Of a stretch of DNA of 64,000 nt, positions 1-64,000 are shown piece after piece. The notes beneath the pieces were generated by a model, which had not been told where the DNA came from, searched no databases, and saw only the letters and a program-made list of their open reading frames with translations. The DNA is from Rosenbergiella metrosideri. Its GTDB lineage: Bacteria > Pseudomonadota > Gammaproteobacteria > Enterobacterales > Enterobacteriaceae. The stretch's first letter is position 1, and each line of letters opens with the position of its first letter. A program made the translations under genes and the position numbers. The stretch is from positions 1-64,000 of the forward strand of contig NZ_JALBCV010000001.1 in NCBI RefSeq assembly GCF_022602565.1, in the 5' to 3' direction.

Positions 1-82
1 CTAATAATATTATGAGGACTAATAGAAAGCTCTTTATAAAAACCTTGTTCTATTTATAATCAAATAATTAATTGAGGTCGTC

Positions 83-421
83 GTGGATAATTCAGATATT
101 GTAAAACAAATCTATGGAATTAATTTATCATATCTCCTGCTGGCGCAAAGGATGCTAAAGGAAGATAAATATGCAGCATTTTATCGACTAGGAATGGAAG
201 AGAGATTAGCTGATAAAATAATGGAATTAAATCTTCACGAATTAGTGAAGCTCGCAGAAACGAATCAACTTATTTGTAAATTACGATTTGAACAAACAGA
301 GGTGATTGAGAAATTAACACAAGATTCGCGTGTGGATGATTTACAGCAAATTCATACGGGTATCATGTTAGCCAGTCATTTATTACAAGCGCGTACCGAT
401 AGTAAGCGACTCAGACAATAG
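83..421 (+). CDS. flhD: Flagellar master regulator subunit FlhD
   Basis: FlhD pairs with FlhC as the D4C2 activator of class 2 flagellar operons. The 112-residue product has the family's invariant stretches: [11 protein letters not shown] near residue 14, VKLAETNQL in the middle and [19 protein letters not shown] near residues 76-94. The length is close to the usual 116-119. The start is a GTG preceded by GAGG. It is followed 10 bases later by flhC, so the two are probably one operon. Only 82 bases of upstream sequence are in the window, so the large regulatory region typical of flhDC cannot be judged. The C-terminal tail is short and divergent, as is common in this family. Confidence 0.97.
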
Positions 422-431
422 TGGGGAAGTT

Positions 432-1016
432 ATGAAAGAAAAAAGCGTGTTAAGAGAGGGGCAAGATATTCGTGTTGCAATGGACCTGATCCGACTGGGG
501 GCAAGATTACAGCTTTTAGAGAATGAGACCGTATTAAGTCGAGGCCGCTTAATTCGGCTCTATAAAGAGATTAAAGGTTCTCCCCCTCCTAAGGGAATGC
601 TCCCTTTTTCTACAGACTGGTTTATGACGTGGGAGCATAATATTCACGCGACGGTCTTTTATCATGCTTGGCAATTTCTAAGAAAGACGACAGAGAAAAC
701 CGATGTTGATTGTCTTATCCTTGCCTACCGCTTGTACTTGGAGCAATGCCCTGCCGAGGAGGAGGGGAGCGAACCCCTATTAGGTCTTACACGTGCATGG
801 ACGTTAATCCGTTTTGCTGAGAGTGGCATGATTGAGCTTTCGGCCTGTCGGCAGTGCCAAGGACATTTTATTAATCATGCACACCAGCCGAAAGGGAGCT
901 TTGTGTGCAGTCTATGCCAACCGCCCTCAAGGGCAATAAAAAAACGTAAACTTTGTTATTCCGAAGCCGATAAAGGGTATGAAGAGAATAAGGGGTTACG
1001 TTATGGAACATTATGA
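432..1016 (+). CDS. flhC: Flagellar master regulator subunit FlhC
   Basis: FlhC is the DNA-contacting partner of FlhD. The 194-residue protein keeps the [17 protein letters not shown]-type block (here with KGSPPP) and the four zinc-binding cysteines, C139-x2-C142 and C159-x2-C162, followed by the conserved QPPSRA segment. Length matches the family (about 192). It starts 10 bases after flhD. The 3' end of the gene also carries a complete sigma-28-type promoter (947-973) pointing at motA, so this stretch is both coding and regulatory. Confidence 0.97.
947..973 (+). promoter_or_regulatory. Sigma-28 (FliA) promoter for motA operon
   Basis: TAAA (947-950), then exactly 15 bases, then GCCGATAA (966-973): an exact match to the enterobacterial FliA consensus TAAA-N15-GCCGATAA. 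It lies inside the last codons of flhC and about 130 bases before motA, so it should drive motA-motB-cheA-cheW as a class 3 unit. Assignment rests on sequence match and position only. Confidence 0.8.
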
Positions 1017-1101
1017 ATAACTAAATTCACGTTTCAGCAATATATCTATCAGTAACTCCTTTATTTAAAAAATCAGGGATGTACCTTGTTAGGGAGTGAC
1101 T

Positions 1102-1989
1102 GTGTTTATAATTATTGGCTATATTATAGTGACTGCATCGATTCTCGGTGGCTACGCAATGGTAGGTGGCCATATGGGAGCATTATACCAACCCTCAGAA
1201 TTGGTAATAATTGGCGGCGCGGGAGTAGGGGCTTTATTTGTTGGTAACAATGGTAAAGCCTTAAAAAAGACACTTACCTCAATACCCATATTATTTCGTG
1301 GTTCTAATTACACTAGGCAACATTATCTTTCATTGATGAGCCTGTTATTCAATATTATGTCTAAATCGAGGCAGCAGGGATTGTTATCAATAGAAAAAGA
1401 TATTGAAGATCCTAGTGTAAGTGAACTCTTTAACCAATATCCCAAACTCACGGCCGATCCCTTACTGATGCATTTTTTAACCGATTATTTGCGGCTGATG
1501 ATTAGCGGTAATATGAGCGCCTTAGAAATTGAATCGCTGATGGATGAGGAAATTGAGACCTGTGAACATGAAAACGATGTTCCCGCACAGAGTATCGCGG
1601 CAGTGGGAGATGCCTTACCCGCTTTTGGTATTGTTGCCGCGGTCATGGGTGTCGTCCATGCGCTCGCTTCTGCGGATAGACCTCCCGCCGAATTGGGTGA
1701 ACTTATCGCGCATGCGATGGTGGGTACCTTTTTAGGGATATTACTTTCGTACGGTTTTGTCTCGCCACTGGCAACTGTGCTGCGGCAGAAATCGGCAGAA
1801 AAAATTAAGATGCTGCAGTGTATTAAAGTGACCTTGTTGGCCAATCTGCATGGTTATGCACCGCAGGTAGCGGTAGAGTTTGGTCGTAAAGTGCTTTATA
1901 CCACTGAACGTCCGGCCTTCACCGAGCTCGAGGATTTTGTGCGTAACAATAAACCGGGTGTCCGTAGTGCGGAGGCCAGCGAAGAATGA
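1102..1989 (+). CDS. motA: Flagellar stator protein MotA
   Basis: MotA forms, with MotB, the inner-membrane proton channel that drives flagellar rotation. The protein has four hydrophobic segments (about residues 1-22, 34-52, 170-190, 200-222) and the conserved GDALPAFGIVAAVMG loop with the essential proline at 173. I chose the GTG at 1102 rather than the in-frame GTG at 1096: the ribosome binding site AGGGAG (1091-1096) overlaps the earlier codon and is 5 bases from 1102, and this start gives 295 residues, the E. coli length, beginning FIIIGY as the family does. It overlaps motB by 4 bases (ATGA). Confidence 0.96.
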   Translation: MFIIIGYIIVTASILGGYAMVGGHMGALYQPSELVIIGGAGVGALFVGNNGKALKKTLTSIPILFRGSNYTRQHYLSLMSLLFNIMSKSRQQGLLSIEKDIEDPSVSELFNQYPKLTADPLLMHFLTDYLRLMISGNMSALEIESLMDEEIETCEHENDVPAQSIAAVGDALPAFGIVAAVMGVVHALASADRPPAELGELIAHAMVGTFLGILLSYGFVSPLATVLRQKSAEKIKMLQCIKVTLLANLHGYAPQVAVEFGRKVLYTTERPAFTELEDFVRNNKPGVRSAEASEE

Positions 1990-2930
1990 AAGACTCTAGG
2001 CCGCCCATTATTGTTATTAAGAAGAAGAAGAAACATGCTCGTCATGATAGCCATGGCGCGTGGAAGATTGCTTATGCTGACTTTATGACGGCGATGATGG
2101 CTTTCTTTATGGTCATGTGGTTGATCTCCATTGCCGACCCACAAAAATTAGAATCATTGGCCGACTATTTTCGTATGCCTTTACGGGTCGCGATCTCACC
2201 TGGAAAACATCAAAGTGATGCGACCTCGATTATTCCTGGTGGTGAGGCGGGACAGAAAACAAACGCTATAGAAAGCTTACCTAACTCGTCGCGGAGCGAC
2301 AAGGATAAAGACCGCGACCGTAAAGCCTTACAAGGGATTAAAAATAGAATCGAACAACTACTGATCACCGATCCGCGATTGAAATCCTTACGGCCCCATC
2401 TATTTATCACCATGATTAATCGGGGATTGCGAATACAAATTATCGACAGTCAGCAACGCCCCATGTTTCTGAAAGGCAGTGCTAATATTGAGCCTTATAT
2501 GGCCGAAATTCTGCAGGGCTTGGCACCTATTCTCAATGATGTATCGAATAAAATCAGCATTGCAGGTCATACCGACAATTCCCCCTATGCGAACGGCGAT
2601 CATGGGTTTAGTAACTGGGAATTATCGACGCAGCGGGCCAATGCATCGCGGAGGGAGCTAGTGAAAGCCGGATTGGTTGAGGGAAAGGTACTGAGAGTTA
2701 TCGGTATGTCAGACACCATGAATATGAAGGGTGTTGACTCCGATGCACCGGAAAACCGCCGGATTAGTTTGCTGCTCTTAACCCATGATGCCGAAAAAGA
2801 AGTGGAAAAGGAGAATCATGAAGGCCAAGCATTGGTCATCACTGCGGCAGGTGAACTGCAGCGTGCGATGACATCACAGAGTACGGAACAGGATAATCAC
2901 GACCCACAGCCGACGGAGAGGAAAGAGTAA
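1986..2930 (+). CDS. motB: Flagellar stator protein MotB
   Basis: MotB is the peptidoglycan-anchored half of the stator. A basic cytoplasmic N-terminus with a run of five lysines (12-16) is followed by one membrane segment starting AYADFMTAMMAFF, which contains the proton-carrying Asp32. The C-terminal half is an OmpA-like peptidoglycan-binding domain with SGHTD-type (here AGHTDNSPYA) and NWELSTQRANASRREL motifs. Length is 314 residues against about 308 in E. coli. It is translationally coupled to motA and ends 3 bases before cheA. Confidence 0.96.
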   Translation: MKDSRPPIIVIKKKKKHARHDSHGAWKIAYADFMTAMMAFFMVMWLISIADPQKLESLADYFRMPLRVAISPGKHQSDATSIIPGGEAGQKTNAIESLPNSSRSDKDKDRDRKALQGIKNRIEQLLITDPRLKSLRPHLFITMINRGLRIQIIDSQQRPMFLKGSANIEPYMAEILQGLAPILNDVSNKISIAGHTDNSPYANGDHGFSNWELSTQRANASRRELVKAGLVEGKVLRVIGMSDTMNMKGVDSDAPENRRISLLLLTHDAEKEVEKENHEGQALVITAAGELQRAMTSQSTEQDNHDPQPTERKE

Positions 2931-2933
2931 AGA

Positions 2934-4880
2934 ATGGATATCTCTGATTTTTCTCAAACATTTTTTGATGAAGCAGATGAATTGTTGGCTGACATGGAAC
3001 AGCACTTGCTGGCGCTGGAACCCTCCAATCCTGATTCAGAACAACTTAATGCAATATTTCGAGCAGCGCATTCCATTAAGGGCGGTGCGGGAACCTTTGG
3101 TTTTAGCATTCTGCAAGAAACCACACATATTTTAGAAAATATTCTCGATAATGCGCGATGCGGCGAATTGTCGTTAACCAGTCAGCTTATTGATCTCTTT
3201 TTGGAAACCAAAGATATCATGCAAGACCAACTCAATGCCTATAAAAGCTCTGCACAACCGGATGAAGCGACCTTTCAGTATATTTGTGAAATGTTACGCA
3301 AAATTGCGCTGAACCAGCCCGCGACAGCCATGGCAACCCCAGTCGTCAGTGATGTTATAGAGGCTGCCCCCCCACTACAGACGGAGCAGACAGTCAGGAT
3401 AAAACTGTCGCGTCTAAAGCGTGCGGAAGCCGAGTTACTGCTGCAAGAAATAAACCATCTTGGCTCGGTCACGTTGCTCGGTCAGGATGCCGAGAGCTTG
3501 GATCTGCAGGTCAATGGAGTCAGTCGAGAGGCGTTGATTGCGGTACTCTGCTTTATCATTAATGAAGATCAAATTAGTTTTCCTGAAATAGGATCTTCGC
3601 CATTGTTATCCAACGACGAGGCTGGGGTTAAGGCGACCTCGCCACCACCGACACCGCCAACAGCCAGTAAACCTGCGGCGGCGAAAGCACCAGATAGCGG
3701 CAGTATTCGAGTTGCGGTGGAGAAAGTGGATCAGCTCATCAACTTGGTCGGAGAGTTAGTCATCACCCAATCAATGCTTTTACAGCACGTTTCAGAATTA
3801 GAGCCGACCCTGCACGGGGCATTGTTTAATACGGTGAATCAACTTGAGCGTAACGCTCGCGATTTACAAGAGTCGGTCATGTCGATACGTATGATGCCGA
3901 TGGAGTATGTCTTTAGCCGTTTTCCTCGGCTCGTTCGAGACTTAGCGGCGAAGCTGGGTAAAAAAGTGGAGCTCACACTGCAAGGCGGCTCGACGGAATT
4001 GGATAAGAGTCTGATTGAACGGATTATCGATCCATTAACCCATCTGGTGCGCAACAGCTTGGATCATGGTGTGGAATTGGCAGAAAAACGTCGTGCAGCG
4101 GGAAAATCGGCGGAGGGAAACCTCGTTCTGTCGGCAGAACATCGCGGCGGCAGTATCTGTATTGAGGTGACCGATGACGGCGCGGGATTAGATTTGGATC
4201 GGATCTATCAAAAAGCCCTCAGTTCAGGTATTGCAGTACATGACTCGATGAGTCTAGAGGAAATTGCACAGCTTATTTTTGCCCCCGGTTTTTCGACCGC
4301 AGAACACGTTACCGATGTTTCAGGTCGTGGCGTCGGGATGGATGTGGTCAAACGTAATATCCAAGATATGGGCGGCCATGTTGAGATAGCGACCCAACCC
4401 GGTAAAGGGACGACTATCCGTATTTTATTACCCCTGACATTGGCCATACTGGATGGGATGTCAGTCAAAAGTGGCAATGAAGTCTTTATTGTGCCGGTCA
4501 ACGCTGTGATGGAATCCTTACAGCCTCGTAAGAGCGAATTAAAATATTTGGCGGGTGGCGAACGTGTCTTGGAAGTCCGTGGCGAATATCTTCCGCTTAT
4601 TTCGCTTGCGAATATCTTTGATATTGATAGCGCTCGTGAAGATCCGACCGAAGGTATTGTGATTATTTTACAAAATGCCGGTAAACGCTTTGCATTATTG
4701 GTCGATTATTTAATGGGGCAGCATCAAGTTGTTGTGAAGAATTTAGAAAGTAATTATCGACGAGTTCAGGGGATCTCTGCGGCAACCATTATGGGGGATG
4801 GCAGTGTTGCGTTTATTGTCGATGTCCCCGTATTGCAAGCGGTTAATCGTGAAAAGATTTCATCACAAAGCGACAATTAA
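2934..4880 (+). CDS. cheA: Chemotaxis histidine kinase CheA
   Basis: CheA autophosphorylates and passes phosphate to CheY and CheB. Domains in order: P1 Hpt with the phosphorylated His46 in RAAHSIKGGAGTFGF; P2 CheY/CheB-docking (about 155-225); a proline/alanine linker (about 230-260); P3 dimerisation; P4 HATPase with the N-box LVRNSLDHGVE and a GRGVGMDVVK lid region; P5 CheW-like domain from about residue 510. Length 648 against 654 in E. coli. It follows motB by 3 bases and precedes cheW by 15, consistent with a motABcheAW operon. In E. coli an internal start gives CheA-short; I did not try to place one here. Confidence 0.97.
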   Translation: MDISDFSQTFFDEADELLADMEQHLLALEPSNPDSEQLNAIFRAAHSIKGGAGTFGFSILQETTHILENILDNARCGELSLTSQLIDLFLETKDIMQDQLNAYKSSAQPDEATFQYICEMLRKIALNQPATAMATPVVSDVIEAAPPLQTEQTVRIKLSRLKRAEAELLLQEINHLGSVTLLGQDAESLDLQVNGVSREALIAVLCFIINEDQISFPEIGSSPLLSNDEAGVKATSPPPTPPTASKPAAAKAPDSGSIRVAVEKVDQLINLVGELVITQSMLLQHVSELEPTLHGALFNTVNQLERNARDLQESVMSIRMMPMEYVFSRFPRLVRDLAAKLGKKVELTLQGGSTELDKSLIERIIDPLTHLVRNSLDHGVELAEKRRAAGKSAEGNLVLSAEHRGGSICIEVTDDGAGLDLDRIYQKALSSGIAVHDSMSLEEIAQLIFAPGFSTAEHVTDVSGRGVGMDVVKRNIQDMGGHVEIATQPGKGTTIRILLPLTLAILDGMSVKSGNEVFIVPVNAVMESLQPRKSELKYLAGGERVLEVRGEYLPLISLANIFDIDSAREDPTEGIVIILQNAGKRFALLVDYLMGQHQVVVKNLESNYRRVQGISAATIMGDGSVAFIVDVPVLQAVNREKISSQSDN

Positions 4881-4895
4881 TTCTCAGGAAAAGCT

Positions 4896-5375
4896 ATGGA
4901 AAGTAAAAATGAAGAGGGCCAGAGCCAAGAGTATCTTATTTTTACCTTGGGTAAGGAAGAATATGGCATCGATATTTTAAAGGTGCAAGAAATTCGCGGT
5001 TATGATCAGGTAACGCGAATAGCCAACACGCCAAAATTCATCAAAGGGGTCACTAATTTACGTGGTGTAATTGTACCGATTATTGATCTAAGAATTAAGT
5101 TTGCCCAAGAAAATATCGCCTATAACGATAACACGGTGGTGATCGTGCTGAATTTAGCGGAACGCATAGTCGGCATTGTGGTGGATGGGGTGTCCGATGT
5201 TCTCGCGTTGACAGCCGAAGATATCCGGGCTGCACCGGAATTTAGCGTCACCTTGTCCACAGAATATCTCACAGGACTTGGCGCCCATGGCGAGAGGATG
5301 TTGATTCTGGTTGATATTCAGAAGTTACTCAATAGTGAAGAAATGGCGTTAGTCGACCGACTGCATGCTGGTTAA
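4896..5375 (+). CDS. cheW: Chemotaxis adaptor CheW
   Basis: CheW links receptors to CheA in the polar array. The 159-residue protein is a single CheW-like SH3-type domain with the typical [20 protein letters not shown] opening and the [14 protein letters not shown] core. The N-terminus is short and acidic. It begins 15 bases after cheA, and a sigma-28 promoter for the next gene starts about 20 bases after its stop, so the receptor gene probably has its own transcript as well. Confidence 0.97.
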
Positions 5376-5394
5376 TGCGTCGTTATCGGCATTA

Positions 5395-5421
5395 TAAAGA
5401 AAAGGATGCGATTACCGATAA
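5395..5421 (+). promoter_or_regulatory. Sigma-28 (FliA) promoter for the receptor gene
   Basis: TAAA (5395-5398), 15 bases, then ACCGATAA (5414-5421), seven of eight matches to GCCGATAA. It sits 33 bases before the receptor start codon and after the cheW stop, the usual position for a class 3 chemotaxis promoter. Confidence 0.75.
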
Positions 5422-5453
5422 GGTAATTATATAAAAGGACAATAGGGGACCCT

Positions 5454-7118
5454 ATGTTACGCAAGCTTAAAGTTGTCACCAGTTTATTATTAATTCTTTG
5501 TATTATGGGCGTACTACAGATTGTCAGTAGTGCACTTTTTTTAGAAATGTCGAAAGATAACCAAACGATATTTTCGCAGAACCAAAAATTGAGAGTGCAA
5601 CAGCAAAGTATTTCTGATGCGACCTCCTTTTTATTAGAAGCCCGATCGAATATTAACTTTGGCATGATCTATTCGTTACAAAGCGCCAAGGAAGAGGGCT
5701 TTGATGGAAAAATTAAAAAATTTTTAAGTAGCGCAGAAGAGAATATTCAGCAAGCAGACGATGAATATAAAATTTTCTGGAATACCTTTAGTGATAAAGA
5801 AAAAGAAGATTCTAAACTTGATGCCATGGGGCGGGCGTTTGTTGAGTATCGTAATGGACTGAATACATTATTAGCCTTACTGCGCGAAGGGAAAGTGAAA
5901 GAGTTTATGACCACCCCGGTTATGGATAAGCAAAAAAACTTCGATAACAAAATGAATCAATGGTATGCCAAAAATGAGAAAGAAGTAGAAATTGGTATCG
6001 ACCATAGTCGCGAGCAATATGATCACGCATTAATTTTAACCGGTATTTTTATCGCGATTACGCTATTTGTTATCTTTCTGGCTTGGGTGGGGATCCACCG
6101 CGTATTACTTAAACCGTTACATGCGTGTATCCATCATATTCAAAATGTGGCGCGCGGTGACCTGACGCAATCGATCGAGATTGTCAGTCAAAATGAGATG
6201 GGCGAGTTGCTTACAACGGTAAGGCATATGCAGGATGAGCTAAAACATACCGTCGGATTGGTGCGGGATAGCTCGGAATCAATATTCAGTGGTGCCAGCG
6301 AAATAGCGAATGGCAGTAACGATCTATCGGCCCGTACCGAACAGCAAGCGGCTTCGCTTGAAGAGACAGCCTCCAGTATGGAGCAGCTGACCGCGACCGT
6401 AAAACAGAATGCCGAGAATGCTCGCCAAGCTTCGCAATTAGCCTTGAATGCGTCAGAGACGGCGCGCCATGGTGGCAATGTTGTCGATAACGTGGTGACT
6501 ACCATGAAAGATATTGCCGACAGCTCTAAGAAAATTTCAGATATCACCAGCGTGATCGATGGGATTGCTTTCCAAACCAATATCCTGGCCCTCAATGCGG
6601 CGGTCGAAGCTGCCCGTGCCGGCGAGCAGGGGCGTGGATTCGCCGTGGTAGCAGGAGAAGTCCGTAACCTCGCCCAACGCAGCGCCCAAGCAGCAAAAGA
6701 GATAAAAATCCTCATTGAAGACTCTGTTAATCGTATCGATTCAGGCTCGCAGTTAGTCGAAAATGCTGGGGTGACGATGGGTGAAATCGTCAATGCCGTG
6801 ACGCGTGTCACCGATATTATGGGAGAGATTGCTTCAGCCTCTGAAGAGCAAAGTCGCGGTATCGATCTGGTGAGTACGGCGGTGACAGAGATGGACCAAG
6901 TCACTCAGCAAAATGCCACCTTAGTCGAAGAGTCTGCCACGGCAGCGGCAACCTTAGAAGAGCAAGCCGGACTCCTTAGACAAGCCGTCGCAGTGTTCCG
7001 TGTCGGGCAGGCTTCCTCCTCTCCGCCGGTCAGTCACGCGGCACCGAAACACGCCTCAGCAACCGCGAACACTAGCAGTGTGGGCCAAATATCAAATAAC
7101 GATTGGGAAACATTTTAA
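5454..7118 (+). CDS. Methyl-accepting chemotaxis protein, Tsr-type
   Basis: Transmembrane chemoreceptor of 554 residues, the size of Tsr (551). Layout: membrane segment 1 (about 7-29), periplasmic four-helix ligand domain with an arginine in ARSNINFG where Tar/Tsr place a ligand-contacting arginine, membrane segment 2 (about 190-213), HAMP (about 214-266), methylation helices with [22 protein letters not shown], and the signalling tip with [20 protein letters not shown]. The cytoplasmic half is very close to Tsr; the periplasmic half is divergent, so the ligand is uncertain. The last five residues are DWETF, a variant of the NWETF tether for CheR/CheB. It is the only receptor between cheW and cheR, where E. 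coli has tar and tap. Confidence 0.93.
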
Positions 7119-7132
7119 TTTATCCACTCACT

Positions 7133-7162
7133 CGGGAAGTCCGCCTTTGAGGGGGCTTCCCG
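7133..7162 (+). other. Hairpin between receptor gene and cheR
   Basis: CGGGAAG (7133-7139) pairs with CTTCCCG (7156-7162) and the stem can extend inward with G-U pairs. No T run follows, so it is more likely an mRNA-stabilising or partial attenuating hairpin than a full terminator. Confidence 0.45.
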
Positions 7163-7187
7163 CCTTAAGTCAATAAGCGAAGGGATC

Positions 7188-8054
7188 ATGCATAAACAAC
7201 CCCCCAATACTCCGTCCACCTCCGCTGCGACGCAAAGTGGGCGTTACGAATTATCGGCACAAGATTTTCAGAAAATATCGGCGTTAATTTATCAGCGTGC
7301 CGGTATTGTACTGGCCGCCCATAAGCAAGAAATGGTCTATAACCGACTGTTAAGGCGAGTTAGGGCGCTGAATCTGGCTAATTTTAGTCAATATATTCAA
7401 TTTTTAGAGAAAAATCCGCAGAGCAGCGAGTGGCAAGAGTTCACCAATGCATTAACCACTAATCTCACGGCTTTTTTTCGTGAGGCGCACCATTTTCCCA
7501 TTCTCGCTCAGCGCGCTCGGCAACATAAAGGCTGCTTTACGCTGTGGTGCTGTGCAGCCTCTACCGGCGAAGAGCCTTGGTCACTGGCGATCACCTTAGC
7601 GGAATCATTGGGGCTGGGACCTGGGCGTTTTCAGATCTATGCCAGTGATATCGATACACATGTCTTAGAGAAGGGTAAGCAGGGGATCTATCGCCAAGAG
7701 AACCTGTCGATGCTTACTCCTGAGCAGTTACAACGCTACTTCTTTAAAGGAACGGGTGAACACAGTGGTCTGGTTAGGGTAAGGCCTGAACTGGCCGCCA
7801 CCGTCAGTTTTTATCCGCTCAATTTATTGTCTCCCGAGTGGAAACTGAAAGAGAAAGTCGATGCAATTTTCTGCCGTAACGTAATGATATATTTCGATAA
7901 AAAAACACAACAGACCATTCTAAGTCGAATGGCCAATCTCCTTCAGCCTGATGGGTTACTGTTTGCTGGCCATTCAGAAAACTTAAGTCAGCTTAGTACT
8001 GACTTTTCACTACAGGGTCAAACCGTTTACCGACTTGCGGAGAAGAAGAAATGA
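7188..8054 (+). CDS. cheR: Chemotaxis protein methyltransferase CheR
   Basis: CheR uses S-adenosylmethionine to methylate glutamates on the receptor. The 288-residue protein has the N-terminal all-alpha CheR domain ([26 protein letters not shown]) and the C-terminal methyltransferase fold with [15 protein letters not shown] (SAM loop), [15 protein letters not shown] and AGHSENL motifs. A low-complexity Ser/Thr/Pro N-terminus precedes the domain. The start has AAGGGA just upstream. It overlaps cheB by 4 bases, so the two opposing receptor enzymes are coupled. Confidence 0.97.
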
Positions 8055-9100
8055 GCAAGATAAGCGTGCTGTGTGTTGATGATTCTGCGTTAATACGCCA
8101 GCTAATGACCGAGATTGTTAACAGTCAAAAAGATATGGTTATGGTCGCTACGGCACCTGACCCCTTAGTGGCCCGTGAGCTTATCAAGCAACATAACCCG
8201 ATGGTCCTAACGTTAGATGTGGAGATGCCTAAGATGGATGGTCTCGATTTCTTGGAGAAGTTGATGCGCTTGAGACCTATGCCAGTGGTGATGATCTCTT
8301 CGCTAACCGATCGGGGATCTGAGGTCACGTTGCGTGCACTTGAGCTGGGGGCCGTCGATTTTGTGACTAAACCGCAAATCGGGATTCGCGATGGCATTAT
8401 GCAATATGGTGAAAAAATCTGTGAAAAAATCAGATCCGCCGCGCAGGCACGTCTGCCAAGTTATACGCAGCGTACCGCGGTGAAACCCGTATCGCTGAAA
8501 ACGCTGATCGGCAGTGAGAAAGTCATTGCCATTGGTGCATCAACCGGTGGGACAGAAGCGATTCGACAAGTACTTGAGCCGCTCCCGCCCGCCTGTCCAG
8601 CCGTTTTGATCACACAACATATGCCCGCAGGTTTTACCCACTCTTTCGCTGAGCGGCTAAACCGAATCTGCCAGATTACGGTGAAAGAGGCTGAGCAGGG
8701 TGAACGTGTCCTTCCTGGCCATGCCTATATCGCACCCGGTGATAAGCATATGGAGCTTGCACGTTCTGGAGCCAATTACCAAATTCGGTTACTTGATACG
8801 CCCCCCGTGAATCGTCACCGACCCGCAGTCGATGTGCTGTTCAACTCCGTTGCACAGTGTGCTGGACGGAATGCCGTGGGCGTCTTATTGACCGGAATGG
8901 GAAACGATGGCGCGGCCGGGTTGTTAGAGATGAAAAAGGCAGGCAGTTGGACAATTGCCCAGAATGAAGCCAGCTGTGTGGTGTACGGCATGCCGCGTGA
9001 GGCCGTATTGCTTAATGCGACCTCTGAAGTCACCCACCTTGATGAGATCAGCCAGCATATGGTGAGTCGCCTCGCCTCGGGACAAGCTATACGTATTTAA
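8051..9100 (+). CDS. cheB: Chemotaxis response regulator methylesterase CheB
   Basis: CheB removes methyl groups and deamidates receptors. It has an N-terminal receiver domain with DD at 10-11 and the phosphorylated Asp56 in [12 protein letters not shown], a linker, and a C-terminal methylesterase with the catalytic triad motifs [11 protein letters not shown] (Ser), TQHMPAGFT (His) and [10 protein letters not shown] (Asp). The length of 349 residues equals that of E. coli CheB. The start overlaps cheR. Confidence 0.97.
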
Positions 9101-9147
9101 TAACAGTCGAATTATCGAGACACATTAACGCAAATAAGGAAAGGATC

Positions 9148-9537
9148 ATGGCAGATAACTCTCTGAATTTTTTAGTCGTAGACGACTTTACGACAATGCG
9201 TCGTATCGTCAGAAATCTATTAAAAGAACTGGGTTTTACCAATGTCGATGAAGCGGAAGACGGGCAAGATGCCTTAAATAAGCTGCAAGCGGGTAACTTT
9301 GATTTTGTTATTTCTGATTGGAATATGCCAAATATGGATGGCTTAGCCCTGTTAAAAACCCTCCGTGCAGAGGAACGTTTTGCCAACTTACCGGTGTTGA
9401 TGGTAACGGCAGAGGCAAAAAAAGAGAATATTATTGCGGCGGCACAAGCGGGGGCAAGCGGTTATGTCGTGAAGCCTTTTACTGCGGCAATCTTAGAAGA
9501 AAAGCTGAATAAAATCTTCGAAAAATACGGAATGTAA
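9148..9537 (+). CDS. cheY: Chemotaxis response regulator CheY
   Basis: Single receiver domain of 129 residues that, when phosphorylated by CheA, binds FliM and reverses the motor. Asp12, Asp13, phosphorylated Asp57 ([10 protein letters not shown]), Thr87-type TAEA and Lys109-type VVKPF are all present, so the protein looks fully functional. A strong GGAAAGGA ribosome binding site precedes the ATG. It is 10 bases upstream of cheZ. Confidence 0.98.
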
Positions 9538-9546
9538 GGAGTTCCT

Positions 9547-10188
9547 ATGAGCCATTCCTTACCGCCTAACGATAACGATCCTATGTCAGATATCATCGTT
9601 CGTTTGGGATCTTTGACACGGATGTTACGGGACAGTTTGCAGGAGTTAGGCCTTGAGCAGGCGATTGCGGATGCTGCTGATGCGATTCCCGATGCCCGTG
9701 GCCGATTGACCTATGTGGTCGAGATGACGACGCAGGCAGCGAATCGCGTATTGACCTGCGTGGAGCAAGCACAACCTGAACAAGATCAGCTAAAACAGCA
9801 AGCAGAGGTGCTACAAACGCGCTGGGACCAGTGGTTTGAAGCCCCGAAAAGCTTTGACGAAGCCAAGGCGCTGGTTACCGCGACACGGGAACATCTCGCC
9901 AGTATTCCTGTCATTACCGGGAGAACCAATCAGCTATTGTTGGAGATCATGATGGCGCAGGATTTCCAAGACCTCACCGGCCAAGTCATAAAAAAAATGA
10001 TGCACGTTGTGGAGCAAATCGAAACTCAGCTGTTGATGGTATTGCTCGATAATATTCCAGATAACGCACGCGTCAGTCCAACCCAGAAAAATAGTCTATT
10101 GAATGGTCCGCAGATCGATACCACCGCCAGTGGCGTGATTGCCGACCAGTCACAAGTGGACGATTTATTAGATAGCCTCGGATTTTAG
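9547..10188 (+). CDS. cheZ: Protein phosphatase CheZ
   Basis: CheZ dephosphorylates CheY-P. The 213-residue protein (E. coli 214) is mostly helical, with the catalytic glutamine region [18 protein letters not shown] near residues 138-156 and the C-terminal CheY-binding peptide [13 protein letters not shown]. It closes the chemotaxis gene run; an inverted repeat follows before flhB. Confidence 0.97.
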
Positions 10189-10227
10189 GCCTAAGCGCCG
10201 GGTACTTTACTCGTCGTGGTAAGGGGG

Positions 10228-10258
10228 GCTTATTATTAGCGTAATAAGCACCTCTTCT
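10228..10258 (+). terminator. Probable terminator after cheZ
   Basis: GCTTATTA (10228-10235) and TAATAAGC (10242-10249) form a perfect 8-bp stem with a 6-base loop; the right side continues into a pyrimidine-rich run. The stem is AT-rich, so efficiency is uncertain. Confidence 0.5.
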
Positions 10259-10330
10259 CACCTCTACTTCTTCAATAGCCTGATGTGGGCTCTGGCACTC
10301 TACGCAGAGTGATCCAATGAGGAAACCGCG

Positions 10331-11479
10331 GTGTCTGAAGAAAACAAAGACGATAAAACCGAAGAACCCAGTAGTCGTCGTATCGAGAAGGCGCGTGAAG
10401 AGGGGGATATCCCCCGTTCGCGGGAATTAACCTCGATGCTGTTATTACTGAGCGGCCTGCTCGCGCTTACACTCTGCTTGCCGATGAGCTGGCAGGGGAT
10501 GATGCATATCGTTCGCTACAGTTGGCAATTCGATCTGAGTCATCTTAATGCCCATGACTGGGGCCCTTTTAGCCTCGATATGCTTCCCTTGAGCCTGCGG
10601 TTATTTCTGCCCTTTGGCCTAAGCCTATGGCTGGTCGCGATTGTCGCAAACCTGATTATTGGTGGCATTAACCTTAGCCCGAAAGCCTTACAGGTAAAAT
10701 TCTCTCGGCTTAACCCTGTGTCGGGAATGAAAAAATTTTACAGCGCGCAGACAGGTGCTGAATTACTGAAATCCTTTCTAAAAGCCTGCATCGTTATCAC
10801 AATCCTCCTCGCAATATTATGGGTAAATCAGCGCGAAATCCTCGGTCTTATTCATCAACCGCTAAGGACCGCCTTGACCGAAGGAACTTATGGCCTGGTC
10901 AAACTTTGGCTATGGGTAGTGATGGGAATGATCCCGATGGTGGCCTTCGACGTGTTTTGGCAGATCTACAGCTACCACAAAAAATTACGGATGACGCGGC
11001 AAGAAATTCGAGACGAGCATAAACAGCAGGAGGGTGACCCACACCTTAAGGGGCGTATTCGTCAACAAATGCGCGCCGCGGCACGCCAACGCATGATGGC
11101 GAATGTGCCACATGCCGATGTGATCTTAACCAACCCCACTCACTTTGCCATCGCGCTGCGCTATCAGGAAGGCAAGATGCACGCGCCACAAGTGGTCGCA
11201 AAAGGGCGTGGGCAGGTGGCAGCTAAGATACGCGCGCTGGCGAGCGAACACCGTATTCCCTCTCTGGAAGCTCCGCCGTTGGCGCGGGCATTATGGCGAC
11301 ATACTGAGGTAGGTGAACCTATTCCTGGAGCACTGTATACCGCCGTGGCGGAGGTGCTGGCATGGGTATGGCAGGTCCGCCGTTGGCGAAAGGTGGGGGG
11401 CCAAAAACCTGAGAGACCCCAGCAACTGGTGGTGCCCGCAGAGATGATTTTTGACTTAGAGAATGATGATGATGAATAA
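10331..11479 (+). CDS. flhB: Flagellar export gate protein FlhB
   Basis: FlhB is an inner-membrane part of the flagellar type III export gate and sets the switch from rod/hook to filament export. The 382-residue protein has four membrane segments (about 30-215), the conserved KTEEPSSRRIEKAREEGDIPRS N-terminal block, and the autocleavage site NPTH near residue 268 in the cytoplasmic domain. The start is GTG with GAGGAAA upstream. The last codons (ENDDDE) overlap the start of flhA by 17 bases. Confidence 0.97.
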   Translation: MSEENKDDKTEEPSSRRIEKAREEGDIPRSRELTSMLLLLSGLLALTLCLPMSWQGMMHIVRYSWQFDLSHLNAHDWGPFSLDMLPLSLRLFLPFGLSLWLVAIVANLIIGGINLSPKALQVKFSRLNPVSGMKKFYSAQTGAELLKSFLKACIVITILLAILWVNQREILGLIHQPLRTALTEGTYGLVKLWLWVVMGMIPMVAFDVFWQIYSYHKKLRMTRQEIRDEHKQQEGDPHLKGRIRQQMRAAARQRMMANVPHADVILTNPTHFAIALRYQEGKMHAPQVVAKGRGQVAAKIRALASEHRIPSLEAPPLARALWRHTEVGEPIPGALYTAVAEVLAWVWQVRRWRKVGGQKPERPQQLVVPAEMIFDLENDDDE

Positions 11480-13547
11480 GTTGTATGCACGATTACGTTT
11501 ACCGACCCGTTGGAACGAGGTGGATTGGCAGATCTTAGCGGGGCCTATCTTAATTTTACTGATTTTGGCGATGATGGTCCTACCGCTGCCCGCCATCCTG
11601 TTGGATCTCTTTTTCACCTTTAATATTGCTTTATCGATAATGGTGTTACTGGTCGCGATGTTCACGCGTAGGACATTAGAGTTTGCAGCTTTTCCCACCA
11701 TCTTACTGTTTGCCACGCTGCTAAGGTTAGCCCTGAATATCGCCTCAACGCGGATTATTCTAATGGAGGGGCACACCGGTGGGGCGGCGGCGGGTCAGGT
11801 TATTGAGGCCTTTGGCCACTTTTTGGTCGGCGGTAATTTTGCCATCGGTATCGTGGTGTTCATCATCCTTATTGTGATCAACTTTATGGTGATTACCAAG
11901 GGGGCTGGGCGAATAGCTGAAGTCGGCGCCCGTTTCGTCTTAGATGGTATGCCGGGTAAACAAATGGCTATCGATGCAGACCTGAACGCGGGCGTGATTG
12001 GCGAAGAACAGGCCAAACAACGACGCCAAGAGGTGACACAAGAAGCGGATTTCTATGGATCGATGGATGGTGCCAGTAAGTTTGTGCGCGGCGATGCCAT
12101 CGCAGGCATCATTATCATGGTAATCAATGTTGTCGGTGGACTACTGGTGGGCGTGGTACAGCATGGTCTGTCCGTCAGCCAAGCCGCCGAAACCTATACC
12201 TTGTTGACCATCGGTGACGGTCTGGTGGCCCAAATTCCCGCCTTGGTGATCTCCACTGCCGCAGGGGTGATTGTGACCCGTGTCAGTAATGACAGCAACG
12301 TCAGTGAACAGATGGTCAGTCAATTATTCAGTCGACCGCAAGTGATGATACTGAGTGCGGCCGTGATCGGTTTATTGGGGCTGGTACCTGGAATGCCCAA
12401 TGGGATTTTCTTGGTCTTCGCGGCATTGTTATTGGGGCTAGCATGGTGGCTAAAAGGGAATGAAACCAGCGTTGACACGGAGACGCAGTCGCTAAGCGAC
12501 CCGCAGCAAGCCCAGCCGACCGAGGCAAGCTGGCAGGATGTGGTGATCGAGGATGCGCTGGCAATGGAAGTGGGCTACCGACTGATCCCCTTAGTGGATG
12601 AGGCTCAGCAAGGGGAGCTACCGGGCAGGATACGGGGGATTCGCAAAAAATTTGCCACCAGTATGGGGTTTCTGCCACCGGGTATTTTTATCTCAGATAA
12701 CCTATCGTTAGCCCCTGCCCATTATCGAATTTTACTCAAGGGCGTCACGATTGGAATGGGGGATGTCTGGCCAGGGCGTTGGCTAGCCATTAACCCAGGC
12801 AGTGCACGTGCTGATTTACCGGGTGAATCCACCCGAGATCCAGCTTTCGGTTTACCGGCCGTTTGGATTGATGGGGCGCTAAAAGAACAAGCGCAAACAC
12901 TCGGATTCACCGTGGTTGAGGCGAGTACGGTCATTGCCACGCATCTTAACCATCTACTGAGTCAGCATGCTAGCGAGTTATTTGGACGCCTAGAGGCGCA
13001 ACAACTGATCGACCATGTGGCGAAGAGCTTACCCGCGCTGACCGAAGGGATTATTCCCGACCTCTTATCGTTAACGACAGTGCATAAGGTGCTACAGAAT
13101 TTATTGAGAGAACAGGTCTCGATTCGCGATATGCGTACGATCTTAGAAACCCTCACTGAACATGCTAGCACTACGCAAAACAGCCTGGAATTAACCAATG
13201 TGGTACGGGTTGCCTTAGGCCGGGCGATCACCCAGCAATGGTTCCAAGACGATGAGATTATTCAAGTGATCGGCCTTTCTCCAGCGCTGGAAGGATTATT
13301 GCAGCAAGTGATGCGTAATGGTGGTGGGTTAGAACCTGGTTTGGCAGAGCAATTGGTGAGTCAAGCGGGCGAAGCGATTGCTTATCAAGAATCACTCGGG
13401 GTGACACCTGTGTTGTTGGTCGATAGCGCGTTAAGACTGTTATTAGCGCGCTATCTTCGTCGGCACTACCGCCAATTAGTGGTGATGTCGACGGTAGAGT
13501 TGGTCAGCGAGAGACCGATACGCCAAACCGCAACCTTAGGCGATTAA
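11463..13547 (+). CDS. flhA: Flagellar export gate protein FlhA
   Basis: FlhA is the major export-gate subunit and docks export chaperones. The 694-residue protein (E. coli 692) has an N-terminal eight-helix membrane region with the FHIPEP-family signature around MVITKGAGRIAEVGARFVLDGMPGKQM and a large cytoplasmic domain. Four consecutive ATG codons (11463-11474) sit at the start, inside the end of flhB, so the exact first residue is uncertain by up to three codons. flhE follows after one base. Confidence 0.97.
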   Translation: MMMMNKLYARLRLPTRWNEVDWQILAGPILILLILAMMVLPLPAILLDLFFTFNIALSIMVLLVAMFTRRTLEFAAFPTILLFATLLRLALNIASTRIILMEGHTGGAAAGQVIEAFGHFLVGGNFAIGIVVFIILIVINFMVITKGAGRIAEVGARFVLDGMPGKQMAIDADLNAGVIGEEQAKQRRQEVTQEADFYGSMDGASKFVRGDAIAGIIIMVINVVGGLLVGVVQHGLSVSQAAETYTLLTIGDGLVAQIPALVISTAAGVIVTRVSNDSNVSEQMVSQLFSRPQVMILSAAVIGLLGLVPGMPNGIFLVFAALLLGLAWWLKGNETSVDTETQSLSDPQQAQPTEASWQDVVIEDALAMEVGYRLIPLVDEAQQGELPGRIRGIRKKFATSMGFLPPGIFISDNLSLAPAHYRILLKGVTIGMGDVWPGRWLAINPGSARADLPGESTRDPAFGLPAVWIDGALKEQAQTLGFTVVEASTVIATHLNHLLSQHASELFGRLEAQQLIDHVAKSLPALTEGIIPDLLSLTTVHKVLQNLLREQVSIRDMRTILETLTEHASTTQNSLELTNVVRVALGRAITQQWFQDDEIIQVIGLSPALEGLLQQVMRNGGGLEPGLAEQLVSQAGEAIAYQESLGVTPVLLVDSALRLLLARYLRRHYRQLVVMSTVELVSERPIRQTATLGD

Positions 13548-13548
13548 G

Positions 13549-13956
13549 ATGTGGCGTCGTGTGGTTCTAGGTCTCTTATTAGCCGTCGCGAGTCAGGGGG
13601 TACAGGCAACGATTGTCAGTGCCACGCTTAGTCACCCCGGGCAATCGATACAGCGCAAAGGCCATTGGTACCGTTTTACGCTCGGGCAATTGCCGTCAGA
13701 CAATGCGGGGAAGGTCACGACGCTAGCTTGGCAGATCCAAAGTCTAGCGGCTTGGCCGCAGCCCCCTTCGGTTTTCGTCTGTCGTGATCGCGACTGCCAA
13801 GGTGTAGATTCCGTCGCTGGGGTGAGCCGCTGCTTCGCGGGTCAAGGGAGCCAAGGGGAGTGGTCGATTGTATTCGCCTTACCGGGGTCAGGAGCGCTGC
13901 AACCGCCTATTTTGATCACTGGGGTGTCGCTAACCCTTAATAGGCTGATCCTTTAG
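13549..13956 (+). CDS. flhE: Flagellar protein FlhE
   Basis: Small periplasmic protein of 135 residues with an N-terminal signal peptide (hydrophobic from VVLGLLLAVASQGVQA). FlhE-like features are the GHWYRF block and a disulfide-compatible pair of cysteines in VCRDRDCQG. In related bacteria FlhE limits proton leak through the flagellar export gate. It is the last gene of the flhBAE operon, one base after flhA. Confidence 0.9.
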   Translation: MWRRVVLGLLLAVASQGVQATIVSATLSHPGQSIQRKGHWYRFTLGQLPSDNAGKVTTLAWQIQSLAAWPQPPSVFVCRDRDCQGVDSVAGVSRCFAGQGSQGEWSIVFALPGSGALQPPILITGVSLTLNRLIL

Positions 13957-14054
13957 GATACGGGGCCCCAGCTGGGATTCAGAATATTAAGTTGAAACGA
14001 CAGAGAGAAAAGAAACGCCTCCTGTTGTGAATGACGACTATTATTTACTCTTAA

Positions 14055-14474
14055 GCGAAACTCCACGAGACGGGGATTGCATCAAATATTGCGATTGTTG
14101 ATACATAAGGTTTTTTGATCGCCTACTTACCAAGGGATGGCGCACTGTTACCCCGTATTGAACACGCAATCAATAAGGGGTACACCAGTGCATTATTTAG
14201 CACGTCATCGGCCTCGCTGGGTAAAAAGGCCCAAGCTGGCGGCTCGTTATACGGACTCAATATCACTTTACATCAGCGTGTCATTGTCTTTGCCGGGGGA
14301 GAGTCGCTAACCCACGATGAACAGGTTGTTGGGGCAGTGGGGATTGCAGGAGGAACGGCGGAGCAAGTTCAGCAGGTTGCCGACCATGTGGTGAAGGGAT
14401 TTACATCACGCTGTGCGGCATCGGCAGGGAAACTAAAACGCCCGCAGTGCGGGCGTCTTATCAGCAAGGGCTAA
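14055..14474 (+). pseudogene. Broken HbpS/GlcG-like (DUF336) gene
   Basis: Read in one frame, 14055-14474 encodes the haem-degrading HbpS/GlcG-like fold: a SNIAIVD strand, then a TAA at 14106-14108, then GFLIAYLPRDGAL, a helix with KGYTSALF, SASLGKKAQAGGSLYGLN, and VVGAVGIAGGTAEQ. A second in-frame TAA (14052-14054) cuts off what little could be an N-terminus, and the first helix of the family is missing. A TTG at 14115 could start a truncated 119-residue product, but it would lack the first strand. The reading frame runs on into the argS terminator, so the original stop is probably lost too. It occupies the slot between flhE and argS, where E. coli has yecT. Confidence 0.75.
14435..14457 (-). 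terminator. argS terminator
   Basis: ACGCCCGC and GCGGGCGT form an 8-bp GC-rich stem around the loop AGT. Read on the minus strand it is followed by TTTT, 25 bases after the argS stop. Confidence 0.8.
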
Positions 14475-14482
14475 CGCTAGGG

Positions 14483-16213
14483 TTACATGCGCTCGACGGT
14501 ATCAATACCGAGAAGATCTAAGCCACTTTTCAGCGTTCTTGCGGTCATAGCGGAAAGCTTGAGACGGGATTGACGGCTGTTCTCATCTTCCGCCGTTAAC
14601 ACCGGGCAGTGCTCATAGAAACCAGAGAAGAGTACGGCAACGTCATAGAGGTAGGCGCAAAGTACATGCGGTGTTCCTTCTCGAGCAACTTGCTGCAGGG
14701 TCTCTTCGAACTGCAGTAAACGCGCGGCTAAAGCGGCTTCACGGGATTCTGTCAGAGCAAGTGGCCCTTGAAGCGTTTGTTCATCAATACCGGCCTTACG
14801 GAAGATAGACAGGACACGCGTGTAAGCATATTGCAGGTAAGGGGCGGTGTTACCTTCAAAAGAGAGCATATTGTCCCAATCGAAGACATAATCCGTGGTC
14901 CGATTTTTAGACAGATCAGCATATTTCACTGCGCCGATACCAATAACCTCTGCCAGATGATTCAAGGTTTGGGCATCCATCTCAGGATTTTTCTCTTTCA
15001 CTAGGGCTAATGCACGCTCGTGCGCTTCATCCAATAGGTCGGCGAGACGAATCGTTCCGCCTGCGCGCGTTTTGAATGGACGACCGTCTTTGCCTAACAT
15101 CATGCCGAACATATGGTGCTCTAAGGGTACAGATTCTGGCACATACCCGGCTTTACGGACAATGGTCCAAGCTTGCATAAGATGCTGATGCTGGCGTGAG
15201 TCAATGTAATAAATGACCCGCTCAGCTTTTAACGTTTCGTAGCGGTATTTCGCGCAAGCTATATCGGTGGTGGTGTAGAGGTAACCGCCATCTTTCTTCT
15301 GAATAATCACACCCATGGGTTCACCTTCTTTATTGGTGAACTCATCTAGGAACACGACGGTGGCGCCTTCACTTTCAACCGCTAATCCTTTCTGTTTAAG
15401 GTCGGCGACAATACCTGGCAACATGCTGTTATACAGGCTCTCACCCATTACATTGTCTGCCGATAAGCTTACGTTTAAACGGTCGTAGTTACGTTGGTTC
15501 TGTTCCATGGTGATATCCACCAACTTACGCCACATTTTTAGGCAGTACTCGTCACCACCTTGCAGTTTGACCACATAACTGCGCGCGCGTAGGGCAAAAT
15601 CTTCATCTTCATCGTAGGCGATTTTCGCGGCGCGGTAGAAGGCTTCAAAATCTTGGAGCGCAATCTCACCAGCATGATCCGCTTGCTGCTGTTCAAGATA
15701 GGCAATCAACATGCCAAATTGAGTCCCCCAATCACCGAGGTGGTTGGCACGGATAACATTATGGCCAAGTTTTTCGAGCGTCCGTACGGTCGCATCACCA
15801 ATAATCGTCGAGCGTAAGTGACCGACATGCATCTCTTTAGCCACATTCGGCGCAGAGTAGTCGACGACAATCGTTTGTGGGGTAACCGGAGAGAGGTTAA
15901 GGTGCGCAGAACTGAGTGCAAGTTCAATTTCCGTTGCCAGCCACTGCGGGTCGAGGAAGATATTGATAAATCCTGGGCCGGCGATTTCAACTTTGTTCGC
16001 AATACCGGTCAGTGAAAGCTGTTCAACGACCTTTTCGGCGAGCTGTCGGGGAGGCATACCCAGTCGTTTCGCTGCACCCATAATACCATTGGCTTGGTAA
16101 TCACCAAATTGTGGCTTCGCGGATTGACGGATGAGGGGTTCGCTATCGGCGGGAGCGCCGGCAGCCACCATAGCCTGACTAACTTTATCGCAGAGAAGAG
16201 CCTGAATATTCAC
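14483..16213 (-). CDS. argS: Arginine--tRNA ligase
   Basis: Class I aminoacyl-tRNA synthetase charging tRNA-Arg. The protein has the N-terminal Add1 domain, the HIGH-type motif HVGH in [17 protein letters not shown], a [10 protein letters not shown] loop in the place of KMSKS, and a C-terminal DALR anticodon-binding domain with [10 protein letters not shown] chose the GTG at 16213, giving 576 residues that start NIQALL as E. coli ArgS (577) does; AAAGG lies 7 bases upstream. The open frame extends 43 codons further upstream but that stretch has no family similarity. It is divergent from yecM. Confidence 0.96.
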
Positions 16214-16441
16214 CGGTATACCTTTATCAATTGAGTGTATGGCATGCCATACAGCACGGGATGTCGAAACATCGAAACGTAATAAGTTTAATGGTCGAGC
16301 AGTATACGTAAAAAAGCCTAAGGCGTCAGCCACCATCTGCATTTGTCATGCAGAGTGATTGAAATTAATCGGGTTTCGCCTTTACAGCGGGTGAACAGGG
16401 GGCGAAAATAACCCAACCATTATCGATGACAGCAGGGTATC

Positions 16442-16996
16442 ATGCATCCACTCTTTATAACTCTTCCCGAATTAGCCGACGATCTCTCCCAGTTCGAGCA
16501 GAAATTAGCCTCGTTTGCGCAGCAGCTAGGGCTAAACTTGAGTGAGTTAACCTTTGACCATATTTCGTTACGTTGTCACCAAGATCGGACGGCAGAACGT
16601 TGGGCGATGGCGCTATCACAAGTGGGTCATTGTTTCTCCGAGGCAATAATTGGCGGGCGACCTATCCATCTTTATCGAATCGAACAACCCTTGGCGCTGT
16701 TAAATCATCACATCGATATTGTCGAGCTGCCTTGGCCGGGTGAGAAACGTTACCGCCATGAGGGCTGGGAGCATATTGAAGTGGTATTGCCGGGCGCGCC
16801 GGAACAGATTGGCCAACGAGCAATGGCCTTAATCGATGACCGCGGCTTAGTGACGCCTGGTATTAGCGTTAAGACTCGCCGCCCAGAGGCAAAAGCCGGG
16901 GCGTTGGATAATACGACCTTAGCGATCACTAATGGCGAGATCACACTGAAGTTTCATACTTACGCCATCGATAAAGTGGTCGCTAGCGAACACTAA
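16442..16996 (+). CDS. yecM: YecM family protein (VOC-like fold)
   Basis: The 184-residue protein matches YecM (188), an uncharacterised family with a glyoxalase/isomerase-like (VOC) fold and a possible metal site. Conserved parts are DHISLRCHQ, SIVELPWPGEKR-type (here DIVELPWPGEKR), HEGWEHIE and LPG. The C-terminus ends KVVASEH, like the E. coli protein. The place next to argS is the same as in E. coli. No function is established. Confidence 0.92.
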   Translation: MHPLFITLPELADDLSQFEQKLASFAQQLGLNLSELTFDHISLRCHQDRTAERWAMALSQVGHCFSEAIIGGRPIHLYRIEQPLALLNHHIDIVELPWPGEKRYRHEGWEHIEVVLPGAPEQIGQRAMALIDDRGLVTPGISVKTRRPEAKAGALDNTTLAITNGEITLKFHTYAIDKVVASEH

Positions 16997-17004
16997 AAGC
17001 GGGC

Positions 17005-18141
17005 TTAGGCCTGTTGAATGGCGTTATGCAGGCGAATTAAGGCTTCATCAAGTTGCGAGCGACAACAGCCAAAATTAAGCCGCACGGCTTGCGGATCGCC
17101 GAATGGCGCACCCGCTGTCAGCCCTAAACCCTGCTGTTCCAACCAGCGGTGAGGATTGGCCTGTTGTAGGCCTGACGCATCGATCCAGGCCAAGAACCCG
17201 GCATCGGGGACGACGAGGCGTAAGGCAGGTAGTGCCTGTAAAGATTTCACCAAAAGGTCACGATTTCCCCGTAAATAGTGACGTTGGGCGACTAACCACT
17301 GTTCACTCTGCTGCCAGGCGGCAAGGGTAGCGACGATACCTAAACTATTCGGCACTGGCATGCGCTGCGCGACGGCATGACGAATCTGCTCACGCAGCCG
17401 ATTATTGGGGACAATGGCGATGCCACAGCCCAATCCCGCAAGATTAAATGCCTTGGCGGCAGAGAGTAAGGTGATCGAACGTTGTGCACTGTCCGTCGAG
17501 AGCGAGGCGAAAGGAGTGTGTCGGCGTCCTGGCTCAAGCAGTAAATCCGCATGAATCTCATCGCTACAGACTAGGAGATCATAATGTTCGGCATACTCGG
17601 CAAGCTGCTGGAGGGCTTCACGGGAATAGCTTTTGCCACCGGGATTATGTGGATGGCAAATAAAGAGCAAGCGCTCTTGCGGCGTTAGCGCTGGCAGTGG
17701 AGTACCGAGAAAATCAGGCTTATCGAAGAGGGGATAAGGGATTAACCGTTGCGCTCTTTGGGCATTGCGAGCACTTTGCGTGAAAGGCGGGTAGATGGGG
17801 GTATGGCAAACGGAGCTTTGCTCGGCCGAGAGAAGACACTCCTGCAATAAACTAAATAGGGGCTTTATGCCGGAGAGAGGAACGACCCAATCGGGATCGA
17901 TTGTCCAATGGTACTGCTTTTCAACCCACTGGGTCGCGGCTTTTGCCAGTTCACCTTGGTCATCGGCATAGCCAAACACTCCCTGAGCGACCCGCTCGGA
18001 TAAGGCGTGCTGAATAGCCGGTGCGACGCGAAAGTCAGTATCCGCTATCCATAGCGGTATGATATCTTGATCTCGATATTTAAGCCATTTCTCACTATCA
18101 GTGTGATTTCGCTCGACTCTTTCATCAAAATTAAATGACAT
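17005..18141 (-). CDS. MalY/PatB-type PLP-dependent C-S lyase
   Basis: Fold-type I aminotransferase-like enzyme, probably a cystathionine beta-lyase/cysteine desulfhydrase of the MalY/PatB group. Visible motifs are WIADTDFRVAPAI (N-terminal substrate region), CHPHNPGGKSYSREAL, CSDEIHADLLL and the PLP lysine in LLSAAKAFNLAGLGCG. The ATG at 18141 gives 378 residues with GGAG 5 bases upstream; the frame is open for 22 more codons without similarity. It lies convergent with yecM and divergent from cutC, in a gap where E. coli has no such gene, so it is a lineage-specific insertion or E. coli lost it. Substrate is not determined. Confidence 0.85.
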   Translation of the reverse strand: MSFNFDERVERNHTDSEKWLKYRDQDIIPLWIADTDFRVAPAIQHALSERVAQGVFGYADDQGELAKAATQWVEKQYHWTIDPDWVVPLSGIKPLFSLLQECLLSAEQSSVCHTPIYPPFTQSARNAQRAQRLIPYPLFDKPDFLGTPLPALTPQERLLFICHPHNPGGKSYSREALQQLAEYAEHYDLLVCSDEIHADLLLEPGRRHTPFASLSTDSAQRSITLLSAAKAFNLAGLGCGIAIVPNNRLREQIRHAVAQRMPVPNSLGIVATLAAWQQSEQWLVAQRHYLRGNRDLLVKSLQALPALRLVVPDAGFLAWIDASGLQQANPHRWLEQQGLGLTAGAPFGDPQAVRLNFGCCRSQLDEALIRLHNAIQQA

Positions 18142-18998
18142 ACGTACTCCGGGCAGGTATGAAGTGAGAGACGCTATGCACAGTAGCATATCCAGTAGGT
18201 CTGACAAAGGAATCGACTATGCCGACTTTAGAAATATGCTGTTATGGCTTAGATTGCGCACTTGCCGCTATGCAAGCAGGCGCTGATCGTATTGAACTCT
18301 GTGCGGCGCCACAAGAAGGTGGTTTAACAACGTCGCTGGGTGTACTGCGTGAAGCTCGCTGCCAAATTTCGATTCCAGTACACCCGATAGTGAGGCCACG
18401 CAGTGGAGACTTTTGCTACAGCGAGCGAGAGTTCAAAATTATGCTGTCGGATATTGCACAGATCCGCGATATGGGATTTCCGGGGGTCGTGACGGGAATT
18501 CTTTGCCCTGAAGGGTTACTTGATAAACCGAGAATGCAAAAACTGATGACAGTCGCAAAAGGGATGGCAGTGACCTTCCATCGAGCTTTTGATCTGTGCA
18601 GTAATCCTTATCGAACCTATCACGAATTGGCTGAGTTAGGGGTAGCACGCATCTTAACCTCTGGGCAGCAGCAATCTGCCGAGGCCGGCATTAGCTTGTT
18701 ACAAGAACTGACGATGATGGCCGCAGGGCCCATCATCATGGCCGGTGCAGGTGTCCGTTTATCGAATCTCCCGAAGTTTCTCGATGCCGGGATTAAAGAG
18801 GTTCATAGTTCCGCTAGCCGACAAGTGCCTTCGGCAATGCGCTATTGTAAAGCGGGTGTTTCGATGTGTTCAGATAAAATGGCGGATGAATATCTGCGCA
18901 CTGAGGTCGATCCCAGCGTGGTGGAAGCCATGCAAACCCTCATCCGCCTGCAGGGGGATGTGCCGCCTTCCACGACGGCAGACCCTCACTCTCACCGC

Positions 18999-20806
<1,808 letters not shown>

Positions 20807-20845
20807 TTAATTGCACAGATATCGAGCGCTATTACACTCATAGAC

Positions 20846-20874
20846 TTATCCTTGACATTATTTTTCAGTATAAT
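20846..20874 (+). promoter_or_regulatory. Possible aspS promoter
   Basis: A perfect TATAAT (20869-20874) lies 76 bases before aspS. At 17-base spacing the -35 would be the weak TTATCC (20846-20851). A perfect TTGACA (20852-20857) is only 11 bases from the TATAAT, too close for a normal sigma-70 promoter. Confidence 0.45.
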
Positions 20875-20950
20875 GCGAGCCATTTTGCAGCAATATCGCC
20901 AGATGGCAGCAGCTTACGTTAAACGCCTTCCGGGCCCAAAAGGATAATCA

Positions 20951-22729
20951 ATGCGTACACTATATTGCGGACAACTTAATGTGTCCCACATCGGTCAACA
21001 AGTGACTCTCAGCGGTTGGGTGAATCGTCGTCGCGACCTCGGGAGCTTAATTTTCATCGATATGCGTGATCGCGAAGGGATTGTACAAGTCTTTTTTGAT
21101 CCGGATGAGCAGCAGGCTTTTGAACTTGCCTCAGAATTACGTAATGAATTCTGTATCCAAGTGACAGGAAAAGTGCGCGCGCGCGATGAGCGGAATAAAA
21201 ACGCAGAGATGGCCACCGGTGAAGTTGAAGTGTTTGCCACTGAGCTGACGATTATTAACCGTTCCGAGCCACTGCCGCTGGACAGCAATCATGTCAACAG
21301 TGAAGAAGCACGCCTGAAATATCGCTATTTAGATCTGCGTCGCCCTGAAGTGGCCTCTCGGTTTAAAACCCGAGCCAAGATTACGGCCTTCGTTCGTCGC
21401 TTTATGGAAGACAATGAGTTTCTGGATATTGAAACCCCGATGCTCACTAAAGCGACGCCAGAAGGTGCGCGCGACTACTTAGTCCCCAGCCGTGTTCATA
21501 AAGGTGAGTTTTACGCTTTACCGCAATCACCCCAGCTTTTCAAACAGCTACTGATGGTGTCTGGCTTTGACCGTTATTATCAGATCGTAAAATGCTTCCG
21601 CGATGAAGATTTACGCGCAGACCGCCAGCCAGAATTCACCCAAATCGATGTTGAAACCTCTTTTATGACGGCACCGCAAGTGCGTGAGGTCATGGAGCGT
21701 CTTATTCGTCAACTGTGGATCGCCATCAAAGGGGTGGATCTGGGCGAGTTCCCACAAATGACCTGGGCGGAAGCGATGCGTCGTTTCGGTTCGGATAAAC
21801 CGGATCTACGTAACCCAATGGAACTGGTGGACGTTGCTGATTTACTGGCGCAGGTTGAGTTCCAAGTCTTCTCAGGCCCTGCAAACGATGCCAAAGGACG
21901 GGTCGCTGTATTACGTGTACCGGGGGGTGCGCAGCTAACGCGTAAACAGATTGATGATTACACCAAATTCGTTGGGCTATACGGCGCGAAGGGTATGGCA
22001 TGGATGAAAGTCAATCAACGTGAAGCGGGCCTTGAAGGCATTCAAAGCCCGGTAGCCAAATTCTTAACGGCTGACATTATCGAGCAATTGCTCGAGCGTA
22101 CCGCAGCAGAGTCCGGAGACATCCTATTGTTTGGGGCTGACCAAGCGACTGTCGTCGCGGATGCAATGGGGGCACTACGCCTAAAAATTGGTCGTGATTT
22201 AGCACTGACCGATGAAAGCCGTTGGGCACCGCTTTGGGTCGTTGATTTCCCAATGTTTGAACAAGACGATGAAGGGCATTTAGCCGCTATGCACCACCCG
22301 TTCACCGCACCACGCGATTTATCGCCGGAAGAGCTGAGCCAAGCGCCTAGCGAGGCGATTGCCAATGCCTACGATATGGTCATTAACGGTTATGAAGTCG
22401 GTGGGGGATCGGTGCGTATCCATACTGGCGCAATGCAACAAGCGGTGTTCAGCATTCTTGGCATCAGTGCTGATGAGCAACAAGAAAAGTTCGGATTCTT
22501 ACTGGATGCGTTGAAATACGGTGCGCCACCGCACGCGGGATTAGCCTTTGGCTTAGACCGTTTGACCATGCTATTAACGGGTACGGACAATATTCGTGAT
22601 GTGATTGCCTTCCCGAAAACTACCGCGGCCGCCTGTTTGATGACGGATGCACCGAGCGAGGCTAACCCGAATGCGTTGCAAGAGTTAGCGCTACAGGTAG
22701 TGAAAAAAGCTAAAACTGAGTCGGCGTAA
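20951..22729 (+). CDS. aspS: Aspartate--tRNA ligase
   Basis: Class II synthetase of 592 residues (E. coli 590). It has the N-terminal OB anticodon-binding domain ([22 protein letters not shown]), class II motif 2 ([18 protein letters not shown]), the GAD insertion domain found in bacterial AspRS, and motif 3 (GLAFGLDRL). It shares one base with nudB (TAATG), so the two are co-transcribed. Confidence 0.98.
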
Positions 22730-23169
22730 TGGCCTATAAGCATCCCGTTTCGGTGTTGGTGGTCATTTACGCAAGAAACACGAATCGGGTGCTGATGTTA
22801 CAGCGTCAAGACGATGCAGCGTTTTGGCAATCCGTGACAGGCAGTCTGGAAAGCGGCGAACAGCCAGAACAGGCGGCCTTGCGCGAGGTGCAGGAAGAGA
22901 CCGGATTTGTCTATACTCCTCCGCAAGACGTGCTGATTGACTGTTGTACACAGATTAGTTTTGAAATTTTTGAACAATATCGCCATCGTTATGCGCCAGG
23001 GGTGACCCATAACCAAGAACATTGGTTTACCTTGGGCGTTGAGTCCGAGAAGGACCCTGACTTAACTGAGCATACGGCGGCGCAGTGGCTTCCTTGGCAG
23101 CAGGCCGCGGCGTTAACCAAATCCTGGAGTAATCGCCAAGCGATTGAACGCCTTTTTGCCGAGGAATAA
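22729..23169 (+). CDS. nudB: Dihydroneopterin triphosphate diphosphatase NudB
   Basis: Nudix hydrolase of 146 residues that removes pyrophosphate from dihydroneopterin triphosphate in folate synthesis. The Nudix box GSLESGEQPEQAALREVQEE (G-x5-E-x7-RE-x2-EE) is complete. Its ATG overlaps the aspS stop by one base, and yebC follows after 63 bases, as in E. coli. Confidence 0.94.
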   Translation: MAYKHPVSVLVVIYARNTNRVLMLQRQDDAAFWQSVTGSLESGEQPEQAALREVQEETGFVYTPPQDVLIDCCTQISFEIFEQYRHRYAPGVTHNQEHWFTLGVESEKDPDLTEHTAAQWLPWQQAAALTKSWSNRQAIERLFAEE

Positions 23170-23232
23170 TTCGATAGGAATACGTCTTACAACGTGTTCC
23201 GTTTACCGTTATTTGTTTGAGAGAATAAGATT

Positions 23233-23976
23233 ATGGCTGGACATAGTAAATGGGCGAATACCAAACACCGTAAAGCGGCACAAGATGCGAAACGCGGTAA
23301 AATTTTCACTAAAATCATTCGTGAGTTGGTTACCGCGGCAAAACTTGGCGGTGGCGATCCAAGCTCGAACCCTCGCTTACGTGCAGCGATGGATAAAGCG
23401 TTATCTAACAATATGACGCGTGATACGATGGATCGTGCGATCGCACGCGGTGTTGGCGGTGATGATAACTCCAATATGGAAACAATCGTCTATGAGGGCT
23501 ATGGCCCAGGTGGAAGCGCCATCATGATCGAGTGTCTGAGTGACAACCGTAACCGTACCGTTTCAGAAGTCCGCCATGCCTTTACCAAGACCGGCGGTAA
23601 CCTCGGCACTGACGGTTCTGTTGCGTACCTCTTCAGCCGTAAAGGGGTCATCGCTTATGCACCGGGTCAAGACGAAGATGCGTTGATGGAAGCTGCGTTG
23701 GAAGCGGGTGCTGAAGATGTGGTGAGCTATGACGATGGCGCCATCGATGTCTTTACCGCGTGGGAAGAGTTAGGGGCGGTGAAAGATGCGTTAATCGCGG
23801 CAGGCTTAACGCCAGATGAAGCAGAAGTGACGATGATCCCTTCCACCAAAGCGGAAATGGATAGCGAAACGGCACCAAAATTATTACGCCTGATCGATAT
23901 GCTCGAAGATTGTGATGACGTTCAGGAAGTTTACCATAACGGCGAAATTTCTGACGAAGTCGCTGAGAGCCTGTAG
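23233..23976 (+). CDS. yebC: YebC/PmpR family regulator
   Basis: Conserved 247-residue protein of the TACO1/YebC family, implicated in transcription control or in translation of proline-rich stretches. The N-terminal [20 protein letters not shown] signature and the [15 protein letters not shown] core are intact. It sits upstream of ruvC, as in most gammaproteobacteria. Confidence 0.96.
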
Positions 23977-24008
23977 TAGGTGTTATACACACAATTCTTG
24001 GGTCAATT

Positions 24009-24530
24009 ATGGCCATAATCCTGGGTATCGACCCCGGGTCGCGGGTAACCGGATACGGGGTTATACGACAAGTGGGTCGTCAATTGACTTACTTGGGAAG
24101 CGGCTGTATCCGAACCAATACCCCTGCGTTACCCGAGCGTTTACGGCTCATTTACGCCGGTGTCAGTGAGATTATCACGCAATTTTCGCCGGACTACTTT
24201 GCCATTGAGCAGGTGTTTATGGCGAAAAATGCCGATTCGGCTCTAAAGCTCGGTCAAGCACGTGGGGCGGCGATTGTGGCTGCGGTGAATCAAACCTTAC
24301 CGGTTTTCGAGTATGCCGCCCGACAAGTCAAGCAAACGGTCACCGGAACCGGCGCGGCAGATAAAGCGCAAGTGCAACATATGGTGCGAACCTTATTGAA
24401 GTTACCTGCTAATCCACAAGCCGATGCCGCGGATGCCTTAGCGATTGCGATCACCCATTGCCATATCAGCCAAAACGCGCTGAGTATTTCTGATAAAGCG
24501 CTGGTCCTGACCCGAGGACGATTACGTTAG
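24009..24530 (+). CDS. ruvC: Holliday junction resolvase RuvC
   Basis: RuvC cleaves Holliday junctions bound to RuvAB. The 173-residue protein has the RNase H-like acidic residues: Asp7 in [15 protein letters not shown], Glu in AIEQVFM, and the [12 protein letters not shown] end. Length equals E. coli RuvC (173). It is 32 bases after yebC and is separated from ruvA by a terminator that overlaps a LexA box, so it is probably not SOS induced with ruvAB. Confidence 0.97.
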
Positions 24531-24543
24531 CGTTCTCATCGTA

Positions 24544-24569
24544 GGCTGGATATTCATCCAGCCTTTTTT
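24544..24569 (+). terminator. ruvC terminator
   Basis: GGCTGGA (24544-24550), loop TATTCA, TCCAGCC (24557-24563), then six T. A standard intrinsic terminator 14 bases after the ruvC stop, sharing its stem with the LexA box. Confidence 0.8.
24546..24561 (+). promoter_or_regulatory. LexA (SOS) box for ruvAB
   Basis: CTGGATATTCATCCAG fits CTG-N10-CAG and closely resembles the known E. coli ruvA box. A likely -10 TATAAA (24574-24579) places the -35 inside the box, the usual geometry for LexA repression. It lies 61 bases before ruvA. Confidence 0.8.
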
Positions 24570-24621
24570 ATGGTATAAACGCAGCATTAATCCTCGCCAA
24601 CATATTGATAAAGGTAATTGT

Positions 24622-25239
24622 ATGATCGGACGTCTTAATGGAGTCATCATAGAGAAGCAACCGCCGCTAGTCTTACTTGAGGTCGGTGGCGTAGGCTACG
24701 AAGTCCATATGCCGATGACCTGTTTCTACGAACTGCCTGAAAAAGATCACACCGCCATTATTTTTACCCATTTTGTGGTTAGGGAAGATGCACAACTGTT
24801 GTTCGGCTTTAATCATAAACAAGAACGCACACTCTTTCGTGAATTAATCAAGGTAAATGGTGTGGGGCCAAAACTCGCTCTCGCTATCCTTTCCGGTATG
24901 TCAGCGCAGCAGTTTGTGAACGCGGTGGAGCATCAGGAAATTGCGGCATTGGTGAAACTGCCAGGGGTTGGCAAGAAAACCGCTGAACGACTGGTGGTGG
25001 AAATGAAGGATCGATTTAAAGGGATGCACGGGGATTTATTCAATACAGAGAGCGAATTTACCCTGACGGCACCGGCGACCGACCCGTCCTCGACCAATGA
25101 TGCGGAGGCCGAAGCGGTGGCAGCGTTAGTAGCGCTGGGTTATAAACCGCAAGAAGCCTCGAAAATGGTGAGTAAAATTGCTAAGACTGGGGCGGACAGT
25201 GAAACCTTGATCAGAGACGCCTTGCGTGCGTCACTCTAA
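24622..25239 (+). CDS. ruvA: Holliday junction branch migration protein RuvA
   Basis: RuvA binds Holliday junctions as a tetramer and loads RuvB. The 205-residue protein has the OB domain ([23 protein letters not shown]), the two helix-hairpin-helix motifs ([15 protein letters not shown] and [19 protein letters not shown]) and the C-terminal RuvB-contacting domain ([15 protein letters not shown]). It precedes ruvB by 8 bases. Confidence 0.97.
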
Positions 25240-25247
25240 GGAAAAGT

Positions 25248-26261
25248 ATGATTGATGCGGATCGCCTAGTCTCTGCGGAAGTGACTATAGATGAAGAACG
25301 CTTTGACCGAGCCTTACGTCCCCGTTTACTGGATGAATATGTCGGTCAACCGCATGTGCGCGAGCAGATGGAAATCTTTATTCGCGCGGCGAAAATGCGG
25401 GGCGATGCACTGGATCACTTGCTGATCTTTGGTCCTCCCGGGTTAGGCAAGACGACGTTGGCCAATATCGTGTCAAATGAAATGGGCGTCAATTTACGTA
25501 CCACCTCCGGCCCAGTACTGGAGAAAGCGGGCGACCTTGCGGCCATGCTGACCAACCTCGAGCCGCACGATGTATTGTTTATCGATGAGATCCACCGTCT
25601 CTCTCCTGTCGTGGAAGAAGTGCTGTATCCGGCGATGGAGGACTACCAGTTGGATATCATGATTGGTGAAGGCCCGGCGGCGCGTTCGATTAAAATCGAC
25701 TTACCGCCTTTCACCTTGATCGGGGCGACGACTCGCGCAGGTTCGTTAACCTCGCCATTGCGTGACCGTTTCGGTATCGTCCAACGCTTAGAGTTTTATC
25801 AAGTGGCTGATCTACAATCTATCGTGAAACGTGCGGCAGACTGCTTGGGACTATCGCTTAGCCAAGAAGGTGCGCTGGAGATTGCGCGTCGTTCGCGCGG
25901 GACTCCGAGGATTGCCAATCGGCTGCTACGTCGAGTGCGTGACTTTGCCGAGGTGAAAGCCGCGGGTGATATGAATGGAGAAGTGACCGCGAGTGCACTC
26001 GATCTGCTTAATGTCGACAGTGAAGGCTTCGATTATATGGATCGTAAATTATTGCTAGCGATTATCGATAAGTTCAGTGGTGGGCCAGTAGGCTTAGATA
26101 ATCTTGCGGCCGCGATTGGTGAAGAACGTGAAACCATCGAAGACGTTATCGAACCTTACTTGATTCAGCAGGGATTTATCCAACGCACGCCACGTGGACG
26201 ATTAGCGACCCAGCACGCTTATCAGCATTTCGATCTGCTCGACCACTATAAACACGTCTAA
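25248..26261 (+). CDS. ruvB: Holliday junction branch migration ATPase RuvB
   Basis: Hexameric AAA+ motor for branch migration. The 337-residue protein has Walker [12 protein letters not shown], Walker [10 protein letters not shown], sensor 1 [18 protein letters not shown], the arginine-finger region [15 protein letters not shown], and the C-terminal winged helix IQRTPRGR. It is in the ruvAB operon. Confidence 0.98.
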
Positions 26262-26390
26262 CATCCTTACGCTTACCGTCCAATAGTCCGAGGAGTGTCA
26301 TATTTTGGCATTCCTCTGCTTATTCTGCTTGCTATCTATCGTTTATACTTGTGAGTCACCAGCAGGAATGGGTATAACGATAGGGATATT

Positions 26391-27065
26391 ATGAACAATT
26401 TCAATATATTAAGCTGCTTGACTGCCGTAGGGCTGCTCTCAGGCTGTGCATCCGTAAAACCGTCAGTGATTGAGGGAACGAATAAGAGTTCGGTGGGGGT
26501 TTTGTACCATGCCGCGCCAGCAGAGTTTAATGACGGGAATGTGTATTCTGATCCTGTTTTACGGGAAGTTACGCCAGTCCATAGTGCAACAGGGATGGGG
26601 CTGGCAGTCCTCTCTGCCGCATTAGGCAACCTAACAACTGCAAGCTTCGATAAGGAGACGTACAAAGGAAACCTGACTAAGACCTTGAAAAATCCAACAC
26701 TGGATTATTTTGCACCCAGAGCGAATCAGGCACTTAGGGTGTGGTTAAATAGCCAAGGTGCAGGCTATGCTTACCAACAGCCGCTGAACGTAGGCTATTC
26801 GACATGGTCATTAATTTACAAAAATCTTAATAGCAGTGATTCCCTTTACGAGTTGAAATACAAAGTGTTCTTTTATAAAAAACCAGAGAAGGGATCGATC
26901 TTTAGCGGTTTTATTAAGCAAGCTTGTTCACCCGCCCCAGTGGAGGCTAATTTAGCTGATTGGCGAAATGATCACTATGCTAAAGTGAAAGTAGAAACCC
27001 AGCGTCTAATGGACCAGTGTCTGCAACAATTTGAGCAACAACTGCCAATACTCTTAAAGAAATAG
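26391..27065 (+). CDS. Unrecognised lipoprotein
   Basis: A 224-residue protein with a lipoprotein signal peptide: the lipobox LLSGC puts the lipidated cysteine at residue 19, followed by ASV, with no Asp at +2, so outer-membrane sorting is expected. The mature part has a hydrophobic patch (HSATGMGLAVLSAALGNL, about 63-80) and two later cysteines (C179 region and near residue 204). I do not recognise the family. It stands alone between ruvB and the convergent znuB, with a shared terminator. This position is not occupied by a lipoprotein in E. coli. Confidence 0.75.
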   Translation: MNNFNILSCLTAVGLLSGCASVKPSVIEGTNKSSVGVLYHAAPAEFNDGNVYSDPVLREVTPVHSATGMGLAVLSAALGNLTTASFDKETYKGNLTKTLKNPTLDYFAPRANQALRVWLNSQGAGYAYQQPLNVGYSTWSLIYKNLNSSDSLYELKYKVFFYKKPEKGSIFSGFIKQACSPAPVEANLADWRNDHYAKVKVETQRLMDQCLQQFEQQLPILLKK

Positions 27066-27093
27066 CAGTATCGGCTACTCCACGATCAGAAAG

Positions 27094-27122
27094 ATGAGGC
27101 CTCGGTTGTCCCGAGGCCTCAT
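27094..27122. terminator. Shared terminator, lipoprotein gene and znuB
   Basis: ATGAGGCCTCGG and CCGAGGCCTCAT form a perfect 12-bp stem around TTGTC, between two convergent genes. The flanking T runs are weak in both directions. Confidence 0.65.
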
Positions 27123-27124
27123 GC

Positions 27125-27910
27125 CTAATGGGACATCTTCTTTAAGCCACTAAGCATAAAGAGGGCGCTGGCGCTAAGGACGACCGACGGCCCAGCGGGG
27201 GTGTCGTAGTAAGCAGAAAACGTCAGTCCGCCGGTGACGGCAACCATCCCAATTAAGGTAGCAAAAATCGCCATCTGCTCGGGGGAGCGCGCAAAGCGAC
27301 GTGCGGTGGCTGCAGGGATGATCAGTAACGAGGTAATGATCAGCGCTCCAACAAATTTCATGGAGACGCCAATGGTCAGGGCTGTCACTAACATCAGTAA
27401 CATTCGGGTACGGGCTAAATTGACGCCATCTACTTGAGCCAGCTCAGGACTGACGGTCATCGATAACAGTGCGCGCCATTGCGAGATGATAACCGCCAGT
27501 ACGATGACTACGCCACCTGCCATTAACGCTAAGTCTGAGGGCATCACTGATAGCAGGTCGCCGAACAGATAGGCCATCAAATCCACGCGAACGTTGTGCA
27601 TTAAACTCACTACCACCAATCCAAGTGAGAGGGCACTGTGTGCCATAATCCCCAATAAGGTGTCGATAGCTAGGTGTGGGCGATGCTCAAGCACGACTAA
27701 CAGAATCGCGAGGATAAGTGTTACGGCAATGACCGCATACCATGGATTAACGTTTAACAATAATCCGATGGCTACGCCAAGTAAGGACGCATGGGCGAGG
27801 GTATCACCGAAATAAGACATTTTACGCCAGACGACAAACGAACCCAGTGGGCCAGCGGTGAGGGTGAGTAATATTCCCCCTAGCCAACCTGGCAGTAACA
27901 GTTCAATCAT
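27125..27910 (-). CDS. znuB: Zinc ABC transporter permease ZnuB
   Basis: Inner-membrane permease of the high-affinity zinc importer, 261 residues with about eight membrane segments (ABC-3 family). Family landmarks are [28 protein letters not shown] near residue 22 and [18 protein letters not shown] near residue 187. It overlaps znuC by 4 bases and ends at the shared terminator. Confidence 0.96.
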
Positions 27911-28665
27911 GAGATCTCATTCTCCTTGCGTAACACTATCCGTCCCTTGAGATCATGACGGTGATTGTGATCATGCCGATAAATAGCCAATTGCTGAGAG
28001 GCGCGAGGGCCAAACATTGCGGTGAATTCGGGATGTTGCGAAACGACTTCCGGTGGACCTGAACAGCAAACATGATGATTGAGGCAAAGCACATCATCGG
28101 TTTTTGCCATGACTAAATGTAAGTCGTGCGACACCATCAGGACGGCGCAATGCAATTCATGGCGAAGCTGGTTAATCAGATCGTATAAAGCCACCTGTCC
28201 ATTAACGTCGACACCCTGTGTCGGTTCATCAAGCACTAATAATTCGGGTTTACCCAGTAAGGCTCGGGCTAATAGCACACGCTGCATCTCACCGCCGGAG
28301 AGCTTTTGCATGGTTGAAAAACGCAGATGCTCGGCATTGACACGTTGTAACGCTGCCTGAATATCCGCTTTTCTAGCTTGGTGAGCTAATCGTAAAAAAC
28401 GATCGACCGTTAGGGGGAGGGTGATATCTAAGTGTAATTTTTGTGGGACATAGCCAATACGTAACCCCGCTTTTTTAGTGACGGTGCCGCGAGACGGTGT
28501 AATAAGCCCCAGAATCAGTCGCACTAAGGTCGATTTTCCTGCACCGTTGGGGCCAAGTAAGGTGAGTATCCTGCCCGGTTGTAGACTCAAGGAGATATTG
28601 TGCAAGACCTGCTTTTGACCGAACGAAACATCGATATTTTCTAAAGTAACTAAGTTCGATGACAT
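27907..28665 (-). CDS. znuC: Zinc ABC transporter ATPase ZnuC
   Basis: ATPase of the ZnuABC importer, 252 residues. Walker [12 protein letters not shown], signature [16 protein letters not shown], Walker [13 protein letters not shown] and the switch His in MVSHDLHLV are present. The tail is His-rich ([10 protein letters not shown]), as in E. coli ZnuC. It is transcribed away from znuA, sharing a Zur-like operator. Confidence 0.96.
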
Positions 28666-28690
28666 GGTTAATCAGTTTTCATTTCAAAAA

Positions 28691-28713
28691 GAGATGTTAT
28701 ATTATCACAACTC
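28691..28713. promoter_or_regulatory. Zur operator between znuCB and znuA
   Basis: An imperfect 23-bp palindrome with half-sites GAGATGTTATA and TATCACAACTC lies between the divergent znuC and znuA. It closely resembles the E. coli znu Zur box (GAAATGTTATA-TATCACA core). One site at this place can control both transcripts. Confidence 0.8.
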
Positions 28714-28746
28714 CATTTGAGGTTAATAGCTGAGACGCCAGTAATC

Positions 28747-29718
28747 ATGAAAAGAAAAAATCATTTGCCGAAACTCGCCTTGGGTCTGTCCATCATGTTA
28801 GGAATGAATGGTTTAGCCCACGCCGACGTGGTGGCATCCATTAAACCGCTTGGCTTTATTGCTTCCGCTATTGCCGAAGGTGTCACACCGGTTACGGTAG
28901 TGCTTCCGGATGGTGCATCTGAGCATGATTATGCGTTACGGCCCTCTGATGTTCGTCGGATAAAAAATGCTGACCTGTTGGTATGGGTAGGCCCTGAAAT
29001 GGAATCCTTCGTTACTCGCAGTGCTTCACAGCTCCCAGCAAATAAAAACCTTGAACTCTCGGCTTTACCCGTGATTCAATCGCACTTGGTTGGCGAAGTT
29101 GAAAATGATCACGATCATGCTTCGTCGTCCGCGAATACGCTAAACTCTGTAAATTCTTCTGATAGGGAACTGTCTGATAGTCATTCTCATCAAGGAACGT
29201 ATAATTTGCACATCTGGCTATCGCCAGACATTGCGTTGATGAGTGCTACGGCTATCCATGATCGATTGGTCCAATCGATGTCCGCACAAAAAACAAAATT
29301 AGACAGTAATTTGTCGAAATTTAAAGCCAGTTTAAAAGATGCCGATGAACATATACGCCAGCAGCTTAGCTCAGTAAAGGATAAACGGTATTATGTCTTT
29401 CATGATGCCTACACCTATTTTGAGCAGCACTATGGCCTGTCACCGCTTGGGTATTTCACGGTAAATCCCGAAATCCAGCCGGGCGCACAGAAATTAAACG
29501 AAATAAGAACACAGCTGACTCAGCACAAAGCGCAATGTGTTTTTGCTGAGCCACAATTCAGACCAGCCGTCATCGACGCTGTTTCACGAGGGACAACAGT
29601 ACAAAAAGGTACTTTAGATCCCTTGGGAAGCAATATCAGCTTATCGCAGGACAGTTATGTGAAATTCCTCTCACAATTGTCGAGCCAGTATGTGAGCTGT
29701 CTGAAACCAATGAACTAA
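28747..29718 (+). CDS. znuA: Zinc ABC transporter substrate-binding protein ZnuA
   Basis: Periplasmic zinc-binding protein. The ATG at 28747 gives 323 residues beginning with a signal peptide that ends near AHADVVAS. Conserved parts are SIKPLGFIASAIAEGV, LPDGASEHDYALRPSD (first zinc His), HIWLSPDIA, VFHDAYTYFE and FTVNPEIQPGA. The charged His-rich loop (residues about 118-158) has spaced HDH, HSH pairs and many serines, so it is less His-dense than the E. coli loop. mepM begins 15 bases after its stop. Confidence 0.95.
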   Translation: MKRKNHLPKLALGLSIMLGMNGLAHADVVASIKPLGFIASAIAEGVTPVTVVLPDGASEHDYALRPSDVRRIKNADLLVWVGPEMESFVTRSASQLPANKNLELSALPVIQSHLVGEVENDHDHASSSANTLNSVNSSDRELSDSHSHQGTYNLHIWLSPDIALMSATAIHDRLVQSMSAQKTKLDSNLSKFKASLKDADEHIRQQLSSVKDKRYYVFHDAYTYFEQHYGLSPLGYFTVNPEIQPGAQKLNEIRTQLTQHKAQCVFAEPQFRPAVIDAVSRGTTVQKGTLDPLGSNISLSQDSYVKFLSQLSSQYVSCLKPMN

Positions 29719-29733
29719 AGAGGAAATTTTACA

Positions 29734-31062
29734 GTGCAGCAGATTGCTCGTTCTGTCGCTCTCGCGCTTAACACTTTACCGAAACGCCATCGTTTTATGT
29801 TGGGGTCATTGACCGCCATGACACTCGCGGTTGCCATTTGGCAGCCGCTTATCAATCATCACGATGAGAATAAAGAGACGTTAGTTCGTAAGATTGAACT
29901 CGAAGCGAGCCAACACCTCAGCGGCACAGACGCTTCCGAACCGGATGACCAAACAACCCCTTTACCTGATGAAGATCAAAATCTGCCCGCCGATCAGAAA
30001 GAGGCGGAAGGAACTCAAGATGCAAAAGAATATACCGTTGCATCGGGTGATACACTCAGTAGCGTATTGAATCAGTACGGTATCGACCTTTCTAATATTA
30101 ATGCGCTGGTGGGTAGTGATGGCGCATTACGTAATCTCAATGTTGGACAAAGTCTTAACTGGCAAGTCAATGCTGAGGGCGAGTTAGAAACGCTAGATTG
30201 GGAAATTTCGCGCCGTGAAACCCGCCACTATACCCGTAGGCCGAACGGTACCTATAGTATGGAGCGTCAACTACAGCAAGGTGAGTGGCAAGACCATACG
30301 TTGGCCGGCACCGTAAAAGGGAGCTTTGCGAGCAGTGCGCAGCAGGCAGGACTGTCGGCTGGCGAAATCGCTTCAGTCATCAAGGCGCTACAATGGCAAA
30401 TGGATTTCCGTAAACTGCGAAGTGGTGATCAGTTTAGTACTATTTTTTCTCGGGAAGTGTTAGCGGGTAAGCGTATGCAAAGCCAACTCCAGGCTGTGCG
30501 TGTACGTTCTGGTGGTAAGGATTACTATGCGTTTCGCGCGGAAGACGGCAAGTTTTATGATCAGAATGCTTCTGGCCTAGCAAAAGGCTTTTTACGTTAC
30601 CCAACCGCTAAAACGTATCGTGTCTCGTCAAATTTTAACCCACGGCGATTAAATCCAGTGACCGGACGGATTACTCCGCATCGCGGGGTTGATTTCGCGG
30701 TACCTATTGGTACACCCGTACTCGCGACAGGAGACGGGGAAGTGGTTGTGGCGAACGCAAAAGGTGGGGCGGCAGGGAAATATGTTGCCATTCGCCATGG
30801 TCGACAATATATGACCCGCTATATGCACCTTAGCCGCGTAATGGTTAAACCTGGGCAAAAGGTAAAAAGAGGGGACCGTATCGCGTTATCGGGTAATACA
30901 GGACGCTCAACCGGCCCACATTTGCATTTCGAAATCTGGATTAACAATCAGGCGGTCAATCCGCTCACGGCGAAACTGCCGCGGATGGAAGGCCTGACAG
31001 GTAAAGATCGCAAAACGTATCTTGCACAGGTTAAAGCTTGGCAGAGCCAACTGACTTTCTAA
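29734..31062 (+). CDS. mepM: Murein DD-endopeptidase MepM
   Basis: MepM cuts D-Ala-mDAP crosslinks so the peptidoglycan mesh can grow. The 442-residue protein has an N-terminal membrane anchor (about 21-38), a LysM-like domain (YTVASGDTLSSVLNQYGI), and a C-terminal LytM/M23 peptidase with HRGVDFA, MTRYMHL and GPHLHFEIW zinc and catalytic residues. The start is GTG (QQIARSVALAL). In E. coli MepM is degraded by the Prc-NlpI system; prc is about 18 kb away here. Confidence 0.95.
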   Translation: MQQIARSVALALNTLPKRHRFMLGSLTAMTLAVAIWQPLINHHDENKETLVRKIELEASQHLSGTDASEPDDQTTPLPDEDQNLPADQKEAEGTQDAKEYTVASGDTLSSVLNQYGIDLSNINALVGSDGALRNLNVGQSLNWQVNAEGELETLDWEISRRETRHYTRRPNGTYSMERQLQQGEWQDHTLAGTVKGSFASSAQQAGLSAGEIASVIKALQWQMDFRKLRSGDQFSTIFSREVLAGKRMQSQLQAVRVRSGGKDYYAFRAEDGKFYDQNASGLAKGFLRYPTAKTYRVSSNFNPRRLNPVTGRITPHRGVDFAVPIGTPVLATGDGEVVVANAKGGAAGKYVAIRHGRQYMTRYMHLSRVMVKPGQKVKRGDRIALSGNTGRSTGPHLHFEIWINNQAVNPLTAKLPRMEGLTGKDRKTYLAQVKAWQSQLTF

Positions 31063-31074
31063 TAGGATAACGAG

Positions 31075-31102
31075 GGCCATGCAGTCTGTATGGCCTTTTT
31101 TT
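31075..31102 (+). terminator. mepM terminator
   Basis: GGCCAT (31075-31080) and ATGGCC (31090-31095) flank a 9-base loop and are followed by seven T, 13 bases after the mepM stop. Confidence 0.8.
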
Positions 31103-31203
31103 GGGGATGATGATGGGGCTTATCTCCCTGATCACTAGTAAAAGTCTATTGCAAAACTCTTCGCCATCACTATCATTAGCCACTTCTTCTAAGAGGCGAG
31201 TGC

Positions 31204-32178
31204 ATGACTAACGAGAAACGTAACCAGTCTGAGTTTATCCCTGTCTTTAAAACTTCCTTCCTTAAACCGCAATTTTGGGGGAAATGGTTAGCCATTGGCG
31301 TAGCCGGAGCATTGGCGTATGTACCTGCCACACTCCGTGATCCGTTATTAGGTAAACTTGGTAAATGGGTGGGTAAGCGAGCGAAGGGTGCTCGTCGTCG
31401 TGCGCAGATTAATCTTCACTACTGTTTTCCTGATCTTTCCGTGGCGGAACGTGAAAACATTATTGATGAAATGTTTGCCACCGCACCGCAATCAATGGTG
31501 TTGATGGCCGAGTTAGCGTTACGTGACCCGCAACGCGTTCGACAAAAGATTGTGTGGCATGGGAAAGATATTATCGAGCGCTATCAACAATCAAAGCAGA
31601 ATGTCATTTTTCTCGTTCCCCATGGTTGGGCCGTCGATATTCCGGCGATGCTGCTTGCATCGGAAGGCCAAAAAATGGCGGCAATGTTTCACAATCAAAA
31701 AGATCCGCTTATGGATTATATTTGGAACCGTCTACGTCGGCGTTTTGGCGGTCGCATGCATGCTCGCAATGACGGGATCAAACCTTTCATTGCCTCAGTC
31801 AGACAAGGTTATTGGGGCTATTATTTACCTGATCAAGATCACGGACCTGAACACAGCGAATTCGTCGATTTCTTTGCCACTTACAAAGCGACGCTACCGG
31901 CTATTGGTCGGCTGATGAAAGTCTGTCGAGCTAAGGTCGTGCCACTATTTCCGGTCTATAACAGCCGTCGTCATCAACTTGAAATCTTCGTCCGTCCAGC
32001 AATGGATGACCTTGAACATGCTGACGATAAAACCTTGGCGCGGCGGATGAATGAAGAGGTTGAGTTTTTCGTTGGTCCGAATCCTGAACAATATACGTGG
32101 ATCCTGGAGTTATTGAAAACGCGTCAAGCTGGTGAGGAAAAGCCTTACCGTCGTAAAGATCTCTTCCCCTACAAATAA
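31204..32178 (+). CDS. lpxM: Lipid A myristoyl acyltransferase LpxM
   Basis: LpxM adds the last secondary acyl chain to Kdo2-lipid A. The 324-residue protein (E. coli 323) has an N-terminal membrane anchor (about 27-43), the HX4D catalytic motif in [13 protein letters not shown], and the long conserved run [20 protein letters not shown] followed by [12 protein letters not shown]. It is convergent with pykA. Confidence 0.96.
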
Positions 32179-32182
32179 TGAA

Positions 32183-32202
32183 ACAGCCGCCTGCGCGGCT
32201 GT
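32183..32202. terminator. Shared terminator, lpxM and pykA
   Basis: ACAGCCGC and GCGGCTGT form a perfect 8-bp stem around CTGC between the two convergent stops; on the minus strand it is followed by TTTC. Confidence 0.6.
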
Positions 32203-32207
32203 ATCGA

Positions 32208-33650
32208 TTATTCGACGGTGATGACGCGCTGTGTATTGGTGGTACCAGTCGCACCCATCACATCTCCTTGTGTGACAATGACTAAATCACCGGTCTGCAG
32301 ATAGCCTCTAGACTTAAGCAGTTTGACTGCATCGTGGACCGCCAGTAAGCCATCGGTATATCCGGAAATCGCAACGGGAGTCACCCCACGATAGAGCGCC
32401 GTGCTATTAAGTGTAGCTTCATGGCGTGAGAGGGCAAAGATAGGGAGCCCTGACGTGATACGAGATGTCATTAACGCAGTACGACCTGACTCGGTCATGG
32501 TGATGATCGCCGTTACCCCCTTTAGGTGGTTGGCTGCATACATGGCAGACATCGCGATCGCCTCTTCGATATTATCAAATTGAATATCTAATCGGTGGCG
32601 AGAGACATTCACTTTCGGGATTTTTTCGGCCCCGACACAGACATTCGCCATCGCCTGTACAGTCTCTGCAGGATATTGGCCGGCAGCTGTTTCGGCAGAA
32701 AGCATGACGGCATCTGTGCCATCTAAAACGGCATTAGCAACGTCCATAACCTCTGCACGCGTAGGCATCGGGTTGGTGATCATTGACTCCATCATCTGGG
32801 TTGCCGTGATACTGGCCCGATTTAATTGACGCGCGCGGCTAATAAGATTCTTCTGAATACCCACTAATTCAGGGTCGCCAATCTCAACGCCAAGATCGCC
32901 TCGTGCGACCATAACAACATCACTGGCCAGAATGATATCGTCCATAGCCGCTTGTGTCGCTACGGCCTCTGCGCGTTCGACTTTCGCAACTATTTTCGCT
33001 CGGCAACCCGCTTCTTCGGCCAGACGTCGAGCATAGCGTAAGTCATCACCACAGCGCGGGAAAGAGACGGCGAGGTAATCCACCCCAATTTTGGCCGCCG
33101 TAATGATATCGGCTTTATCTTTTTCGGTTAGGGCTTCAGCAGAGAGACCACCTCCCTGTTTATTAATCCCTTTATTATTCGATAGAGGACCGCCGACCGT
33201 GACCTCAGTTAAGATATTATCCCCTTCAACTGCAGTGACGCGTAATTGTACGCGGCCATCGTCCAGTAACAGAATATCGCCAGCTTTAACATCCTGAGGG
33301 AGTGCCTTATAATCGATTCCAACTTGCTGATGGGTTCCTTCACCTTTGGGTAACGACGCGTTTAAGGTGAAAAGATCCCCGATATTCAGGAAGATCTTAC
33401 CTTCGCGGAAGGTGGAGATACGAATTTTAGGTCCTTGTAAATCACCGAGAATTGCGACATGACGGCCCAATTTCTTTGCAATCGCTCTGACATTATTGGC
33501 GCGTGTGAGGTGGTCATCAGCAGAACCGTGGGAGAAGTTGAGTCGCACGACGTTCGCCCCCGCTGCAATCACTTTTTCTAGGTTATTATCGCGGTCAGTG
33601 GCAGGGCCTAATGTGGTAACAATTTTTGTTCTTCTAAGGCGTGGTGACAT
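32208..33650 (-). CDS. pykA: Pyruvate kinase II
   Basis: Glycolytic enzyme of 480 residues, the E. coli PykA length. It opens [14 protein letters not shown] and has MNFSHGS-type (here [11 protein letters not shown]), GDLQGPKI, the catalytic lysine region [23 protein letters not shown] and [12 protein letters not shown] chose the ATG at 33650 because similarity begins there; 22 more codons are open upstream. It faces away from zwf. In E. coli hexR lies between these two genes; here there are only 281 bases and no gene. Confidence 0.97.
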
Positions 33651-33829
33651 GGACAACTCCAGTAAGATCATCAGTGAAGAGAAAAGCCAGTTGTTGAGAA
33701 TAGGTATTACACTCAATATCGCAGAAAACGATAAATGCTCGCAATGATTTTAGGGTACAACTTTAGGAACCAGTTTAACAACCAATTAACGTGTCAACGG
33801 TAGTCGACATTGATTTCACACAGCAAACT

Positions 33830-33850
33830 GTTTACCTCACTACTGTAAAC
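33830..33850. promoter_or_regulatory. Inverted repeat upstream of zwf, possible operator
   Basis: GTTTAC (33830-33835), nine bases, GTAAAC (33845-33850), about 80 bases before zwf in the pykA-zwf gap. It does not fit the HexR box I know. It may be an operator for another regulator or chance. Confidence 0.3.
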
Positions 33851-33931
33851 GCAGTAAAGTGGGCAATAATATGAATCTAATGAACTCCTTAGCGGGTTTT
33901 CGCTACTTTACGTTAGAACGAGGAAAATAAA

Positions 33932-35419
33932 ATGGCGTCAACGCAAACAGTCCAGGCTTGCGACCTGGTAATTTTTGGAGCCAAGGGTGATCTGGCACGC
34001 CGTAAGCTATTACCTTCGTTATACCAACTGGAAAAAGCCGGCCAAATCAATGATGAAACGAAAATCATTGGCGTGGGTCGTGCAGAGTGGGATAAAGCGA
34101 CCTACACGCAAGAAGTTAATAAAGCGCTTAAAACCTTTATGAAAGAGGAGATCGATCAAGCGATTTGGGAAAAACTAAGCGCACGCTTAGATTTTTGTAA
34201 CCTAGACGTCAATGAATCGGCGCATTTCACGAAGTTAGGTAAGCTGCTAGACCAAAAAAATCGCGTAACGGTTAACTATTTCGCGATGCCACCAAGCACC
34301 TTCGGCGCAATTTGTAAGGGCCTGGGCCATGCGAAATTGAATGCTAAACCTGCTCGAGTGGTGATGGAAAAACCGTTGGGCACGTCTTTAGAGACGTCTC
34401 AAGAGATTAACGATAGTGTGGGTGAGTACTTTGACGAAAGCCAAGTTTTCCGCATCGACCATTATCTGGGTAAAGAGACGGTTTTAAACCTTCTCGCATT
34501 GCGTTTCGCCAATTCTATCTTCGTGAACAACTGGGACAACAAAACCATTGATCACGTACAGATTACGGTTGCGGAAGAAGTGGGAATCGAAGGGCGTTGG
34601 GGCTACTTTGATCAAGCGGGTCAAATGCGCGATATGGTACAAAACCACTTGCTGCAAGTGTTGACGATGATCGCTATGTCACCGCCATCCGACCTTACCG
34701 CCGCCAGCATTCGCGACGAAAAAATTAAAGTATTACGTTCATTACGTAAAATTGACCGCACCAACGTGCGTGAGAAGACCGTGCGTGGTCAATATACTGC
34801 TGGCTTTGTGCAAGGTAAAAAAGTCCCAGGTTATTTGGATGAAGAAGGGGCTAACAAAGCTAGCTCGACAGAAACCTTCGTTGCTATCCGCGTAGATATC
34901 GATAACTGGCGCTGGGCGGGAGTTCCATTCTACTTGCGTACTGGTAAACGCCTACCTGCGAAATGTTCTGAAGTTGTTGTTTACTTTAAAAACCCAGAAA
35001 TGAATCTGTTTAAAGAGTCTTACACGCAACTTCCGCAGAACAAGCTGACGATTCGTTTACAACCGGATGAAGGGGTCGATATCGAGATCCTGAACAAGGT
35101 GCCAGGGTTAGACCATAAACATAAGTTGCATACGACTAAACTAGACCTAAGTTTCTCCGAAACGTTTAACGAAAGTCATTTAGCCGATGCCTATGAACGT
35201 TTGTTATTGGAATCTATGCGTGGGATCCAAGCCTTGTTTGTTCACCGTGACGAAGTTGAAGCCGCGTGGACATGGGTTGATTCAATCATTGACGCCTGGG
35301 AGAAGGATGGCGAGTCGGCCAAACCTTACCAAGCGGGTACTTGGGGACCCGTTGCCTCGGTTGCCATGATCACCCGTGATGGGCGTTCTTGGAACGAGTC
35401 TGAAACCCCATTAGAGTAA
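33932..35419 (+). CDS. zwf: Glucose-6-phosphate 1-dehydrogenase
   Basis: First enzyme of the oxidative pentose phosphate pathway, 495 residues. It has the NADP loop GAKGDLARRKLLPSLY, the catalytic RIDHYLGKE, PFYLRTGKR, and the substrate-binding LQPDEGVDIEILNKVPG. In E. coli edd and eda follow; here a terminator and convergent purT follow at once, so the Entner-Doudoroff genes are not at this locus. Confidence 0.98.
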   Translation: MASTQTVQACDLVIFGAKGDLARRKLLPSLYQLEKAGQINDETKIIGVGRAEWDKATYTQEVNKALKTFMKEEIDQAIWEKLSARLDFCNLDVNESAHFTKLGKLLDQKNRVTVNYFAMPPSTFGAICKGLGHAKLNAKPARVVMEKPLGTSLETSQEINDSVGEYFDESQVFRIDHYLGKETVLNLLALRFANSIFVNNWDNKTIDHVQITVAEEVGIEGRWGYFDQAGQMRDMVQNHLLQVLTMIAMSPPSDLTAASIRDEKIKVLRSLRKIDRTNVREKTVRGQYTAGFVQGKKVPGYLDEEGANKASSTETFVAIRVDIDNWRWAGVPFYLRTGKRLPAKCSEVVVYFKNPEMNLFKESYTQLPQNKLTIRLQPDEGVDIEILNKVPGLDHKHKLHTTKLDLSFSETFNESHLADAYERLLLESMRGIQALFVHRDEVEAAWTWVDSIIDAWEKDGESAKPYQAGTWGPVASVAMITRDGRSWNESETPLE

Positions 35420-35424
35420 TCGAT

Positions 35425-35453
35425 AACCGCCAGCTAGACTGGCGGTTTTTTTT
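35425..35453 (+). terminator. zwf terminator
   Basis: AACCGCCAG and CTGGCGGTT form a 9-bp stem around CTAGA, followed by eight T, 6 bases after the zwf stop. It abuts the purT stop. Confidence 0.88.
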
Positions 35454-36636
35454 AGCTAGCGTCAGAGACCTCAATGGATGCAGCGCTGGCTAAAGCGACT
35501 GAGACGGCCTTCTCGACGGTCTCCTCTATCGCCAAGGCCACACCTAACCGTCTACGTCCCGCAATACTTGGTTTAGCAAAGAGTCTGATTTGTTGACCCG
35601 CCGCCATCGCTTTTTCAAGTCCAGTAAAACTCACTGCTTCGCTGTGGAGTGTCGGTAAAATAACTGCGGAAGCCGAAGGCCCATATTGACGAATATGACC
35701 GATAGGTAATCCCAAGAAAGCACGGACATGCAGAGCAAACTCAGAGAGATCTTGGGAGATAAGCGTGACTAGGCCGGTGTCATGCGGACGAGGAGAGACT
35801 TCACTGAAGATGACGTCATCACCTCGCACGAATAGTTCGACACCAAATAGGCCAAAACCTGAGAGGGCGGTAACGACTTTTCTAGCGATCTCTTGTGCAC
35901 GGGCTAAGGCAATGTCGCTCATTTGTTGCGGCTGCCACGATTCGCGGTAATCTCCTTCTTCCTGCCGATGCCCGATAGGTGCGCAGAAATGAATGCCATC
36001 GACGGCACTGACAGTGAGGAGGGTAATTTCGAAATCGAATTCCACTAACCCTTCAACAATAACTCGGCCCGCACCCGCACGACCCCCTTGTTGAGCATAC
36101 TCCCAGGCAGCATCGCACTGATCGCGGTGGCGAAGTAGACTTTGACCTTTACCAGAAGAGCTCATTATGGGTTTGACGAAACAAGGGAATCCTATGGCCT
36201 CGACCGCCTGCAGGAATTCGTGTTGCTGGCTAGCAAAACGGTAGCGGGAGGTCGGCAGCGCCAATTGCTCTGCCGCTAATTGCCGAATACCTTCACGATT
36301 CATGGTGAGTTGAGTGGCCCGTGCGCAAGGCACCACGGTTACGCCTGTGGCTTCCAACTCTACCAGAGTCTCAGTCGCAATAGCCTCGATTTCCGGTACG
36401 ATAAAATCAGGCTGTTCCAGAGCGATCACCGATTTTAAAGCTTCGCCATTCAACATATCGATGACATAGGCGCGGTGGGCGACGTGCATCGCAGGGGCGT
36501 TTTCATAGCGATCTACGCCAATGACTTCAATACCTAACCGCTGGCATTCGATAGCGACTTCTTTCCCCAACTCCCCACAACCCAATAACATCACTTTGGT
36601 TGCATTTTCACGTAACGCGGTGCCGAACTTTCGCAT
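35452..36636 (-). CDS. purT: Formate-dependent GAR transformylase PurT
   Basis: PurT makes formyl-GAR from GAR, formate and ATP in purine synthesis. It is an ATP-grasp enzyme: [57 protein letters not shown] and [12 protein letters not shown] are all present. The ATG at 36636 with GGGAAAG upstream gives 394 residues (E. coli 392). A PurR box lies 42 bases upstream. Confidence 0.96.
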
Positions 36637-36677
36637 AACACTTTCCCAAGCTAAAAAATAATCGCCAATAAGTTTAA

Positions 36678-36693
36678 ACGAAAACGTTTGCGT
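36678..36693. promoter_or_regulatory. PurR operator upstream of purT
   Basis: ACGAAAACGTTTGCGT differs by one base from the PurR palindrome ACGCAAACGTTTGCGT. It lies just upstream of purT on the promoter side, so purine repression of purT is expected. Confidence 0.8.
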
Positions 36694-36786
36694 TAGCACG
36701 TCCAGCGATAAACACTGTAAAACAGGTAAGGCCTAAAGAAACATGCGATAATAAGGATATCACTCTCTCAATCGGTAGCTAACACC

Positions 36787-38850
36787 ATGATGACTCCTCC
36801 TCAAGCCCGACGAATCCCATTCTTTCACCGAATGCACGGTGAAAAACGCGAAGATAATTTTGCCTGGCTGCGCGATGATGAGCGCGCGGATCCCGACGTT
36901 ATTGACTATCTGGTGGCTGAAAATCAGTGGTGCGAGCAACAACTGGCCCCGCTCGCCGACCTTGAAGCGACGCTCTATGAGGAGATGACCGCGAGAATTC
37001 CCGGCAATGATCATTCGGTTCCTTTTTTGAAATCGGGGCATTGGTACCAACAGCGCTACCAGCAGGGGGATGACTATCCTCATTGGGTATGGCGCAACGA
37101 TACTGAAAGCGCATCCTGGCAAACCTTATTGGATTGTAATGAACGCGCTCGTCACGCTGAGTATTACGAGTTGGGTGCATTAGAAATCACGGCCGATCAT
37201 CAATATATGGCGGTGACGGAAGATTATCTGTCACGACGGGAATATGTGTTACGAATTCAACGATTGACCGACCAAACCTGGCTAGACACAGTGATCGAAG
37301 GAATTTCCCCTTCGATTGTTTGGGCCAACGATGGCCAGACGCTATTTTATATCAAGCAGGATCCCCAGACCTTGTTACCTTGGCAGGTTTGGCGTCATAG
37401 ATTAGGCACTGATCCGGCAGCGGATTGTTTAGTTTATGAAGAACAAGATGATAGCTATTACGTAAGCTTAACTGGGAGCAGCTCTGAACAACGACTTTTC
37501 ATTGTGTTAGAGAGTTCGACGACGAGCGAGGCATGGGTTATCGATGCGGACAAGCCACACTTAGCCCCGCGTTGCATTATCCCTAGACGTGAAAACCATG
37601 AATACAGTATCGATCACTTCCAAGGGCATTATTATCTTCGCTCAAATCGAGAAGGGCTTAACTTTGGGCTGTATCGTTGTGTTGATACTGAAGCGACTGA
37701 GGATGGCTGGCAGCAAGTTATTGCTGTATCTGAAGAGCGTATTATTGAAGATTTCCAACTCTTTAACGACTGGCTCGTTACGGAAGAACGCCTGCAGGGT
37801 AGAGTGGTTCTCTGCCAATATACGCTTACGGGAGGGCAGCGATTGCTATTACCGAAGCAGGCCGAAAATGGCGTGGTATGGATTGGGCATAACCCTGATG
37901 CTAACAGTACAGGCTTACGTTTTGGTTATAGCAGCCTGACCACGCCGACGACAACCTATGAATGGGATCTTAACACTCATCGCTTAACGCTGTTAAAGCA
38001 AGTCCATATTCCGCTTTATGAGGAGAGCGATTATGAAAGCGATTGGCGGTGGTTAACCATGCGTGATGGCGTTCAGGTACCAGTATCCCTCGTTTGGCGT
38101 AAGGACAGTCTACAATCCGGTCAGAATCCACTGCTGGTCTATGGCTATGGCGCATACGGGGCGGCGCTAGAGGCTGACTTTAGCTTCACGCGTCAAAGCT
38201 TACTCGATCGAGGATTTATTTATGCCATGGTGCATGTGCGCGGCGGAGGGGAGCTTGGCCGCGCATGGTACGACGCCGGACGGCTTGGCAATAAAATGAA
38301 TAGTTTTTACGATTTTATTGACGCGACAGAGCAACTGTTGGCACAAGGCATTGGCGATCCGCAACGCTGTTATGCTATGGGTGGAAGTGCGGGGGGACTA
38401 TTAGTGGCGGCGGTAAGTAACATCGCGCCGACCTTGTTCCACGGTATTCTTGCGCAGGTTCCCTTTGTCGATGTGGTCAGCACCATGTTAGACGAAAGCA
38501 TCCCTCTGACTACCGGTGAGTATGAAGAATGGGGCAATCCTAATAGCGAGGCAGACTATATGACCATTAAAGCCTACAGCCCGTACGATAATGTCCGTAG
38601 ACAAGATTACCCTCACCTTTTCGTGACGACAGGCTTACATGATTCACAAGTTCAGTATTGGGAGCCTGCGAAGTGGGTGGCTAAGCTTAGAGAACTGAAA
38701 ACCGATGATCATCAATTGCTACTGTACACCGATCTTGATGCAGGACATGGTGGGAAATCCGGGCGCTATCAAGCCTATGTTGATATCGCTCGGGAGTGCA
38801 GTTTCTTGGTCGGCTTATCCAGCGGAATATGGCCTAACTCTTCAGTTTAG
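36787..38850 (+). CDS. ptrB: Oligopeptidase B (protease II)
   Basis: Prolyl-oligopeptidase-family serine peptidase (S9A) cutting after Arg/Lys in short peptides; cytoplasmic. The 687-residue protein has an N-terminal beta-propeller and a C-terminal hydrolase with [25 protein letters not shown], the nucleophile in [11 protein letters not shown], and the final PEH-like [10 protein letters not shown] and [10 protein letters not shown] catalytic regions. It is divergent from purT, and its last 17 bases overlap holE on the other strand. Confidence 0.95.
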
Positions 38851-39067
38851 GTTCATAGGGTAATCGTGACAACGTCACAGAAAGCTGGCGATAGGTCGTC
38901 AGTTTTTCTTGAAAGTGCGCACGTAAGGACTCGGGTTGCTCGTTTTCGATATGAATTGGTATCACTGGCATATTGTAACGCTCTTTAAAGGCGACCCCAG
39001 CGGCGGCTAACTCGGTATTCAGTTGATCTTTCGCTTCTGCACTCAGTACAGCGAGATTGTATGTCAT
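38834..39067 (-). CDS. holE: DNA polymerase III theta subunit
   Basis: Small core subunit that stabilises the epsilon proofreading exonuclease. The 77-residue product has the signature [18 protein letters not shown] and the end [13 protein letters not shown] chose the ATG at 39067, which is preceded by GAGGAGGAA, over an upstream frame extension of 19 codons. It is convergent with ptrB. Confidence 0.93.
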
Positions 39068-39200
39068 GGTGAAGTGTTCCTCCTCGGCAGGTAAGCGTTT
39101 AAAACTGATGCTTTCTTCTGCCACTTGAATGCGTCATTTGCTACACTGTGCGTTAAGTCACATGGCGGTTTTATTATTACGAATTTAAGGCACTATTCCA

Positions 39201-39542
39201 ATGAAAAAACTCTTATCCGTACTTTTACTTACTCTGATTAGTAGTCAATCCTTTGCTTCTGAAGTGATTACGGTGAGTCGACGCGAAATCGGTAAGCAAC
39301 AGTGGCCGCTCACCCGAGAAGAGATTATGTTACGTTGCGATAAGGATGGTGGCCTCTTTGCTATTAATGACAGTACGCTTATGCAATACCCGCTGAATGC
39401 CATTGCACAACAAAATGTTGATCAGAGAAAAAGCCAAGGTCAGCCTATTACATTGATTCAGGCCGATGATCCTCAACAGCCAGGCAAAAAAATGGACCTC
39501 TCACCGTTAACGTCTCGCGCTCAAGCTTTGTGTGGGCAGTAA
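39201..39542 (+). CDS. yebY: YebY family periplasmic protein (DUF2511)
   Basis: 113-residue protein with a cleavable signal peptide (about 1-19, ending SFAS). The mature part matches YebY: VITVSRREIGKQQWPLTREEIML, QYPLNAIAQ and DDPQQPGKKMDLSPL, with two cysteines. In E. coli it is the last gene of yobA-yebZ-yebY, thought to handle copper. Here yobA (CopC-like) and yebZ (CopD-like) are absent and holE is the direct neighbour. Confidence 0.88.
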   Translation: MKKLLSVLLLTLISSQSFASEVITVSRREIGKQQWPLTREEIMLRCDKDGGLFAINDSTLMQYPLNAIAQQNVDQRKSQGQPITLIQADDPQQPGKKMDLSPLTSRAQALCGQ

Positions 39543-39588
39543 TTATTCAACGACTTAACCGTTAAGCGTAGTAACACTGATTCAATTG

Positions 39589-39618
39589 AAAGGGGGTCGA
39601 TTAAGGCCCTCTTTTCTT
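39589..39618 (+). terminator. Probable yebY terminator
   Basis: AAAGGGGG (39589-39596) can pair with CCCTCTTT across a 10-base loop with one mismatch; TTTTCTTT follows. Confidence 0.5.
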
Positions 39619-39742
39619 TCCTATAACGTTGATCTTGCGCAAACCATTGCGAGTTACTCCTCTCGTCTTAACGTCCAACCCCTTAGAATTAGTAGTCAGC
39701 TAGCACACTTTTCTTATGCTCGCTCTATACAAGGGGATCGGT

Positions 39743-40288
39743 ATGCATTCTAAAATCAATTGTAAGGTGATTATTTGGGCGACTCTGTTAGCAGGATTTA
39801 TGAGTTCGTTGGTTAAATGGGGATCAGAAGTCAATATGCCTCCGCGCGTTGCAGGTGAAATATCCCCACCCGGTGCCCATATTGATGCCTGGCTAGGGTG
39901 GGCAGGGATAAATCAGCATTCGCTTGACTACCTTTATCAGGGAAATTCTGTTTTGGGGGCGGTAACGCTCTACCATTGGTTATTTAGCTTTGTCTTTGCT
40001 TTTGTCTATGTTGCGGGTGCCTATTACTGGCCGAAGATCCGTATGGGCTATGGCGTAGTCTATGGTGTAGTGATCACGGTGGTGATGCATGGCTTTCTTA
40101 TCCCAGCGTTGGGATTTCGTCAGCCAATTTATGATGAGGGCAAAACGGGGTGGTTATGGAACCTTAATGGTTATGAGCTGTGGAGTGAAATTATTGGGCA
40201 TATCTGTTGGTCAATGAGCATTGAGTTTAGCCTGATTGCCGTATTAGCACTCTGCGCTCAGCCCATCAAAGGGACGTGGCGTCGATAA
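39743..40288 (+). CDS. YagU family inner membrane protein (DUF1440)
   Basis: About 181 residues with four likely membrane segments (about 5-24, 70-95, 104-125, 150-170). The opening SSLVKWGSEVNMPPR and the GHICWSMSIE end match YagU, an inner-membrane protein linked to acid resistance in E. coli; the central part is more divergent. I chose the ATG at 39743 (AAGGGG upstream) over an ATG-less extension of nine codons. It is convergent with the unknown gene at 40336-40809. Confidence 0.82.
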   Translation: MHSKINCKVIIWATLLAGFMSSLVKWGSEVNMPPRVAGEISPPGAHIDAWLGWAGINQHSLDYLYQGNSVLGAVTLYHWLFSFVFAFVYVAGAYYWPKIRMGYGVVYGVVITVVMHGFLIPALGFRQPIYDEGKTGWLWNLNGYELWSEIIGHICWSMSIEFSLIAVLALCAQPIKGTWRR

Positions 40289-40294
40289 CACAAG

Positions 40295-40327
40295 TCGACA
40301 CCGAATCGTAATAGGGTTCGGTGTCGA
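40295..40327. terminator. Hairpin between convergent genes
   Basis: TCGACACCGAA and TTCGGTGTCGA form a perfect 11-bp stem with an 11-base loop between two convergent stops. No strong T run follows on either side. Confidence 0.55.
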
Positions 40328-40335
40328 AAGCAGCT

Positions 40336-40809
40336 TTAGGGCTTAATCGGTGTGGACGCCACTGGCGGCGTGCTCTCTTCGAGTTTTTCACCGTTTTTCT
40401 CTTTCTCTTTTATCTCTTTTTTCACCCACGCACGGTCTTCTTCTGTCAGTTCTGAGGCATGTGTATTACTACTGCTTAATAACCAATAGAGCATCGCCAG
40501 TTGTGTCAGTCTTACACCACTGTTGCCCCGAGTGTTAATCGCATTTTTAAGCCGTTGCGATGGCGCCTGTTGGCTAAGGGAACGGTACTGTTCTGCTCCA
40601 GGAATACCTTTTTTACCTGAGGCGGCAGCATTCTGTTGCGCCGTCGGCGCGGCTGTGGCGGTAGGAGGAGTCTTTTGCTGCACTGGGCGTTTAAACATCT
40701 TCGACGACCCAAAGCCCCTTGATGAGAACGAACGCGCGTCGCTAAAGGTGGAGACGGTCATTAGTAGAGCAGGCAACAAGATGAGTAGGGGGCGGGCAAT
40801 TTTTTTCAT
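40336..40809 (-). CDS. Hypothetical exported protein
   Basis: 157 residues with a clear signal peptide (about 1-25, cleavage near SDARS). The mature part starts with Ser/Gly/Phe-rich sequence (SFSSRGFGSSKMFKRP), a Gln/Ala/Pro/Thr-rich linker (about 43-65), a hydrophobic stretch (LTQLAMLYWLLSSS, about 100-113), and a charged Lys/Glu-rich tail. I do not recognise the family. The ATG touches the stop of the short upstream frame 40809-40982 (TAATG), suggesting coupled translation. There is no counterpart at this place in E. coli. Confidence 0.7.
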   Translation of the reverse strand: MKKIARPLLILLPALLMTVSTFSDARSFSSRGFGSSKMFKRPVQQKTPPTATAAPTAQQNAAASGKKGIPGAEQYRSLSQQAPSQRLKNAINTRGNSGVRLTQLAMLYWLLSSSNTHASELTEEDRAWVKKEIKEKEKNGEKLEESTPPVASTPIKP

Positions 40810-40982
40810 TATAGTTCCCAGAAGATAAAAAGAGTCAATAAGGGCAGTAGTGGACCCTGTAAGATGAGGACTGGGAGATTATACCAAGATAGTGCTGAAC
40901 GGTTGCGGGTACCAATGTAAAGATTCACAATTATCCTCAAGGCCTGGTGGGTAAGTTGACGTAACTTTGAATTTATTGACAT
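40809..40982 (-). CDS. Possible small membrane protein
   Basis: 57 codons from the ATG at 40982, with GAGGTGG-type purine-rich sequence upstream. The N-terminal half is basic and polar; the C-terminal half is hydrophobic (LPVLILQGPLLPLLTLFIF), like a single membrane segment. Its TAA shares a base with the ATG of the exported-protein gene downstream. Unrecognised; supported only by the coupling, the ribosome binding site and the membrane-like tail. Confidence 0.38.
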   Translation of the reverse strand: MSINSKLRQLTHQALRIIVNLYIGTRNRSALSWYNLPVLILQGPLLPLLTLFIFWEL

Positions 40983-41054
40983 TATCCACCACCTCATATT
41001 CGAGCTATGGTAAGCCTTAGGTTTAGCTATACCTGTAAATGATATAAGCGGCTT

Positions 41055-41365
41055 GATAGAGAGGGTGTTAAGTGAGTCTACGATAGAAGCAAGGTTGATT
41101 TGGAGACCTTACATACTCACTTGAATCATATGCTCGCAAACTGGAACCTAAAAAATTATAACCACAATGATTGGTTTTATGGAACGGGTCAACTTCCTAA
41201 ATGGTTGGGGTATTCCCTAGGTTCAGATTGATTCCTTTGTATCTACGCTCAGCAACATCAGCAACATCAGCAACATCAGCAACATCAGCAACATCAGCAA
41301 AGCCGTCCTCGCTTGTAGCTATGCATCCCGATGCGTTTATTACTTATTTGAAAGATGGAGGTTAG
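41055..41365 (+). pseudogene. Remnant of DUF2268-type (YjaZ-like) gene
   Basis: The frame beginning near 41055 reads RLDREGVK, TGA (41073-41075), then about 50 residues ending DWFYGTGQLPKWLGYSLG, then TGA (41229-41231). Shifting frame just before that stop gives LIPLYL, a Ser-Ala-Thr repeat, and SSLVAMHPDAFITYLKDGG with a stop at 41363-41365. The WFYG-LPKW-GYSLG pattern followed by a -YL- helix resembles the C-terminal end of DUF2268 putative zinc peptidases. The HExxH half is not recognisable upstream. The stop, the frameshift and the missing N-terminus show it is dead. Confidence 0.5.
41250..41300 (+). repeat. Tandem 9-bp repeat, CAGCAACAT x 5.7
   Basis: Five identical copies of CAGCAACAT (41250-41294) plus CAGCAA. 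It lies inside the gene remnant and would encode Ser-Ala-Thr or Gln-Gln-His repeats depending on frame. Because the unit is a multiple of three, copy change keeps frame. Confidence 0.95.
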
Positions 41366-41800
41366 TTGAATGGTATATGAGCCTTGCTTATAAACGTATA
41401 TAGTTAAATTTAACAGCCAAAGATTTTATGACCTCGCTAAATCTCTATATTAGTGATGATTTTCTTAAACTGCCTGAAACTGCGAGTGCTTTCAATTGAG
41501 TAGATTGCATATCTCGTTATCCGCGTAATACAGTTACTTCAGCTTAACTTTTTTATGTGCAAATGAAAAATAATCAAAGTATTAGTGTTCTCCATTTATG
41601 CGCACCACCTCAATACTGTCGAGGTGATATTTAGGAGCTTAGGATCAAAGTACTTTGGGGGCCCTTGATATTAATGCTGACCCTTTCACTGATTAGCGTT
41701 TGATTTCATAAGATCGATAACAAACGCCAGTGACGTAATCAGAGTTGACTATTTTTTATTAATACATGCGTAACCGACATTCCCCACCTATTGGCCACAC
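41366..41800. other. AT-rich gap without a recognisable gene
   Basis: About 435 bases between the gene remnant and rsmF. No open frame of useful length on either strand, no strong terminator, and no RNA gene I recognise. Probably decaying sequence plus whatever lies downstream of rsmF. Confidence 0.6.
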
Positions 41801-43237
41801 TTACTTAAATAATGGTCCATTACGAACCAGCTCCCTAGGCAAGCTATTTTTAATTCGCTGATTAATTATTTTTGCCAGTCCTAACACCTGTTGCTGATAA
41901 CTGATTAAACATTCTCCTTTAGGCAAGGGTGTCTCCGGATAAATATCTCGACCTCGATACCATTCAGCGGCTTGCTCGGCTGTCAGTTCGACCGTGGTGG
42001 TGGTGGCGTTAGCGAGGGCGGTTATCGCTTCATGATGCCAGCGATATCCCTTGTTGTGTATATCTGCTAATCGGAAACCAAGGCGTGAGAATTTAACCTT
42101 ACCCATTAGCGGTTCGAGCGTTTTTGGGAATAGCCAGAGTTCTTTATCCCTTTGCCAGAGACTGAGCGAACTCTCCCATTTGATACCGATAGAGGCAGCT
42201 TGCTCAATGATAAGGTGTTGCGTTTTAGTTGGCAGCGGTTGGAAGGGAAGCTTACCCACCTTAAAACCTGGATGAGGAAGGGGATCTAAGCTACGCGTTT
42301 TACGCAGGCTAGCCACGAAAAATCCTTCACTATCAAAACGTTGTGGGAAAACATGAAGATAGCCTTCTGGCGTCGCCACGCGTTCTGCGCCTGGGAAGAG
42401 TGAGGCTAACGATTCGATCTCAACCGCATCTGGAAAAGTAGAGGAAAGTGACGCAATGACTTGCTGATTTTCAATGGTGTTAAGTGTGCAGGTGGAGTAG
42501 ATCAATCGACCACCGGGTTTCAGTGCATGAAAAGCGCTCACTAAGAGTTCACGCTGAGTTTGCGCAATCTCTTCTGTGCTTTCGAGGCTCCAATGAGTGA
42601 AAGCGTGAGGATCTTTACGGATCACACCTTCACCTGAGCAAGGGGCATCTAACAATATTGCATCGAACTGTTCCGGCAAGGAGGCACCAAACACACGCGC
42701 ATCAAAATGGGTCAGCGCTGTATTGACCACGCCACAGCGGCTGATATTGGCGTGTAAGACTTTAACTCGACTTGCCGCATACTCGTTAGCAACAATCAGA
42801 CCCTGATTAGCCATTTTTGCAGCGATTTGCGTCGTTTTAGAGCCCGGTGCTGAGGCCATATCCATCACTCTACACGGCATCTCTTGCGCAGCAAATAGGG
42901 CCTGCACGGGCAACATCGAACTGGGTTCTTGAATGTAGAATAGACCACTTAGATGTTCTGCGTAGCTTCCTAAGGGGATTTGCTCATCGTTAACCTGAAC
43001 CCAAAAACCTTCCTCGCACCAAGGCACCGGTGTGAGTTGCCAAGGATAGTCGGCAGTTAATTCTAGGAATTCTGCGACACTGATCTTTAAAGTATTGACC
43101 CGAATAGCGCGTCGAAGAGGGCGTTGACTGATCGCGATAAAATCTGCGAAATCATCTTCGTTGGGTAGCGCCTGACGCATGAGTTCGAGAAATTGGGCGG
43201 GAAAATCGATAGCTTCAGTACTCACAATGGGTTCCAT
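41801..43237 (-). CDS. rsmF: 16S rRNA m5C1407 methyltransferase RsmF
   Basis: Methylates C1407 of 16S rRNA with SAM. The 478-residue protein (E. coli 479) has [20 protein letters not shown] at the N-terminus, the NOL1/NOP2/Sun core with [18 protein letters not shown], the catalytic cysteines in [14 protein letters not shown] and [11 protein letters not shown], and a C-terminal PUA-like domain ([18 protein letters not shown]). A hairpin separates it from letB upstream. Confidence 0.95.
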
Positions 43238-43263
43238 GGCGGCAAAAGCTTAGTCTAGCATGA

Positions 43264-43288
43264 ACACGGGCAGGAATTCTGCCCGTGT
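43264..43288 (-). terminator. Hairpin after letB
   Basis: ACACGGGCAG and CTGCCCGTGT form a perfect 10-bp stem around GAATT, just after the letB stop on the minus strand. The T run is short. Confidence 0.6.
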
Positions 43289-43296
43289 AGTAGCGA

Positions 43297-45936
43297 TTAT
43301 TCTTGGCGAGGAATAGCAGTTCCCCACTTTTGCCAACCGTCTGGCGCTTCATCGCGTAATAGGAAGTGTTTATTCGATTCCGCTTCAGGGGCTAGAGGGA
43401 CAGTTGGTGGTGTCGCGAATTGAATACCTCCACGAATAAATTGTTGGAAGGTTCCGGTTTTAACCACACCACCGGTTAGGCCAAAATCGAGCGAGTAGCC
43501 AGAGGCCAACCAAAATACGGAGTTATTACGTACCAGGTGCTGATAACGTGTACTGATGCGCATCGCTATCTGTACCCGATCGGCTAAGTTCCCCAGAGAG
43601 GTGCCGGTGACGGTACCGACCTCAACACCACGGTACAGTACCGGTGTACCGACGGTAAGGGTTCCCGCATCTGGCGCATCGACATAGACGTTCAAACCAT
43701 CTAAGTAGCGTGAATCGGTAATTGTATCCTCTTGCAGCTCGAAACTGCGGCGTATGCTGCCTGTACCCGGGTCGACATTAACATAAGGCTGCAACAGTGA
43801 TTCTAAGTGGTTGACACCGTTAGATGATATTTCCGGTGAGACCACAGAAAATTGACTACCACTGCGGGCGAAATGTTGATCATATTCAGGGTAGAGCACT
43901 GCTTTCGCCTCAACTTGGTGTAAGTTCTGGCTGAGTGACAGGCTCTCAACTTGGCCAACATTAATGCCTAGATATTTGATGGGCATCCCTGCAGCCAATT
44001 TACTGCCATCGAAAGTATGGAAAGTAATTTGACTGCCGACTGCGTTCGCCGCATTACGGCTGGCAAAAAGCTCCCGATATTTACCTTTCTGCTTCGTGAC
44101 CCCTGATAAGCTATCGAAGCTGATTGCACCTTTTAAAGCACGATTCAATGGAGTGGCCTGTACGGTGATACCGTTAGAATTAAACTGAACTCGCGCGCCC
44201 CCTTCGGCCCAGAACACGCTCGAATTGGTGATCAGTTTCCGGTATTCCGGTACGATATGCACAGACACAATAAAATTGTCTGCATTCGGGGTAATATCGA
44301 CAATTTCACCGACTTGGTAACGGCGATAAAGTACTACGCTACCCGCTTGAATATCCGGTAAGCTTGTGGCGATAAGTTTCAACGTCACCGAGGGTTTATC
44401 TCCCTGAGTGTTGTCTTTTGCCGCATCGTCGTCAGCATAGAGAGGATAACGTGCGCTCGGTTGACCTTTCTTTCCGGTATTCACTCGGATACCGCCTTGA
44501 ATCCATTGTTGTGGGGGGGCACCCACCATCTTCAAGCCATCGAGGCCCATGCGAATTCGAATCTGACTGTCGGCGATAAACTGGCTATCGGCATGAATAA
44601 AATGACGATATTGCGGTTCAACCGAGACTTGGAACGCCACGCCGTGGTCCGTCAGAGTGCGTTGTGCAATTTTACCAATCGGCACCCCATTAAGAATGAG
44701 GGGTTGACCTGCATCGATGCCGTAGCTATCTGGTGCGGTCAATTGAAGCGTTAGGCTATTGGGAACCTGTAACAGTGATTGGCTGGCAGGTAACACGGTA
44801 AATTCGGTTGCCGCTTCACCTTCACCTGGAATTAATTGTAAAACAGTACCCGCCAGCAATGAACCGACAGAGAGGTTTCCACTTTGTAAACTAGGCTGAC
44901 GCATCTCAATACGTGTCCCCGTCCGCATTAAACCTACCACGCTCGGATCGACCGTCAGCTCACCGGTGACATGTTGTTGGTCGGTAAGATTGAGGTGAGT
45001 CAGCGTTCCGACTTGCAGGCCTTGATACATTAAAGCCGTTGAACCTGCGGTGAGGTTGTCAGCACTGGGTAACTTTAAGGTAAAATTAACCCCTCGCTGA
45101 CTTTCGGCAAGATTAGGATAGAGTTCATAACGCTGTTGATTGCGTGCTGCCTCTGAGTCTTGAGGCGAGTCAAAGGCAATGGCGCCATTAATCAGCGCTG
45201 GAACGCTAGTGAGATTAACATTTACACCTGATGCCCCTAATTTCGCCTGAAGTCCTGAAACGTTCCAAAACCGGCTATTTTTCTTTACCAGTTGCGTGTA
45301 ACGTCTTTCAATCAGTACGTCAATGAGAACGCCTTTGCCTTGTGGGGCAAAACTGTAATCATAAACACGGCCTACAGGGACTTTTTGATAATAGACTTGA
45401 GAACCGGTGTTGAGTGAACCTAAATCATTCGCGTGTAGTTGGATGATCAGACCACCGTTATTGACGATATTTTTCGGCTGACTATCAGACGCAGTAAAAT
45501 TGTCAGTTGAGGCGCCATCTCCTGGCATCATACCGATATAGTTACCGCCGACCAAAGCATCTAACCCTGACACACCCGCCAACGATGCCTGAGGGGTGAC
45601 TAGCCAAAATTTCGTGTTCGCGCGTAGTGCATCCTTCATACTACTTTTGATACTGGCTTTAATTTTTATGACGCGATAGTTATCGGTCAGAACGATATCC
45701 TGCACAGTACCAATTTCTACGCCTTGATAGCGAATAGGCGTGCGGCCAGGTACAATACCGTCTGCCGTATGGAAGTTAATGGTGATTGTCGTTCCACTTT
45801 CTTGATAATTTTTCCAAAGAAGCCACCCAGTGATCAGGATAGCCACGATGGGGAGAAACCAAAAAGGGGAAAGACGGCGCTTTTTCATAACCGTGGCGCT
45901 AATCGGTGTATTCGGCGTTTCCTGTTGCATGGGCAT
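43297..45936 (-). CDS. letB: Envelope lipid-transport MCE protein LetB (YebT)
   Basis: LetB forms a seven-ring tube across the periplasm for lipid movement. The 879-residue protein (E. coli 877) has an N-terminal membrane anchor (about 24-42) and repeated MCE domains, each opening with a DG--PG-P--Y-G-E-G pattern, e.g. ADGIVPGRTPIRYQGVEIGTV, and YFRKIPVGKVYD-like YYQKVPVGRVYD. Start could be this ATG or the one 6 bases later. It overlaps letA by 38 bases, so the pair is coupled. Confidence 0.95.
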   Translation of the reverse strand: MPMQQETPNTPISATVMKKRRLSPFWFLPIVAILITGWLLWKNYQESGTTITINFHTADGIVPGRTPIRYQGVEIGTVQDIVLTDNYRVIKIKASIKSSMKDALRANTKFWLVTPQASLAGVSGLDALVGGNYIGMMPGDGASTDNFTASDSQPKNIVNNGGLIIQLHANDLGSLNTGSQVYYQKVPVGRVYDYSFAPQGKGVLIDVLIERRYTQLVKKNSRFWNVSGLQAKLGASGVNVNLTSVPALINGAIAFDSPQDSEAARNQQRYELYPNLAESQRGVNFTLKLPSADNLTAGSTALMYQGLQVGTLTHLNLTDQQHVTGELTVDPSVVGLMRTGTRIEMRQPSLQSGNLSVGSLLAGTVLQLIPGEGEAATEFTVLPASQSLLQVPNSLTLQLTAPDSYGIDAGQPLILNGVPIGKIAQRTLTDHGVAFQVSVEPQYRHFIHADSQFIADSQIRIRMGLDGLKMVGAPPQQWIQGGIRVNTGKKGQPSARYPLYADDDAAKDNTQGDKPSVTLKLIATSLPDIQAGSVVLYRRYQVGEIVDITPNADNFIVSVHIVPEYRKLITNSSVFWAEGGARVQFNSNGITVQATPLNRALKGAISFDSLSGVTKQKGKYRELFASRNAANAVGSQITFHTFDGSKLAAGMPIKYLGINVGQVESLSLSQNLHQVEAKAVLYPEYDQHFARSGSQFSVVSPEISSNGVNHLESLLQPYVNVDPGTGSIRRSFELQEDTITDSRYLDGLNVYVDAPDAGTLTVGTPVLYRGVEVGTVTGTSLGNLADRVQIAMRISTRYQHLVRNNSVFWLASGYSLDFGLTGGVVKTGTFQQFIRGGIQFATPPTVPLAPEAESNKHFLLRDEAPDGWQKWGTAIPRQE

Positions 45937-47143
45937 CCCAGAGTAAGCGGCTATCGAGCCATTCTACGGATAGAATGGTAAGAAAAACAGCGGAACCAAA
46001 ATAAAGCGCAGCTGGTCCCATAGTAAAAGCAAGCAGTTGATCTCGATCCACGAGTGACATCATCAACGAAATAACGAACAGATCGAGCATCGACCATCTT
46101 CCAATCCATCTTACTGCCCTTAGCAATCGCACCCGAGTTTTAAGGCCTTGTTCACAGCGCATAGCAATGCTGATTAATAGTGCGAGCAAAATAATCACTT
46201 TACTAATTGGCACCAAGATACTCGCCGTAAAGACCACCATTGCCACAGGGATATTGCCACTGGCGAGCGAGAAGATTCCAGAGAAAATCGTATCGTCTTG
46301 ACGGGCACCATTTATATAGATGATTGAAATAGGTAATAGATTGGCTGGGAAAAGAAAAATAATCGAACTGATTAACGCTGCCCAAGCTTTCTGTAAGCTA
46401 TAAGGGATGCGCGGTGCCCATTTGACATGGCATCGCGGACAGCGCCCGCGATCATCATTTTGGCCACTATAATGACAATAGATACAGCACTTAACGTCTT
46501 CAGGCCGTAAGGCTTGACGTGGCTGAGGGTAAAATTTGTGCCACAGACTTTCGACATCAAGATGGATAATTAATAAAAGGTAGAACAGGGTAAGGCTGAT
46601 AAAAGCGACTAAGCCATAGCCAGCAAAGAGATCTGCGTAATCCTTAACCTTGATCGCGGCCACGATAACCCCGATCAAGTAGATATCGAACATAATCCAC
46701 TCTTTAAGCTTATCTAACACCAACAGGACTGGGCGTAGGTTCATCCCCAAATGTTTACCTACCGCCAGGTAAATGAAACTGAGCGCTAGCACCAGAGGGG
46801 TACCAATGACACAAAAACAGACCATTGCTGCGGTGAGAATATCGCCCTGATTGACCATCTGCATGATCCCCGCCAGCATACTGGCACTGATAGTCATGCC
46901 GAGTAGACGAATTTCAATAAGGGGGAGGGTCCAAGCAAGCGGCATTAGACAGAGCATTAGACAGGCCAAGCAACATAGTCGAGAAAAAGACCAATCTTTG
47001 CCCGTCGCAACTTTTACTCGGCATCGCGGGCAGTAGGCAACATCACCTCCCTTTAAAATGGGGCGGTGATATATATGGTCACACTCTCCACAACGTTTGA
47101 GGTCAGTGAAGGTTTCAGGAGAACTGATAGCGGTAATTTTCAT
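45899..47143 (-). CDS. letA: Envelope lipid-transport membrane protein LetA (YebS)
   Basis: Inner-membrane partner of LetB, PqiA family, 414 residues (E. coli 427). It has two halves, each beginning with a zinc-ribbon-like cysteine cluster (CGECDHIY with CPRC; CCIYCHYSGQ with CPRCHVKW) and followed by four hydrophobic segments. The 3' end overlaps letB by 38 bases. Confidence 0.94.
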   Translation of the reverse strand: MKITAISSPETFTDLKRCGECDHIYHRPILKGGDVAYCPRCRVKVATGKDWSFSRLCCLACLMLCLMPLAWTLPLIEIRLLGMTISASMLAGIMQMVNQGDILTAAMVCFCVIGTPLVLALSFIYLAVGKHLGMNLRPVLLVLDKLKEWIMFDIYLIGVIVAAIKVKDYADLFAGYGLVAFISLTLFYLLLIIHLDVESLWHKFYPQPRQALRPEDVKCCIYCHYSGQNDDRGRCPRCHVKWAPRIPYSLQKAWAALISSIIFLFPANLLPISIIYINGARQDDTIFSGIFSLASGNIPVAMVVFTASILVPISKVIILLALLISIAMRCEQGLKTRVRLLRAVRWIGRWSMLDLFVISLMMSLVDRDQLLAFTMGPAALYFGSAVFLTILSVEWLDSRLLWDAHATGNAEYTD

Positions 47144-47344
47144 CGCGCGTTATCGGTAATTATCGTTACAAAGCATAAAATTTTCATTGTTAGGTAATTA
47201 GGTCTGCTATAGTCGTTGAAAACGTAATGTATCAGAAGTTCCCTGAGTAAGAATATAAGCATAGTTGAGCGCTAGGCGATGTCTATTTCTTTTACTTGTT
47301 CATGGTTCCTTCGCGATTCATCAATGACACTGTATGGTTGGAAA

Positions 47345-47860
47345 ATGAGTAAGTCAGAATTTTATCAAGATATGTCCCGAGATCTTGGCGCCCTGAACAG
47401 CGGTGAGCGAGCCTTTTTGCCTATTCTTGCGAATTGCAGCGCATTAATGTTCGAAAGAATGCCAGGGCTAAATTGGGTGGGTTTTTACCTGCTCAGTGAG
47501 CAAGACACCTTAGTGCTTGGCCCGTTTCAAGGTAAATTAGCTTGCGTTCGTATCCCAGTAGGGAAAGGCGTATGTGGCACAGCTGTGGCGACCGGTGACG
47601 TGCAACGAGTCGCTGATGTTCATCAATTTAGTGGCCATATCGCCTGCGATTCCGCCAGTAATAGTGAAATTGTTTTACCGCTGCGTTGTCATGGGGAAAT
47701 TATCGGTGTGTTAGATATCGATAGTCCGCATTTTTCGCATTTTGATCATGAAGATGAAGCGGGTGTTCAATCTGTAGTGAATACACTTGAGACCCTACTC
47801 TCAGCCACAGAAATTTCTCTTTTTTTACAACAATTAAAAGGTAATTTCGCTGAGGCATAG
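47345..47860 (+). CDS. msrC: Free methionine-(R)-sulfoxide reductase MsrC
   Basis: GAF-domain enzyme (fRMsr) that reduces free Met-R-sulfoxide. About 171 residues from the ATG at 47345 (MSKSEFYQDM), where similarity begins; 22 upstream codons are open. The core NWVGFYLL, LGPFQGKLACVRIPVGKGVCGTAVA and the catalytic cysteine region HIACDSASNSEIVLPL are intact. Divergent from letA, as in E. coli. Confidence 0.93.
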   Translation: MSKSEFYQDMSRDLGALNSGERAFLPILANCSALMFERMPGLNWVGFYLLSEQDTLVLGPFQGKLACVRIPVGKGVCGTAVATGDVQRVADVHQFSGHIACDSASNSEIVLPLRCHGEIIGVLDIDSPHFSHFDHEDEAGVQSVVNTLETLLSATEISLFLQQLKGNFAEA

Positions 47861-47939
47861 CAATTAGCGCTGTAGTCATTATAATGACGCTTGTTCATGC
47901 CTGCGTTGGTCGGCAAAACCGTTGTAATCAGGAAATTTC

Positions 47940-48611
47940 ATGGAAAATCAACCTAAGTTGAGTAGTAGTAAAGAAGTCATTGCATACCTTTCACAGCAAT
48001 TTCCAAGCTGTTTTATTGCAGAAGGTGAAGCAAAGCCGTTAAAAATCGGTATTTTTCAGGATTTAGTCGAACGTATTCCGGCTGAAATGAATTTGAGTAA
48101 AACTCAGCTTCGCTCAGCGTTGCGTGTCTACACCTCGAGCTGGCGTTACCTTTACGGGATCAAAGCTGGCGCGACCCGTGTTGATCTTGATGGTAATGCA
48201 TGTGGAACGCTGGAAGAGCAACACGTTGAGCACGCACGTCAGCAACTGGAAGAAGCGAAAGCGCGCGTTGCGGCACACCGTGCAAAACAACGCAGTGAAG
48301 CTAAAGCTGATGACGCAGGTAAAGCTGAACGCCGCCCACGCAAACCTACAGCCCGTAAACCTGCTGCACAGAATGCGTCCGCAACGGACAATAAATCTCG
48401 CAAGCCTAAGAGCGATTCGCGCCAATCATCCCCTGCTGAGGGTAAACCAGTGACTGATATTTCGGTCCTGAAAGTGGGTCAACCGATTCGCGTGAAAGCA
48501 GGTCTGAGTGCCGTCGACGCTACTGTTCTTGAAATCTCTAAAGAGGGAGTTCGGGTCCAATTAGCGTCAGGACTGGCAATGATTGTACGCCCAGAACATT
48601 TGCAGTTCTGA
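47940..48611 (+). CDS. proQ: RNA chaperone ProQ
   Basis: FinO-domain RNA-binding protein of 223 residues. The N-terminal FinO/ProQ domain (about 1-120) has [22 protein letters not shown] and [17 protein letters not shown]; a basic Lys/Arg/Pro/Ala-rich linker (about 120-170) follows; the C-terminal Tudor-like domain ends [10 protein letters not shown]. It lies 19 bases upstream of prc, as in E. coli where ProQ binds many sRNAs and 3' UTRs. Confidence 0.96.
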
Positions 48612-48630
48612 AACGGAGAGTGACCCAGGC

Positions 48631-50676
48631 ATGAACACCAGTTTTAAAGTAAGTTTACTTGTCGCCACTCTGTTTATGGGTAAGGCGTTTGCTGCTGATC
48701 CAATCACACGTGAAGATCAGATCCCACAATTACAAGAGCAACCGCAACAAGTTACGGTAAGTCAGCGTGTCACGGCACGCTTTACTCAGTCGCATTATCG
48801 GCAAATCACGTTGGATGCTGCGTTTTCAAATAAAATTTTTGACCGTTATCTGAATATGATCGATTACAGTCATAATATTTTGCTGAGTAGCGATATTGCA
48901 CAATTTGCTGACAAAAAGTCGCAAGTAGGCCAAGAACTGGAGTCTGGGAATCTCGACACGTTTTATCAGCTATTTAACTTGTCCCAGCATCGTCGCTTTG
49001 AACGTTTACAATATGCGCTGAGCGCATTAGCTAAACCAATGAATTTCACCTCTCATGAATCGATTGATTTGGACCGGAGCAAAGCGCCATGGCCAACCTC
49101 GACCGAGGAGCTGAATAAATTGTGGGACGCGAAAGTGACCTACGACGAGCTCACCTTAAAGCTCGCAGGGAAGAATGAACAAGAGATCCGCGATACGTTA
49201 ACACGACGCTATAATGCGGCGTTGCGTCGCGTATCACAGACGACTAGCGAAGATGTTTTCCAAACGGCTATGAATGCGTTTGCGCATGAGATCGATCCCC
49301 ATACTAATTATCTTTCACCGCGTAACACTGAACAGTTTAATACCGAAATGAGCTTATCCTTAGAAGGGATTGGGGCGGTATTACAGATGGATGATGATTA
49401 CGCGATGATTAACTCGATGGTTGCAGGCGGCCCAGCGGCGCGGAGCAAGGCATTGAGCATCGGTGATAAAATTATCGGTGTCGGCCAAGTCGATCAACCG
49501 ATTGAAGATGTCGTGGGTTGGCGTCTCGATGATATCGTCGAAAAAATTAAAGGGCCTAAAGGAAGTAAAGTTCGTTTAGAGATCCAGCCTGCAACGAAAG
49601 GCAGCAAAACGCGTATTATCACACTGACGCGTGAACGAATTCGTTTAGAGGACCGTGCCGTACAGGGTTCTGTTCATCAAGTCGGTAAGAACAAAGTTGG
49701 CGTACTGGACATTCCCGGTTTCTACGTCGGCCTTACTGATGATGTTAAAGTACAGTTGCAAAAATTGCAGAAACAACACGTCGACAGCATTGTCATTGAC
49801 TTACGGACTAACGGTGGCGGAGCATTAACTGAAGCGGTATCCCTCTCAGGCCTCTTTATCCCCTCAGGTCCAGTTGTTCAAGTTCGTGATAATACTGGGA
49901 ATATTCATCAAGACAGCGATGATGATGGGGTGGTTTATTACAATGGTCCATTAGTGGTGCTGGTGGATAGATTCAGTGCCTCGGCCTCTGAAATATTCTC
50001 TGCTGCGATGCAAGACTACGGTAGAGCCTTGATTGTCGGCGAGCCGACTTTCGGCAAAGGAACGGTTCAACAATACCGTTCATTGAATCGTATTTATGAC
50101 CAAATGCTGCGTCCAGATTGGCCTGCATTAGGCTCGGTTCAATACACCATTCAGAAATTCTACCGCATCAATGGCGGCAGTACACAGCGTAAAGGTGTCA
50201 CGCCGGATATTCTGATGCCGACAGGAGTTGAGGCGATTAAAACGGGCGAGAAATACGAAGATAACGCTCTGCCTTGGGATAGCATTAAAGCAGCGAGTTA
50301 CTCGCCGATGGCAGACTTACAGCCTTACGTCGCCCAGCTACGTCAAGAGCACGATGCGCGTATTGCCAAAGACCGTGAGTTCCAATATATCATCAAAGAT
50401 ATTCAACGTTTCGATGCGATGAAAGACAAGATTAATATTGTTTCGCTGAATTTGGCGGAACGTCAAAAAGAGAGCAAAGAAGAGGATGCTCTGCGTTTAG
50501 AGCGTATCAACGCGCGTTTCCAAGCAGAAGGGAAAAAACCTCTTGCTTCGTTAGACGCACTGCCGAAAGACTATAAAGAGCCTGACCCTTATCTTGATGA
50601 GAGTGTCGCGATTGCTAACGATCTTGCCAGCGCGGAGAGTAAAAACCCGCCTGCTTCAATGGCGACTGAGAAGTAA
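48631..50676 (+). CDS. prc: Tail-specific protease Prc
   Basis: Periplasmic C-terminal processing protease (S41), partner of NlpI. From the ATG at 48631 it is 681 residues (E. coli 682) with a signal peptide (cleavage near AFAADP), a PDZ domain (SLEGIGAVLQMDDDYAMINS, VAGGPAARSK), and the Ser/Lys catalytic dyad in DRFSASASEIF and GEPTFGKGTVQQ. It processes FtsI and controls MepS/MepM levels in E. coli. A terminator follows. Confidence 0.96.
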   Translation: MNTSFKVSLLVATLFMGKAFAADPITREDQIPQLQEQPQQVTVSQRVTARFTQSHYRQITLDAAFSNKIFDRYLNMIDYSHNILLSSDIAQFADKKSQVGQELESGNLDTFYQLFNLSQHRRFERLQYALSALAKPMNFTSHESIDLDRSKAPWPTSTEELNKLWDAKVTYDELTLKLAGKNEQEIRDTLTRRYNAALRRVSQTTSEDVFQTAMNAFAHEIDPHTNYLSPRNTEQFNTEMSLSLEGIGAVLQMDDDYAMINSMVAGGPAARSKALSIGDKIIGVGQVDQPIEDVVGWRLDDIVEKIKGPKGSKVRLEIQPATKGSKTRIITLTRERIRLEDRAVQGSVHQVGKNKVGVLDIPGFYVGLTDDVKVQLQKLQKQHVDSIVIDLRTNGGGALTEAVSLSGLFIPSGPVVQVRDNTGNIHQDSDDDGVVYYNGPLVVLVDRFSASASEIFSAAMQDYGRALIVGEPTFGKGTVQQYRSLNRIYDQMLRPDWPALGSVQYTIQKFYRINGGSTQRKGVTPDILMPTGVEAIKTGEKYEDNALPWDSIKAASYSPMADLQPYVAQLRQEHDARIAKDREFQYIIKDIQRFDAMKDKINIVSLNLAERQKESKEEDALRLERINARFQAEGKKPLASLDALPKDYKEPDPYLDESVAIANDLASAESKNPPASMATEK

Positions 50677-50692
50677 TTTATAAGTCTACGAT

Positions 50693-50717
50693 AAACCCGC
50701 TTCGGCGGGTTTTTTTA
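50693..50717 (+). terminator. prc terminator
   Basis: AAACCCGC and GCGGGTTT form an 8-bp stem around the stable TTCG loop and are followed by a T run, 17 bases after the prc stop. Confidence 0.92.
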
Positions 50718-50892
50718 TAATGATCTCTCAGCATGTCAGTTAAATCAGACAAACAGCGAGAAGTGTATGACAAAATGTAAAGTTATGTCTTTTCAGTAGG
50801 ATATACTGGCTCGCCTCTTGAAAACTCTTGGTAACAGCCTAGGATAGTGCCCAATAAGTTTTGGTTCTGTCTTCAAGGAAATATAAACGTCT

Positions 50893-51771
50893 ATGATGCG
50901 TATCGTGTTGTTCCTCTGTACTAACCTCGCTGTTATGGCGGTGTTCGGTATCATTCTCAGCTTAACCGGCATTCGTTCGGCCAGTATTCCCGGCCTCCTG
51001 ATTATGGCGGGCTTATTTGGCTTTGGTGGGTCGTTTATCTCACTGTTAATGTCTAAATGGATGGCGTTGCGCTCAGTAGGCGGTGAAGTCATCGAGCAAC
51101 CGCGTAATGAAACCGAAAGATGGTTAATGCAGGTGGTGAGTCAGCAATCTCAACAAGTCGGAATTACTACGCCTCAAGTTGCCATTTATCACGCACCCGA
51201 TATTAATGCCTTTGCCACGGGGGCGAGAAAAAATGCGTCCTTAGTTGCCGTATCAACAGGGTTGTTGCAAAACATGAATCGCGATGAAGCAGAAGCCGTT
51301 ATTGCTCACGAAATTAGTCACGTCGCGAACGGTGACATGGTCACCATGACCCTGATTCAAGGGGTAGTGAATACCTTTGTCATTTTCATCTCACGGATTA
51401 TTGCGCAGGTGGCATCGGGCTTCCTAAGCTCAGACCGTGAAGAGGAGGGTAGCAACGGTAACCCTCTGGTCTATTTTGCAGTCGCTACCGTCTTAGAATT
51501 AGTATTTGGTATCCTCGCCAGCATCATTACTATGTGGTTTTCACGTCATCGTGAGTTCCATGCTGATGCGGGATCTGCGAAGTTAGTGGGGCGTGAAAAA
51601 ATGATTGCGGCATTGGAGCGTTTGAAAACCAGTTACGAGCCACAAGAGCCAGGCACGATGGCTGCATTTTGTATCAATGGTAAGCAGAAAAGCTTGAGCG
51701 ATCTTTTTATGTCACACCCACCACTTGACAAACGTATCGAGGCGCTGCGTCAAGGTCAATATATCAAGTAA
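50893..51771 (+). CDS. htpX: Membrane protease HtpX
   Basis: M48 zinc metalloprotease of the inner membrane in protein quality control. The 292-residue protein (E. coli 293) has four membrane segments (about 4-22, 34-53, 155-175, 190-215), HEISH in [17 protein letters not shown], and [17 protein letters not shown] providing the third ligand. Possible start also at the next ATG, three bases later. In E. coli CpxR regulates it; no CpxR box was identified here. Confidence 0.96.
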
Positions 51772-51778
51772 TTAGGGT

Positions 51779-52003
51779 TTACATTTCCATATTATCATTG
51801 GTTTTTCGTAATAAGGGGCAGCGCTCAGACGCTGTCTCTGATGCATAAAGATAGTCTGCGTTAATCAAGCCTCTACCCGTGAGATATTCACAACGAAGAT
51901 TAAACCCCGTTTTGTCCGCTTCGCGGTAGGTCAAAATGCCATAATCCGACACCATCATTATCGCCCAACCCCCGATAACTACGATTAATAGTCGCGTTAG
52001 CAT
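51779..52003 (-). CDS. yobH: YobH family membrane protein
   Basis: 74-residue protein with an N-terminal membrane segment (about 4-20) that resembles E. coli YobH in SDYGILT, LRCEYLTGRG and the end CPLLRKTN. Function is unknown. In E. coli it stands between kdgR and mgrB; neither is seen here, and htpX is the convergent neighbour. Confidence 0.8.
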   Translation of the reverse strand: MLTRLLIVVIGGWAIMMVSDYGILTYREADKTGFNLRCEYLTGRGLINADYLYASETASERCPLLRKTNDNMEM

Positions 52004-52175
52004 GCTTGTCGATTTCCTGTCAGTAATTTGAGCTAGGGATGTAGCATGCCTTTGCCTGTTACAATAATCGATAAGAGATAACTGAAAGAATCCCGTACAA
52101 TAATCCTGATGATTAAGTAGAGTAGAGCGAGTAGAATGAGCGCAATTTTAATGAAGATGGGTAGCAGGTTGAAAA

Positions 52176-52466
52176 ATGAATGAATTGGTCGCTGGCGGCG
52201 GGAGCTATATGTTACCTGCGCTATTCGGTATTGCAGTGGTCTTTTTCTGTGTCGTGGTTTTTATTTCAATGCGCAGAGCAGTAAGAGCTAACGATCAGAT
52301 TTTATTATTGGAAGCTTTACTGCGCGAACAGCGTAAACAAACTAAAGTGTTACAGCAGCTGGTGGAATTAAGCTGCGAACCCGAGGTTACTGAAGCTGAC
52401 GTCGAAAACACGCCTGAGCTTGCAGTAGAGGAGCCTTCACATCTCACTTTCAGCGCAGAACGCTAA
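52176..52466 (+). CDS. yebO: YebO family membrane protein
   Basis: 96-residue protein with an N-terminal membrane segment (about 12-32) then a coiled-coil-like basic stretch (RANDQILLLEALLREQRKQTK) and an acidic tail ending SAER, like YebO. Function unknown. It precedes cspC, as in E. coli. Confidence 0.82.
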   Translation: MNELVAGGGSYMLPALFGIAVVFFCVVVFISMRRAVRANDQILLLEALLREQRKQTKVLQQLVELSCEPEVTEADVENTPELAVEEPSHLTFSAER

Positions 52467-52489
52467 ACATTTAGCAAGCGTTTGCTCAG

Positions 52490-52517
52490 TTGACAGTAGC
52501 AATGGGCAGAATATTTT
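52490..52517 (+). promoter_or_regulatory. Candidate cspC promoter
   Basis: TTGACA (52490-52495), 16 bases, TATTTT (52512-52517), just after yebO. If used, it gives a leader of about 275 bases before cspC. Confidence 0.45.
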
Positions 52518-52800
52518 TAATCGTCTTAATGAGTCGTGAAATTAATGATAAATTTTTAAAATGCTTATCCATAACTTTTCGGAAAAAAGCCCTTGCCATT
52601 AATAAAGTTATATGTGATAACAATTATTAGGATAAACGAGAACAGCCAGTTGTTGTAAAGTTTTTTGGTAAACCAGTTACGAGTCAGTAAGGTCACTTAG
52701 TCTTGTCTGTTGCCATTTAAGAAAACCACTTCATACACTATTTCTCGATTTTCTGTGTCAACTGCCTCTGGGCAACTATTATTTTAAAGGAATTGGTAAA
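52518..52800 (+). other. Long leader upstream of cspC
   Basis: AT-rich gap of about 280 bases without a recognised gene; E. coli has yobF here and I do not see it. An ATG at 52529 opens 33 codons but has no visible ribosome binding site. AAAGGAATT just before cspC is a good ribosome binding site. Confidence 0.5.
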
Positions 52801-53010
52801 ATGGCAAAGATTAAAGGTCAGGTTAAGTGGTTTAACGAATCTAAAGGTTTTGGTTTCATCACCCCTGCAGACGGTAGTAAAGATGTATTCGTACACTTCT
52901 CCGCAATTCAAGGTAACGGTTTCAAAACTCTGGCTGAAGGCCAAAACGTTGAGTTTGAAATTCAAGATGGACAAAAAGGTCCAGCAGCAGTAAACGTCAC
53001 TGCTATCTAA
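52801..53010 (+). CDS. cspC: Cold-shock-like RNA chaperone CspC
   Basis: Single cold shock domain of 69 residues. As far as I recall, it is the same as E. coli CspC residue for residue, with RNP1 KGFGFI and RNP2 VFVHF. CspC is constitutive in E. coli and stabilises stress mRNAs such as rpoS. Such strict conservation beside diverged neighbours is typical of this gene. Followed by a strong terminator. Confidence 0.96.
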
Positions 53011-53035
53011 TTCTCGGTTTACCGAAGCAATTATG

Positions 53036-53062
53036 AATCCCCGCTTATGCGGGGATTTTTCT
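53036..53062 (+). terminator. cspC terminator
   Basis: AATCCCCGC and GCGGGGATT form a perfect 9-bp stem around TTAT, with a T run after it. Confidence 0.92.
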
Positions 53063-53120
53063 TTGGTTTATCCCTTGAAAACGGTAAACTGCGCGGCTCA
53101 GATTATGCTTGGAGCCTATT

Positions 53121-53930
53121 TTGTATATTTGTCCATTATGTCACTCCCCCTTAACAGCAGACTTAAATGGCTACGCTTGTGAAAATCGCCATCGATTTGA
53201 CCGGGCAAAAGAGGGTTATATCAATTTACTGCCTGTTCAGCATAAAGGGTCGAAAGATCCTGGTGATAGCCCAGAGATGATTCAAGCACGTCGGCAATTT
53301 CTCGAGGAAGGACATTACCAGCCTCTACGTGACCAAGTGGCTGAACTACTGGACCGCTACTTACCCTCTACTTCTGCACCGAATATTGTGGATTTAGGCT
53401 GTGGTGAGGGCTATTACACCTCTGCATGGCTCAAGTCTGATCGTCAGGTGTATGGTGTGGATGTCTCCAAGTTCGCGATAAAATCAGCAGCCAAGCGCTA
53501 TCCAAAAATCCAGTTCAGCGTGGCATCGGGCTACCGTCTGCCGTTTGCTGCGGCCTCTTTAGCGGCGATAATTCGCATTTATGCACCGAGCAAAGGTGAA
53601 GAGTTAATGAGGGTTTTATGTCCGGGCGGAATTCTGATTACGGTTACCCCTGCAGCGCGCCATCTTTATCAATTTAAAGCGTTGATCTACCAAGATGTGC
53701 AACTGCACGAAGACAAAGTAGAGACTCTTGAAGGATTTGAGTGTTTACTCGAGAAAAGATTACATTATCCTTTAGCGCTTTCGGCCCCCAGTGCAACGCA
53801 GCTACTGCAGATGACCCCCTTTGCATGGCGAGCGAGTGAGCAGGTTTGGCAAACGCTAAGGGAATGCGATAGTTTTGGATGCGAAACGGATTTTAAAATT
53901 ACGGTGTGGCGAAGAACAGAAGGGGCATGA
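53121..53930 (+). CDS. rlmA: 23S rRNA m1G745 methyltransferase RlmA
   Basis: SAM-dependent methylase for G745 of 23S rRNA. It has the N-terminal zinc site (CPLCHSPL with CENRH), KEGYINLLPVQHKGSKDPGDSPEM, and the Rossmann motif VDLGCGEGYYTSAWL. I chose the TTG at 53121: GGAG (53111-53114) is 6 bases upstream, and the length of 269 residues and the opening M-Y-I-C-P-L-C match E. coli. Another in-frame TTG at 53109 has no ribosome binding site. Confidence 0.93.
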   Translation: MYICPLCHSPLTADLNGYACENRHRFDRAKEGYINLLPVQHKGSKDPGDSPEMIQARRQFLEEGHYQPLRDQVAELLDRYLPSTSAPNIVDLGCGEGYYTSAWLKSDRQVYGVDVSKFAIKSAAKRYPKIQFSVASGYRLPFAAASLAAIIRIYAPSKGEELMRVLCPGGILITVTPAARHLYQFKALIYQDVQLHEDKVETLEGFECLLEKRLHYPLALSAPSATQLLQMTPFAWRASEQVWQTLRECDSFGCETDFKITVWRRTEGA

Positions 53931-54152
53931 TATTCGTTAAAATGTAAATGTAAGCAAACATTTTGACGAATAGATTGCACCTGATAAAGTACCATTTATT
54001 ACTATAACTAGGAGTATAGGTTAATCCCACATTATGGATCGTCACCGAGGTCTTTTTCTATTTCCCACACCGCAGTCACTACTCTGCACTCACTCTTTAT
54101 CTCATCAAGAGCTTAACACTCTTCTGGTTACTGCAAGCGAGAGGAAAGCCTA

Positions 54153-55721
54153 ATGGAATTTTTGCTGGACCCTTCGATACTGGTTGGTTTGCTTGCTTTA
54201 GTTGTTCTAGAGATTGTTTTAGGCATTGATAACCTAGTTTTTGTAGCGATTTTATCGGATAAATTGCCTCCGGCTCAGCGGGATAAAGCCCGTATCATTG
54301 GGCTAAGTTTGGCATTAATTATGCGTTTATTACTGCTCTCGGTGATGTCTTGGTTGGTCACATTGACGAAACCGCTGTTTCACGTTGCGCAATTTGCATT
54401 CTCTGCGCGTGATCTGATTATGTTGGTGGGGGGAATATTTCTACTCTTCAAAGCCACCACTGAATTGCATGAGCGGCTAGAAAGCTCGGGAGAAGTAGAG
54501 CAAGAGAGTAAGGGGTACGCAGGGTTCTGGGCGGTTGTGATCCAAATAGTGATCCTCGATGCAGTCTTTTCTCTGGATGCTGTCGTCACGGCGGTAGGGA
54601 TGGTCAGCCATCTGTGGGTAATGATGACGGCTGTCGTTATTGCGATGATCTTGATGCTTATCGCTTCAAAACCCCTTACTCGGTTTGTCAATGCCCACCC
54701 GACGGTGGTTGTGCTCTGCCTGAGCTTCTTATTAATGATTGGATTGAGCTTAGTGGCAGAAGGATTTGGTTTCCATATTCCTAAAGGCTATCTGTACGCT
54801 GCGATTGGTTTCTCTATTATCATTGAATTTTTCAACCAAATCGCGCGCCGTAATTTTCTTAAATCCGAAGCGAGACGGCCTATGCGTGAACGGACTGCCG
54901 ACGCTATTTTACGGTTAATGGGAAGTCGCTATCGTACGGCCAGCTCAGAAGTCGTAGGCGAAACGACAGCAGAGAATGCGCAGGCCTCACGGACTTTTAA
55001 AGATGAAGAACGTTTCATGATCAATGGGGTGCTGACACTGGCGTCCCGTTCGATTCGTAGTCTTATGACACCGCGTAATCAAATCTCATGGGTGGATGCA
55101 GAAGCATCGGTCGATGATATTCGTGTGCAGTTATTAGATACGCCTCACAGCCTGTTCCCTGTGGCGCGCGGTGAGTTAGATGAAATTATTGGAGTCGTCA
55201 GGGCGAAAGAGCTATTGATTGCTCTTGACCATGAACTGGATGTTGTCACCTTTGCTGCTCGCACGCCTGCGATGATCGTTCCAGAAACCTTGGACCCTAT
55301 TAATCTTCTGGCTGTACTCCGTCGCGCTAAAGGCAGTATCGTGATGGTGACCAATGAATTTGGTGTTGTGCAAGGCTTAGTCACCCCTCTAGACGTTCTC
55401 GAAGCTATCGCCGGAGAATTTCCGGACGAAGACGAAACCCCAGATATTGTGGCGGAAGGTGAAGCTTGGTTAGTGAAGGGTGGTACGGATCTTCACTCCT
55501 TAGAGCAGCATTTGAATGTCTATGACTTAGTTGACGAGTCACATTCACATGCCTCGCTTGCGGGGCTGTTAATTGGCCAAGCTGGGCAGTTACCGGTAGA
55601 GGGTGAAGTGATCAGTATCGGTGAACTAGACTTTACAATTCTAAGAGTCAAAGACTACCGCGTTGAGCTTGTCCGAGCCAGCAAGCGGCAGGCTGACACC
55701 GAGAGCGAAGACGTTCATTAA
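54153..55721 (+). CDS. yoaE: YoaE/TerC-family membrane protein with CBS domains
   Basis: 522 residues. The N-terminal half is a TerC-type membrane domain (seven or so segments) with [20 protein letters not shown] and the paired [15 protein letters not shown]; then two CBS domains ([38 protein letters not shown]) and a C-terminal CorC/HlyC transporter-associated domain. Function in metal or ion handling is inferred from the TerC family. Its terminator is shared with convergent sdaA. Confidence 0.93.
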
Positions 55722-55729
55722 AGGGCGAC

Positions 55730-55760
55730 AAAAAAAGGCCGATTAAATCGGCCTCTTTTT
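55730..55760. terminator. Bidirectional terminator, yoaE and sdaA
   Basis: GGCCGAT and ATCGGCC pair around TAA, with an A run on the left and a T run on the right, between convergent genes; the right arm runs into the sdaA stop. Confidence 0.9.
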
Positions 55761-57124
55761 TAGTCACACTGTACTTTTATCGCGAGCCCACCCCGAGAGG
55801 TCTCTCGGTATTTAGCATTCATATCCTTGCCCGTTTCGTACATCGTCTCGATAACTTTATCCAGTGAGACACGAGCTTGGCTGGTGCGACGCAGCGCCAT
55901 TCTGGCAGCATTGATCGCTTTGACCGCTGCAATGGCGTTACGCTCGATACAGGGCACCTGTACCTGTCCGGCGACAGGATCACAGGTTAAACCCAGATTG
56001 TGTTCCATACCAATCTCTGCGGCCACGCAGACCTGCTCTGGACTAGCGCCTAACAGTTCGGCCAGTCCGGCCGCAGCCATCGAACACGCCACGCCAACTT
56101 CTCCTTGGCAACCGACTTCCGCACCAGAAATCGAAGCATTCATCTTGTAAAGAATCCCGATTGCACCTGATGCTAAGAAATAGTGGCGGGCAATATCGGG
56201 TGTGACAGGCTCTACAAATTGATCGTAATATGCCAGGACCGCAGGGACGATACCGCATGCTCCATTGGTTGGTGCAGTGACCACACGTCCGCCTGCCGCG
56301 TTCTCTTCATTGACGGCTAAGGCGAACATATTCACCCAGTCAATAACATTCATCGGATCATTATTATGGCGATGATTAGCCACCAGCAGGCGGCGTAGCG
56401 GAGCGGCTCTGCGGGGTACCCTGAGTGGCCCCGGTAATACGCCTTCAGTATTGAGTCCCCGATCGATGCAAGCTTGCATTGCGGCCCAGATAGCGGAAAA
56501 GTACTCATTGATTTCCTGCTTCGAATGCAGCGCTAGCTCGTTTTTCATGACCAGCCCGGATAAGGAAAGCCCAGTCTGATGGCAAGCGTCTAACATTTCT
56601 AAAGCGGAATGGAAAGGATAGGGAACTGTGACGGTGTTCAGCACCGGTTGGCCGAATTGTGACTCTTCGACAATAAAACCACCGCCAATTGAATAGTAGG
56701 TCTGAGAGACCAACAGCTTGTCCTCTTGCCAAGCGGTGAAGGTCAGTCCATTTTCGTGTAGCAATAGCGCCGTCGAATGGAATAACAAATCTTCCTGCTC
56801 ATCAAACGCAATCTCATGTTCACCTAGCGCTAAAAGAAGCCGCTGACGCGCGCGTGCATCGGCGAGAAATGCCGGAAGGGAATCAATATTAACTGTATCC
56901 GGTGATTCCCCCGCCAAGCCCATAATAATGGCGGTATCAGTATGATGGCCTTTTCCGGTTAGGGAGAGAGAACCGTAAATATCGACAGTGACGCGCGTTG
57001 TCTGACTCAATAGCTGTTGGGCACTTAACATGTCGACAAAAAGCTTTCCGGCTTTCATGGGACCGACAGTATGAGAGCTCGACGGACCAATACCGATTTT
57101 AAACATATCAAAAACACTAATCAC
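55760..57124 (-). CDS. sdaA: L-serine dehydratase SdaA
   Basis: Iron-sulfur L-serine deaminase of 454 residues, the E. coli SdaA length. N-terminal regulatory part begins [22 protein letters not shown]; the catalytic part has [36 protein letters not shown] and [20 protein letters not shown], which hold the cluster cysteines. It turns serine into pyruvate and ammonia. No operator was identified upstream. Confidence 0.97.
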
Positions 57125-57271
57125 GTGGCGTTACCTTGCATCGACGAAAGCTAAATACCCTACAACTAGGGCTAATCAACAGTGATTATACCATTACTAA
57201 AGTAAAAAGAGAGTGAAACGCTCGCACTCGCAAAAATATCATTAATATTAATTGTACGGTACACAAGGCCA

Positions 57272-57826
57272 TCAAGGGGCAGCGTTACCCGTCAGATGAA
57301 GGAGGATGTTGGCTGTCATTCCCCAAATCAGGTGTGAACCATATGGAAGAAAAGGTAACTGCTGTGAGCCGAAAGGTAATCTTACATAATGAGTTGGCTC
57401 GACAAGGTGCGTGAGAGGAATCTCGAAGACCTCTTCAACCTCATCGCGATTAAGGCTGAGACGAAAACCTGGCTGTACCAAGGCGAGGAAGGGTTTCACA
57501 CAATGCTCGGTGCGGCTATTTACCGTGGGTAACGCACCTACATTTTGAATAAACTGAGGAGCAATGCCAACTTCCTCGTAGGTTTCACGTAGTGCGGTCT
57601 GATACAAAGAGCGGTCTGTTGGGTCTCGTTTTCCCCCCGGAAAAGCCACTTGACCAGGATGGTCACGCAGCTGGCGGCTGCGTCGAGTAAACAGTAACGT
57701 TGGACTTTGTGGATGGTTAATGATGGGCACCAATACCGCCGCTGAATGAGACGTCTCACTCAGGGAGTCATGTAACATTGGCGTCAGGAGGTAGTGGCTT
57801 AAAAAGCGAGACAAGCAATTATTCAT
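57272..57826 (-). CDS. nudL: CoA pyrophosphohydrolase NudL
   Basis: Nudix hydrolase of the YeaB/NudL family acting on CoA. The Nudix box GGKRDPTDRSLYQTALRE with EEVG and the CoA-type AAVLVPI, FTRRSRQLRDHPGQVAFPGG signature are present. I chose the ATG at 57826 because GGGA is 7 bases upstream, giving 184 residues; an ATG at 57832 has no space for one. It overlaps the pabB stop by 8 bases, so it is in the pabB operon. Confidence 0.93.
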   Translation of the reverse strand: MNNCLSRFLSHYLLTPMLHDSLSETSHSAAVLVPIINHPQSPTLLFTRRSRQLRDHPGQVAFPGGKRDPTDRSLYQTALRETYEEVGIAPQFIQNVGALPTVNSRTEHCVKPFLALVQPGFRLSLNRDEVEEVFEIPLTHLVEPTHYVRLPFGSQQLPFLPYGSHLIWGMTANILLHLTGNAAP

Positions 57827-59192
57827 TTTCATGTCCCAATGCTGAGAGGAGAGGTAATATTTTGCTGACTTTATGGAAGGTTTCCTGATATTCCTCTTGC
57901 CATTCGCTATCAGCCACCACACCGCCACCAGCTGAACAGTAAAGTTGTTGATTTTCGGCTACCAATGTTCGAATAGTGATACTGGTATCCATGTTTCCGC
58001 AGCGGCTGATATAGCCAATACTGCCACACCATGCATTACGCCGATGAGGCTCAAGTTCGTCTATGATCGCCATTGCCCGAATCTTGGGCGCTCCCGTTAT
58101 GGAACCGCCTGGAAAACAGGCGCGTAATAAGTCTGTGGGGGAGACAGTAGTGGGAAGGGTGCCCGTTACCGTACTGACCAAATGATGCACGGCAGGAAAA
58201 GATTCAATTGCGAAGAGTGAAGGCACCTCAACACTTCCTGGTAACGCAATACGTCCTATATCGTTGCGTAATAGATCAACAATCATAAGATTCTCGGCAC
58301 GATTTTTAGTGGATTGCGCCAACCACTGTTGTTGGGCGAGATCACGCTGAGGATCAGGGTCACGCGCAACCGTTCCTTTAATCGGTTTAGTTTCAATCCG
58401 GCTACCCTTCACGCGGATAAACCGTTCAGGCGACAGAGAAATCAGCGTCGAATTGGGTAAACGGATGAACGCACTAAACGGAGCACGGTTAGCGTCGCTG
58501 AGCGCCTGATAAGCCTGCCATTCGCAACCTTGATAGCCAGCGCTGAAGCGTTGCGCTAAATTTACCTGATAGCAATCTCCCGCCAAGATATAGGCTTGCA
58601 CCTGTTCGAATTTTTGCCGGTAAAGGGACGCATCCATATTGCTTTGCCAATCACTGGTCAGTGTAAAGGGCGCGACTGGCTTAGCAGTCTGTGCAGTTAG
58701 CCAAGCGAGCCGTTGTTGCGCGTCAGTTAGGCTCACCAAGGTTAAGCGTTGCGCGGAATGATCGGCGATTAACGCCCAATCGTAAATACCCACCGCCATA
58801 TCCGGGCAATTCAGGTCGGAACGGGCTTGCGAGGGCAGCGCTTCAAAGCGTCGGCCGAGATCGTAGCCCCACAGACCTAACGCACCGCCGCAGAAAGGCA
58901 GGTTTTGTCGAGAGACCTCAGGCAAACGCATTAAAGCTTGATCAACCAGTAATAAAGGATCTGCTAAAGAACTGCGTGTGTGGCCATCTTCTTCAATCAC
59001 TGTTTCTTGCCCCCAGGTCGAGAGTGTGACCAGAGGGTCGGCGGTGAGGATATCAAACTGAGCATCGGTATGAGGCGATTGGGCTGAGCTAAGAAGCATT
59101 GCCCAAGGTAATTGCGCGAGGTTGGAAAACCATGTCTCCGCGGCAGCTTGATGATAAGATAGTGAGATACATTCAGGTGATTTAAGCGTCAT
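57819..59192 (-). CDS. pabB: Aminodeoxychorismate synthase component I
   Basis: PabB turns chorismate and ammonia (from PabA) to 4-amino-4-deoxychorismate for folate. 457 residues (E. coli 453), chorismate-binding fold with SPERFIRVKGSRIETKPIKGT, ENLMIVDLLRNDIGR, FPGGSITGAPKIRAM and the AGGGVV end. It is followed by nudL and divergent from yoaH. Confidence 0.96.
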   Translation of the reverse strand: MTLKSPECISLSYHQAAAETWFSNLAQLPWAMLLSSAQSPHTDAQFDILTADPLVTLSTWGQETVIEEDGHTRSSLADPLLLVDQALMRLPEVSRQNLPFCGGALGLWGYDLGRRFEALPSQARSDLNCPDMAVGIYDWALIADHSAQRLTLVSLTDAQQRLAWLTAQTAKPVAPFTLTSDWQSNMDASLYRQKFEQVQAYILAGDCYQVNLAQRFSAGYQGCEWQAYQALSDANRAPFSAFIRLPNSTLISLSPERFIRVKGSRIETKPIKGTVARDPDPQRDLAQQQWLAQSTKNRAENLMIVDLLRNDIGRIALPGSVEVPSLFAIESFPAVHHLVSTVTGTLPTTVSPTDLLRACFPGGSITGAPKIRAMAIIDELEPHRRNAWCGSIGYISRCGNMDTSITIRTLVAENQQLYCSAGGGVVADSEWQEEYQETFHKVSKILPLLSALGHENE

Positions 59193-59209
59193 GACTCAAG
59201 AGGTTCTTA

Positions 59210-59392
59210 ATGTTCAACGGATTACCGGCATTATCGCATCAACAACAGCAACAAGCGGTCGAGCGAATTCAGCAATTAATGTCTGAAGGCCTATCAAGTG
59301 GTCAAGCAATTTCTCAAGTTGCACAAGAAATTCGTGAAAATTACCAAGGCGAGCCGCAACTCGCCCGCTTTGAAGAAGATGATGATGAATAA
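59210..59392 (+). CDS. yoaH: YoaH family small protein
   Basis: 60-residue UPF0181 protein. It matches YoaH in [18 protein letters not shown] and [14 protein letters not shown] and ends with acidic EEDDDE. No function is known. It is divergent from pabB by 17 bases between start codons and convergent with yoaB. Confidence 0.92.
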
Positions 59393-59400
59393 GGTATCGG

Positions 59401-59745
59401 TTATAAAGCGGCGATAATTTTTATCTCAACTTTATAACGGGGATCGACCAGCCCAGCCAATACGGTACAGCGCACAGGGGCATTGCCAGGCGAGACCCAT
59501 GCATCCCATGCTTGGTTCATCGCTGCAAAGTCAGCGTGGTCAGTGAGAAAAATTGTCGCATCGAGGACTTTTGATTTGTCACTGCCCACCCGAGCCAAGA
59601 TTCTGTCGATAACCGCTAATGCATTTTCAGTTTGAGCAAACGCATCAGCGTCAAGATTTTCCGGTACACTGGTGTAATATACAGTTTGATTATAGATTAC
59701 GGCTTCGGACATACGATGTTCAGGATCGAGGCGTTGAATAGTCAT
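59401..59745 (-). CDS. yoaB: RidA/YjgF family protein YoaB
   Basis: 114-residue protein of the Rid family. It matches YoaB in YTSVPENLDADAFAQT, VLDATIFLTDHADFAAMN, APVRCTV and KVEIKI. RidA itself hydrolyses reactive enamines/imines; the exact substrate of YoaB is unknown. Start is the ATG at 59745 with AAGGAGA upstream. Divergent from yoaA. Confidence 0.92.
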   Translation of the reverse strand: MTIQRLDPEHRMSEAVIYNQTVYYTSVPENLDADAFAQTENALAVIDRILARVGSDKSKVLDATIFLTDHADFAAMNQAWDAWVSPGNAPVRCTVLAGLVDPRYKVEIKIIAAL

Positions 59746-59842
59746 GAGTGTCTCCTTTTTTGGGGTCAGCCTGACATAAGCGAGTAAAAATGTCATCTCT
59801 AATCCTCAATCCCATCAGGACAACCTCGTCGAAGGAGTTAGT

Positions 59843-61744
59843 TTGACCGACGATTTTTCACAAGAGGGCAATTTAGCGCAAGCTATCCCCGGTTTTCGCG
59901 CGCGTCATGCGCAGCAGGTTATGGCTAAGGCGATCAGTGATGCCATAAAAGATAACTCGACGTTATTAGTTGAAGCCGGTACGGGGACAGGAAAAACCTA
60001 TGCTTATTTGGTTCCCGCGCTGCGCTCGGGAAAAAAGGCTATCATATCCACTGGCTCGCGAGCGCTTCAGGATCAACTTTATCATCGTGACCTGCCGACC
60101 ATCGTTAATGCGCTGAAGTTTCGTGGTAAAACTGCCATCCTTAAAGGGCGCAGTAACTACCTTTGCCTAGAACGGCTCGATGCCCAAAATAGCGCGGGGG
60201 GGGATCTTCCAGTCCAACAGCTCTCTGAACTGGTTAATGTGCGGGCGTGGGCCAGTATGACGCAAGAGGGGGACACCAGCCAGTGTGCTGCAGTTCCTGA
60301 AGATAGCCCATTATGGCCGCTGGTGACGAGTACTAACGATAACTGTTTAGGTAGCGACTGCCCGCAATATGAGCAGTGCTATGTAGTGAAGGCGCGTAAA
60401 CGTGCGCTAGATGCGGATATTATTGTCGTTAACCACCATCTCTTTTTAGCAGACCTTGTGGTGAAAGAGGGGGGATTTGGCGAACTGATCCCTGAGGCTG
60501 ACGTCATGGTATTCGATGAAGCCCATCAGCTACCCGATATCGCCAGTCAGTATTTTGGACAGCAGTTGACGAGTCGACAATTACAAGATTTAGCGCGTGA
60601 TATCACCATCGCTTACCGCACCGAAGTGCGTGAGGTCACCCAGTTACAAAAGGCGGCCGATCGATTGGCCCAAGCCACTCAAGACTTTCGGCTTGTTTTA
60701 GGGGAGCCGGGATTTAGGGGAAATTTACGTACATTACTCGCGGATCCTTCGCAACAGCGGATGCTACGCCTTCTCGATGATGCCTTGGAGCTATGTTACG
60801 ACGTGAGTAAGCTTAATCTTGGACGCAGTGCACTACTTGATGCAGCCTTTGATCGTGCCGGGCAATATCGTAATCGTCTAAAGCGGCTGAATAATACCCA
60901 AGAGCCGGGTTTTAGCTATTGGTATGAATGCAGCCGTTACCACTTTACGCTAGCCTTGACCCCCTTGAGCGTGGCTGAACGTTTTCAAGAGATCATTAAG
61001 GCCCGTAAGACCAGTTGGGTATTCACTTCGGCGACATTGGCCGTTAATGGTGAGATGAATCACTTCGCTGAACGGTTAGGGGTACAACAAGCCCAACAGC
61101 TAATGTTGGAAAGCCCGTTCAATTATGCGCAGCAAACGTTATTGTGCGTACCGCGCTACTTGGCCGAAACCCGTCAGTCACGCACTGCCCAACAATTAGT
61201 ATCACGCTTAACACCGCTGATAGAAGCGAACGATGGACGATGCTTCTTTTTGTGTACCTCATACCAGATGATGCGTGAGCTGGCCGTCCTTTTTCGCGAG
61301 ACTATAGAACGCCCGGTACTGCTCCAAGGTGAAACCAGCAAAGGCCAGCTACTCGAACAGTTTCTGGCCGCGGGTAATGCATTATTGATCGCTACCAGTA
61401 GTTTTTGGGAAGGGGTAGATGTACGGGGCGAGGCGCTCTCCATGGTGATTATCGATAAGTTACCTTTTGCATCGCCTGAGGATCCATTATTAAAGGCCCG
61501 AATGGAAGATGCACAGCTTAAAAGTTATGATCCCTTTTACCATGTGCAACTTCCCGATGCCGTCATCGCCCTAAAACAGGGGGTGGGTCGGTTGATCCGT
61601 GATGAGCAGGATCGAGGGGTACTGATTATTTGTGACAGTCGCTTAGTCACGCGGCCTTATGGTGGGGTCTTTGTGAAGAGTCTGCCGGAATGTCCCCGCA
61701 CCCGTGATCTTGATGTGGTACTCGATTTTATCCAGCGGCAGTAA
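59843..61744 (+). CDS. yoaA: ATP-dependent DNA helicase YoaA
   Basis: XPD/DinG-like superfamily 2 helicase, 633 residues (E. coli 636), start TTG with GAAGGAG upstream. It has Walker [15 protein letters not shown], iron-sulfur cysteines around [16 protein letters not shown] box FDEAHQLPD, and the C-terminal [13 protein letters not shown] and [11 protein letters not shown] motifs. In E. coli YoaA works with the Pol III chi subunit in repair of stalled forks. Confidence 0.95.
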
Positions 61745-61800
61745 GCTGGCTTTTACTCTCCGCCAACTCTGTGTACACTTGCGGCCAAGAAATACGGTAT

Positions 61801-62532
61801 ATGATGAAGACAAATTTAATGACTGATTATTCTCTCGACACACGACTTTTAGCCTTGGACACGGCCACTGAAGCCTGCTCAGTCGCTTTATTAAATCAGG
61901 GGCAGATCGAGGCCCAATTTGCGCTAACGCCTCGTGAGCATACCCAGCGTATTCTCCCTATGGTCGAACACGCATTACGAGACCAGCAACTCACTTTGCA
62001 ACAGTTGGATGCTCTGGTCTGTTGCCTAGGCCCCGGTAGCTTTACCGGTGTACGGATTGGAATTGGTATTGCCCAAGGTTTAGCCTATGGTGCGCAACTA
62101 TCGCTGATCGGTATTTCTAGCCTTGAAGCGCTAGCCGAGGGGACTTGGCGTCGGCATCAAGCAGAGAAAGTCTTGGTTGCAATTGATGCGCGAATGGGGG
62201 AAGTCTACTGGGCTACCTACCAGCGGGATGAGCAAGGGGTTTGGCAGGGTAAAGAGACTGAACAGGTGCTTTCACCTCAGGCTGCAGTGGAAAAAATGCA
62301 CAGCCTAACGGGTGAATGGATGACGGCGGGAACCGGTTGGCAGGCTTACCCTGAGTTACTTGCGGGACATAAGCTGACGTTACAGCAAAGTGAGAGCCTG
62401 CTACCTCAAGCCGAAGATATGCTACCCTTAGCTTATCGTCAGTTACAGGACGGTCACCTTATCCATCCCGCGGAAATTGAGCCTATTTATCTGCGTAATG
62501 AAGTGACGTGGAAAAAGTTACCTGGGCGTTGA
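61801..62532 (+). CDS. tsaB: tRNA t6A synthesis protein TsaB
   Basis: TsaB partners TsaD and TsaE in making N6-threonylcarbamoyl-A37. It has the ASKHA-type start [36 protein letters not shown] and [12 protein letters not shown]. Starts at 61771 (GTG), 61801, 61804 and 61819 are in frame and none has a strong ribosome binding site; 61819 would give 237 residues, closest to the E. coli 231. It follows yoaA, as in E. coli. Confidence 0.92.
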
Positions 62533-62595
62533 GTTGTTTTGGAAACTATTTAGCCGTCAATCTGTCTATTGTTTCAGTCTGATTGGGAGTGCGTT

Positions 62596-63180
62596 ATGAA
62601 ATATTATCACCGTGCTGTATTGGCTTGTCTTTTGCCCCTCGTTTTCTTAACGGGTTGCGTCTCTATTCCTAAATCGATTCAAGGTAACGCACCGTTACCC
62701 CAACAAGATTTTACACGCGTAATGAATGCGCCAAGCCTCTATATGGGCCAAGAATCACGCTTTGGCGGGAAAGTCATTAAGGTGACCAACCATGATAATG
62801 TCACTCGTGTCGAGTTGATGGTACAACCACTTGACGATGGCGCTCGGCCGATACTTGGGGCAGCATCTCTGGGGCGTTTATATGCTGATATCCCCAGTTT
62901 CGTCGATCCGGCAGAGCTTTCTAATCAATACGTGACCGTTCTTGGAAATATACAGCGGGTCACTCCCGGTAAAATTGGTGATCAAAACTATACCTTTTTG
63001 GTCATCAGCGTGACGGGTTACCAACGATGGCACCTCACTCAGCAAGTCATGACGCCACCGATGCCGATGGATCCATGGCTGTGGTACGGTCCGCGCTATG
63101 GCCGCCGGGGGTTCATCGACCCGTGGTGGAGTTACTCAATGCAGGGACCAATGCCTGTGCAAACTTTCCTGTCCGAATAG
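62596..63180 (+). CDS. yeaY: Slp/YeaY family outer membrane lipoprotein
   Basis: 194 residues from the ATG at 62596 (GGGAG upstream), with a lipoprotein signal peptide and lipobox LTGC. The mature part matches Slp/YeaY: SIPKSIQG, ADIPSFVDPAEL and RVTPGKIGDQNYTFLV; it ends with a Trp/Pro/Met-rich tail (PWLWYGPRYGRRG). Slp-type proteins are stationary-phase or stress induced. Position between tsaB and fadD is as in E. coli. Confidence 0.9.
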   Translation: MKYYHRAVLACLLPLVFLTGCVSIPKSIQGNAPLPQQDFTRVMNAPSLYMGQESRFGGKVIKVTNHDNVTRVELMVQPLDDGARPILGAASLGRLYADIPSFVDPAELSNQYVTVLGNIQRVTPGKIGDQNYTFLVISVTGYQRWHLTQQVMTPPMPMDPWLWYGPRYGRRGFIDPWWSYSMQGPMPVQTFLSE

Positions 63181-63195
63181 GATATACTGTGTCAG

Positions 63196-63223
63196 CCGGT
63201 CGCCGAAGGTGGCCGGTTTTTTT
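63196..63223 (+). terminator. yeaY terminator
   Basis: CCGGTCGCC and GGTGGCCGG pair (two G-U) around GAA, followed by seven T. Confidence 0.85.
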
Positions 63224-63287
63224 ATGGGAGAATGGTGAGGGAGGAAGGTAACTTCACCGAGCTTAACAATAAGGAGTTTTATTTTTG

Positions 63288-64000
63288 ATGAATAGTCAGC
63301 AGTCTCCAGCAGTAAGTCGAGGAATGGCTTCACACCGAGGCGTTTCTCGACTTAATGCTGAAAACACGTTTACTCAGCGTTACGATTCACTCTTGGATAT
63401 GTTCGAAACGGCGGTCGCGCGTTATCCCGAACAAACAGCTTTCTCTAACCTTGGGGCGTCGTTAAGCTATCGCGAGCTGGATAAGCGGAGTAGGGCATTA
63501 GCTGCCTACTTTCAACATCAATTCAGGATTGTTGCTGGTCAACGAATCGGCTTGATGTTACCTAATTGTTTACAATATCCTATCGCGCTGTTCGCCATCA
63601 TCCGCTGTGGTGCCATTGTGGTGAATATCAATCCTCTCTATACCGCGCGTGAGTTACGCCATCAACTGCACGATAGTGGCATCGATACCCTCGTTATTCT
63701 CAGTAATTTTGCACACACCGTGCAGCAAGTGATGACAGACAGCCCGGTGAAGCATGTCATTGTCAGTGAGCTGGGCGATGAGCATTCGCCACTACGGCGC
63801 AAGATGATTCATGTTACGCTGCACTACATCAAGAAAAAGGTGCCGAAGTGGCAGTTCGCCCATCAATCCTATCGTGATTGTCTGAAACACGGTCAAGACC
63901 TGCCTTATCAACGTCCGGTTATCGGTTTAGACGATATCGCCCTTCTACAATATACCGGTGGTACCACTGGTGTAGCAAAAGGCGCGATGCTGACTCATGG
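63288..64000 (+). CDS. fadD: Long-chain-fatty-acid--CoA ligase FadD (partial)
   Basis: Open to the window end: 237 codons without a stop, so the 3' part is outside. It matches FadD in RYDSLLDMFETAVARYPEQ, VVNINPLYTARELRHQLHDSG, VILSNFAHT and the ATP/AMP loop LQYTGGTTGVAKGAMLTH. The N-terminus is about 15 residues longer than E. coli; an ATG at 63324 is an alternative. AAGGAG is 11 bases before the ATG at 63288. FadD activates exogenous fatty acids at the inner membrane. No FadR site was identified. Confidence 0.93.
   Translation, partial: MNSQQSPAVSRGMASHRGVSRLNAENTFTQRYDSLLDMFETAVARYPEQTAFSNLGASLSYRELDKRSRALAAYFQHQFRIVAGQRIGLMLPNCLQYPIALFAIIRCGAIVVNINPLYTARELRHQLHDSGIDTLVILSNFAHTVQQVMTDSPVKHVIVSELGDEHSPLRRKMIHVTLHYIKKKVPKWQFAHQSYRDCLKHGQDLPYQRPVIGLDDIALLQYTGGTTGVAKGAMLTH

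Follow-up and report, generated by a model that had tools for sequence, protein, structure and literature searches.

A probable DUF2268 pseudogene carrying a perfect 9-bp repeat array in Rosenbergiella metrosideri

Introduction

Is a short open reading frame that contains a perfect 9-bp repeat a gene in its own right, or is it debris of an older gene in which a repeat has grown? The question is raised by a locus in Rosenbergiella metrosideri, a member of a genus known mostly from flower nectar. The DNA analysed here, which we call the window, is a stretch of 64,000 nucleotides that forms part of a 491-kb contig in a 3.34-Mb draft genome. In-gene minisatellites (VNTRs) of bacteria can form by slippage. 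An initial annotation, made from the sequence alone, had read window positions 41055–41365 as a decayed DUF2268-like gene with two in-frame TGAs, a frameshift and a 9-bp tandem repeat in its last coding part. Judged by title and the opening of the abstract, none of the matches listed by literature searches on DUF2268, on Rosenbergiella and on slippage in pseudogenes concerns the present locus. We are close to certain that the feature is a pseudogene of the DUF2268 family (PF10026, predicted Zn-dependent protease) that carries a slippage-type minisatellite and reflects ordinary decay.

Results

The remnant belongs to the DUF2268 family

The PF10026 profile matches the first piece of the remnant (window positions 41085–41228) with 29.4 bits against a curated cut-off of 23.6 (E 6.8e-7, Pfam), covering profile positions 119–167, which bears out the family assignment; the peptide pattern DWFYGTGQLPKWLGYSLG noted in the initial annotation is also present. 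A search of the window's whole genome with the same profile returned a single match, at 41088–41222 and above the cut-off, with matches also obtained in two of the 14 control genomes. Other Pfam families were rejected because they fell below their cut-offs, namely DUF6630 for the first window piece (E 0.081) and DUF5700 for the intact R. epipactidis protein (E 0.013). At E ≤ 0.01 NCBIfam offered no model for either the intact protein or the first window piece. A profile of four sequences found no PDB chain at E ≤ 1, and an Rfam scan of 39000–43000 at gathering thresholds found no RNA element.

An intact copy of the gene, encoding 217 residues, is found at the same place and between the same neighbours in R. 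epipactidis 2.1A, where the flanking DNA is ~95% identical to that of the window (one genome of each species was compared). The remnant spans 41094–41380 and corresponds to the last two-fifths of this gene. Its first piece is 87% identical at the amino acid level to the R. epipactidis protein over residues 134–179, and the piece past the frameshift, which alone gave no Pfam match, is 81% identical over residues 185–216 with one TAG inside; residues 1–133 have no match in the window's genome (all by tblastn). The features of the locus are as follows, with L014rc denoting R. epipactidis coordinates and G002 a second Rosenbergiella species.

40944–41093, + strand: upstream leader of the insert described below, common to R. 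epipactidis as far as the deletion junction
41093–41094, no strand: deletion junction relative to R. epipactidis, ~650 bp lost (L014rc ~6512 to 7162)
41094–41222, + strand: DUF2268 remnant, codons 135–177 of 217, containing NHNDWFYGTGQLPKWLGYSLG (PF10026, tblastn, codon comparison)
41219–41224, + strand: loss of a single base that shifts the frame; R. epipactidis and G002, both in frame, have one base more
41225–41380, + strand: DUF2268 remnant past the frameshift, codons 179–217 and the old stop (tblastn, codon comparison)
41249–41300, + strand: perfect 9-bp array of 5.8 TCAGCAACA units that read Ser-Ala-Thr in the frame of the old gene, 36 bp longer than in R. epipactidis
41363–41365, + strand: premature TAG, where R. 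epipactidis has TGG
41410–41449, + strand: glyoxalase-family gene remnant, from near the gene start (95% over 40 bp, L014rc 7528–7567)
41451–41510, − strand: N-terminal remnant of an FMN-reductase-family gene (MQSTQLKALAVSGSLRKSSL); the R. epipactidis pieces match PF03358

The initial annotation named the right gene, and the elements that it describes are all present; its limits need moving at both ends. Homology begins at 41094, so that 41055–41093 is non-coding retained leader, the end of a 3,095-bp block that is 95% identical to R. epipactidis and stops at 41093. At the other end the old stop codon lies at 41378–41380; the listed open reading frame ends at 41365 because of the premature TAG. 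Of the two TGAs, that at 41073–41075 is upstream of the homologous stretch and that at 41229–41231 is past the frameshift.

The start codon and the zinc site have been lost

The R. epipactidis protein carries HELHH at residues 90–94 and a downstream glutamate at residue 114. An HExxH motif followed 24 residues on by a glutamate, in an open reading frame of more than 150 residues, is found at 21 of 21 loci (R. epipactidis, 17 other genome loci and three plasmid loci, the frames having been picked by these motifs), and the corresponding alignment columns agree in all 21; the G002 and window remnants were outside this alignment. Measured against R. epipactidis, the ~650-bp deletion in the window runs from 248 bp before the start codon through codon 134, and it took away the start codon together with the zinc site HELHH...E. 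As homology in the window starts at codon 135, past the HExxH and the glutamate, both motifs are absent from the remnant. When the window is read against both R. epipactidis sides, the junction has at most 1 bp of microhomology. Near it, two differing codons read QL in R. epipactidis and ET in the window, indicating that the lost allele differed from the R. epipactidis allele. The frameshift is one missing base after codon 177, in a short T run.

Constraint on what is left appears relaxed. Over ~80 codons the remnant differs from R. epipactidis at 11 nonsynonymous (one of them to stop) and four synonymous sites, against 57 nonsynonymous and 268 synonymous differences in five intact neighbours (Fisher p = 7e-6). 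The sites are few and the count is rough, codons with several differences having been scored whole; codon 178, where the frameshift falls, and the array from its third codon onwards were excluded. If the pair of clustered codons beside the junction is dropped along with the repeat and stop codons, the ratio becomes 4:4 and p = 0.04. An intact orthologue in a relative and disabling lesions are therefore joined by relaxed constraint, the last being weaker without the clustered sites. The remnant resembles the intact R. epipactidis gene in place, neighbours and amino acid identity, but the latter is unbroken, has no 9-bp array and adjoins an open glyoxalase-family gene. Likewise, the above-cut-off profile match places the remnant with DUF2268, but it has no HExxH...E half, no start codon and no open frame. 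The remnant is best described as a fossil of a member rather than a working one, and nothing found indicates that it still makes a working protein.

The gene lies in a low-GC insert

The DUF2268 gene sits in a low-GC insert that is absent at the same site in all three other genomes of the genus that were compared (G001, G002 and G003), where the ends of the flank alignments are ~85, ~102 and ~50 bp apart, respectively. The insert is ~2.5 kb long in R. epipactidis and ~0.86 kb in the window, its left border being uncertain, as the flank alignments end at 40933 (G002), 40943 (G001) and 40981 (G003). Its GC content is 37% in R. epipactidis against 48–50% in the flanks, and that of the window's insert remnant is 38% against 48% for the whole window. 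The R. epipactidis insert also carries an open 142-residue glyoxalase-family frame (PF00903), for which eight NCBIfam models (bleomycin-binding, lactoylglutathione lyase and fosfomycin-type) all scored far below cut-off, and an FMN-reductase-family gene (L014 5452–6003) split by one in-frame stop, the N-terminal piece of which lies below the PF03358 cut-off and the other above it. This stop implies that the insert is decaying in both species. What the window keeps amounts to ~40 aligned bp of the glyoxalase-family gene and roughly 20 initial codons of the FMN-reductase-family gene.

The insert was probably gained by transfer, which the patchy distribution of DUF2268 fits: the family occurs in five of 39 relatives and 18 of 392 genomes of the bacterial family (both counts include the genome of the window), and in 149 of 72,556 plasmid records, all at <60% identity. 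In a protein tree R. epipactidis and the G002 fragment form a pair (99/99), but support for the fork that connects them with the other sequences is weak (23/25). Of the 19 inner branches five carry a star, and G002 has residues in 42% of the alignment columns; with these limits the tree does not name a donor. A phage origin found no support: the phage collection contained no DNA similar to 40900–41800, and 43 pattern matches in viral contigs included none that encodes a relative. A query of 30000–50000 gave near matches in 5,371 of 5,426 E. coli genomes, none covering 80% of the query; as the five E. coli rows listed are pyk or proQ, these matches are uninformative on the remnant.

In G040, from another genus of the bacterial family, a glyoxalase-family gene also adjoins a DUF2268 gene (L032 959–1369 and 1537–2115). 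It is 60% identical to the R. epipactidis one, and the two genes are convergent rather than in the same direction. This is the only such match besides R. epipactidis among a set of 21 loci, most of which are only ~3.5 kb long, and the three annotated plasmid regions showed no glyoxalase neighbour.

A second truncated copy is found in G002

G002 carries, at another locus (L015 7762–8073), a DUF2268 copy that likewise lacks its 5' half; it is flanked by a universal-stress-type gene on one side and an export-type operon on the other (labels by eye). Homology starts near residue 114, and what follows forms an open 94-residue frame that matches PF10026 with E 1.9e-12. Since both the breakpoints (codon 135 in the window, about codon 114 in G002) and the loci differ, the two truncations are most simply taken as separate events.

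Beside the G002 remnant are two similar Gly/Ala-rich frames of 140 and 132 residues (L015 8753–9175 and 12928–13326), both with MKTLTV in translation, and between them, at 9231–12600, a peptidase/ABC-transporter-like and a secretion-adaptor-like frame (labels by eye). The cluster looks like a bacteriocin (microcin) export locus; one of its small frames gave no Pfam match.

The array grew in the window lineage

Tandem Repeats Finder (TRF) reports one array at 41249–41300, with period 9, 5.8 copies and 100% matches; its score of 104 tops the 17 rows for the window. No other perfect period-9 run of at least 18 bp occurs in the 64 kb, and the 52 bp observed compare with a longest run of 20 bp when the window was simulated 200 times with an order-1 Markov model. 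An exact search of the genome with a two-unit pattern gave four overlapping matches, all at the array, and its reversed control gave none.

At the array site R. epipactidis reads TCA GAA ACA TCA TCA AAG and G002 reads TCA GAA ACA ACG TCG AAG, while the window reads (TCA GCA ACA)x5 TCA GCA AAG. R. epipactidis therefore has about one imperfect copy of the motif against 5.8 perfect ones, an expansion of exactly 36 bp, or four extra TCAGCAACA units, and these perfect head-to-tail units are absent from the orthologue. Comparison with the R. epipactidis and G002 copies shows on sequence grounds that the array grew in the window lineage, in agreement with the repeat expansion first suggested for the locus, and its perfection is that of what is probably a young minisatellite. 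It shares with bacterial in-gene VNTRs a perfect, short-period structure and a unit that is a multiple of three, but differs from them in sitting in a pseudogene and in being known here from one genome of the species. Because a 9-bp unit is neutral to the frame, the expansion does not tell us whether the gene was already dead.

Alternative readings of the locus

The remnant might instead encode a new small protein, with the 54-codon frame at 41201–41365 translated and its (Ser-Ala-Thr) repeat possibly tunable by repeat number. That frame is indeed uninterrupted and the entire array lies in frame within it, but its ATG is out of frame with the old gene and lies inside a conserved KWLGY stretch, and it enters the old frame only through the 1-bp deletion. 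No ribosome-binding-site-like sequence is seen by eye upstream, the piece has no Pfam match, and the excess of nonsynonymous changes speaks against a new small protein, which we consider very unlikely. A similarly slim chance attaches to the idea that the C-terminal part of DUF2268 may have a use of its own without the catalytic half, the Ser-Ala-Thr array having arisen as a side effect of new selection acting in the window species. It draws on the retention, in two Rosenbergiella species, of no more than the C-terminal two-fifths to half, and a pair of cases is too small a basis for claiming such a use.

Two further readings are even harder to credit. A perfect tandem array within a former coding region could suggest a phase-variable switch of that gene, but a 9-bp unit cannot shift the frame, which together with the 5' deletion refutes a frame switch; the gene in the window is already without its start and active-site half, and neither the R. 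epipactidis nor the G002 copy has an array, so that this reading has next to no probability. Hardly any weight falls either on the reading that the gene is live and that its frameshift and repeat are errors of sequencing or assembly. The 1-bp loss does fall in a short T run and the genome is a draft of 164 contigs, yet there are further, separate lesions, namely the ~650-bp deletion, the TAG and two neighbouring genes that are mostly gone, and an array of only 52 bp would lie below the length of ordinary short reads.

Discussion

Ordinary decay of a DUF2268 gene, the reading we prefer, suggests the following history. An insert with the DUF2268, glyoxalase-family and FMN-reductase-family genes would have been gained between the genes at 40336–40809 and 41801–43237, in the common ancestor of the window species and R. 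epipactidis, as its absence at this site from the other genomes of the genus suggests. In the window lineage, as comparison with the relatives shows, the ~650-bp deletion removed 248 bp of upstream DNA, and probably the promoter with it, along with the start codon and the catalytic half; the loss of one base put the remaining sequence out of frame, and a TGG near the end became TAG.

The array may have begun with two substitutions (GAA to GCA and TCA to GCA) that turned TCAGAAACA-TCATCAAAG into TCAGCAACA-TCAGCAAAG and so would have raised the match of the neighbouring 9-bp units from 5/9 to 7/9. Replication slippage, to which the form of the array points, or unequal exchange would then have added four units, the sequence bearing no signature that tells the two apart. 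Other paths may be drawn, for example one substitution with duplications and a small deletion.

For annotators the locus is a warning that the 54-codon open frame is probably no gene. For the repeat itself, the array lies in sequence with little or no remaining constraint, and the case shows how a minisatellite can start, with two point changes that make neighbouring 9-bp units more alike, followed by four more units.
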